A stretch of DNA of 64,000 bases from Hyperoplus lanceolatus (lineage: Eukaryota > Chordata > Actinopteri > Uranoscopiformes > Ammodytidae). The stretch's first letter is position 1, and the number at the start of each line of letters is the position of its first letter. Both the position numbers and the translations under genes were made by a program. Location: contig CM049405.1 of the NCBI GenBank assembly GCA_026929865.2, positions 17,067,001-17,131,000 of the forward strand. Direction: 5' to 3'. Positions 1 through 64,000 of this stretch are shown here, in pieces. The notes under the pieces were generated by a model. It saw only the letters and a list, made by a program, of their open reading frames with translations, did no database searches and was not told where the DNA came from.

Positions 1-905
1 GGATACTCATGAGAACAAGCCATTTGAGTTCAACACATTAGGAGGGCAAAAACATGCCAAAGTGTTAACATTAGTATTTTGTTGCTAGACAAAAATATGT
101 TTATGGAATCATTTGTTGTAGAGACTTTGACTTGGCTTTAAACTAAAAGTTGTTATTTACCTGAGGGACGTGACTGCAAGTGAATGGGACTGTGGCTCCT
201 GAATGTTGATGCAAACAGAGGGTGCAGACCTAGAAGAGGAGGGAAGAAGGTTGCTGCTCCTCTGGTATGTGCCTCAGATGACCGCCACCAGTCTGGGAAG
301 GAGATACTGTTCAGTTAGGCATAAATAGCCACTCTAGATCTAGATTCAACCTGTTAACAGCACTAAGCACACAGTTAAAAATATAGTTCTGCTTTGATAA
401 CATGTGCATTCCACTGATTGTGATTTTTTTTTTTTTTTTAAGTTAAAGCAGAGGTCATCTGATAGGAATGTTACAGATGCAACAGTTCCCCAAGGGCAGT
501 ATGCTTTCTAACAAGTTAGTTTGTTTGTGATGAGTATCATGATATCACTTAAAAAGGATACAATAAAGTATCACTTATTATTTTGTGAAAATCTCAGTTT
601 TCCAATGAAATAAAGAAGGGTGAAAGATCATATAAAGTTCTCTCTTTGATGCATTGAAGTTTCAAATGTAACCTTTCAAATTAAAACAAGGAATGACAAC
701 AACAGGTATTGCTTACTGTTGCATGTACCTGCTTGGTAATTACATAGCGTTGTCCTTAGTGCACACAGAATTTCACAAAATGTTTAATCCGGGAATAAGC
801 CAAAATTAGTTTAAAGAAAGTTTTAAATTTAACTTAACCATTAAGCTTAATTTCCTCATCTCCTCGAGTGATAACAAAAAAACATTGCACCTTGAGCTTC
901 CGTAC
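1..905 (-). other. baz2b: baz2b intron, left part; no exon seen
   Basis: AT-rich sequence downstream (on the minus strand) of the baz2b exon at 906-1088. The next exon should resume with residues like the conserved EWWR segment of BAZ2B, which I do not find here, so the intron runs past the left edge. There is a poly-T run near 426 and no other recognisable feature. Confidence 0.6.
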
Positions 906-1088
906 CTGGAAATGTACCAAACTGGGAGTGAGCAGCCAGGGCAGACAATCCCAGACTTCCTAAACCTCCAAACTCAGAGCCTGAGCCCGATGTGTAGAGC
1001 CCAAAAGCTGGATGGCTGACCAAAGGAAAACCATTGGAGCTGGGAGGCATACTCAAACGTTCATCCCCCATTACCTGCAGCAAATGGC
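906..1088 (-). CDS. baz2b: baz2b, second coding exon
   Basis: This is a 183-nt internal exon of bromodomain adjacent to zinc finger 2B, a chromatin-remodelling (ISWI-associated) nuclear protein. On the minus strand it opens after a TCTCTCCAG acceptor and closes at a CCAG|GTACGG donor. It enters completing a codon (phase: two bases) and leaves with one base over. The translation contains GHLLQ, FPLVSHPAFGLY, SEFGGLGSLG and ALAAHSQFGTFPG. These match the remembered N-terminal segment of vertebrate BAZ2B (GHLF, FPMVSHPVFGLH, SEFGGLGTLG, ALAAHPQ, SFPG). Joined to the exon at 3939-4089 the reading frame continues exactly (TGT G|GC CAT gives C-G-H). The catalytic-reader domains (MBD, DDT, PHD, bromodomain) lie outside the window. 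The call rests on sequence similarity from memory plus synteny with tanc1. Confidence 0.9.
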
Positions 1089-2511
1089 CTGGAGAGATAA
1101 AGGACACAGATCCAAGAATGCTTGAAATATGGATCGATTGATTAACATATATTAATGTATTAGTTATTCCCGCTAATCAGGACAGACAGTTCTCTTTATC
1201 TCTTTATACTATTAACATATACAATACATAAATCATATTCCGGCCATAACATTCAATTTAAAGTAGTTTAATTCATTGTTATGGTCACCAATGGTTAATA
1301 TCATTATACCGTTAAGGACCTCTTCAGACAAGCTGTCTGTGGTTATGCTTGATTGTTTACGTAGATAAGAAACCGGTGAGTGTAAAAATCCATGCATGGT
1401 AAAAAGGTCACCTGCTGAATGTACAATAAATAAAAGACTGTGACACTGAGGTAAATTTTACCAAGAAAAAAAAAATCTAGGCCATGGTCGGGCTTTTTCT
1501 CAGATGCCAATATGGAATAAGTTCTTACTGGTGTCAGATTCAATACGGGGGTGCTGCATAAGAATATTTCTTGGGTGAACTCACATAGTGTTAAAGCAAT
1601 TACAAAGCTTTTAAGAATATGAAACCTGGAGTATAATTCCATTCAAAAGGGGGGTAACCCACACTGAGTGTGTGATATTGTTCTTCTTCTTCTTCGCACT
1701 GGGGATGAGAAATCTCTTAAAAGAACTCAATTTACTTGATAAGTGCGATGTGACTACAGAGGTGCCATCGTGTTTTCAGCATTAAGAGTTCAGTCCAAAA
1801 TAAATTATCAGAGAAATTCTCCATGCACGTTTGTTGTGGGGGTCTAAATCATGAATAATTTATGAAACTGTCTCTAATGTGTTCTTCATTCTAATAGCAT
1901 GAAAAAGAAGAAAAAAGAAAAAGAAAAAAAATAAGCACTTTTTGGAGCATCTTATCAGAGGGGAAAAAACAATCACAAACCACCATATGTAAATTTGCAC
2001 ATTATTTTGTGGTCAGGGGTAATCTGACAGTTTATGCATCACCGCTGCTCAATGCATAATGGCTTTGACCACAATTAGTATTCAGAGAAAACAAGAGGGT
2101 GTTGGCGGCTGCATGCCCACTGTGAGGCTGACAGACGCGTCAAATCACACAGGATGAACTGGAGCTAAAGGTTGTCAAAAGACATCCACAAGGGTGTACT
2201 AAGCTTTTAAATTGTTGGCATTCATCAATTCAACAGCCTTTCCATTTCCAATCAAAATTGTCATGTTAAGACTGTGAAAAGGTGTCTTAATCCCCCTTAT
2301 TGTTGCACAATTTTAATTCAGTGTTTTCCACAAAATAGAGTTGGACGGCCCCTCTGAACAGATTTGCCTCTTCTTAATTTTGTTCTCTCAAAAGCTTGTG
2401 TGGAAGTGTAGTTATGAAGTGCAGACTGGTAAAAGTCAGACAAAAACGGTGCATTCATTTACATTTATTCATAGCTTGCTAATTGAATGCTGTCTTGTCG
2501 GTGACAATTAA

Positions 2512-2840
2512 AAGGTTTAGTCAGAGATTCTGGAATAAGCGTGATGACAAAATCCCTTGTTGTCAAAATCAGTGAATATCTTCTCACAATCCTCTACCTG
2601 TCCATACTGTGTTTGGATTGTATATACCACATTGACTGCATATAAAAGAGGTTAAAATACACAGCATAGGCTCTGTAAACTGGTATGTTAAAAATAGTAT
2701 GTATGCCAAAGCTGGGTATTATCACTGAATTTTCTTTCAGCACACACATAGTACCGGCAGCGGGTCATGAGTAGAATTCACCGATTCTGACAAAAAGTGA
2801 TTTTGAAACCAAGCATTCTCCAGAATTGCTGACTCTACCT
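2512..2840. mobile_element. TTAA-flanked MITE, old copy (AGGT-GAGTCAG termini)
   Basis: The element is flanked on both sides by TTAA (2508-2511 and 2841-2844). Its termini are imperfect inverted repeats of about 28 bp: left AAGGTTTAGTCAGAGATTCT, right (reverse complement) AGGTAGAGTCAGCAATTCTG. It is 329 bp long with no open frame, so it is a non-autonomous element of a TTAA-targeting superfamily (piggyBac or Kolobok). The diverged ends suggest an old insertion in the baz2b intron. Confidence 0.7.
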
Positions 2841-2889
2841 TTAATGCTGTTTGCAGCACCCTGCACACGTGAACCCTAATCTACCTTAA

Positions 2890-3821
2890 AGCCACTACGA
2901 GTAAGATGGCACGTTGGCGTCCCCTTTGGACAAAAGCGGTAGTATTTTTACGACGCCCGCTATCGCAAAGCTGTTTACTAGCGCGTGACAGGCGTGCAAG
3001 TGTGAACTGAGAAGGGCGCAATATAGTGCATGTCCGTGTGTTGAAAGTGTGAGGACTCTTTTCGGCTCCGTGAGAGTGGTTTTGACACTGCATCAACTAA
3101 TGCCAGTCACTGCCACACACACCTGATTGCAATGAGTAGATGCAGCAGTGTCACCTAACTACTCTCTCTCTCACGGAGCTGAAAGATGTGTCCTCACAGA
3201 AAGCGAATGAACGAGAGACGGCAGTTAGTATGGATCACGATGAGGTAATGTGTTTGTGTTGTTGATGTAAATAATGACTATTTCAGATAATGGTTATCTG
3301 ATGATGGTGAAGCAAAGCAAACTGTGTGTTAGTGCCAACCGCTCATTCATTTAGGAGTAAACACTGAAGTCTAGTTTCGCTCTCGTGAAATTGTATACAC
3401 GTTGCTTGGCAACGCCCTCGTTCCCGCCGTAGCCTATATCACTCTCCCTTTTAGCTTTTCTTCATTGCATTTTAATTTTGTTCTTTGATGGTTCAGCCCC
3501 GTTATCAGTCACTATAACGACAAATAACTGTCTCAAACAAGGCTCCCGCTCCCCTTCCCTCACCTGGAGGGATAGGCTTCTCAAATCACGTTGCTGCGCC
3601 ACACTGAAATCTGCGACCAATATGGATATGTGACCATAGAGCCTGCACGAGCGAACCGAAAATCGGACTGGGTGTGCGACCAGACCAAAAGCAGTAATAA
3701 AAACTATATAAAAACGTCTTTCTTTGCACTGATGGTCTCGTTTGCTGTTAAAGGTAATTTATGATTATGAGAGGAAACATGAGGCTGTTTAAAAGATATT
3801 TAAATGTTACTCGTAGCCGCT
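2890..3821. mobile_element. TTAA-flanked DNA transposon, family CGAGTAA, copy 1
   Basis: A 932-bp element flanked by TTAA at 2886-2889 and 3822-3825. The terminal inverted repeats are AGCCACTACGAGTAA on the left and AGCGGCTACGAGTAA (reverse complement) on the right. It has no transposase. A second copy of nearly the same length lies at 36810-37727 and is alike base for base over most of its length by eye, differing by small indels. The TTAA duplication points to a piggyBac/Kolobok-type transposase acting in trans. It lies in the baz2b intron just downstream of the first coding exon. Confidence 0.85.
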
Positions 3822-3938
3822 TTAAATCATTCATCAAACTTGTCCAAAATGTGGCCTGGATGACAAAAATAAATGAACTAAATACTTGATCTTTTGCCTA
3901 CTTTTTGCAAACATCTAAGCCGTTGTGTGTCTACATAC

Positions 3939-4089
3939 CACAGGTGGTGTGAGGGGAGCTGCATGCGGGGCTCGGGGCAGGGCTACACTTGGTGGAGGCT
4001 GGAGCAGGGGAGGAGCTGGCTGAAGAGGAGGCCATGTGAAGGGCTGACGGGGCTGATGACGTGGGGGCCAGCCGCTCTCCAAACTCCAT
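3939..4089 (-). CDS. baz2b: baz2b, first coding exon with start codon
   Basis: The ATG is at 4089-4087, and the exon itself begins two bases upstream at 4091 after a TTTGACAG acceptor. The coding part is 151 nt and ends at a CTGTG|GTATGT donor. It encodes 50 residues starting MEFGERLAPTSS, followed by a Ser/Ala/Pro-rich stretch ending SSPHTTC. Human BAZ2B begins MESGERLPSS and is likewise Ser/Thr-rich up to CGHLF, so the start is well supported. Because an acceptor lies just before the ATG, at least one non-coding 5' exon and the promoter must lie further right. The exon joins in frame to 906-1088. Confidence 0.9.
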
Positions 4090-4091
4090 AT

Positions 4092-7084
4092 CTGTCAAAC
4101 ACAATCCAGTCAACACATGGAGATGTAAGAGACGAAAAGAATGGGAGGGGGGTGGGGGGGGGGAACCCCCACTCCGGCCACACACCCCACTGAGACTATG
4201 TTCCTCTCTGACACACATCTGAATCACCGTCACAACAATGCTGAATGTCAACCCCCTAACGGCTAAGAGACTCTCAGACGGCCTATTGTGAGAGCAACAT
4301 GTTGTCCACCATTACCACAAGTAAGGACGGCCGTTAATTCAGCCTCTGACTTTAAGATGTATTGTATTTTGGTGGTATAATTAGTGCTAAAGCGATTTGT
4401 CAAATAATTGTTCAACAGAAAATGTAATGTTTTGATGATGAATTAATCTTTTTTTTTAAAGCCTTTTATCAAGCAAGGGTGTCCGATTTCTTAAAATGTT
4501 ACAGTTGGTACTTCACTCCGTTTTGTATTAAATATCAAGAATGTATCACCTTGGTCTGTGGGAATGTTTGATAGTTATTTTATCTAACATTTTCTAAATG
4601 GTCAATCAATTAATACACAAAAAAACAAAAAACACCATTATGTTTAGTTGCATCCTAGATGCAATGTAATTATTTCATACATTTCTGTTGCTTAAATGCT
4701 TAATTCCGGATGCATTGTATACTAATAATGAACTGGAGGTTTTGGTTGATTAATGTCTAATGTAAAGCATAACAGCGGAGCACAATTCTTTAAAATGAAC
4801 ATCATCATTATTTTGTATATGCTATTTTGCATTGAGTAGCTAAAATACTCACAGTAGTGTGGTATAGAGAGAGATAATCAAATGCCTCCACAGCATGGAG
4901 CCCTAATACAAAATGCAATCTTCAGCCTCCTAGGAACACATATTAATTTATCCTTCCATCTTTACATCAAGTCCAGACAGATGAATAAACAGAAGCTGCA
5001 ATCACAGTCCCTACCATTTTCTCTGATGACTTTCAGACCGTTGTTGTCCTGCCCCTCATCCAAATCATTGCACACAGAGGTTCTATTATAACTCTTCTCT
5101 TTCTTTACCACCACATTTCCTGGATTTGCCATTATTTATGCCACTTCACATCCCCGCTGATCACAAAAGCCCACATCTGAAAACCCTCATTAACACACCC
5201 TCCCAGATTGTGTTCAACAGCCCGCCTTTGTTACAGTATTGTACAAAACACCAACAATTCCTAGATCTCCCTGGTGATTCTCCTCCTGCACAAGAAAAAC
5301 AGGAGCACCTGATTAATATGAGGACACAACGCTACCCTCTGAATATCAATTATCATCCGTCACCAGGAGCAGCACTGACGAGACGTAAATGACATGAAAG
5401 ACACACTTCACTGGAAAGGCCAGCGTTTACTGCGGTAGTGTGTGAGTGGGAGTTTGTGCAAAACAAAGAACAAAAGGTGTTTTCATATTTATAATGCAAC
5501 ATTAAAAAAAACAAAGAAGAAGAAGATAAAGCATTCAGTATAATTTTGACCTTGCTAAGAGACACACTTCATTCTAAGACAAGCAGTTTGATAATGAAGA
5601 TCAAAACCCTTATCCGTATATCAATAATGAATCTCTACAGATTTAATTTAATATTCAACAGGGGGAGAAAGATTTTGTCAGAGATTAAAAAGGTAAAATG
5701 TGTCACTAATAAATTCAGCACACTCTAAATTTGAGTGTTTATAATTCATTTTACAGCGATATGCTGCAGATATGAGCTCTCATGGGGTGATTCTTTTTTT
5801 CTTTTCTACTGCATAATTAAACTGACATTTTATATCGATGTGAGAGCCGTGAAATTACCTCTAATGTAGCCTTTCCTTTATCAATAAAAGGAAAACTGAC
5901 TTCAATTGCCTAATCTAGCATTGTAATCAAACAAAAAATATATGAGCAAAAAACCAAACTGCTCTGCAGGGAAAACAGCTTTGCTGCATTCACAAAGCTC
6001 ATCCTGACTTCATTACCTCAAAATTAAAATGGGTTTAACAAGCAAATGTATAGGTTATAAACATAGAACCACAGAGGCAGCAGGTTCAGTATTCTGTTTT
6101 TTTTATACCTATTTAATGATTTTAAATTAATTTGATAGACGTATGAAACACCATATTGAGCTAATGTACAGGTATGTAGGTGAAAGACAGTGTGGGCATT
6201 TTTAAGCAGCAGGACACACGTTCTACGTCAACACCTACATGCCTTTATACAGGGAAAGATTTATAGAGCAAATCATTCGGATTGTATCAAAGGCATGCTG
6301 ACATTAAATTATTCCACGAGGATAATGCAGCTCGTCCTCGTCAGCACAATATTCTCAGATCATTTAAACGTAGGCTGCTAAAACTGTTTGAATACAAATA
6401 ATTTAACCAATTTTACAGTGATTGTGCAAATGTTATGATGACGCAGGATTTCAAACCTTCACAATAAACATAATTTTCTTAACAAATGCTACAAATGCTT
6501 GTGTTGGCTTAGGCTATACATATTAGCTTGTACAAGGAAAAGTGTGCTTTGCATATTCTTACTCAAGGTCGTGGGTAGCTGGAGCTTATCCAAGCATGCA
6601 TTGGTATATTCAGCAAAAGAATGCTTTATCAGATCGCCAGTCCAGCGTAGGTATAAGGGCACATTCCCACCAGCAGACTATTTTAAGAGCCTCCAGACCC
6701 CTTGACATGCATGTCTCTGTAATGTTAAGGTAAAGTGACACATCAGCAGGAGACGCATGCAAGCACAGGGAGACCAATCACACTATAAATACGCCCAAGA
6801 TCAAACACAGGAAACTCATTGCTGTGAAGAGGCAATGCTTAACAACTAAGCCAATATGTTGCATTGGATACAAACTGCAACAGCTAAACAGAAATCATAC
6901 AGAGTTTGCCTCAAAGCAAAGCTTACAAAGCCACTGATTAAAGTGCACACACTTATAGTTTTCTTTTTGCCTCTTTCATCCTCATTGGCTCTTAAAAATA
7001 GGCCAGGACTCCCTCTCATTTAGTTGATGTTACTTTACTTGTTCTTAATTTTAAACGCATCATATTCTGAAAGTTTTCAGGAAG
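4092..7084. other. non-coding stretch upstream of baz2b coding exon 1
   Basis: AT-rich DNA, presumably a 5' intron of baz2b. I see no conserved exon, RNA gene or clear repeat. The short open frames here are of chance length and composition. Confidence 0.5.
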
Positions 7085-7622
7085 TTGTTTGAATAATAGT
7101 TTTGACATTTGTGAGAAATGTGCTTATTCTTCTATAGAGTCGAATGAAAAGAGTGATACCACTTTCATTCTCTTTATACTGTAAAATGAAACTACACCCA
7201 GTAGCCAGTTAGCTAATCTAACTTGGGCTGCAATTAACTATTATTTTTCACTATTGATTAATCTGAAGATTTGATTTCTCAATGAATGGTTTGGTGAACC
7301 ATTAGATCAATCAGCCTATCAATGCAGGACATATTAATCACAATGACTGGAGACAGGGTCTGGAAAATGGCGTCTTTTTTATACTTTGGTATTTGTAGGT
7401 GTTCATGTGTGAGCTTTACAAGAACTGGTTGGCTGATGGGGAAACCTTTTGACACAGGCTAGCAGTTCCCACCTTGTTCCTGTGTTATGCTAAGCTAAGC
7501 TAACAGCCGCTGACCATAGCTTCATATTTAGTGTAATAATATGAGCCAATGGTATCAAACTCTTGGCAAGCAAGGTAATCAATGCATTTTTTCAAAATGT
7601 CAAACTATTCTGTTGAAGTTAA
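7085..7622. mobile_element. old MITE with long imperfect inverted arms
   Basis: Left arm features (from about 7091: AATAGTTTTGACATTT, GATACCA, AAATGAAACTA, GTTAGC) recur in inverse order and complement in the right arm (7490-7610: GCTAAGCTAAGCTAAC, CTTCATATTTAG, TGGTATCAAACT, AAATGTCAAACTATT). The arms are about 125-130 bp and diverged. The pattern fits a very common percomorph MITE family that I know by its AATAGTTTGACATTTTG end. A different repeat (7226-7350) sits between the arms. Boundaries are approximate. Confidence 0.65.
7226..7350. repeat. repeat with GGGCTGCAATTAACTATT start, nested in the MITE
   Basis: This stretch begins GGGCTGCAATTAACTATTAT and runs through ATTGATTAATCTG. It resembles a widespread fish repeat whose consensus opens GGGCTGCAACTAACGATTAT (from memory). 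It lies between the arms of the 7085-7622 MITE, so it inserted later or is a captured core. The right end is unclear. Confidence 0.4.
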
Positions 7623-8299
7623 TGCTGAGGAAAATAGTGAACAAGATTAGGTTGAAACCTGGAATGGGAGTTTATCTTGAAATGAAAAAACTGATGCATT
7701 TTCTCTCTGTATTCTTTTTGGAGCCATGTGTTGGAATGTGACATGGATCATATTTCACACAGTGTTGTGAGGTTTACTACACGTAAGCATTTGTTTTCCA
7801 CTGCATGCTCTTGTCGTCTTCATGCACTATAACAGATGGCTGATGCTAACAATGATAATTCAGTAACAGAGTCATCAGCATGGATCAGCAGTATTGAGAC
7901 AGCAAACACATTGTCTATACAGCGAATGGAAGGCACACAAATCAGACAGAAAAAGGTAGTGTATCAGGTTTTCTTCACACGGTTCTTTTATAGAATAGAG
8001 AGCTGCATCACTCAAAAGCTCCTATATCTGTGATGAAAATAAAAAAGGCAAACAAATATGTCAAGTTCCGACTAGAATTGCCTTTCACTCCCAGTGGCCT
8101 ACTGATTATCCTTTAAAATCCTTTATCACAATTTTAAATCAAGCTGCTCAGACATTAACATGTCCTTGATTGATTCTATAGCTGCACTTGCTTTGACTCC
8201 AGTTGCAGTCTCCCAAACCCCACAAATCACTGCTGGTGCCAACGGATATGATGCTAGCAAGACAGAACAGACAGGTAGCATATTATGAGGAGATAGTCG

Positions 8300-8359
8300 C
8301 TGATTTTACCAAAAAATAGTTTTGACAACAAACGTTATCAAGGATTGCTGACTCCACCT
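8300..8359. repeat. single terminus of a TTAA-type MITE
   Basis: The segment ends GGATTGCTGACTCCACCTT followed by TTAA (8360-8363). It closely matches the right terminus of the element at 2512-2840 (ATTGCTGACTCTACCT). I could not find a matching left terminus upstream, so this is a partial copy or one with a badly decayed left end. Confidence 0.45.
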
Positions 8360-8716
8360 TTAATTCCCTCTGCTACAATGAAAAAACAGCTACGCCACTT
8401 ACTACATGGCCTCAGTGATTTTCTGGATGGGAGCATAATAAAAGGGATGGAAAAAGCACAGAGACTGAAACTATCCCTGTGTTGTTGACATCAGTGAAGC
8501 AAAAAGAAGAAAAAAATGCATTCAATCCCCAACTTGCTGTTCTCTTATTTGAGGTCACTCAGTGGACCGGCTGAAATGAAGTCAATTATTTGTGTGTACG
8601 CGCACACAAGATTTTGCAGGATGAGAGCTCGCTGTGGGGCGGACTTTTACGGTCAATAGAGTGACATAGAATTAAGTGTGTGGGGTCGCTGTTGATAGGT
8701 GCATAACAAGTTCAGC

Positions 8717-8921
<205 letters not shown>

Positions 8922-9379
8922 CAGATGAGATACCATGCCCCTATGATTTTTCAATCCGTTCTTCATTCTCCCCGTGTCTTCTGATGACATATTATTGTTC
9001 CTGGCCCTGACTCCTACTCCACCTGAAGAGTGATGGAGGGTTCAGCGTGACCCATCTCCCACCAGCTAAGGGAGGCAATTTCAGATCTGACATGCAACAG
9101 GGATTTTCAAGGCTAACTAATGCCTATTATGTTTGATGATAACGATTCAGTGGGGGAAATACTATGTACCTTCTTAATTACCAGGGGAGCATTTTAAAAT
9201 GGAAAATATTGATAACAGAGTGTTTGGAGGAAGTTACATTTGCTCAGTTTTGCACACACTCTACTAATGCAAGGACGTTAATCTGTTAATAATTTTAAAT
9301 CAATTTGAAGAGACCTGGAATCAGAAACAAAGACTAGGCACTGCTTTTATACCTATAATTTTATCAAGATTACATCTTT

Positions 9380-9550
9380 TTGTGTGCGTTTACTATGTGA
9401 TTTCTGTAATGTATTGTGTCCTTTGTGTTGTCTGGAAATGTTTAACAGTGGCTTCTGCCTCTCTTGGCCAGGTCTATACCTTGAAAAATAGATTCCTAAT
9501 CTCACTGGGATTTAACCTGGTAAATTGAAGGTTAAATAAAAATAAATAAT
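9380..9550 (+). repeat. LINE 3' tail fragment
   Basis: The run TTGGCCAGG ... AATCTCACTGGGATTTAACC ... GGTTAAATAAAAATAAATAA is the typical 3' UTR end of a fish non-LTR retrotransposon (an inverted pair around 'AACC'/'GGTT', then an A-rich tail). No reverse transcriptase sequence precedes it, so it is a severely 5'-truncated copy in plus orientation. Confidence 0.6.
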
Positions 9551-12500
9551 GTGGCAAAGTAACCTAAACTAGTTCATTTCACATTCAGAAAAGGATAATT
9601 GTTAAACGTTCCCCTTCTTGCTTTTTCTAGGGGGTTTCTACTAATCTAATAGCAACACAGTGTTTTTTATTTATTGATATAATTTAATTGATGGTGTTCA
9701 AGCACGCTAAGCATGCTGTCATGAGAGAGGAGCTGTAGAGAGTGATTAAAAAGGGAAACATGGCGTGGCAACACAATCAATGGTCTGCATTAAGGCTGGG
9801 TTTACCATTCAGCTCAGGTTTGCTCTCTGCAGCACGGGCCCCCTATTTTATGACCAAGCTAGGAGACAAGAGGAACCATGTGTTTTCCAGAGGTTGTTTA
9901 TGAGGGAGAGAGGGGAATGGTTGTCATAGAGGATGGAAAAGTTCAGATGAAGCTAACTGGATGTAGGTTAATAAGGAGTCTGTGGAGTGAAGACAATTAC
10001 GTTTGGGTGGATGACAGCAGAGCAGTGGTTACACCGGAGAGCTTCTGGGAAGCTCCATAGCAAAGCCTGATAGTTTAAATGACTCAAACACCATCTATTC
10101 GTTAATTTGCCTCCCTGTGCCATAGTCTTAAGGGCATCAGTATAATCTTTGACCTCCTATGCAAGACTGCATACTGTCAGGTTAATAATCAGTTTTTGCC
10201 CTTGTGAATTACCAGCAGACAGACAAAGCATAGGCATTCTGGTAACATCAGGCTTTCAGGTCACATCCATCATTTAGGAAGACCTTCACGCCCCAAAAAT
10301 GAATTTCTGTTTGTATCGACATGGATTGAATGCTGCCATGAATGCAGAAGGAAAGGTTGGTGTTTAAAAGAGGCTAATGGACTCTGATGAATGATGCAAG
10401 GCCTCAGAATGACAAATGTTTCAAGGAATGGCTTTGTCCTTCACAGCAGCGTTAGCACACTTTTCAGTTTGCATGTGGATCATTTTCATGAGGAGTGATC
10501 TGGGGGGCTGGACGTCGCGCCTGGAAACTCTATAGTCCCACATGTTCTGCACGGACTGACATCCATCATGAACACGTTCTAAGAGCTCCTGCCTACTGCC
10601 GCCCCATCAGCAGCGAGCATTAGCTATAAATTGTGAAGCTCAGCCTGCAGTTTTTAATTAGACACATACAAAGAAGGAGGCGAGGGGGGTCGAGAGAGAG
10701 AGAAGGACAAGAGTCATTTCATGCATCTCCCAATCAGCGGCTAGTAATGATGTTGTTGTTGACTTAGAAAAGGCTGGAGGTACAGAAAGAATGGGATCCC
10801 CTGGATGACATTTTATTGAAAATGCATTGTATGTTTGTAGTTATATTTGCATTATATTTCTCTTGGAATGTTGCACTTAATATAAATGAAGCCTTAACTG
10901 TAAAAATGGAACAATAATTTGACTTAAATAGACTTACGCTTATTTTTTTAGGTGGTAGCACTGATGCTAGCAAGCAAAAAAAATCAGTAGCACAAAAATA
11001 AATTTGGTAGCACACAAAGTAGGCTATGATCGAAAACTTGCATAACCTTAACCCTTGCATTTTGCTCTAATTACCTTTGAGCATGTCATCTTGGTCTCAT
11101 TTGAGATTCTCAATTAATATTATATCCTAGTGTGTGCAGTAAAGAATCTAACCTGCCAATTGCAATTTGTTGCTGATTCAGAATTATTTCTCCCCGTAAA
11201 AATATAAAAATAATATCTATATCTATATATTTTTGTATATACATATAATTATTATATTTATAATAATAATAAACATTTTTAGAAAATGTCCTTCTGTTAA
11301 TTAAAACCAAACTTTAAAACATTAAACACAGCCTATTAAATAAATAATTATACATATTGGTACAACTTAGGATAAATTAAATAGGTTGTTGTGAATGTGT
11401 TGGAAGTAGCTTTTCAGTAGCTTATTTAAAACTTTGTTTGTTTATTGTTGACTGCTCTTTGCAGCTGAATGAGTTGCCTTTCAAGCTAGAGCACTTCAGT
11501 GCTGTAAAGCTCTAATTTCCTGTTCTTACCAGCTTCAAAATAAAAGTCAACTCACGTTTGGCTAGTAATAGGCTTTTAATGTGAAGGCGCACAGGAAATG
11601 TTCTGTTTGCACACACGCTAAATTAACTGCGGTAATGTGCAGTCTCCTTCCGGTTATTACCGTTGGTGAAGTTTTTATACGCTAGAATCGCTGCACGAGC
11701 ACAGATCCCGAGGACACATAAGTCCACCCTCCAAAGTGGAGGGTGGACTTAATAACTTACTCGCCTAAAACCGCATTTGGACAGTGTTAATGTAGAGCCC
11801 TCTAAGCAGTGTTGTGCAGCGTGTTTCAAAGACAGCCTCTCCTCATTAGCACTAGTGCGAGTGGACTTGTATTCATCATCGCACATGATCAATTTCAATA
11901 GCAAATGCGATCAAAACTGTCGCACTGTACAGCCCTGCAAGGCCTTAAATTACAACTGGCTATGTATCATGATAGAGACAGTGAGGATAAAGAAGTCAAA
12001 ATGTTGATCAATCTTTAAGTCTTTCACTGTATGTCAATCACATCTTGATGCTTCAGATAATCAAAGAGACAGTATTTATGTTCAGGCCTAAAAGGGCTTT
12101 TAACCCATTTATCCCAACTGTCAATGTCCGGGCTAAAATGAAAGGCAGCCCAGGATCAAGGTAAACATCGCTTTCACGGCTTTTTCATTCCCAGCGCCTC
12201 TCTCTCATTCTCCAAAGAGTACAACATAAATCACATGGCAACCGTAATGGGAGAGGGGACTGCAGTGTGCCAAATGAAGCAATTAAACAGATCCCGACTG
12301 TCCCTTTCAAAGCATTAGTCACACACTGTCCATATGCCCACTGCTTTATTGAAGCAGACCATGCTGGTTACATTCAAACAGAAACCTGTGTACACACACC
12401 AAAAGACCTTTAAATGAAGGTCAATAGTACAGAAAATGTGAGATGAATCAAGAATTTGAACCCCAATATTTGGCACTGCACCTTTTCAGCTAAGTAATGC

Positions 12501-13714
12501 CAGGCTACCAAAAGGAGAACACTCAAGCAGTTAAGCACCTCACAGTCAGTAAAGATAAAAAGCAGTCTCCACATAGAACAATGACCCGATCACTTTTTTG
12601 CTGCACATCATCCACCTTTATATAATTGTATGTCAATCAAACCCTGTTAATATCATTTGCAGTGTGTGTGGCAGTAAAAATACTTAAAAGGCAATAGCCT
12701 GAAGAGAAAACGGGTCAAAATAAAGCGAACAAATTTAAAATGGTGTACTTTATAGCGTACTGTAGACAAGCTGTCACCTGCTGACAATTTTCCAAGGCAG
12801 CCATTTACTGTGATAAAGGAACAATTACTTCCTCAAGGTGCAAAATCGCATCACAGTTGCTATTTAATTCAAAATAAAAGAGCCAGACTGCAATTTGGCA
12901 CACAGTCCCTGTTGACATTCTGCCTGTATTTCTCATTTAATTAAAAGGTTATCATAGAATGATGTGTAGTGTCAAAGGCAAACATCTAACAGTTTTGACA
13001 TCTGACCTATTTTTAGGCACCACAGACACAACTGCTTTTAGAAAAGTAAAAGAGAAAGTTTTACAGTTAAACAGGGCATTTCATTATTTCAATGCCAAAT
13101 CTTATGGGATAAAACTCAGGACAAGGTGCTGTGAGATGAGGGAATTATATTTAAAAAAATATATTTTATAGTGCTCAAAAATACCTGAAATTCATTGGAG
13201 AGTTAATACTAAATGCAAAGTTCATGCAGCTGTGGCTTCAATAGATATGGGAGAGTCACTTGGGATACTCATCAGACTATTTTTATTTTGATGAATGTGC
13301 CGTGAGTTTACCAATTTCCTGTCTGCCTCAAAAAGATATTTTTCTCTGCTGCCAAATGAATATTTCCATCACCTGCTTACTTCAGACGCTGTCTTTTTTT
13401 GTTTTATGTATTTCATAAATCATAGTTTACACTGCTTAAAAAGTCTCTGCTCATGAGCAAATACTTTGACAGGACAAAAGCTTTAAAGATGGGGTTGAAT
13501 TGAAATTACACAAAACTTAATATTGTCCTTATTAGGATTGGTAATATCCTTCATTTTCACAGTTTGAATCCAGAAAAAAAACATATTAATGTGGTTGTGT
13601 ACTAAAGCAGAATAATAACCAGAAAAAAAGCAAAGCAGATCATGGCTCACATGTATGGTAACTCTGCCATTTCTCAATCTCACTCTCCGCCTCTCTCCCT
13701 CCCAACACCATTAA
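9551..13714. other. non-coding stretch
   Basis: AT-rich DNA without recognisable exons. Contents worth noting are a perfect hairpin at 11719-11751 and TA-rich runs near 11200-11290. Open frames of 60-98 codons on either strand show no family resemblance. Confidence 0.5.
11719..11751. other. perfect 15-bp inverted repeat with 3-nt loop
   Basis: TAAGTCCACCCTCCA at 11719-11733 is followed by the loop AAG and its exact reverse complement TGGAGGGTGGACTTA at 11737-11751. The stem is GC-rich within AT-rich surroundings. It could be a terminator-like fold, a compact MITE remnant or a cruciform site. No promoter or RNA gene signature surrounds it. Confidence 0.9.
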
Positions 13715-13832
13715 TTTTTAATTTTCATTTTCATTTATTTAACCTCGAAAGATCAATTGAGGGGTGACCCTCTTTTACAATGACGTCGAGTTTGTACAGA
13801 TACACAATATACAATGAGAATACATAACAAGT

Positions 13833-13865
<33 letters not shown>

Positions 13866-13978
13866 AGACAACAACAACAATTTAAAACATTCAGATCAAT
13901 TGAAAGAGACAATAGCCTAATTAAAACAGTTACAAGTGTAGAGGGGCTGATTCAAAATAATAATTTTAAATTGGTTAA
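13715..13978 (-). pseudogene. LINE A 3' end: last codons and 3' UTR
   Basis: On the minus strand the segment encodes QFKIIILNQP ... CNCFN followed by TAG. It then runs through a (GT)n stretch to a 3' UTR ending with GGGTCACCCCTCAATTGATC and GAGGTTAAATAAATG. The Cys-containing end and the GGTTAAATAAA tail suit a LINE 3' terminus. It is cut off from the rest of LINE A by LINE B. Confidence 0.7.
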
Positions 13979-15195
13979 CAGTTATTTATTTATTTTATTT
14001 AATTGTTTCAGGACAATGCACATTGATAAACATAGTCATTCCAACATGTAAATGTGCCAGATTGTAGCCCACAGGCTAATTTCCATCTGTTGTCCATAGG
14101 CAGGTGGATGTTACAGTAAAAGCAATACAAAAGATATACAATAAATACATAACATGAAAAGGTTCTATAGAAAGCAAGGACAAACATAAGTATTGGTTAA
14201 AAAGGAAATACAATTCAATAGAAAGTGGGCCGATACAGTGCAGTGTTATATGTGGTTACATGTTTGGTTATCAGTAAGCCATGTCTTTATTTTGCGCTTA
14301 AAAGAGGCCAGTGTGGGACATGCCCTTATAGTTGGAGGTAGTGTGTTCCATAATGCAGTACCGGTAACGGAAAGGGTGTTATGGCTAAAAGCAGTTTTCC
14401 TGAAAGGAATCTCACAGTCCCTGTTTACAACAGCTCTGGTGATCCGAGTCTGTTTGTACCTAATAAACTCTAGCAGTGGTGGTGGCGCCAGGCCATGTAG
14501 TACTTTGTAAATTAAGCATACACAGGAGAATTTACAGAAATTATCGAAACTCAGTAAATTATATTTCTCTAAGATGTTACAATGATGGTAAGAGAAAGGT
14601 TTTTTATCTAGAGTTTTAAGTGCCTTTTTGTACAGAAGCTTAACTGGTTTTAAGATAGTAGAACCCGACATGGACCAGCTGATGATGCAGTAGTTCTGGT
14701 GAGAAAGTATCATAAAATGCAGAAACATCATAGCAGCTGCATCTGACAGACATCCTCTGATTTGCTTGAAATTACAAAGATTGAATTTAATTTTTTGGGA
14801 TATCATTTTAACATGTTTTTTGAAAGTAAGTCTGGAGTCTATAATCACGCCTAAGTATTTAAACTCATTGACAACTTCCAACTCTTCTGTGCCCAAGAAC
14901 ACCCCAGAATGAGAACGCATAGTAGACTGTTGCTTCAACAGGTATAAACACACAGTTTTTTTTGCATTTAAGATGAGACATGATCTGTTGAGCCATGTTT
15001 GTATATGTGTAAGGGCTGATGAGAGAACACGTGCTGCCTCCTCAGGATTTTTTGCTTTAGTGAAAATTACAGTGTCGTCAGCATAAAGCTGGACATCAAC
15101 ATCTAAACAGTATTCAGGTAAATCATTAATATACAGTGAAAATAGAATGGGCCCCAGTATGGACCCTTGGGGGACTCCTACTGGACAACTCATGT
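13979..15195 (-). mobile_element. LINE B: 5'-truncated non-LTR retrotransposon (RT C-terminal half)
   Basis: The minus-strand translation is open for about 310 codons in this element. It shows reverse transcriptase motifs GVPQGSILGPILFSLYINDL (block 4), QLYADDTVIF (catalytic YADD, block 5) and FKYLGVIIDSRLTF (block 7). A C-terminal region ends in ALWNTLPPTIRACPTLASFK, typical of LINE ORF2 ends (usually LPxxIR..xxLxxFKxxLK). The endonuclease and the RT blocks before GVPQG are missing, so this is a normal 5'-truncated insertion. The 3' UTR ends near 13979 in a TTTATTTATTTTATTTAAT-type tail. It differs in sequence from LINE A. The frame is intact, so it is fairly young. Confidence 0.88.
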
Positions 15196-15456
15196 AAGCA
15201 GAACTGAGTGTATTTATGAGTGTATTTATTTTAATTGTATGTTGTAGGCTGTTCCAGGAGTCAGGGGCACTATGGCTAAAAGCGGTTTTACCAAGCTCAG
15301 ATCGGGCATAGGGAACATATAACATGAGCATGTCAGTTGAGCGGGTTTGATAAAGCCCATCTGAAATAAGCAGCATTTCTGTCAAATAGAGTGGTAGCTT
15401 TCCAGTCAGAGCTTTATATATAAAAATATGCCAATGTGCATCACGTCTCTCCTTAA
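15196..15456 (-). pseudogene. LINE A C-terminal piece
   Basis: The minus-strand translation KERRDAHWHIFIYKALTGKL continues through LPLYLTEML and SELGKTAFSHSAPDSWNSLQ. This is the post-RT region of LINE ORF2 that follows the VGWSSL motif found at about 18.79 kb. The piece is bounded on the right by the TTAA target duplication of the 15457-18780 element and on the left by LINE B. A 12-bp direct repeat, ATAAATACACTC (minus strand), sits at the LINE B junction. Confidence 0.85.
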
Positions 15457-15970
15457 AGGCCGTGGCAACCCAGAGACCTAAATATATGACATTAATATTG
15501 TGTTTCCCTACAAGCTGTTTACAGTTATCCAATTAAAAATGTATTTTCATAAATATTATAAAATTTCGTCTAAAAAACTGCTTTTTTGCTGTCTAGAACA
15601 TTTTGCAGGGCGGTGTGGGCGTGGTCAATAACGTTCTGTAAGGGAACATTCTCTCACTCATGGTGCTGAGCAGGTTTAGCCCAGTTCAGACCAAAGATTC
15701 ACCACACAACGAAACGCAAACTTGAAAATGTTGCAAATGCTCAATGAGCCTGACTGGCAGTTCACACTGCTGCACGGGCTGCGACGGTAGCTGGTTTCCC
15801 TAGCAACGGTGAATGCTTTGGCACAGCTGAGAGCGCAGCTCAGAATCACTTGCATCCTGCTAGAAAGTAACTTATTATTATTAGCCTATATAGGCTAGCT
15901 TTGCAATTAGTTATATGCTATTTTTTCCCCACCACAACCGCAACCTATTTAATTGAAACAAGTGTCTGTT

Positions 15971-16270
15971 GGGGCGGCAGTGGCGAAGTGAGTAGGAAGT
16001 TCGCCTCTGGTGTGCAGGGTCGGAGGTTCGATCCCCCGTCTCCCCGCCACATGTCGAAGTGTCCCTGGGCAAGACACTGAACCCCGAATTGCTCCCGATA
16101 GTTAGCTTAGTTAGCTTAGCACCCTAGTGCTAAGCCTACCCTGCGTGGTAGCTGCTGCTATCGGTGTATGAATGTGTGTGTGACTGGGTGAATGTGTACA
16201 AAAACAATGTAAAGCGCTTTGAGTCTGTGATAAACGGAGATATAGCGCTATACAAGTCCATTTACCATTT
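15971..16270 (+). repeat. tRNA-derived SINE
   Basis: The element starts GGGGCGGCAGTGGCGAAGTG and carries a B-box-like GGTTCGATCCCC about 55 nt in. It then has the widespread teleost SINE body with TGTCCCTGGGCAAGACACTG, GTGTGTGACTGGGTGAATGT and AAAGCGCTTTGAG, ending near ATATAGCGCTATACAAGTCC. It inserted into the 15457-18780 element in plus orientation. I know this repeat as common in fish genomes; the exact family name is not certain. Confidence 0.8.
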
Positions 16271-16593
16271 GTCACAATGAAAATATATAAAAATATCTCT
16301 GTCTCATATTTATTGTTAGACTATCTCTTATTAGTTTATTCCCATTTAACTTGCAAAAAATCTTATTTTAGGCATATGCATTTTTAAAAATCAGATTTTT
16401 ATGTGGATAGGAGTGGGAATAGAGAGAGAGAGAAAACGGAGTCTGATTATGTTTCCCATCACGTGAGCTGATGCGATATAGGCTACGGTTCAACAGTGTG
16501 GAGACCCGCTGTTGAAGTACGCTACAGGCATAGCCGCGGAAACATATTCTCAGGAGGGAGTGCTGACAAAAAAGAAGCTCTGCCTGCACTTAA

Positions 16594-17765
16594 CCCTTTA
16601 GGCGCTGGGTTTTATTTTAAAAAATACTAGATTTTGACACTTAAATTTCAGGAGGCTCTGGATTGAAAGTGGTTTGAGATAGAGACAAAGTGTGAATGAG
16701 ACAAATATTGAGAATGACCTAAAGTTTATCTGGGGAGTAAATTTTCTGACCTAATTAGCATATTATGACGTCATATGGTGGCGGCCATGTTGGATTATGT
16801 AATTTCCGTAAAATACCTGATATTTTGAAAGAGAGTTGAAATTATTTAATCAGATTCACCCATCCATCCATTTGTTATGATGTCCACTTTGTTGTAAGCC
16901 AACAGTTGTAAACTAGAACTAGAACTACACCACAAAACTCATGTAAACAGTAGGCGTTTTTTATGATTTATTTTATTTTTTTACCCACCACCATTTTTAT
17001 TTCCTTTTTTCTTCTATTCTTCATTATTATTATGATGATGATTATTATCATTATAATATGATAATATTGATATATATATAATGCTGCATCGCATGGCAGC
17101 ACCACTGCTGCGCATGGACACACCGTGACCGGGGCCGTAGAAAGAGTGAACAGTAACTCCCAACTCGCCAACTTTTTGCTTGCCATATCTCTAAATAACT
17201 CCTAAATCCAGCAATACAGCTTCAGCATAAATAGCTTTGTGGCACACTATCTCCGATGTCGCACCTAACAACAGCGCGATTCATTTGCAGCCTGGACGCG
17301 GAGGTGTTTCTCCTCTCTGCTCTGACAGCCGGCTGGGACTCGCTCCGAGGGGCTACTCCGAGACTGACCGCCTGTCAGTGCTTTGAGACGGGGAGGGGCT
17401 CGTGGCAGCACCCGCTGCTCGTTGAGCAATGAGCACAGTAACTGCAGAGTGATACGTGCTTTCACGTCAGAGTCTCCAAACACCACAAAAGTTTTCAATA
17501 CAACCAGAAAAAAGTCGCTAGGAGGATATGACAAAAAAAGTAAAGTTTACATGGGATTTTTTTTTTTTTTTTGATGGGATTTCCGGATTTCCGCGATTTT
17601 TTTGCATTGAAGCATGACGTTTTTCTGAGCTAAGGTCTAGGTATGGGATGTCTGCCAACTAGTGGAGGGGAGTTTGAACGAAATATATCACTCTAATTAG
17701 AGAAAACAGCTGTTTGATTCAGTAAAGTGTCATGTCGCAATTTTGCGACTTTGGCGCCTAAAGGG
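16594..17765. mobile_element. piggyBac-like non-autonomous element, TIR CCCTTTAGGCGC
   Basis: TTAA flanks both ends (16590-16593 and 17766-17769). The termini CCCTTTAGGCGC and GCGCCTAAAGGG are perfect inverted repeats of at least 12 bp. Next to the right terminus is a small hairpin, GTCGCAA-TT-TTGCGAC. CCC-initial termini plus TTAA are typical of piggyBac. The 1172-bp interior has no transposase and is AT-rich, with a GC-richer stretch at 17.27-17.48 kb. It is nested inside the 15457-18780 element. Confidence 0.85.
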
Positions 17766-18780
17766 TTAAATGATAACTCGCTACATAAAAAAAATGCATC
17801 ACCAATGCAATATTGTTACATGCAGCGGTGACACATGCTGTATTGGGCCGATTAGCCTATAAGAAGGGGTTTCCCCCTGGGAATAGGTCGTAAAAAGTCG
17901 GGTCGTTTTATATTCGGGGTCTAATATTCAGCGTCCAGTTATGGACTGACCGTTACCAGAGCGATCATTCAGCTTCAGGGCTTGTGTCCAACTTGTTTTT
18001 TATTTTTTCGGGTGGAGCACAGGCTGCGCACTCAGATGCGGCCGGACAGAGGTGTGTGTGCTTGGATAGAGAACGAAGTGACGAGAGGAAAAAAAGGCAC
18101 GTGAAATGGCCCCACATCCCCAGCACTGAATTCAAAGCCTCGACTCATTATGTTGTGAGTCGACGTGTCAGAGGCATGAATCGGGGCAGCGATCGACGTC
18201 GCGCAGTCAGTTAGGAGACATCTCTGTGTATCAGGGCTCGGGACATGCAATCGACTCGTGAAAGCATGTCCCCTCTACAACGTTAACATGCAGGAATCCC
18301 CGGTGATCATTTAGTCTTAAACCACATAGTTTTTCTGCACGGCGGCTCGGCGAGGGCTCACTGTGAACGTCACCATCACAGTGTTTCACCGGGGTGCGCG
18401 CTGCTTCGCTCAGACGGGGCTTTGAGTGTAGGCTCAGGCGCAAAGAGACAGTCTGTATCACTTGCGCGGCACCAGAGAGATGGCATAGAATTGTTTTTAT
18501 AGTCTTTAAGAATCGCGTGACGTGTGAAAACAAAACTCCAAGCCAAAATTCTAATTTGAAATTTTCTAACGAGAAGTCCAATGTATGTTGGAGTGGAGAT
18601 GCGTGTGAAAACGGCTTGTCATGCGACATTCGAATCAGGATTTTTCAAATGCTCGACCAACTGACATGGAAGTATGTTTGCGGGGGGTTGGCAGCTGTTC
18701 CTAAAACCTTTCATATCAATCATTTTACTCCCCAAATAACATAGTTACAAGGATTTAGTGGATTTGGGTTGCCAGGGCCT

Positions 18781-20216
18781 TTAAGGGAGGACCACCCAAC
18801 CTTTTCATATAAAACACAATGGTGTGTATCATAAGCATCTCCTGTAATGAATCTCAAAGCAGAGTGAAATACAGAGTTTAGGAGTTTAAGGCATGAACGA
18901 GATGCATGCCGATAAACCACATCACCGTAATCAAGGACAGACAAACTACCTCAATAATCCTTTTCCTACTGAACAACGGGAAGGTGGCTTTATTCCTATA
19001 AAAATATCCAATCTTTTGTCGTAGACGACAGACAAGATTTTTTATGTGAAATGTAAAAGAGAGTTTTTCATCTATCCAGATGCCAAGATATTTATATTCA
19101 GTGACTCTTTCAATATGAGATCCATTATTTGTGTGAATAATAAGATCATTAAAATGTGTAATTCTTGCTCTGGAAAAACACATATATTTTTTTTTTTTTG
19201 TTTTTTTTTCAGATCCACTAGACAGTTCTGCAGGGTGTTAAAAGAGCTCTGTAGGTTCTGAACAGATTGTTACACTGAATCAGAAATGCAATACAGTACA
19301 GTGTCGTCCGCATACAAATGGGCATGGCAGTTTTGTAGTGATGAAACAATGTTATTGATGTAAATTGTGAATAGGACTGGACCTAAAATTGAGCCCTGCG
19401 GAACACCATTTGTAACTGTTAAAAACTCAGTTTGGTAGCTTCCCAGTTTTACTGATTGCTGTCTATCAGAGAAATAGTCCCTAAACCAGCTACATGTAGA
19501 ATAGTCAAAACCAATTTCATGCAGCCTCTCTAAAAGCAAATGGTGATCTAAAGTATCAAAAGCTTTTGACAGATCAACAAAAAGTGCTGCACAGTGCATT
19601 TTTTTAAAAAACGATAGCTGTAACAATGTTGTCTAAGACCACAGTGACAGCTGATACGGTACTGTGGCCTGCCCTAAAACCAGATTGAAATGGACTCAAA
19701 ATGGAAGCACTGGATAAAAAGGTTTTCAACTGAGTATTAATGACTGATTCTAGAATTTTTGCCAGGCATGGGAGTTTGGAAATTGGCCTGTAATTATTGA
19801 GATCACTTTTGTCACCCCCTTTATGTAATGGAATGACGTGAGCTTTTTTCCAGACTTTAGGAACAATACCAGAGGAGATGGAAAGATTAAAAATATGGGT
19901 TATTTGTTTTGATATGATAAGTGCAGAGAGATTTATTGAAAATGGGTCCAAATTGTCCTCTCCCATGTACTTCCTGGGGTTGATGGCAAGAAGCGCATCT
20001 ACAACAATACTTGTTGGAACTTGAACAAGGCTGAAAAGAGGAGTTTTAGAGACAGGTGGTATGCTATTTTTATTTCTGGTGGTGGAAGGCATAGATACTC
20101 CATTGTGAAAGAGTTTACCAGCAGCTATAAAGTGTTTATTGAAAGCTAAACCAATTTCTTTCTGATCATTTAAAGTCTGATCATTTACTTTTAACTGACT
20201 GGGAACAGTGCTAGAA
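18781..20216 (-). pseudogene. LINE A reverse transcriptase piece, frameshifted
   Basis: Minus-strand reading from the right gives STVPSQLKVNDQT, then IPLHKGGDKSDLNNYRPISK (RT block 1-2), FQSGFRAGHSTVSAV (block 2a), ALFVDLSKAFDTLDHHLLL (block 3, catalytic D), NGVPQGSILGPVLFTIYINN (block 4), HLYADDTVLY (block 5, YADD), EYKYLGIWIDEKLSF (block 7) and finally VGWSSLK. The parts lie in at least three different frames with breaks near 19.61, 19.26 and 18.94 kb, so it no longer encodes a protein. It belongs to the LINE A copy, with its N-terminal side interrupted by the 20217-31301 block and its C-terminal side by the TTAA element. Confidence 0.9.
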
Positions 20217-21442
20217 TTATTAGGGGGCCAAGCCCGAGAAGGGCCTGGGACCGCGTTTTGCAGAGCAACGCGGTTCCATAGCCCTGCTGGGCAGGGAACC
20301 CTATTGTTTTTGCTAGGATTATTAGGGGGCCAAGCCCGAGTAGGGCCTGGGACCGCGTTTTGCAGAGCAACGCGGTTCCATAGCCCTGCTGGGCAGGGAA
20401 CCCTATTGATTTAGTAGGAATTATTATTAGGGGGCCAAGCCCGAGAAGGGCAAGGGACCGCGGAATGCAGAGCACCGCGGTTCCATGACATGCGGGGCAT
20501 GGAACCCTATTGTTTTAGTAGGAATTATTATTATTATTAGGGGGCCAAGCCCGAGTAGGGCCTGGGACCGCGTTTTGCAGAGCAACGCGGGTTCCCAAGC
20601 CCTGCTGGGCAGGGAACCCTATTGTAATTGCTGGGATTATTAGGGGGCCAAGCCCGAGTAGGGCCTGGGACCGCGTTTTGCAGAGCAACGCGGTTCCCAA
20701 GCCCTGCGGGGCAGGGAACCCTATTGTTCTTGTAGGGATTAGTAGGGGGCCAAGCCCGAGTAGGGCCTGGGACCGCGTTTTGCAGAGCAACGCGGTTCCC
20801 AAGCCCTGCTGGGCAGGGAACCCTATTGTAATTGCTGGGCCTTTTATTATTAGGGGGCCAAGCCCAAGTAGGGCCTGGGACCGCGTTTTGCAGAGCAACG
20901 CGGTTCCCAAGACCTGCTGGGCAGGAAACCCTATTGTAATTGCTGGGATTATTAGGGGGCCAAGCCCGAGTAGGGCCTGGGACCGCGTTTTGCAGAGCAA
21001 CGCGGTTCCCAAGCCCTGCTGGGCAGGGAACCCTATTGTAATTGCTGGGCCTTTTATTAGGGGGCCAAGCCCGAGTAGGGCCTGGGACCGCGTTTTGCAG
21101 AGCAACGCGGTTCCCAAAACCTGCTGGGCAGGGAACCCTATTGTAATTGCTGGGATTATTATTATTAGGGGGCCAAGCCCGAGTAGGGCCTGGGACCGCG
21201 TTTTGCAGAGCAACGCGGTTCCCAAGCCCTGCTGGGCAGGGAACCCTATTGTTTTTGCTGGGATTATTATTATTAGGGGGCCAAGCCCGAGTAGGGCCTG
21301 GGACCGCGTTTTGCAGAGCAACGCGGTTCCCAAACCCTGCTGGGCAGGGAACCCTATTGTAATTGCTGGGATTATTATTATTAGGGGGCCAAGCCCGAGT
21401 AGGGCCTGGGACCCCGTTTTGCAGAGCAACGCGGTTCCCAAG
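20217..21442 (+). repeat. minisatellite array 1, 12 units of ~105 bp
   Basis: Twelve units begin (ATT)nAGGGGGCCAAGCCCGA and end near CCCTATTGTNNTTGCTGGGA. Each unit contains a strong hairpin, CCGCGTT...AACGCGG (9-nt loop), and a second, GGTTCCC...GGGAACC. The (ATT)n spacer varies from one to several repeats, giving units of about 98-117 bp. The last unit is cut by the 21443-22041 insertion. It is open in several frames on both strands, but only because of its repetition and composition. Confidence 0.95.
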
Positions 21443-22041
21443 TAGCCTGGCTCCGCCCGCCCGCCTACTTCCGGCCAAATTTCATTTTCCCTTCAGTAGT
21501 CAGTCTGGGTGTACAGCGCATTTCCCAGATTCTCCGGAGAATCTACGATCGGCCAATCAGCGAACAGAGCGAGTGGCTGAGAACGCTCCAGTTTCAGTTG
21601 AATGCTGCGTTGCTTTATACTCGGAAGAAGGAGATTTCCGACTTGGTAGTTCCGAGTTCCGACCCGTCTGTGTTCCAGTGCATCTGCTCGCGAAAGTATG
21701 GACGCCTAAAACCTTTCTCGTCCAAATAACTAAACGTTAGGCTCTAAGAAGTTACTGTTGCCAGGTACCGGTAGATTCATAGACTACAATATGTAGTGAA
21801 GTCGGAAATTTCCGAGTTCCCTGTCCAACTGGAAGGCACCATCAAAAGCCGGCTCATGACACACGTGATGACCAAACGTGATGCGATTGGTTGGCTAATC
21901 CAGAGTGGCACTGGGCAGATCCAATAGTTTTAAACTTCGACAGACACCCGCCTCCAAGTGAGTTAACGTTTGCCAATTACAGCACTTCCAGACCATTTGT
22001 ACAAATGAAATGAAGTACGGTGGTCTGGTTGGACCAGGCTA
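21443..22041. mobile_element. 599-bp MITE, termini TAGCCTGG/CCAGGCTA, 9-bp target duplication
   Basis: The insertion lies inside a minisatellite unit. GTTCCCAAG occurs at 21434-21442 and again at 22042-22050, flanking an element that starts TAGCCTGGCTCC and ends GGACCAGGCTA. The inverted termini pair over about 11 bp. The interior (e.g. CCGGAGAATC, CAATCAGCGAACAGAG) has no convincing protein. The 9-bp duplication would suit a Mutator-like element, or hAT if one base is shared by chance. A second element with the same features is at 41872-42098. Confidence 0.8.
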
Positions 22042-22951
22042 GTTCCCAAGCCCTGCTGGGCAGGACTTATTAAAAAAAAGAGTTTTTCAATTTTTTTGCC
22101 TGTTTTCGCCATTTTTTAAGTCTTTCGGCGGGAAAATTCAAAAAAGTGTTCTACAATGGAGAGGTTGACAATTTGATTTTGCTATAACTCCCCAACCGAA
22201 CATCGCACATTCAAAAACTTGACATCCACTTGTTTGGTACATTAAGCTGCATCTGTCTATCTAACGTTGTTTTGTGAATGTCATCCATAGGGGGCGCCAA
22301 AACCATAAAAAGCAAAGAAAACGCGTTTGGGGCTATAACTTCCACACCGAACATCCCACAGTCAAACACTTTATATCCACAGATGCCCACAAGTCAGCTG
22401 CATCTTTTCAGATAGGCCACGCCCATTTGCCTATAGGATTTTTTTTCGCTACATCGCAAAAACTGTGTCAGTCACCAAAACACACTCCTCCTACAGTTTT
22501 TGCCCGATTTGGACGACACCAAAAGCATTATGCTCTACCGACTCCCACGAGCCAAATTTGGAAACGGAATTTTTCTACGACCATCGGAAGACCAAACGGG
22601 AGCGCTTTAAAGATTTGCACATTAGCTACCTTGTACCAAACTGCTCCTAAATCCCAAATGATTCATCCTATTAACACCAAACTTCACAAATGTGTTTGTC
22701 CTATGGTTCTCAGGTTGTTTCTACTTTTTCCTTAAATTTGCTCCAAAAGGGGGCGCCAAAAACACACTTGAGCATCTTTCTCTGCGATTTTTTTGCGTTT
22801 TGGTCTATAACTCCCAAACCAAACATCCCACATTCAAAAACTGTACATCCCCGGATTCCGTGAAGCGAGGGGCCGGCGCCACGGACGACGACGCCCGATC
22901 CCGAGTCGCGTGGGAGGCTTGGCCCCCGTTCACAACTGCTTGCAGTTCTAG
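22042..22951 (+). repeat. Helentron-like copy 1, body and 3' terminus
   Basis: After the end of the split unit come AT-rich sequence and body modules seen again in copies 2 and 3. These include CCACACCGAACATCCCACAG, CCGACTCCCACGAGCCAAAT, GGGGGCGCCAAAAACACACT and CCCCGGATTCCGTGAAGC. The 3' end is GGAGGCTTGGCCCCCGTTCA, then the palindrome AACTGCTTGCAGTT and CTAG. The body is non-coding on both strands. Confidence 0.75.
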
Positions 22952-23740
22952 TTATTAGGGGGCCAAGCCCGAGTAGGGCCTGGGACCGCGTTTTGCAGAG
23001 CAACGCGGTTCCCAAGCCCTGCTGGGCAGGGAACCCTATTGTAATTGCTGGGATTATTAGGGGGCCAAGCCCGAGTAGGGCCTGGGACCGCGTTTTGCAG
23101 AGCAACGCGGTTCCCAAGCCCTGCTGGGCAGGGAACCCTATTGTAATTGCTGGGATTATTAGGGGGCCAAGCCCGAGTAGGGCCTGGGACCGCGTTTTGC
23201 AGAGCAACGCGGTTCCATAGCCCTGCTGGGCAGGGAACCCTATTGTTTTTGTTGGGATTTTTATTATTATTATTATTAGGGGGCCAAGCCCGAGTAGGGC
23301 CTGGGACCACAAGCCCTGCTGGGCAGGGAACCCTATTGTAATTGCTGGGACCGCGTTTTGCAGAGCAACGCGGTTCCCAAGCCCTGCTGGGCAGGGAACC
23401 CTATTGTTTTTGTTGGGATTTTTATTATTATTATTATTAGGGGGCCAAGCCCGAGTAGGGCCTGGGACCGCGTTTTGCAGAGCAACGCGGTTCCCAAGCC
23501 CTGCTGGGCAGGGAACCCTATTGTAATTGCTGGGATTATTAGGGGGCCAAGCCCGAGTAGGGCCTGGGACCGCGTTTTGCAGAGCAACGCGGTTCCCAAG
23601 CCCTGCTGGGCAGGGAACCCTATTGTTTTTGTAGGGATTATTAGGGGGTCAAGCCCGAGTAGGGCCTGGGACCGCGTTTTGCAGAGCAACGCGGTTCCAT
23701 AGCCCTGCTGGGCAGGGAACCCTATTGTTTTTGCTGGGAT
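22952..23740 (+). repeat. minisatellite array 2, about 7 units
   Basis: These are the same units as array 1, beginning directly at the CTAG end of copy 1. One unit near 23.30-23.40 kb is rearranged, with a partial deletion that fuses two units. It is followed by (ATT)n and CTCCGCGTAAAACTGGTGCT, the start of the body of copy 2. Confidence 0.95.
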
Positions 23741-24233
23741 TATTATTTTTCTCCGCGTAAAACTGGTGCTGCAGCCCAAACCGTAAAGGGTAGGGACATG
23801 CCACTTGCATGACTAGATCCAGGTCCGTGCCTGGTACGCAGACAAAAAAATTCAGACATGCCGGCCACTAGGTGGCGCTACAAAAAAAGGAAAACGTGTA
23901 AAACTTCCACACCGAAAGTCCGACAGTCAAAAACTTTATATCCACAGATGCCCACAAGTCAGCTGAATCTTTTGAGATATGCCACTCCCATTTGCGTATA
24001 TATAGATTTTTCGCTACATCGCAAAAACTGTGTCAGTCACCAAAACATACTCCTCCTACAGTTTTCGCCTGATTTGGACCAAACTAAAAGCATTATGCTC
24101 TACCGACTCCCACGAGCAAAATTTGGTCAAATAGTTTTTCTACGACCATTGGAAGACCAAACGCTAGCGCTGTAAAGATTCGATTTTTCGATATGGAACA
24201 TTTCTTCTTATTTTTATTTAAAATGGTGCTGCA
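23741..24233 (+). repeat. Helentron-like copy 2, body before the L2 insertion
   Basis: The body runs TGCTGCAGCCCAAACCGTAA, GACATGCCACTTGCATGACT, GCCACTAGGTGGCGCTACA and CCGACTCCCACGAGC up to AAAATGGTGCTGCA. There it is interrupted by the L2 LINE. The matching continuation resumes at 29193 with ACCGTAAAGGG. Confidence 0.8.
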
Positions 24234-24440
24234 AGGCAAGGCAAGGCAAGGCAAGTTTATTTATATAGCACAATTCAGACACAAGGCCACTCAAAGTGCT
24301 TTACAGGGGCAAGATTAGAATACATAAAACACATTATAAAACATTTAAAAGCGAATAAAAGAAGCAAATAAAAATAAAATAAAAATTAAAACTCGATTTA
24401 AAAACATAATAAAAGAAGCAAATAAAATGAAAATTGCAAG

Positions 24441-27418
24441 TTAAAAAGGAAACAAAAAAGTCTTCAGACTCGATTTAAAAGAACTGAGAGTTGCAGCAGA
24501 CCTCAAGTTCTCTGGGAGTTTGTTCCAGATTGTTGGTGCATAAAAACTAAAAGCTGCTTCTCCTCGTTTAGTCCTAACTCTAGGGACTGTAAGTAGACCT
24601 GTCCCAGACGACCTAAGGGCTCTGGACGGTTCATAACTTATCAGCATATCAGTAATGTATTTTGGCCCTAAACCATTTAGTGCTTTATAAACCAACATCA
24701 GAATTTTGAAATCAATTCTTTGAGTGACTGGAAGCCAATGTAAAGACCTCAGAACTGGGGTAATGTGATCCACCTTTTTGGTCCTAGTGAGGACTCGAGC
24801 AGCAGCGTTCTGAATTAGCTGAAGCTGTCTGATTGATTTTTTTGGAAGGCCAGCAAGGACACTGTTACAGTAGTCAAGTCTACTAAAGATAAATGCATGG
24901 ACAAGTTTTTCTAAATCTTGCTGAGACATAAGCCCTTTAATTCTTGATATGTTTTTTAGGTGGTAGTAGGCTGATTTATTGATTGATTTTATGTGTTTCT
25001 TGAAATTCAAGTCAGAATCTACAACAACACCAAGATTTCTGGCTTGGGGTGTAGTTTCTAACATAATGGATGTAAGCTGTGCGCTGACTTTTAATTGTTC
25101 ATCTTTGGCACCAAAGACAATTACTTCAGTTTTATCGTTGTTTAATTGAAGGAAATTTTGGCACATCCAATCATTGATTTGTTCAATGCACTTACTCAGT
25201 GCCTGTATTGGACTGTAGTCTCCTGGTGATATGGTTATGTAAATTTGTGTGTCGTCTGCATAATTATGGTAGCATAATTTGTTCTTATTCATAATCTGAG
25301 CTAGTGGGAGCATGTAGATGTTAAATAGAAGAGGGCCAAGAATGGAACCTTGGGGGACCCCGAATGTAATATTTGTCCGCTCAGATGTGAAATTGCCTAT
25401 TGACACATAGTAGTCTCTATCCTTTAAGTAGGATTCAAACCAGCTTAGTACAGTTCCCGAAAGTCCAATCCAGTTTGCTAGTCGATCTAGTAATATGCTG
25501 TGGTCAACTGTGTCAAAAGCGGCACTGAGATCCAGTAAAACTAAGACAGAACTTTTGCCACTGTCTGTGTTTAAGTGGATGTCATTGAGGACCTTAACCA
25601 GAGCAGTCTCAGTGCTGTGGTGTTGTCGAAATCCTGACTGGAAGACATCAAAGCAGTTATTCATTGCTAAGTAGTTATTTAGCTGTTGATAAACAGCTTT
25701 TTCAATGATTTTACTTAAAAATGGTAGGTTAGATATGGGCCTATAATTTTTCATGAGTGATGTATCTAGATTGTTCTTTTTTAAGAGTGGCTTGATGACT
25801 GCTGTTTTCAGGGCCTGTGGGAATACACCTGTCTGAAGGGGCATATTGACAATTTGTAGAACATCTGAGGCCATACAGCTAAAAACAGTTTTAAAGAAGC
25901 CTGTGGGCAGAATGTCAAGGCAACAGGATGAGGAGTTCAGGTGTTGTATAATGTCCTCCAGGTTTTTGTGGTTTATAATATAAAATTCTGTCATTGCATT
26001 TGAATTGATTTTAAGAGGGAACACATATGTTGAACTTGATATTGATGCAGTGACAGCTTGTCTAATTTTGTGAATTTTCTCAGTAAAGAAGGAGGCAAAT
26101 TCATTGCAGGCCCTCGTGGAAAGATGCTCAGACGCTACTGGCACAGGAGGGTTTGTTAATCTGTCGACAGTAGCAAACAGGGCACGTGCATTGTTGTTGT
26201 TTTTGGTGATGATGTCAGAAAAGAAAGAAAGCCTTGCATTTCTCAGTTCTGAGTTAAACGTGCACAGTTTCTCTTTGAAGATGTCATAATGAACCTGGAG
26301 ATTTGTTTTTCGCCACCTGCGTTCTGCTTTACGGCACTCTCTTCTTTCTATTCTGACCTGCGGGGCATTTCTCCAAGGAGATCTTTTCTTACCAGAGACA
26401 ACCTTCATCTTAGTGGGCGCAATAGCATCTATAACACTTGTAAGTTTGCCGTTAAAGTTGTCTAAGAGCTCCTTAACTGAGTTACAGGGGAGGGGTGGTA
26501 TCGAAGAAAATGCTTGAATGAATGTTTCACTGGTATTTTCTGTAATATACCGCTTTTTGATTACTTTTGACTGATCAATTGTGTGAACAGACATTGTACT
26601 CTCAAAAAATAAACAGGAATGGTCTGAGAGGGGACCCATATCTGTCACTGTTATGTCTGAAATGTTCATTCCTCTGGAAATGATAAGGTCCAGCGTGTGC
26701 CCTTTGTTATGAGTTCGTTTGTCAACATGCTGATTTAGTCCAAAGTTGTCAAGGACACAGCACAGTTCTTTCGCACATCTGTCCTCTGGTTTGTCAGTAT
26801 GAATATTGAAATCTCCGACGATTAATACACAGTCAAACTCAGTACAGATTACAGACAGCAGTTCAGTAAGTTCATCAAAAAAGCTTGCATTGTATTGTGG
26901 TGGCCGGTAGATATTGATGAAAATAGCTCTAGAGGCTGAATTTAACTGTAGAGCCACATACTCAAATGAATCAAAATTTCCATAAGACATCTTTTTGCAT
27001 TGTAGAGATTCTTTAAACAGAATAGCAACCCCCCTCCTTTTTTATGCACTCTGGATTCACTCACAAAATTGTAATTTGCGGGGGCGGACTCTATAAGAAC
27101 AGCTGAGCTGTTATCTTGGTCTAACCAAGTTTCAGTTAAAAACATAAAATTAAGATTGTGCCTAGTAATAAGATCATTAATTAAAAATGTTTTACCTGCC
27201 AAGGATCTGATGTTTAATAAAGCTAAATTTAGTGTGTTCGAAGCATTGTCAGCCCGATTTATTTCAGCACACTGTGGCTGAAGAGGAATGCTTATCAGAT
27301 TTGATACATTTACAGGATTTAAGAGTTTCCTGTTACTTGAGATACACTTTGAGAAACAGGGCCCCAGCTTATCCTGTGAGTCGTAGGCGTTAACTATGTA
27401 GCTGCGGCCCGGCACATA
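24441..27418 (-). pseudogene. L2 LINE ORF2: endonuclease-reverse transcriptase, one frameshift
   Basis: The N-terminal AP endonuclease shows LNIRSLAGK, FLTETWLD, YRPPQ, GDFNIH and SDHSCLFF. The RT shows YRPISNLPFLSKIIEK, FQSGFRQHHSTETAL, LVLLDLSAAFDTVDHSILL, FGVPQGSILGPLLFNIYMLP and HNYADDTQIY (catalytic YADD). The C-terminal part includes LQLIQNAAARVLT, SLHWLPV and FYAPTIWNKLPENLR, all hallmarks of the L2 clade. The frame is broken once near 27.03 kb, where a G run after RVHKKGGG appears one base short. Apart from that it is open for about 990 codons. The frame opens directly after the ORF1 stop without its own ATG (TGA-TAT-GTG), in the same frame as ORF1. Confidence 0.92.
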
Positions 27419-28909
27419 TCAACAAGTGCTGACATCATCAGTCTCACTAGCCTGATGATGATGACGTCGCGGTGGGATCAGCGGGGGTTTGCGTGGCGGG
27501 GTGAAGAGCCGGGCGCTGTGGCTTAGATTGGCGAGTTGAGGGGGACGTTGACTGCTGGGGGTACATATGATTTCCTTAAATCCCAGATCAGGAGAGGATG
27601 GAGAAAGGGTGGTTGTAGGAGAGAAACGAGGAGAGAGAGGTCGGCTTGGTGTTGACCTGCGTGGTCCAGGGGAGACGGGGATGGGTGGAGCCCCCTCCTC
27701 TCTGCCCTGATATCTCTCCTGGTCTGAGCTGTCATCTGGGGCCGGCAGTTGTCCTTCGGCGCTGCTGCTACGCTGTGTTATCTTCTTCTCCTGGGCCTTG
27801 TCCTTGGCAAGAACAGATTGGTGACGTAGGACGTACATCACGTTGGATGTGAATAGTTTGACTCCAGCCTTATTTAGACAAAGTCCATCTGTCTTAAAAA
27901 GCTGCTTGCGGTTCCAGAAAATGTTAAAATTGTCAATAAAATGCACTGAGTGGTCAGGGCACACAGTTGAAAGCCATGTGTTCAGTGCTAACAGTCTAGT
28001 GAATCGCTCAGGTCCTCTTCTGATTGGTGGCAGAGGACCACTGATAAACACCTCAGCATTCAGTGAGCTGACCGTGTTCAGGAGATTCTTAAAGTCCTGT
28101 TTCAACATTTCAGACTCTTGTTTTACAACATCATTTGATCCGATGTGCAGAATGATGTTCTTTACAGTTGTGTGTGCAGCTGCAATTTCCAGGATTCTCT
28201 CTTCTAGGTCCGACACCATATCATTTGGAAAGCAGAGTACTTTGGTATCAACACTAAACATGCTTTTCATATCTCTAACAGAAAAGTCTCCAACTATCAG
28301 GGTTTCAGGCCTGGTCGTTAGCTTGGTTAGCCCGGTTGTTAGCTCTCTCTGTGGCTCTTGGCTTTCGGGCCTTACCTTGTTGTGTGAAGGCGCTATGCTA
28401 TCTTGGTCATCAGAGGGAAATCCAGGGACTTGCATCAGTGGAGTAAACCGGTTCGACACTTGCACACTTGTTTGCTGTGGAAGTTTGTTGTTGTTACCTC
28501 TCTCCCTTGCAGTAATCCATTGCTGCGGCCTCCGAGGCGCGGGGGTTGAGGAGGCACCGTGCCTGAGTGATAACGCAGGCCAGCCATCCAGATCAGTCAT
28601 CTCATGGTGCTCGGCCCTGCCGGTTATCCGTCCTCCCTTTTCCAATCTCTTTGGCCTTCCACCAAGACGATTCCAGGGAGGGTTATCACTAACCTGGACA
28701 CGGCCCTTTTGTTTCTTCATAGCCTTGTCGGTGCTAGTTAGCTGTGCGTTAGCTCGATCTTGTCCACTGTTTAAAGTCACTGATAGAGTGGTGTCGTTCC
28801 CACATAGTCCATTCACATCAATGTTCATTTCTATTAGATTCATTTTTGTTTCCAGTGCTGTAATCCTCTGTAGGAGTGTTTGATAGTCCTCGTTAGATAA
28901 GGGAGGCAT
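27419..28909 (-). CDS. L2 LINE ORF1: coiled coil plus SGNH/GDSL-esterase-like protein
   Basis: I chose the start at MPPLSNEDY (28909); an in-frame upstream ATG at 28987 would add 26 residues. Residues 1-30 form a heptad-like helix (LLQRITALETKMNLIEMNI), likely for oligomerisation. The middle is basic and Ser/Pro-rich. Residues about 200-375 carry SGNH-hydrolase blocks: LIVGDFSVRDM (block I, with F where the catalytic Ser of GDS is usual), ILHIGSNDV (block III, GxND) and TDGLCLNKAG (block V, Asp; the His position reads C-L-N). Esterase-type ORF1 proteins are known from CR1 and L2 LINEs, where they bind RNA/membranes. The altered residues suggest loss of hydrolase activity. The C-terminus is Pro/Ser-rich. 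Confidence 0.88.
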   Translation of the reverse strand: MPPLSNEDYQTLLQRITALETKMNLIEMNIDVNGLCGNDTTLSVTLNSGQDRANAQLTSTDKAMKKQKGRVQVSDNPPWNRLGGRPKRLEKGGRITGRAEHHEMTDLDGWPALSLRHGASSTPAPRRPQQWITARERGNNNKLPQQTSVQVSNRFTPLMQVPGFPSDDQDSIAPSHNKVRPESQEPQRELTTGLTKLTTRPETLIVGDFSVRDMKSMFSVDTKVLCFPNDMVSDLEERILEIAAAHTTVKNIILHIGSNDVVKQESEMLKQDFKNLLNTVSSLNAEVFISGPLPPIRRGPERFTRLLALNTWLSTVCPDHSVHFIDNFNIFWNRKQLFKTDGLCLNKAGVKLFTSNVMYVLRHQSVLAKDKAQEKKITQRSSSAEGQLPAPDDSSDQERYQGREEGAPPIPVSPGPRRSTPSRPLSPRFSPTTTLSPSSPDLGFKEIICTPSSQRPPQLANLSHSARLFTPPRKPPLIPPRRHHHQASETDDVSTC

Positions 28910-29192
28910 CTTGCTGCTAATTAGCTTTAGCTGAGCGCCTCGCTTCCAGTCACCACAGGCTTGTCCTGTTGTTAGGCCCCCCCTCACGTTCTATTGAGAA
29001 GGTCGTAAAAGTGTCCAAAAATGCCTGTAGTATCTATAAAAGTAAAAATAAATTACAGTCCCTTTGATTTGTATGTATCCAGGACCTGCTGCTAAATTTA
29101 TTATCGAGGAAAAATAAGAATGTAAGCAAAAAGTGCAAGAGGAGGAGAGAGCAAGCAGAAAAGCGTCTGCACAGTAGGAAAGCAGGAAGCAA

Positions 29193-30393
29193 CACCGTAA
29201 AGGGCTGGGACATGCCACTTGCATGACTAGATCCAAGTCCGTGCCTGGTACACAGACGAAAAAATTCAGACATCCCGGCCACTAGGTGGCGCTACAACAA
29301 AGGAAAACGCGTTTGGGGCTATAACTTCCGCACCGAAAGTCCGACAGTCAAATACTTTATATCCACAGATGCCCACAAGTCAGCTGCATCTTTTGAGATA
29401 TGCCACGCCCATTTGCGTATATATAGGTTTTTCGCTACATCGCAAAGACTGTGTCTGTCACCAAAACATACTCCTCCTACAGTTTTTGCCCGATTTGGAC
29501 GAAACCAAAAGCATTATGCTCTACCGACTCCCACGAGCAAAAGTTGGTCAAAGAATTTTTCTACGACCATCGGAAGACTAAATGGTAGCGATTTAAAGAT
29601 TTGATTTTTCAATTTGGAATGTTTCTCATGTAAAATGGTGCTGCAGCCCAAACCGTAAAGGGTTGGGACATGCCACTTGCATGACTAGATCAAGGTCCAT
29701 GCCTGGTACGGAGACAAAAAAATTCAGACATACCGACCACTAGGTGGCGCTACAACAAAGGAAAATGCGTTTTGGGCTATAACTCCCACACCGAAAGTCT
29801 GACAGTCCAAAACTTTATATCCACAGATGCCCACAAGTCAGTTGCATGTTTTGAGATAGGCCACGCCCATTTTCGTATGGGATTTTTTTTTGCTACATCG
29901 CAAAAACTGTGTCAGTCACCAAAACACACTCCTCCTACAGTTTTTGCCCGATTTGGACGAAACCAAAAGCATTATGCTCTACCGACTCCCACGAGCAAAA
30001 CTCGTATAAAGAATCTTTCTACAACCATCGGAAGACCAAATGGTAGCGCTTTAAAGATTTGCACATTAGCTACCTTGTACCAAACTGCTCCTAAATCCAA
30101 AACGATTCATCCTATTAACACCAAACTTAACACATGTGTTTGTCCTATGGTTCTCAGGTTGGTTCTACTTTTTCCTTAAATTGCTCCAAAAGGGGGCGCC
30201 AAAAACACACTTGAGCATCTTTCTCTGCAATTTTTTTGCCTTTTGGTCTATAACTCCCAAACCAAACATCCCACATTCAAAAACTTTACATCCCCGGATT
30301 CCGTGAAGCAGGGGCCGGCGCCGCGGACGACGACGCCCAATCCCGAGTCGCATGGGAGGCTTGGCCCCCGTTCACAACTGCTTGCAGTTCTAG
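29193..30393 (+). repeat. Helentron-like copy 2, remaining body and 3' terminus
   Basis: The body resumes at ACCGTAAAGGGCTGGGACAT. An internal direct duplication of about 430 bp is visible, because the TGCTGCAGCCCAAACCGTAA to TTTAAAGATTTG module occurs at ~29.19-29.63 kb and again at ~29.64-30.06 kb. It ends GGGAGGCTTGGCCCCCGTTC, then the AACTGCTTGCAGTT hairpin and CTAG at 30393. Confidence 0.8.
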
Positions 30394-31301
30394 TTATTAG
30401 GGGGCCAAACCCGAGTAGGGCCTGGGACCGCGTTTTGCAGAGCAACGCGGTTCCTAAGCCCTGCTGGGCAGGGAACCCTATTGTTTTTGTAGGGATTATT
30501 ATTATTAGGGGGCCAAGCCCGAGTAGGGCCTGGGACCGCGTTTTGCAGAGCAACGCGGTTCCCAAGCCCTGCTGGGCAGGGAACCCTATTGTTTTTGTCG
30601 GGATTATTATTATTATTATTATTCTTATTCTTTATTCTTATTCTTCCATGCGTAAAAGTGGTGCTGCAGCCCAAACCGTAAAGGGTTGGGACATGCCACT
30701 TGCATCACTAGTTCAGACCCCTGGTCTCTCAGCATACAAAAAAATCCAGACATGCCGGCCACTAGGTGGCGCAACAACAAAGGAAAAGGCGTTTTGGGCT
30801 ATAACTTCCGCAAAAACTGTCAGTCACCAAAACACACACCTCCTAGAGTTTTTGCCCGATTTGGACGAAACCAAAAGCATTATGCTCTACCGACTCCCAC
30901 GAGCCAAATTTGGATAAGGAATTTTTCTACGACCATCGGAAGACCAAACGGTAGCGCTTTAAAGATTTGCACATTAGCTACCTTGTACCAAACTCCTCCT
31001 AAATTCAAACGATTCATCCTATTAACACCAAACTTCACACAAGTGTTTGTCCTATGGTTCTCAGGTTGGTTCTACTTTTTCCTTAAATTGCTCCAAAAGG
31101 GGGCGCCAAAAGCACACATGAGCATCTTTCTCTGCGATCTTTTTGCCTTTTGGTCTATAACTCCCAAACCAAACATTCCACATTCAAAAACTTTACATCC
31201 CCGGATTCCGTGAAGCAAGGGGCCGGCGCCGCGGACGACGACGCCCGATCCCGAGTCGCGTGGGAGGCTTGGCCCCCGGTCACAACTGCTTGCAGTTCTA
31301 G
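30394..31301 (+). repeat. Helentron-like copy 3, two units plus body
   Basis: Two ~105-bp units are followed by (ATT)n, a CTTATTCTTTATT stretch and a shortened body. The part between GCTATAACTTCCG and CAAAAACTGTCAG is deleted relative to copy 2. It ends with the same subterminal GGCTTGGCCCCC, hairpin and CTAG at 31301, where LINE A resumes. Confidence 0.8.
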
Positions 31302-31870
31302 TTTTTGTTATAATTCACAGCCTTCCAAAATAGTGCAGGGTTGGAGTAGCAGTTGGAAATTAGTCTGAGGTAGTAATCTGATTTAGCTTTCCTAACCATG
31401 GATATGCACCTATTTCTGATTTGTCTGAAAGCAGTCCACTTAGAGTTTTCACCAGAGTGTCAAAGCTCGGGACCATGCTTTATTTCTCTCTGCAAATACA
31501 TCGGACAATTCATTTGTGAACCAGGGGTTTGATCTATTTTTACTCTGTGCTTTTTAAGGGGTGCATGCTTGTTCAAAATGGAGTAAAAAGTATTGGTGAA
31601 AAATTCTAAGGCCAATTCCACATCAGATATTTCACTTGTGAGATGAATGTCACTTTGATAAGAGTTCATTTAAAAATGCTTGCTTGTTAAACCTTTAAAA
31701 TTACGCTTAATAATGATTTTGGGTTGAGATTTTTTAAGATGAATACTTCTGATACAGGCCACCGGGCAGTGATCACTGACTCCAAGCTCAAAGACACCAG
31801 CAGAAACTATTTTATTGCTTTGATTTCATTATATTAAATCGATCAAAGTTGATTTTGCTGGGTTTTTTGC
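31302..31870 (-). pseudogene. LINE A endonuclease end and linker
   Basis: Minus-strand codons read TLIDLI, then NQSNKIVSAGVFELGVSDHC (the SDH motif of APE endonucleases), KKSQPKIIIKRNF, FYSILNKHAPLKKHRVK and KAVNYNKN. The frame is interrupted by several stops and a frameshift. The element seems to end near 31.87 kb, upstream of which no more endonuclease is visible, so LINE A was 5'-truncated on insertion. Confidence 0.8.
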
Positions 31871-32373
31871 AAACACAATGATGGTAACGGTTTTGCATGC
31901 AAAATAAAATATCTCAGATGAAGCTGCTGCTTTTTAATCTGTTAGGAGTTTCATTTACTTCAGCATATGGTTCTTCAGATGGTGAAAAAAAGAGGGACTT
32001 TTCATTTGTGTGGCTATCTGGTCGATGCCCAACACAGTTATTGGGATTGAAGAAGGGTTGGTGGCATATGAATGATAAATGATATGAATGATAGCATGTA
32101 AAACACAAAGCGGAAAATGGGTGAAGGATTACCCCTGTGGTTCTCTCAACACATTCAAAAAGCTGATGAGGGAAGAACAAAGAAAGCCCCCAAATACCTT
32201 CTAAGCCTAACAACAGGATGCCATGACCATCTGTGTCCAAAAAAAGGCAGCACAATGTGGGGCCATGTCTGTACAGTGTAGCAGTCACATAGCAAATGTA
32301 AATGTAAAAAAAATGTAACAGTTATTGAAATTATGAACTTCTAGTACAGGCATTTTGTGAGAAAATAGGGGTG
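31871..32373. other. short non-coding stretch
   Basis: I see no repeat ends or coding signal here. It separates the LINE A 5' end from the inverted-arm element. Confidence 0.5.
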
Positions 32374-33299
32374 GACCTTAAAAAAATTGCAACAGAAACC
32401 ATTCCAACTGTTTTTGACTCATGAATATGTAATAAATAACATACTAAAAGTCTTAAGGAATCCATGTGGAGGAAAGTTATTTTTTAAGGGTTTTCTTAAC
32501 CACACCTTTTATGCCAATTTTCGGCTTCCTAAAGTACTGTTTTATGGTTGAGGGGATATGTGCCAAATTGATAACCTTTTCAGAAAAGCATGAAACTTGG
32601 TACACATATACAGTTTGGAGCCCTGAGCAGTTTCAGATATTTAGCCATTGCAAAATGTAATCATGGTTGCCGTGGCGACCATTTTACGTTCCGCCATAGC
32701 CTAATTATGCATTTTCCCTCATAACTCCTGAACCAAACATAATAACACATAACTAGTGATGTCTGCCCCCATGTTTTCATGGTCAGGGATTACAATGATA
32801 CCACATACAACATCAGAAACAGTGAAGGTCAGTAGTTAAGGGTGAATCCAATGTTTTTCCGAAAATGAAAGCCCAATTTCCGAAAACATCGGTGTGACTT
32901 TATAATTTGGGCCTATGTTGCATAAACATTGTGTAGCATTGTATGAGTTTTAATTTTGTTCTCTAACAAAGACATAGGCTTAAATGTTTGTAAAATAGCC
33001 TACTATAACAATATAAGAAAACACAAATATTTGTGAATGCTAAACTGGCACAAATTGATAAATTTTTGAACTGATGAACATGCATTTTAATATGAAAATA
33101 TTTTGGTGCACAGACATACTACTTATTCAAAGTGCAGCCAGAGCAGTACTAATGCAATGTGAAAGGGGTACATCAATGCATACCATGAGTATGCATTACC
33201 CTCTGACCCCCTCTGGCCTGTGATAACTTGAGAGGGGAGATGAGAAAAGACTAATTTCAATGTAGCCTTGTGTAATTGACTAAAAGAAACTCAACCTAG

Positions 33300-35150
33300 T
33301 ATTCAGATAGACTTTTACGTTTATTTAATAGTTGTATGAAGCCTTGGAGCGAGTTTTCTTAAACATAGTGTGGTTTTCCTCATCATCTTCCTCATCATCA
33401 CCCCCAACCTGAAATGATTTTGCACCCCCAGATTATTTGCAGGTACCACATGCAACAGAGCACTCAATGGCATGCTTCTTGCATGTGCACTTTCAGTTGT
33501 TACAGTCTGTCTTGCATGTGCATCAGAGACCCATAAGAGTATCTGTGGAGCTGTTGGTAAGGCAGTTTTGATATGGACAAGCACCCCACTATCAATCTTT
33601 CAATCCCCATTCGTGAGGCGCATGGTACGTCTGACAGTTCCTTATCTGTTGGTGACCACTGAGTATGTTGATGAACTCTGCTTTATTTTGTTTGAGAGGA
33701 ACTTGTATTTCTTCAAAGCAACCAGCATGTTCTCATCTATGACGACGGCTGCTTTGGTCCTCCCACCTGCTCACCTACAGTTTGCCATGTCTTTGGTCGA
33801 TCTGCCCTGTTGAACATGAAAACTTCCTCTCCATACTTCCTTTTGACATATTCGCTGTACAGTTTACTAATGTCTTCGTATGTATATCCACGTGTCCGAT
33901 CGATGCGCTGAGCAAGTTCCACCATCCAACATACTAAATATGACCTGTCCCTTCAGGAAGGTCAGGTGTGTGTAACGTCAAAATGGCATCTGTTAATACT
34001 GGCTTCTATGGCTGTCGAAGCAGCAAGAAGGTCTCAACCAGAGCTGGAGGAGGACTGCACAGCTCATACTTAACATGGATCCCAGTTCTTGTGAACCTTT
34101 TGCAGCAATTATGTGTCTGCACTGCTTCACAATCGATCTTCACTGAGGATCTTTGTACTGATGGTGATCACTCGATCCCTCTTCTTGAATGTGTTCTCAG
34201 CAGTAGTTTGTCCATCCATGCTAACCAAAATGGTGTTTCCGATTGCCTTTGACCTAGCAACATTTGAGGATAAGTGCGAGAAACTGCACAAGCTTGGATC
34301 CAAGCAGTAATTGTGTCTTCTTAAGATTTTTTTCAATTAGATTTGGAGAGAGAGTAGAAATGGGGCAAAGAGGGGAATGACATGCAGAGAACTGAACCAG
34401 GCCATCTAGGGGGACACTCTAACCACTGTGCCACGAGAGCCCCCTGTAATTGTGTCTTTCTTGGAGATTGCTTAGAACTGGCATGGAGTGACGCCATGTC
34501 AGATGTTGCAGCTATGTCATCCCTTGCACTCTTGTGAGGCCACCAATGGTTTTCATACTCTCATTAGAACCTGCTCAAGATCCATAGACATGCCAGCCCA
34601 TAGGCGACCACTCCATCTGACCACATGGAATCCCTGTTCCAAATGGACCTTGCACATCCACTGCACATACTGCAGATGTGGGCTGATTGTGTGTAGAGAT
34701 AATGCCCCGATACTGCCATGAAAGGAAGCATTTATGATATTCTTTCATAGTGAAGTTCCCAATTCCCAGTACGTTCAGCTCTCATAAACTTGCTAAATAT
34801 GTCTACCAATGGATTTTAAGGATTCAGTTTAGCCTTTGAGAAATCATCTTATTCTGAGAATCACATCAGAATGGCACGCCTTCTCTGCAGACATCGCTCT
34901 ATCAGCTTTGCATAGATTGACACCAGAGTTTTTTAATTGATCTCCAGCAGGTATCATCCGCTGATGACATCTCTGCATCACAATATGTTGTATCTCCTTG
35001 CAGCTGAAGGGGAGTCACAACAAATGCATCACACAGATTCAGGACATTGAGGACTCCATCAATGCTAGTTAATCTTATCCTCTTCCCTGTCATAATGTGC
35101 AGGGCATTGGCTGCATAGAACATCTCCATCACTTCCTCTTCCCAGCACCA
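33300..35150 (-). pseudogene. decayed gene with CXC-type cysteine motif
   Basis: Minus-strand reading shows scattered coding-like segments. One is RGYTYEDISKLYSEYVKRKY at about 33.85 kb. Near 33.45-33.53 kb there is a cysteine run with the spacing C-x-C-x3-C ... C-x-C-x6-C-x3-C-x2-C (CTCKKHAIECSVACGTC). An acidic stretch (DDEEDDEE) and a polyadenylation-like AATAAA follow near 33.33 kb. The Cys spacing recalls the CXC (tesmin/TSO1-like) zinc-binding domain. I have a memory of fish proteins with a similar C-terminus but cannot name the family. It is thoroughly broken and occupies the centre of the inverted-arm element. Confidence 0.45.
34320..34446 (-). repeat. tRNA-related SINE, minus orientation
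   Basis: The reverse complement begins GGGGGCTCTCGTGGCACAGT, continues GGTTAGAGTGTCCCCC and GGTTCAGTTCTCTGCATGTC, then ATTCCCCTCTTTGCCCCATT. The last modules match those of the SINE at 63595-63770. It sits inside the centre of the inverted-arm element and so inserted after that element formed. Confidence 0.7.
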
Positions 35151-35496
35151 GCCTTAACATGCACAATGGACCCCTAAAAACTAATATCAGTGTGGAAGCC
35201 CCAAAGTCACTAACATAACCTCTGGCTCAGCTTATTTCATAAGAAAGGCCTTCCACCAGTGGTTGATTAAATGTGATGATTGGGGTGGATTTGTGGCAGT
35301 GGGCATGTTCACATAGGAACTTACATGTGGAGTAGACACACTTGGTGTCACTATGTCTCATATCGACCAATGGGGTAAACACAAAGGTACCCGAATGATT
35401 GCCATGCTGTGCATCATACTAGACCATGCTGGACTGGACAGGATGGCTGTTTTCCATATGAGTTCCAGGTCTGCTGTCGGGTCATGTGGTTCTGAG

Positions 35497-35671
<175 letters not shown>

Positions 35672-36367
35672 AATAATTGATTTGCATTGCATCCAACACC
35701 ATATCTCTCGTTAAACAAAGTTGTCGGTTGATTTGGGTTTTTTGTATTTTTTTTTTACAAACATTTAAGCCTATGTCTTTGTTAGAGAACACAATTAAAA
35801 CTCATACAATGCTACACAATGTTTATGCAACATAGGCCCAAATTATAAAGTCACAGCGATGTTTTCGGATATTGGGCTTTCATTTTCGGAAAAACATTGG
35901 ATTCACCCTTAACTACTGACCTTCACTGTTTCTGATGTTGTATCATTGTAATCCCTGACCATGAAAACATAGAGGCAGACATCACTAGTTATGTGTTATT
36001 ATGTTTGGTTCAGGAGTTATGAGGAAAAATGCATAATTAGGCTATGGCGGAACGTAAAATGGTCACCACGGCAACCATGATTACATTTTGCAATGGCTAA
36101 ATATCTGAAACTGCTCAGGGCTCCAAACTGTATAAGAGAAGAAAAGGTTAACAATTCTGAAAAGGTTAACAATTTGGCACATATCCCCTCTACCATAAAA
36201 CAGTACTTTAGGAAGCCGAAAATTGGCATAAAAGGTGTGGTTAAGAAAACCCTTAAAAAAATAACTTTCCACCACATGGATTCCTTAAGACTTTTAGTAT
36301 GTTATGTATTACATATTCATGAGTCAAAAACAGTTGGAATGGTTTCTGTTGCAATTTTTTTAAGGTC

Positions 36368-36743
36368 AGGTCATATAATGCCTGGACTATTCTAGAAACA
36401 CAACAGCTCCATGGATGTTTAACCAAGTTTTGGTCCCTATATGAAGACTCTCTGAGGCTAGCTACTGAAAATATCTATCCCCAAATCAACACAGATTATG
36501 ATCAATTCACTAAAACAATTCATCATGTTATTGTTATTACACCCTAAGGCTTGGAGCCTTTTTTTTGTTGCTGTCTTTATTTTAAATTGTCTACAGCCCT
36601 GCATTCAGGACAGTGCAAGATCAGTGTGCCAGATTAATATTGATATGCACGCACATTCACTTAAGTATGTTGCCACCTGTAAGCCAATGAGGAGCCGCAA
36701 CTGTCAATATTGTCACTGCAGGGCAGATGTATGAGGACAGTGT

Positions 36744-36788
<45 letters not shown>

Positions 36789-36805
36789 TTCCTGTTCCTG
36801 CACTC
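36368..36805. repeat. short spacer with (CA)21 at 36745-36786
   Basis: Non-coding DNA between the inverted-arm element and the second CGAGTAA element. The only feature is the CA run. Confidence 0.8.
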
Positions 36806-36809
36806 TTAA

Positions 36810-37727
36810 AGCCACTACGAGTAACATGGCACGTTGGCGTCCCCTTTGGACAAAAGCGGTAGTATTTTTACGAAGCCCGCTGTCGCAAAGCTGTTTACTA
36901 GCGCGTGAGTGTGAACTGAGAAGGGAGCAATATAGTGCATGTCCGTGTGTTGAAAGTGTGGACTCTTTTCGGCTCCGTGAGAGTGGTTTTGACACTGCAT
37001 GAACTAATGCCAGTCACTGCCACACGCACCTGATTGCAATGCTGATTGCTAACTACTCTCTCTCACGGAGCTGAAAGATTAGGCCTACGTGTCCGACTCC
37101 TCATAGAAAGCGAATGAACGATAGACGGCAGTTAGTATGGATCACGATGAGGTAATGTGTTTGTGTTGTTGATGTAAATAATGACTATTTCAGATAATGG
37201 TTATCTGATGATGGTGAAGCAAAGCAAACTTTGTGTTAGTACCAACCGCTTATTCATTTAGGAGTAAACACTGCAGTCTAGTTTCGCTCTCGTGAAATTG
37301 TATACACGTTGCTTGGCAACGCCCTCGTCCCCCCGTAGCCTATATCACTCTCCCTTTTAGCTTTTCTTCATTGCATTTTCTTTTTTTTCTTTGATGGATC
37401 AGCCCCGTTATCAGTCATTATGACGACAAATAACTGTATCAAACAAGGCTCCCGCTCCCCTTCCCTCATCTGGAGGGATAGGCTTCTCAATTCACGTTGC
37501 TGCGCCACACTGAAATCTGCGACCAATACGGATATGTGACCATAGAGCTTGCACGAGCGAACCGAAAATCGGACTGGGTGTGCGACCAGACCAAAAGCAG
37601 TAATAAAAACTATTTAAAAACGTCTTTCTTTGCACTGATGGTCTCGTTTGCTGTTAAAGGTAATTTATGATTATCAGAGGAAACATGAGGCTGTTTAAAA
37701 GATATTTAAATGTTACTCGTAGCCGCT
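36810..37727. mobile_element. TTAA-flanked DNA transposon, family CGAGTAA, copy 2
   Basis: TTAA at 36806-36809 and 37728-37731 flanks a 918-bp element with the same termini as 2890-3821: AGCCACTACGAGTAA and TTACTCGTAGCCGCT. The internal order matches too (e.g. GCGTCCCCTTTGGACAAAAG, AGCGAATGAACG, GAGTAAACACTG, GCACTGATGGTCTCG). The few small indels indicate that both copies came from one source fairly recently. No transposase. Confidence 0.9.
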
Positions 37728-37731
37728 TTAA

Positions 37732-40700
37732 AGTTGTGTGCAGCCAGGCCTGAAAGATGGGAGGAAAGGTGCACGGCTTGGCAGATTTATACCATTCTCC
37801 TTACAGACAGAAAAATAACTGTCTGTGTATGGGTAGCTCCATACATCCCAACGGTCCTAGGTGTATGGGACCCAAACCTTTTGGATTTTAATTTTTCTCT
37901 TCATGTTATGTATTGTTGAATAATGGTAGAAAACCCAACATGCCGAGCCCCTTAAGGGTTTTCTGGGTTTCCTTTGCATGTGCTTTTTTACTCTGTCTCT
38001 AAAATGTATCCTTGTTATTGTTTTTGTATTGTTTTTTTACATGTGCTAAATAAATGAATTAAAAAATCAAAGTCTGACTTTGATACATTAACTAATATGT
38101 GTAATATCTTTTTAATTATTTGAATTATGTATTCATACAGAGAGAAGAGCCCAGGAATAAGTGGCACATATGTCAAACGGAAGTTAACAGACTTGCAATA
38201 CAATAAACCTAAAAATTTAAATATTTGGAATGAATGAAAATCAATGTGTTGTATAAATATCAATTTGATGAATAATCAGAACCTGGGGGGGTCGGCAGAC
38301 AACGTTTCACTTTTTCTGAAGGATGCCACTTAAATCCAAACCTTTCCTCCTGAATATTTAGGCTACATGAATACAATATTAATTTTACTGCAGGAGGACA
38401 GTCCATGAATAACAATGAGATAGGCTAATGAAATCAACTATCTAGCTGAAATGCATATATTAAACTGAGGTATCAATGTCCTTCTTCTTTTGCATTGTTT
38501 GTTCATTTTACTCTTTTTGCCACAGGTTCATTCAATATTTGCCTCGGCCATGGATTTGTTTACAGCCAAGAATAATTACTGCGTAGCACCGTTTTATTCT
38601 GTGTGCCTATGTTATCTGTGTAATGAGAAGAGCCATTAGAAAATTAATATTATTTGCATGAACATTTTCCACCTTAGCAAATTTGTTATTTTGAGTCAGT
38701 GTTAATGAAAACTGCTTGCCAAATTGAAGCCATGCGATACAGTATCTATCCTCCTGAGGAAACCCTTCCATTAACAATGTAGTTTAAAGAACTGGGGGAA
38801 CTCAGTCAAATCAATTAACGTCATTCTGTAATAACATGGAATAAATGGAGCTAAAAAGCTGTGTTGATTTTGTGAGTCCTAAGCTGATTTATCTTCTACT
38901 GTGTTTGAAATGGTACAAAACATGATTGTTCATAAAAAGTACAATTAGTTTCCTCATTATGAACTAACAACAACACCAGTTTCATGATTACACATGCAAT
39001 CTCTCTCTCTCTAAGGAAAGAATAATTTTTGCACTAGCTTAGTAAACAAGGGGTTGTAAAATAATTCATCCCATGCATAGAGGATCTCTGTGAACGGCAG
39101 AAGGTCACTTCCCGCCAGCAAAGCTGATAGGGGAAATGGCGTTGATGTTCCTGAGCAGCCATTTTTCGTCCCTGACAAAGACTCCATCTGCCACGGGGCC
39201 ATTTGCAGCCTGCGAGTCAGAATATCAATGATTTCCCAACCATTCTACAACACAGCATTCTAACCTTGGCGTCACCTCTACGCCAGTCTGAGCGCTGACA
39301 CCACAGATCTGTCCTGTAGCTATGCCAACAAAACTCTCATCCAGCTAAGTGGCATTCACACTGCTCAAGAACAGTGAGCATTTAAGTTAGCAATGATCAT
39401 ATTTGAGCTGTTTTTGAGATGGATGATCGAGCTGCTGCAAAGTGTCAACATTTCTGGGTCGACTCAAATTATTAGCAAAATCGAGGACGCAACTCATGAT
39501 AAAGATGACATACTGTGGATTGGAAGCTTTTTCTCCGGGACAAGCTGCACAACGTTTCTGTGTGCTGATTAAGTCAGAAAAAAGACTAATAATCCCTGTC
39601 GCCCCAAATGAAGACTTGATGCCAACATTAAAGAAGGAACAGCAGCTGGTCATGATCACCCAAGAAAATGCAATATTCCTCAATGCCATTTGCGCACCTC
39701 GGAGACACACAGTCCCAGTCCTCTGACAAGCTCCCCCAGTAGACCATGTCAGTGTTGTCCCTAAAACCCAAAGACCTGCCTGACCTCTCACCCCACAAGA
39801 GAAAGAAACATAAATAATTCCAAGGAACTGAAACGTCTCTTTCTTTCTCCCTCTGGTCTTATCCCTGTTGAGCGGACATAACATGTTCCACATAAATCCA
39901 TACCGCACCGCTACCTCCACTAAATATTATATTACTCCCTTCAAAACCAGCAGGCTATATATAAATTAATAGTACATAAAGAAAATGAGAGATTTGTCCT
40001 AGCATCAGCCAGTTAACAGTACAAGTCGCACAAACATGCACTACTAGTTGATTTGCCATACAAGGAAGTTAAGCACAGCACTGTAGTTTGGTGCTTCTTC
40101 TGGAGAGAGAATACATAAATGATTCAATTCAATATTTTGTTCCCTTATTCTCTTAAGCCCATTTCACACAGGAACTCTGGACAATATCCAGACTAGAGAA
40201 TATGTTTCAGGTACTGCTGATCTACCTGTTCGCATATAGTGCTGCAAATAGTAAGGGTGGCTTGGGATACAGACAGAGCAACTAGGTAGGATAGGATGTG
40301 AAAGGTGCACTACAGAGACCTCAGTATTTTACAGTACAATGTTGTTTGGCCCAATCGCCAGAGGCCCATAGATCTGATCATCCCTCTAATGTGTCCACCA
40401 TGACATTTCTACAGACTTTGCCCTGCTGAATGATGCATCATTTTGGACCTATATTGTGGTCACTCAAAATCTAACATTTATTTGATGTACTTTTATACAA
40501 GAAAGAAGTAGTCTGAGATAAGGCCGAATTTATTTAATGTAAAGACCATTAAGCCCATAGAAAAAAACATGACATAACCAGTGTTGTGGATACAGAAACA
40601 CATTTTGCACTTTGCTGCTATTCATTCGATTCATTACACATCTGAGAACAGTCGGTGTCAATTCACTATCCATACAACTAACAAACAACATAGTTGCATC

Positions 40701-41862
40701 AGTGAAATGATTCTTTGACACAGTTCTTTCATCACTTTACTTTTCCTTCCTTTGTGTATTTTAGTCTCTGTCTGGGCAGAAGAATGTAGAGAGCATAACG
40801 AAGAGTGGTTTCTGAACCGTATACTATCACATCATATTACATTGCCACAGAATATGTTCACTCTTCTGACTGAGCCAGAAAATATAGCCTATTCTGTAAA
40901 CCTACACTATTAACTGAAGCACATAAAATGTGGTCATACATACAGAACACATTACTTTCAAAGGATTCAAATTAAAACTTAGTGATCAACATTGTGACTG
41001 GGAGTGAGGGAAACACTTCACACCAACTCAACCCAAAAAGTATGTAAACTTCTACAGTAATTAAGCTGAAATTGTAAATGTCATAAACATATTTAAAATA
41101 CAACTTAAGACTATTCATTTAAAATGCTATTGTGATACACTAACATAGTGACATTGCATCACATAACATTTTGCTGAGTAGTTACTGGATAAGAATGAAC
41201 AGTTAACAGTTAAGAACTTGTTTCCATTAACAATTCCTCAAAAGACAAGCACATCTGCTTTGTCTGTAGCCAGACCTGGCCTTTGTGTGCTTTGTATCTT
41301 CATTGTGTTGAGGTGGTATAGAAATGAACTGCATGGCTTTTACTATAAATCAGCTGTACACAAACGATGAACATTGAAGTGCTGTTTTAAAGATAGTTTA
41401 ATCTTGATTAAAGTTAGATCTCTCTCTGTATATGTTCTAAGTTTCTCTTTTTTCTTTTGATTTTCAAACTTTGCCAGGTAGGGTTGAACTACAATAACAG
41501 AATCTTGTGTTTTTCAGAAATCAAATAGGAATCAATGGTTGGAAATTTGGAATAGTTAAATTCTTTAACTCTTTCCCTTTTTAGCAGGGGGAGGGTGAGC
41601 TCACAGGTCCAACTCAACAGTAACAGATAAAAGAAAAGTTTTGGGCAGTATAGGCAACCAAACTTTGACAAACCTTTCATCAAACTACAAGAGGCAAAGG
41701 AGGGCTGGTAGAAAAAAATTGCAAATTAAACAAAGAAATTAGATACAAGCAGATCTCTGCACAGTTGCACAATGTACGGACATAATAAGTCACAAAGTTT
41801 TCAACACTGCATTCTAGCTGTTTTCAGCATGACCTCACTCAACACTGTGACTGTACTGATCA
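37732..41862. other. non-coding stretch between elements
   Basis: About 4.1 kb with no recognised exon or transposon. A 177-codon minus-strand open frame at 39387-39920 has no family resemblance and overlaps a 94-codon frame on the other strand, so I treat it as chance. A short (CT) run lies at 39001-39012. Confidence 0.5.
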
Positions 41863-41871
41863 CAACTGATC

Positions 41872-42098
41872 TAGTCTGGCTTGACCACTTCCGCCAGCGT
41901 CTATTAAGCGCTGGCGTCGGCAAACAACGCTATGCCTCCATTGGCTGCTTCCCAGGGTTAGCCCCGCCGTAGATGATTGTGATTGGTTTAAAGAAATAAA
42001 AACAGGCCAGCCCAGTTTCCCCCCCGAATAGACGGCTCTAAACGGAGTGCTTCCAGACCATACTACTTGCTGTAGTTTGGTCTGGCTTTGCGAGACTA
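41872..42098. mobile_element. 227-bp MITE, termini TAGTCTGGC/GCGAGACTA, 9-bp target duplication
   Basis: CAACTGATC occurs at 41863-41871 and 42099-42107. The enclosed element starts TAGTCTGGCTTGACC and ends GGTCTGGCTTTGCGAGACTA, giving short imperfect inverted termini. Its 9-bp duplication and TAG/CTA ends are like those of the 21443-22041 element, so the two may use the same transposase superfamily. Confidence 0.75.
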
Positions 42099-42137
42099 CA
42101 ACTGATCTGATTATCTTACACTGTTGAACAGTGTGAA

Positions 42138-42184
42138 TGGTGTGTGTGTGCGTGCGTGCATGCGTGTGTGTGTGTGTGCGCGTG
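42138..42184. repeat. (TG)n-rich microsatellite
   Basis: An imperfect TG/CG dinucleotide run (TGTGTGTGCGTGCGTGCATG and onwards) in intergenic DNA just right of the MITE. Confidence 0.9.
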
Positions 42185-42352
42185 AGAGAGAAAAACCTTT
42201 GTAATATGTTTCATTATTGAAATCATTACTTATCATTCATTAATAAAATCTGTGTTAAGTGACCATTAAACTGGGCCATATGAGGAGTGTAAAAACCTGC
42301 TCATCAACAACCATTGGTTAAAGCAGCGACCAAAAGGCTGGCTGTGACTTAC

Positions 42353-42391
42353 CCGACACCGCAGCCGTTTCTGAAACTTAAGAGTTGGGCC
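42353..42391 (-). other. possible untranslated exon (baz2b 5' side)
   Basis: On the minus strand a strong donor GTCGG|GTAAGTC closes a segment preceded by possible acceptors TTTACCTACAG or AAGTTTCAG. The segment is not protein-like. Because baz2b coding exon 1 starts with an acceptor, upstream untranslated exons must exist to the right, and this is a candidate. Splice-site shape is the only evidence. Confidence 0.25.
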
Positions 42392-43634
42392 CTGTAGGTA
42401 AACTGAAGGCTACTCACATAACTGCAATAATAAATCGTGAAAGGGCTTCAACTCCACACAGATGAAAGGGAGAGTGCTCAGGTTTAGAGGTGATGGGATT
42501 CCTGTGGCGATGCTCGTTTTGCCATTGCCGGTTCAACTGAGCTTGTCTCCTGCGCTACAGATGACCTGTCTCTTTCCAGGGTCAGTCACATAAAAACCAT
42601 AGGAGACTTTTCTCCCCTAGATCGGGGAGGTGGCCGTGTACATGTCATAAACTTCCTGGCACAACTCCAGTGTTCCCTTCTTCATAAAGTGTCAGTGAGC
42701 AGCAGTTCCACTCGGGCTTTAGGATTTCACTAAATGTTGAAATATTTTGGAAGGAAAAAGAGAAGAGAAGCAAAGGCACAAGCGGGAAAACTTTGGTAGG
42801 ATTCAACTCCATAGGTACATTTGGGCACCACGGCCTTCCAGAAAGACCGACCACTGAACAAACAGTACAATTAAAAGAAAAGAAAATTCTCGTTAAAGAA
42901 ATTTATTTAGCTTTGTAACTGATTTACTGCCAGATCCAAATGCAACTGTCCTATTATGTTACCTGCTTGCACCACAATGGAGGGCAGGGTTTACAAAAGA
43001 GAAAAATTAACTGCATTTGCAAGACTTCAAATTAACTCTCATAATTTGGCAACAAAGTAGCACAGTAAGAGAGAAAAAACATCTCAAACTTTCTGATATA
43101 GTAGAAGAGTAGTATGCCCATCACCTCTGTCTTGGGGCAACAATTCCATTTTTAACAGTAGCCAGGAAACATATATGCAGAGCAGCCCAAATTAAAATTT
43201 CAAATAAAGCCAAACAATAGCTCCAATACCACCAATTACCCCTGTTATGTTCACAGTAATTTAGCTTAATATACCCAATAGTCAAAAAAGTTTTCCTTTT
43301 CTCCCCCAAGAGATTTCAATATGTTCTGAAGCTTTGACACTCTAATGCTAAGAAAGAGTGGAATTAATTAGATACGTACACAAAATGAGAGCAACTTGTA
43401 ATGCGGCATAAAATGGGGGGGCTTTCTTAAAATTATAATCCTTTACCCAAATAATACTTTACCATGGAGGTGTTCTGCTTAGTCCTGCTGTATTCCCATT
43501 TATGAGTCACTCTTTTCAATTGAACAAAGAAAATAGTGTTTTTTTCTTACACAACATCAAAAGAGTCACTTCAAAGAGCATATTGGCAGAGATGGACGAT
43601 GGGTATATACTAGCTGCTGTATCCAAACACTTAC

Positions 43635-43677
43635 CCTATGAGACGCTCTTCAGTTCTGTGACATCACTGCTCTGCAC
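43635..43677 (-). other. possible 43-nt untranslated exon (baz2b 5' side)
   Basis: The minus strand reads CTTGTGTTTCAG|GTGCAGAGCAG ... CGTCTCATAGG|GTAAGTG, a good acceptor and a near-consensus donor 43 nt apart. It contains a stop in frames that could be read, so it would be non-coding. It lies upstream of baz2b on the right strand and is the best-formed candidate for a baz2b 5' UTR exon that I found. Confidence 0.4.
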
Positions 43678-44075
43678 CTGAAACACAAGACAACAACAGT
43701 CAGATGCATTGCTTGATATTATCGATTCACTCATTCAGCATCGCTCCTATATCGGAAAGCTCCACGAAAATGAAATAAAAATGGTAATATTGGCCCAAGG
43801 GGAGATGAGTTGTCCATTCTAAACATCAGCAGAAAAAAAAACACAAGGCAATGGGATATGACAAACACTCTGGAGAAATTGGATTATGGTCTGCTGTATA
43901 ACAGATCTGGCTAGCCTACAATTTATTTCAGCAAAAAAATCAAATGACCTTTAGGCATCGCACAAATGTATTTTAGTTGAGAGGAAACTGACAATCTTTT
44001 TTGAAAAACACTCAAATATCAAGCTTTTAAAGTCTCCTTCAAAGTTTATCCTGACAAAGCCATTCTCATAGTTAA

Positions 44076-44386
44076 AGGTGCACTATGTAACTTTTGGGAG
44101 TGTCAGAGAAGTGAAAATGTTGTAAGATATATATGCTCATAACCAAATATACAAACTTTCCTCACAGGAAAATTGGATCCCTGGGACACTGTTTGAAGTT
44201 AGAAAGCTTCCTGAAAAGTTACTTTTTAATTTTGTTGTTGGATATAGCAGCAGGGCCCACAGTTTTGATTTCAAATGTATTCTAGTCTCATGTTTGGTTC
44301 CAGGTGTTCCAAGAAGTACATGTAGAACAAATATGTTGTGTAAAGTAACTGCAAATCCCTCTCCCCTGAAACCGCATAGTGCACCT
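44076..44386. mobile_element. 311-bp TTAA MITE, TIR AGGTGCACTATG
   Basis: TTAA at 44072-44075 and 44387-44390 flanks perfect 12-bp inverted termini AGGTGCACTATG and CATAGTGCACCT. This matches a very common fish MITE with an AGGTGCA start next to TTAA. Non-coding. Confidence 0.88.
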
Positions 44387-44644
44387 TTAAGATAGCATCA
44401 CATAGGCACTGAAAACCTTTTTCTCTACTAGCCACCACGAATGTGAAATCGCCAAAGTGGAATTATGGCAATGGTCGAGTTGAGTGACATAAAAGTCGCA
44501 TGATATCCGGTATAACTGTTCAGACTGAGGATGCATTGCAAAACATCAGAGTTGTGTGCGATTTAAGACCACTTGTGAAAGTCCAAATCGGAAAATGAAG
44601 AGATCAGGGTTCCATGAGGATTTGCTGTTCGGACTTTTACCTGT

Positions 44645-44773
44645 TCACCTTCTTCTATTTTTATTTAATTTAATTTATTTATATTTATATATATATATAT
44701 TTTTTATATAAAATAAATAAATAAAATAAATATATATATATGTATATAAGTAAATAAATAAATAAATAAATAA

Positions 44774-44806
<33 letters not shown>

Positions 44807-44810
44807 TACA

Positions 44811-44844
<34 letters not shown>
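44645..44844. repeat. AT-rich microsatellite cluster (TTTA/TAAA/TA, then CA)
   Basis: Consecutive TTTAT, TATA, (AATA)n and (AT)n runs are followed by a CA run at 44813-44844. The stretch is self-complementary and likely forms cruciforms. No gene signal. Confidence 0.9.
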
Positions 44845-44848
<4 letters not shown>

Positions 44849-45255
44849 AAAGGGTTCTTCACACTTTTAGCCTTCACACTTGTTATTTTATATTAACAAC
44901 CTCTCCAAATACTTTCTAAATCATTATACTTAATCTCTTATTAAGAAAAACTGGATCTCTTAACAAGTCTAGCCTCTGTGCTCACACATCAGTAGCAACA
45001 ACACTTGTTGAGAACCATCTACATGCAGGTCACCTTACAGCCCATGGAGAAATAAGCTACAGCAAAATTCATTTGGGACCGTTTCCCTGCTGTTTTTGAG
45101 TTTTTTCCATGTTATTTCATATGTGTTTCTGATCTGAATAAGAATAGAATGAATTAAGAATAAATGAGAGAGAAACAGACCCTCACCCTCCAAAGATATA
45201 ATTCCGTTACAGTCTTTTTGTGCATTGAACGTTCAAGAGAGATAAGGATAGTTGA

Positions 45256-45308
45256 GCTGAGGACAGCGACGGAAGAGCCACATAGGCATTAGTCACGCTG
45301 TCCTCAGC
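45256..45308. other. 13-bp perfect inverted repeat
   Basis: GCTGAGGACAGCG at 45256-45268 and its exact reverse complement CGCTGTCCTCAGC at 45296-45308 enclose a 27-nt loop. It may be a fragment of a MITE or a chance hairpin. Confidence 0.7.
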
Positions 45309-46369
45309 GCCGCAAAAGTGCTGGAACGGAGATGACGATGATGACGCTGTGTTTTTTTTTTTTTTTTGTTTTTTGTCTTATTTTAACTGGCCCATCCAGT
45401 TTTCTGAAGGCCCACCCATAATCAAAATCCTGGCGCCGCTTACTCGATAGGGCCAGGTTAAACTAGTGTTTATTCACAAGAGAGTGATCATTATTTTGTT
45501 TTATCTTTCAGTCCATAATTAAAAATGGAACTGTTATGTTCTTTGTGTATTTTATTTTTGTTTATGTTGCAACAATGATATACACTTCAAGGAAGAGAGA
45601 GTAGAAAATACATATTTACCTGTTAAACCTAACTGTTGAGTCAGTGTGTTTCACCATTGCTGTTAGTGATCCATTTCCTCCTGTTTGTTACTTTCAAAGA
45701 AACCATTAAACTGGATATAATTTGTTGAAGAAACTATTTTGGAGTTCTTTGATGGTATTTATGTCAAAATGAACTTCTAGATGACGAGAATAAAGGTAAA
45801 ACTAATTGTGTTGTCTGAAAACACTTCAGACTCGCAACAAACTAAAAAAATTGCAAGATTTGTCACGCGCGGACACGCGAGTAACATGACATACGCGACC
45901 GAGAGACAGAGAGAGAAAAAAAAGTGATATACGGCCTGATCTGCACCTTTAAACATCCCGACCAATTTGTTTATTCACTTTAAGTCCAGTCATAGTGGTC
46001 TATGACCAAGCAATCAATGAATAAAAACACAGGAAGTTTAAAGCTCCTTAACTCCTGCCACCACAACTGTCAACACTACAATGCAACTGCCTATCCAGCC
46101 AGCTCCATGACATAAATAAATCATGCCCTTACATTCAATGGTAGCAAAAGACGTGCCCTATCAACACCATTTACAACTGGTTATTTTTATTTTGACATAT
46201 TTTTATTAAATTATTAAAAATATGTTTCACTTATTTAGCCTATTTCTATTCTCCCTGTTTTCAGTTCAATTAGACCTTTGTTTAAAGTCCAAAGTCATGG
46301 TGTTTTTAGAAAAAAACCTTGTTAAAAGTAAAATAAATGCATAATGTTCTTAAATCAATGATTAACTGT

Positions 46370-46446
46370 CTTTAATAATCGTGATAACACAATGTGATTA
46401 CTCAAAATAATCATGATTATGATTTTTTCATAATCGAGCAGCCCTA
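46370..46446. repeat. terminus of a fish interspersed repeat (AATCGAGCAGCCCTA)
   Basis: The run AATCATGATTATGATTTTTT followed by CATAATCGAGCAGCCCTA resembles the end of a common fish repeat whose other end begins TAGGGCTGC. The partner end is not seen, so it is partial. It directly precedes the Gypsy fossil. Confidence 0.4.
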
Positions 46447-48402
46447 CCTTCTTCCATGGTTTAGATCAATTAAAGTATTAAACAGGTAGGCCTAGTCATT
46501 ATTAGTATTTTGACTTCATATCTACAGGTTGTTTATTGTGATTTCATAAGCGTCAGTGAGCTCCATGGTAACGCAGTGATTGACAGGCTGACTGAAATGC
46601 CCTTGAGCTGGACAGAAACTCCCCTCTCCCAACCCAACACCCCTCTTAAAATACACAAACCGTTTGCCTTTACTGTCGCGACCCCAAAAAAAGTCGGTCG
46701 CGTACTGACCCCCCAAAGGCCCATTCTGAGCCAGGAAAAACCCTGGCGTCAGGTTTTATCTGAAATGGAAGAGCAGGAGTTAATAAGAAAATCTGTCAGT
46801 GAGTATGCCTCCCCCTAGTGCTTGTGTGGAAAAAGGATGGCAGCTTGAGACTCTGCACGGACTTCAGATGGCTCAACGCCAGAACGTTCAAGGACGCCCA
46901 CCCATTACCGCACCAGTCAGATTGCTTGGCCGCTCTGGGTGGAAACACCTTCTTCAGCACAATGGACCTGACTTCAGGCTTTCACAAAGTTCCGATGGCT
47001 GAAGAGGACAAAAGTTACACTGCATTCACAACTCCAATGGGGCTGTATGAGTATAACAGGATGCCACAGGGTCTCTGCAACAGTCCTGCATCCTTTATGC
47101 GTATGATGCTCAGCATATTTGGAGACTTTCAGCAGTCTATTGTGCTACCTTGACGACCTGCTCGTGTTTGCCTCAACTGAAGAGGAAGCTTTGGAGAGCT
47201 TGGAAACTGTTCTGCAGCGACTCCGACTCCACAATCTCAAACTGAGCCCTAAAAAGTGCCATCTTATGAGGTCCTCAGTTAAATTCTTGGGTTATATTAT
47301 TGATGCCAATGGAGTGGCTGTAGACCCTGCAAAAATTGATGTCCTCTCAAAAATGTCAAAGGAAGATCTTATGGAGGATAATGGCTGCACACCATCAGTG
47401 AAGAGGATAAAGTCTTTCTTGGGAATGGTATTTTTATTACCAGCACTTCATCCCTAATTGCTCCTCCATAGCCAAGCCCCTCTTTGCTTTAACCGGTGGA
47501 CAAAAAAAGCGTGGAAAGATCAAAGTAAAATCCAACGTGGGTTCTTTCAGGAAGCTCCACCCCTCTGATTGGTCAGACGAATGTGACAAGGCTCTGTGCA
47601 AACTCAAAGACAGCCTCTTAAACTGTGTTGTTCTCTCACATCCAGATTTCTCACAGCCTTTCATCCTGTCCATTGATGCTTCTTTAGATGGGCTCGTAGC
47701 TGTATTATCCCAAGTACCAACTGGCGAAAAGAAAGCTCGCCCCATAGCTTTTGCGAGCAAGACACTGAGCAGCTCTCAGAAAAATTATCCAGCTCATAGG
47801 TTGGAATTTTTAGCATTGAAATGGAGCGTGTGTGAGAAGTTTAGCCATTGGTTAAGAGGCCATTCTTTTACAGTTTGGACTGATAACAACCCTCTTACTT
47901 ACATCATGACGAAACCTAAGCTCGATGCTTGTGAGCAACGCTGGGTGTCCAAACTTGCCCCATACACATTCGACCTGAAGCACATACCCGGCACTAAGAA
48001 CACCGTTGCCGATGCTCTCAGCAGAGACCCTTTTGCCACCACAGTCAGCCGCAGGCTCATCACAGAGCAGTACAGCCGTCTCCTTGATGAAGCTGAGGAT
48101 ATCAGTCACAATGGCATTCAAGACACCTTCAGATTAAAAGTCCAATGTCACAGAGTCACAAAGTCTAAGGCTAAAGGTGTAAATATTCAACCTGGCACTT
48201 TAAAACATCCTTGTGACACAGTAACTGTTCAGGCTCTTCTTAATGCTACTGATCAGTGGGAGGTTGCTACAGAGACCAGGGCTATTGAGTTGCTACAGTC
48301 AGTCCAAGACCTGTTGCCGCCAGGGCAAGATTCACTCCCTGTGTTTACGTTAGAGAGGAACTGCAACGTAGTCAGGAGCTCGATCCCACCATTTCAGTCA
48401 TC

Positions 48403-50313
48403 ATGCCATTCATCATACGCAAGAGGCGCCCTTCAAGGCGTGAAAGAGCGGGGCTTGATGCTAAAGCTATGCTACTTGTGAAGCAATGGGAAAGGCTCAA
48501 AGCTCAAAATGGCGTCCTCTATCGGGTTATCAAAGACCACATCAGTAAGCAAAGGAGGCACCAGTTTGTTCTTCCTGATAGCCTGAAAGAGAAGGCATTA
48601 CATGGCATACATGATGTTGCTGGCCATCAAGGACAGGCAAGGACCCTGCATCTAGCGAGACAGCGTTTCTTTTGGCCAAAGATGGAGTCTGATGTAAAGC
48701 AGTATGTCAAGGGCTGTCATAGATGCATTCTGGCTAAAACACCAGATCCCTCTGCTCGAGCCCCATTGGAGAGCATTAGAACATCCGCTCCCATGGAGTT
48801 GGTCTGTATTGACTTCTGGAGTGCGGAAGACAGTAAACAGCGTTCAGTCGATGTGCTGGTCATCACAGACCATTTTACTAAGTTAGCGCATGCTTTCCCA
48901 TGTCCAAATCAGACTGCAAAACAGGTTGCCAGGAAGCTGTGGGATCACGTTTTCTGTGTGTATGGCTTTCCTGCACGTGTCCATTCTGATCAGGGAGCTA
49001 ACTTTGAAAGCGAGCTTATAGCAGAGCTGATGAGATGCTCTGGAGTCGAAAAATCACACACCACAGCCTATCACCCTATGGGAAATGGTGGGACTGAAAG
49101 ATTCAACCGAACACTGGGCAACATGCTGCGGTCTCTTCCTCTCCGTGAGAAACAGAAGTGGCCTCAACAGATACAAACCTTGACGTTTGCATACAATGCA
49201 ACAGTGCATGGAACAACAGGATATGCACCATTCCATCTCATGTTCGGCAGAATCCCAAGGCTCCCGGTGGATGTGATGTTTAAGCAAGTGCTGCATGACC
49301 CAGTGGTTGTTGACCATAGCAGTTACGTGAAGACTCTCACATCCCATCTCCATGAGGCGGCCAGAATTGCCCAAACCCATGCTGTTAAAGAGCAAGACAA
49401 ACAAGCCCGAGGTTACAACAGAAAAGTAAAAGGCACTTACCTCAATGTTGGTGACAGAGTACTCATTGCCAATAAAGGTGAGAGAGGAAAGAAAAAGCTG
49501 GCTGATAAGTGGAATGCAACAGTGTACACAGTCAAAGACAGAAATGAGCGGACTCATACATATAGAGTGGAGAGCAGTACAGGTGACACAAAGGTGGTCC
49601 ATCGTAATCTTGTTCTGGACGTGAGCTTTTTGCCTGTGGTGACAGTTGAGGATGAGCTGTCTGACAATGCCTCTGAGGGAAAAATGAGTGCTGCTGACTC
49701 TCTGGACTCTTTAGAAGAGGAGGACGTGATGGAAAGAACCAACAGATGGATGATGGGCGGATCAGAGGACTCTCAGAGTCAGGAGACTCAGAGCAGGGGA
49801 CTGCCCGAAACAGACCAGTCAAGTCAAGCTGCTTCAGAGTTGGAGGATGAGGGACAATTTGTACATGAACATAGTCGCTGGTCTTCCAGTGACCGAAGTG
49901 ACTTGAGCAAAGACAGTGATTCGACCAGCTTAGTTGTTGAAACTGGTTCAGATTCTTTGCTCATGCCTGATGTACAGTCAGAGCCTTCTAACACTCAGCC
50001 ACCTCCAGCAGATAAAGACTGCAGCACAGAAGCACTGTCAGGACCAGCAAAACCAGTCCATGTGACAGAGGTTCAGGCTCACTCAAGGCATCAAACTGAC
50101 ACTCAGATTCACTCGTCAGCAGACACAGAAAGGGTTGTCAAGACACGTGCTGGCAGAGTCATTAAAAAAGCCAGTCGACTCATTGAATCGAAGGCCCAAA
50201 AGCCCATTATTGCTAGGGATTTAGCAAGATCATTTAGAGTGAAGGCTCAGGCAATGCTTTCACTGTTCTCTTTTATGCTGTTAGCATACGTTTGGGTTCT
50301 GATATGTGTGTAA
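48403..50313 (+). pseudogene. Gypsy fossil, integrase part
   Basis: This is the part of the fossil with integrase features: a His/Cys zinc-binding region, then a DDE-type core recognisable from CIDFW, HSDQGANFES and YHPMGNGGTERFNRT, then a C-terminal extension rich in Ser, Asp and Glu with a hydrophobic end. The DSQ/NGGTERFNR signatures are typical of Ty3/Gypsy. It is part of the broken 46500-51402 element, not a host gene. Confidence 0.9.
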
Positions 50314-50608
50314 CCTTTATTGTAGATATGGAACATTGTGAATACATAAGGGTTTCTACTAGAATGTGTTAAATGCATGTGGTAATGGCAAGGACTTAGT
50401 ATGGTGTATAAGGCATCATATTGTGAAGAACTAAGGTCTGTACACCCTTATGTTTTCAATCAACCTATGTTGTAGGTGGCTGTGTAGCTGTCATGAAAAG
50501 CTGAGAGTTTTTCATTTAATCCTTTCCAAGTTTTTGCATTTACATTTGTCGAGCCCTGTGTCCCATTGTTGTACTGTCAGGATTTTGGCGAAATTTAGGA
50601 GGGGTGAA

Positions 50609-51402
50609 TGTAACCAGTGTATAATTATATTTCACCAATAATCCTTTTATGCCTTTAATTTATAATTTTTCCTTAATACACTTCTGTATTAATGAATGTT
50701 TGTTTTGAGAGCTTTTATTTTGATACCTTGGGATGTGTGATTCTGTTGTTACCCGTGAGGTCACTTCCTGTTATTTCGAGCTCTCCTCTTCAGTCGGCAG
50801 TTTGCCATGATTAAGAGAGGTGAGAATGTGCAGTGCTCCTCTAAATGAATGTATATAAGTGATTAAACACGGTAAAACCTGGAACCGATTCGTAAATAAT
50901 GTTTTGAGGAAGTTGCAGGTGCTGTTTAGTCATGTTAGATGCTCGTTTTAGTGTGGTAATGTTCTTTTATCCAGTATGGCAGTTTTTCTTGTAGTGAGTC
51001 TCATGTGCTCGTGTCTCCTTGTGTTTTAAAGGAGTGCACGTGTCGAGCACATCATTAATGGCCGTGCTGGTTATTTGCTTATATTATACTATCTATGGTT
51101 ATTTGTTGTCTGATCCCAGGTATGTGAGCTCTCTGTTTATTTATTTTAATTAATTTCATTTGTATAAGCACTTTAGTGAAAATGTTTATACATGCGGAAA
51201 CATATTTGTAATATGTTCTCTTCAGTCGGCAGTTTGCCATGATTAAGAGAGGAGTGCACGTGTCGAGCACATCATTAATGGCCGTGCTGGTTATTTGTTG
51301 TCTGATCCCAGAAAAAATAAAGAATTCGTTGCCGAAGCAGCAGTTGTCCCGACTCACGTTCATTGGCCTACACAACGCAGAAGTAGCAGCAGACCGGCTA
51401 CA
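50609..51402 (+). repeat. Gypsy fossil 3' LTR
   Basis: A ~794-bp repeat starting TGTAACC and ending GGCTACA, a near-inverted pair with TG...CA ends, directly after a purine-rich tract (GGAGGGG). It holds a TATA-like GTATATAAG near 50.85 kb and a polyadenylation-like AATAAA near 51.32 kb. Two internal segments are duplicated: CAGTCGGCAGTTTGCCATGA at about 50.79 and 51.22 kb, and GTGCACGTGTCGAGCACATC at about 51.03 and 51.25 kb. Boundaries are inferred from the termini because no 5' LTR is available for comparison. Confidence 0.7.
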
Positions 51403-51837
51403 CTAACACTGCAGCTTGATTCTACTCTGTTGCTGCATGAGCGAGTGGAGGCTCAGCCAGGTGTGTGTGGTTACCAACGGGGGAGTCTTGAGTTGCCAAA
51501 CTGCCGAGTTTCTGGCGAGCTTTCCCGTGGGTGTATTTATGATAATGAAAACCGACCAATTTCGTCATCAGTTGGTGTTTTTTGGAACAGACCTTCAAAT
51601 CCCCCCCTTTTCGAAATAAGCATCCCAGAAGAAACTGACATATTTGTCTTTTTGAAGCTTGTGTGTGCCGGTAGGGACCCCAATAACCTAGAAAGTGTGC
51701 CCAAACACTGGCAATGTTTGGTTTTTCATAATATGTCCCCTTTAAAATGTGTAACTATTCCTTTAATTAAATTAGATCTTCACTTCAGCAGTCTTTGGTT
51801 TAAAATAAAAGTCAGCAGGCTGTTTTTTCAGTGGGTC
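51403..51837. other. intergenic spacer between Gypsy fossil and tanc1 3' end
   Basis: No recognised feature. A 243-codon plus-strand open frame (51295-52026) starts in the LTR and runs through this spacer into the tanc1 3' UTR, and it shows no protein family. Confidence 0.5.
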
Positions 51838-52947
51838 TTTATTTCTCTCTCCCATGGTGGCTATGGCAGTAATGTTCTATTACAGTATGTGATCACAGCT
51901 AATAAAGCTCACAATACTGAAAACATGGCAACAATTGCATTTAACGTACATATTAAAATAGAGCTGATGGCGCTGTGCCCCAAAAACATTTCTGTTTTTA
52001 TCGATTTTTTAAAAACTGTAATATAAACTGCAATTGTAGCATGCGCTTAAACTCAACATTATTGAGAATCATAAAATGTCTTAGTAGCTGTGCAAAAATA
52101 ACTATTTAAAATATATTGCTTTTACAATTAACCAAGCCATTGGCACTGTAAATAAATTAAACTAGACAGCAATAACAAGCAGATACAGAAAGGATTTCAA
52201 TTCAATGTTAATGGTGATTTATATAATGTACAAACACATTTAACAAATTCTTTTTTAGAACCTTTAACACCATTTGAACAACATTGTGCATAAAACTCAA
52301 AATACAGTCTGAACTTGTCAATACATTTAACATATACCTTCACTGAAAAGAAGGGAAAAGTACATATTTATATAATTTACACAAAATGAGGATCTATAAC
52401 ATCCTTCCTAAAACACAGGAATGCCCGTCCTTTAGACTTTCTTACACCTTCACTGAGGACTCTCTCTTCCATTCTCCCATCTCAGCACCATGGACGTAAT
52501 GAACACAGTTCAAACCCCATCGTATTTCCCCAAACGGTTCTGTATTAACATTAAGCTGTAACTGAACATGTAGTTTAAGCACTTGAGCGGCCTGTGTATA
52601 AAGTGCTTACTGTCACCGTTGGCATTGATAAAGACTGTACAGTACATTTCCAAATATTTCCCTCAGTGCAATGTCTCCAGCTTGGCTGAACGACAGCGGA
52701 CATGTTGTCATGTAACAGAAAGCGGACAGTCTTGAGCGACAGGAGAAACATCTGGAGCATTCAGTACACTGCCTGCAGTCTGTCATCACACAGGAAAACA
52801 CATTGCTTGCATACTGTTCTTACAAAGCTCACAAGTTAGTCTAGATTCTGTTTGGGTTGGTTAAAAACAATGTTAACAACTCTTCCTCACTTTAGACAGA
52901 ATAGTGTGTGTGCGTTGTGGACTGTATGAGAGATAAATCAAACATCT
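51820..52947 (-). other. tanc1: tanc1 3' UTR (inferred)
   Basis: About 1.1 kb of AT-rich sequence between the stop codon and the candidate AATAAA. Its length and composition are normal for a neuronal scaffold mRNA. Extent inferred from the signal only. Confidence 0.5.
51838..51843 (-). promoter_or_regulatory. tanc1: candidate polyadenylation signal of tanc1
   Basis: AATAAA on the minus strand about 1.1 kb past the tanc1 stop codon, followed within 20-30 nt by T/G-rich sequence. Other AT-rich hexamers occur nearer to the stop, so alternative ends are possible. Confidence 0.5.
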
Positions 52948-63193
<10,246 letters not shown>

Positions 63194-64000
63194 CTGCCAA
63201 AGAAAAAAAAACTTAGATTAATAGCATACTGTTTCAGCATGAGATATCAAATAACACTTAAAGACATTATACAATATTTTATAAATTAATCACATCAGAA
63301 TTGCAAACCACTGCTCTCTGACTCACTATATGAGGTTACGTGAGTTGAGACCAATCTGATAAATACTTGGGCTTTAATGGGGTCTCTGTCTACATGGTGG
63401 TTTGAAAGCTTAGCGTGGCCCAGTTCTGTTATTCTAAGCCAGGCCTCGGGATCCTGTTCCAACTAACATGGAGGCCAAAGTAAACCACAAGCTTATATCG
63501 CACTGTGATCAATCCCTGAATGTTGCTTTTAGACATGCAAGAATGACTGACACTTTGAATTTCAATTCATCATCACAAAGAACAAAAAAGTAAGGGGGCG
63601 CCCTTAGCTCAGTTGGTAGGGCGTCCCCCCCATGGGCCTCGGCCAGCAGCGGACCCGGGTTCGATTCCAGCCCGCGGTCGTTCTCTACATGTCACTCCCC
63701 TCTCTGCCCCATTTCAAGTCTGTCTCTACACTATCAATAAAGCATAACAATGCCAAAAAAATCTTAAAAAAAAGAAGAATAGATGTTTAGCTTGATAGTT
63801 ACTGAACAAACTTTAAAACTCAATGTGGAGTGCATTGTGTGGGTCAATAGAAAGCTTACTTATTTTCTCTTAGATACATCTCTTTTTATGGTTAAGAGGA
63901 CATACAAACCTCACCTGAGGTTCTTTATCCTCAGGTCCATTAATTGTTTTTTTTGTGTAAGCAGTCTGGTGAGGTTTTATTTTCTAAGTAAAATATGTAT
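63194..64000 (-). other. tanc1: tanc1 intron with a SINE
   Basis: Intron sequence upstream of exon 63115-63193. Apart from the SINE at 63595-63770 I see no exon. Confidence 0.6.
63595..63770 (+). repeat. tRNA-derived SINE
   Basis: The tRNA-like head has a near-perfect A box, TTAGCTCAGTTGGTAGGGCG, and a B box, GGTTCGATTCC, followed by a body with CATGTCACTCCCCTCTCTGC, then CTATCAATAAAGC and an A-rich tail. The region between the boxes is longer than in a functional tRNA and does not fold as an anticodon arm, so this is a SINE and not a tRNA gene. It shares its body with the SINE at 34320-34446. Confidence 0.85.

Follow-up and report, generated by a model that had tools for sequence, protein, structure and literature searches.

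On balance, the block at positions 20217–31301 of the window (the whole 64,000-nucleotide stretch of DNA that was analyzed) is best described as three insertions of one non-autonomous rolling-circle family with Helitron2/Helentron-type ends, forming an array that probably grew by serial insertion. From its sequence, the rolling-circle part of this explanation, a non-autonomous element of the Helitron superfamily, is very probable. The array hints at how tandem rows of rolling-circle elements can build up.

Layout of the block and its insertion site

As originally predicted, three head-to-tail copies were identified, and they fill the block at strongly unequal lengths (Table 1). A motif scan confirmed the expected 3′ end, AACTGC-TT-GCAGTT followed by CTAG, in all three: AACTGCTTGCAGTTCTAG was found exactly three times, ending at 22951, 30393, and 31301, and allowing three mismatches gave one extra match, at 27900 within the nested LINE (chance mean 0.07). 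Copies 1 and 2 directly abut TTATTAGGGGGCC, the 5′ start of the next copy, again as anticipated; both seams (22951 to 22952 and 30393 to 30394) consist of CTAG followed by TTATTAGGGGG with zero spare bases. Two secondary insertions are nested in the array. The 599-bp element in copy 1 has an 8-bp terminal inverted repeat (TIR; TAGCCTGG), 18 of 30 end positions alike, and a 9-bp duplication (GTTCCCAAG), and the LINE in copy 2 sits between the first and the second 458-bp internal unit.

Table 1. Positions of the three copies, their terminal features, and the nested and flanking elements in the window.
Feature	Position	Strand	Remarks
Copy 1	20217..22951	+	12 left-end units (TIR element nested in unit 12), internal stretch private to this copy, 3′ tail, palindrome-CTAG end
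Copy 2	22952..30393	+	7 units at the left end, approximately three internal units of 458 bp, 3′ tail, palindrome-CTAG end
Copy 3	30394..31301	+	2 units at the left end, a single internal unit (shortened), 3′ tail, palindrome-CTAG end
Left-end minisatellite, copy 1	20217..21442	+	12 units
Left-end minisatellite, copy 2	22952..23739	+	7 units, unit 23273–23433 composite
Left-end minisatellite, copy 3	30394..30609	+	2 units
5′ asymmetric inverted repeat GGGGGCCAAGCC, copy 1	20223..20234	+	6 nt from 5′ end
3′ asymmetric inverted repeat GGCTTGGCCCCC, copy 1	22916..22927	+	24 nt from 3′ end
3′ palindrome AACTGC-TT-GCAGTT + CTAG, copy 1	22934..22951	+	Motif scan
3′ inverted repeat + palindrome + CTAG, copy 2	30358..30393	+	
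3′ inverted repeat + palindrome + CTAG, copy 3	31266..31301	+	
Secondary TIR element in copy 1	21443..22041	.	599 bp; not a family component
Secondary LINE in copy 2	24231..29190	-	Edges approximate; GDSL-type ORF1 + endonuclease/RT ORF2
LINE A, upstream coding part	31302..31645	-	Adjoins 3′ edge of block
LINE A, downstream part	19721..20216	-	Start of RT domain; adjoins 5′ edge of block

The block interrupts LINE A within an Asn codon. After its excision (11085 nt = 3 × 3695), the minus-strand LINE A read ...FWKAVNYNKNSSTVPSQLK... in a single frame with the Asn codon restored, in agreement with the claim that removal rejoins LINE A codons in frame. Aligned to the nested LINE with MAFFT, the rejoined sequence showed no gap at the join; in a BLASTP search with LINE A nothing spanned the join, the sole match lying nearer the RT domain (38% over 65). 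The exons near the block are presumably TANC-like and point to a vertebrate, without narrowing the group further.

At this one insertion site, the flanks GCTAGAA and TTTTTGTT have nothing in common except possible Ts, so the predicted absence of a target duplication beyond a possible TT holds for the single site available. The target reads AA-TTTTT or AAT-TTTT (hyphens marking the point of insertion) and is compatible with integration between A and T as well as between T and T. The reading frame leaves the length of the T run unfixed because counting a T ahead of copy 1 and another at each seam as host sequence would add three Ts and keep the frame. Among LINE relatives that could show the empty site, 12 pattern matches were obtained and none was confirmed. 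The left edge of the block is less certain than it appears because the flank TGCTAGAA matches the unit end TGCTAGGA at 7 of 8 positions.

Termini, left-end minisatellite, and coding content

The 5′ inverted repeat is preceded by 6 nt (TTATTA) in each of the three copies. Its inverse just inside the 3′ hairpin, also part of the original prediction, was recovered: the pair GGGGGCCAAGCC/GGCTTGGCCCCC is 12 bp long in the first two copies and 9 bp long in copy 3, the first unit of which reads GGGGGCCAAACC. In 5000 dinucleotide shuffles of the 5′ end of copy 2 and the 3′ end of copy 1, an inverted repeat of at least 12 bp arose twice, a stem of at least 6 bp 43 times, and both together never. On fold energy alone the 3′ palindrome is unremarkable, with z values of −0.04 for 36 nt (94 of 200 shuffles as good) and −1.23 for 112 nt (21 of 200).

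The element's own 5′ terminus starts every unit of a minisatellite with 21 units, distributed as 12, 7, and 2 over copies 1, 2, and 3. With up to three mismatches permitted, TTATTAGGGGGCCAAGCC was found 21 times, always with 0 or 1 mismatch and always inside the block. The unit at 23054–23155, folded alone, gave −29.4 kcal/mol versus a shuffle mean of −17.24 (z −4.88). In a consensus fold based on an alignment of 19 of the 21 units, the 5′ inverted repeat pairs with downstream bases, forming a tandemly repeated 5′ hairpin of approximately 84 nt. Its 18 designed stem pairs are kept in 98.4% of cells across 17 distinct units. Two double-sided stem changes were counted, a number reached by 0 of 500 shuffles and compared with 0 or 1 in slid versions of the stem, both changes falling within one unit; RNAalifold assigned double-sided changes to 1 of 30 pairs, with no covariation gain (+0.22). 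Searches of the sequence for RNA families and tRNA gave no hits. With its left terminus serving as the minisatellite unit, the element is a tangible example of tandem repeats seeded by Helitron ends.

Of the 14 ORFs of at least 150 amino acids in the block, 12 were scanned, 10 of them by Pfam domain search, and none contained a Rep or helicase domain; the same held for 26 of the 69 ORFs of at least 90 amino acids outside the block, which were scanned whole. A Pfam match to FYRC in a minisatellite ORF (E 3.9e-07, 30.6 bits, cut-off 21) was discarded as a repeat artefact because no single stretch passed alone, as were matches to S4 and other families in minisatellite ORFs, which scored under the cut-off. 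The result for the scanned ORFs, together with ends that largely match those published for Helitron2, supports the prediction of a non-autonomous rolling-circle element.

An element of another kind altogether, either a cut-and-paste transposon or a satellite expanded in place, is very improbable. The large minisatellites would suit a satellite, and a single insertion was observed. However, the very ends lack a terminal inverted repeat, a target duplication is absent, and such an origin is at odds with the identity of all three 3′ ends, the exactness of both seams, and the clean interruption of the LINE frame. The cut-and-paste DNA transposon in particular was rejected, given ends of TTATTA versus CTAG, no TIR, and no duplication of fixed length.

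Copies elsewhere were sought in collections without animal genomes, so the absence of matches there says little. The 18-nt 3′ end matched a single locus in an exact scan of viral contigs, and the 401 bases around that locus contain no inverted repeat; the 5′ pattern gave two loci, the stretches around which contain no repeat unit. Further scans of viral and genome contigs yielded 0 loci, and no match to plasmids or phages emerged from a distant blastn search. When published text was searched with six end motifs, the titles among the matches listed were all on other subjects, and no title among the matches listed for tandem or fish Helitrons named a tandem fish Helitron. Fish helentrons were reportedly treated by Poulter in 2003.

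Growth of the array

The 3′ tails of the three copies differ pairwise by 4.3–4.6% (22 of 492 positions between copies 2 and 3), with 10, 12, and 10 private substitutions per copy. Seven of the 12 in copy 2 lie inside alignment columns 98–124, perhaps an exchanged patch. Heads were compared after trimming of the LINE edge: against the three copy-2 heads, the copy-3 head shows 15, 19, and 18 differences over 97 positions (15–20%), versus 6, 6, and 9 over 98 when the copy-2 heads are compared with one another. The differences of the copy-3 head are bunched and may reflect a single exchange. An internal stretch is private to copy 1, and the first left-end units of the copies differ at 6–7 of 102 positions.

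Because of these values, taken together with the unequal unit numbers, serial insertion is favored, and the array probably arose as newcomers inserted precisely, one after another, next to a copy already in place, not from one multimeric circle. On the opposite side, the numbers of private tail substitutions also fit one simultaneous origin. In the proposed mechanism, the RepHel enzyme of an absent autonomous partner would nick the 5′ TT...GGGGGCC end, and a single strand would be peeled off and halted at the 3′ palindrome-CTAG end. The freed strand would then be joined to a T-rich site without duplicating the target. A copy whose 5′ T came to follow a host A would remake the A-T site at its own left edge, and a later newcomer entering this site would produce an exact CTAG-TTATTA seam, as seen twice; under this order of events, copy 3 would be the oldest.

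Tandem formation by rolling-circle transfer, as claimed in the original prediction, gained no support over serial insertion, the interiors of the copies being too dissimilar for one simple multimer. Such a single event, in which the 3′ end was passed or a circle was copied several times before the multimer was inserted, diverged, and was remodelled, is rather unlikely. The seams would then represent the circle junction, the tails are equally diverged, and tandem Helitrons have been read in this way in excerpts of PMC5876387 and PMC5148889, the former citing them in support of rolling-circle replication. Yet the distance of the copy-3 head, set against tails only 4–5% apart, would require later exchange, and the private stretch of copy 1, the differing first units, and the differing unit numbers also speak against it. 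The seams fail to favor a multimer because serial precise insertion yields identical ones; since it explains the uneven copies at least equally well, exact seams alone are no proof, and this argument for a rolling-circle multimer was dropped given the uneven divergence and the private stretch.

Formation of a dimer once, with the third copy added by unequal crossing-over between minisatellites or tails, is improbable: the long repeats common to the copies would permit it and an exact seam would be reproduced, but the first seam is left unexplained and the tails contain no closest pair.

A further-reaching and rather unlikely reading is that the element belongs to a rolling-circle family of vertebrates in which ends of canonical type (CTAG, possible A-T target) are combined with Helitron2-type inverted repeats. 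Its multiplied left end would offer many A-T start and landing sites, and arrays would grow as newcomers enter exactly at the left edge of copies already present. If true, tandem Helitrons and minisatellites alike could form by self-targeting.

Comparison with known rolling-circle elements

The findings build on known families, and the element adds another example to an established rolling-circle type. A palindrome near a defined 3′ end, a trait of the Helitron superfamily, is present in all three copies. As described in parts of PMC3627910, Helitron2 elements have a 5′ T and asymmetric inverted repeats of 8–15 bp, the 5′ one at 0–2 nt from the end and involved in a 5′ hairpin, the 3′ one upstream of the hairpin, 20–30 bp from the terminus; copies with intact 5′ ends lack a target duplication. 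The element resembles non-autonomous Helitron2 elements in its 5′ T, asymmetric repeats (the 3′ one at 24 nt, upstream of the hairpin), 5′ hairpin using the 5′ inverted repeat, and lack of a target duplication, and differs in the tandem repetition of its approximately 84-nt hairpin and in its CTAG end. It was assigned to the superfamily as an element with ends of Helitron2 type and not counted as a proven member of Helitron2, because 6 nt separate its 5′ repeat from the terminus in all three copies.

With HINE/DINE-1, non-autonomous Helentrons, the element shares subterminal inverted repeats, a 3′ palindrome, a T-rich target, and internal tandem repeats; its tandem unit includes the 5′ terminus, whereas theirs lie between two end modules (passages of PMC4067079 and PMC7492417). 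The mite HINE layout in the former source, with subterminal inverted repeats (subTIRs) 2–4 nt from the 5′ end and 38–60 nt from the 3′ end and a palindrome 8–35 nt from the 3′ end, contrasts with 6, 24, and 4 nt in the element. Helitron2/Helentron elements insert in TT or after TTTT, and Helentrons in the strict sense depend on a partner whose RepHel protein is fused to an endonuclease domain.

Proto-Helentron-Pi of Phytophthora infestans is likened to the element by termini and target alone: it has a 5′ TT, a 3′ CTAG, no target duplication, and an A-T target compatible with the site found here, but is approximately 14 kb long and carries a RepHel gene (PMC4067079, in part). Canonical Helitron1 elements, as far as portions of PMC4067079 and PMC5148889 describe them, share the 3′ CTRR (here CTAG), the 3′ palindrome, and the missing target duplication. 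Unlike these, the element starts with TT instead of TC, has its palindrome 4 nt instead of approximately 10–12 nt from the terminus, so that the 3′ ends are only partly alike, and possesses asymmetric inverted repeats and a 5′ hairpin. Excerpts of PMC5148889 describe two fungal systems with other end sequences: FoHeli, in which 5′ termini of <200 bp are repeated (two or more, versus up to 12 in the element) together with a single 3′ terminus, and the Helitrons of Metarhizium acridum, which likewise occur as three tandem copies.

Block architecture and insertion site

The exact ends of all three copies, the seams between them and the restored frame of the host LINE confirmed the original prediction of three tandem copies inserted into a LINE. 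The 3' end AACTGCTTGCAGTTCTAG is present in 3/3 copies, and copies 1 and 2 run into TTATTAGGGGGCC, the 5' start of the next copy, with zero extra bases at the junction. There are 21 matches to the 5' sequence TTATTAGGGGGCCAAGCC with 0 or 1 mismatch, none of them outside the block. The inverse pair GGGGGCCAAGCC / GGCTTGGCCCCC measures 12 bp in the first two copies and 9 bp in the third. Among 5000 shuffled ends, an equally long inverted repeat was found in 2, a 6-bp stem in 43, and both in 0. The folding energy of the 3' palindrome alone was no better than that of shuffles (36 nt: z = -0.04; 112 nt: z = -1.23); thus, its weight lies in the exact repetition at three ends.

The block is flanked by GCTAGAA on the left and TTTTTGTT on the right. 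Joining of these flanks restored the minus-strand frame FWKAVNYNKNSSTVPSQLK, in which the block splits one Asn codon; past the join, the frame reaches a reverse transcriptase (RT) domain (RVT_1, E 2.8e-08). Copy 2 carries a nested, distantly related LINE, which aligned without gaps across the join (MAFFT). BLASTP gave no match over the join itself; its only match lay closer to the RT domain (65 residues at 38%, E 3e-10). Counting a single T ahead of copy 1 and another at each seam as host would make the empty site three Ts longer, again in frame. As both assignments keep the LINE frame, the target may be either between A and T or between T and T. The host flank adjoining the left side of the block, TGCTAGAA (20209-20216), resembles the minisatellite unit end TGCTAGGA at 7/8 positions, which may be coincidental or may hint at how the target is chosen. 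Because the likeness stops beyond these 8 positions and the LINE frame reads through the flank, the left edge was kept at 20217.

Features in the window
Feature	Position	Strand	Remarks
Copy 1	20217-22951		orientation common to all three
Copy 2	22952-30393		orientation common to all three
Copy 3	30394-31301		orientation common to all three
Secondary insertion in copy 1	21443-22041		599 bp; 8-bp ends TAGCCTGG...CCAGGCTA; 9-bp duplication GTTCCCAAG
LINE nested in copy 2	24231-29190	minus	CTTGC-type tail repeat
Nested LINE, GDSL-type ORF1	27422-28990	minus
Nested LINE, endonuclease/RT ORF2	24444-27041	minus
Apparent host-gene exon	52951-54591	minus	no match among solved structures
Apparent host-gene exon	57546-58417	minus	ankyrin repeats by Pfam
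LTR retroelement pol pieces	46803-50310	plus	several frames: RT, RNase H, integrase
Dispersed repeat pair (matches of at least 150 bp)	2885-3826 / 36805-37732		92%, direct
Dispersed repeat pair (matches of at least 150 bp)	32374-32995 / 35753-36367		95%, inverted
Dinucleotide run	8718-8919		AC x 101 (99% match)
Dinucleotide run	35499-35668		CT x 85

Left-end units, coding content and other features

The copies open with minisatellite units of 102-110 bp (exceptions: one of 117 bp and one composite of 161 bp), numbering 12 in copy 1, the twelfth interrupted, 7 in copy 2 and 2 in copy 3; every unit is headed by the element's own 5' terminus. Internal repeats of approximately 458 bp follow, about three in copy 2, and then a conserved 3' tail. 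Folded alone, one unit formed a long hairpin of -29.4 kcal/mol as DNA versus a shuffle mean of -17.24 (z = -4.88), with 0/200 shuffles as good. The stem test comprised 19 of the 21 units (17 distinct), leaving out two, at 21378 (interrupted) and 23273 (composite). The three designed stems held in 98.4% of cells, and two double-sided stem changes were counted versus a shuffle mean of 0.1 and 0 or 1 in slid versions. Both occurred in a single unit (20424-20533) that diverges strongly from the others yet keeps the stems. RNAalifold analysis of the 19-unit alignment revealed a double-sided change in 1/30 pairs, without covariation gain (+0.22). Fold and stem conservation indicate that the 5' hairpin is strong, but its selective upkeep is only hinted at.

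No Rep or helicase was detected in the 12 of 14 block ORFs (at least 150 aa) covered by the domain scan, which yielded the domains of the nested LINE and otherwise weak matches only, mostly in minisatellite ORFs. Together with the Helitron2-type ends, this makes the predicted non-autonomous rolling-circle element the best reading.

The length of its 9-bp duplication suggests that the secondary insertion is a MULE-like element, and the LTR retroelement is Gypsy-like by domain order. The apparent host gene has one long exon with a glutamine run; the two listed exons resemble those of a TANC gene (TANC1/2), in which case the host would be a vertebrate.

Divergence of the copies and origin of the array

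The 3' tails differ pairwise at 23/495, 21/493 and 22/492 positions; over 497 columns, substitutions private to one copy number 10, 12 and 10, and 2 sites are three-way. By contrast, the copy-3 head differs from the three copy-2 heads at 15, 19 and 18 of 97 positions when trimmed to the shared stretch, and comparisons between the copy-2 heads give 6, 6 and 9 differences in 98; the untrimmed values are 14.6-18.8% and 11.5-14.6%, respectively. Since the copy-3 head changes are clustered, they may reflect few events. For a stretch of copy 1 (approximately 22065-22313), the other copies offer short matches only (≤75 bp at 72-89%), and between the first units of the copies there are 6, 7 and 6 differences over 102 positions.

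A single multimer that landed once, with its copies diverging later, would be expected to yield three like copies, whereas heads, private stretch and first units are unequal; later exchange could, however, blur this expected likeness. Successive insertion of different family members is the simpler reading, and tandem formation by rolling-circle transfer, as originally predicted, earned no preference over it. If serial insertion followed an A/T rule, the left edge of the resident copy (host A, element T) would offer a fresh target, and insertion there would give the observed seam; with a T/T rule, a newcomer entering the right-hand T-run would produce an identical seam containing one host T.

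The whole explanation, drawn from one locus, appears to us somewhat better than evenly supported, a confidence reduced once the energy control on the 3' palindrome and the lack of a BLASTP hit over the join were taken into account.

Comparison with known rolling-circle elements

Scans of prokaryote, virus and plasmid sequence collections retrieved no further copies. Helitron2 elements, as described in PMC3627910, have a T at the 5' end and inverted repeats 8-15 bp long. Their 3' repeat is placed 20-30 bp before the end, directly upstream of a hairpin, and their 5' repeat takes part in a 5' hairpin. The block copies agree in the 5' T, repeat length, 3' repeat position and 5' hairpin, but their 5' repeat lies 6 nt from the end versus 0-2 nt in that account. 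In mite HINEs (non-autonomous Helentrons), the subterminal inverted repeats are offset by 2-4 nt at the 5' end and by 38-60 nt at the 3' end, where the palindrome is offset by 8-35 nt (PMC4067079); the corresponding distances in the block copies are 6, 24 and 4 nt. We therefore file the element at the superfamily level, as Helitron with Helitron2-type ends. Proto-Helentron-Pi combines 5' TT with 3' CTAG and targets the junction of A and T (PMC4067079, section 11), and HINE tandem repeats sit between end modules (PMC7492417). Several 5' termini and an array of three copies are on record from fungi, with self-insertion or rolling-circle replication as proposed causes (PMC5148889). The element adds a member to an already known kind of rolling-circle elements.
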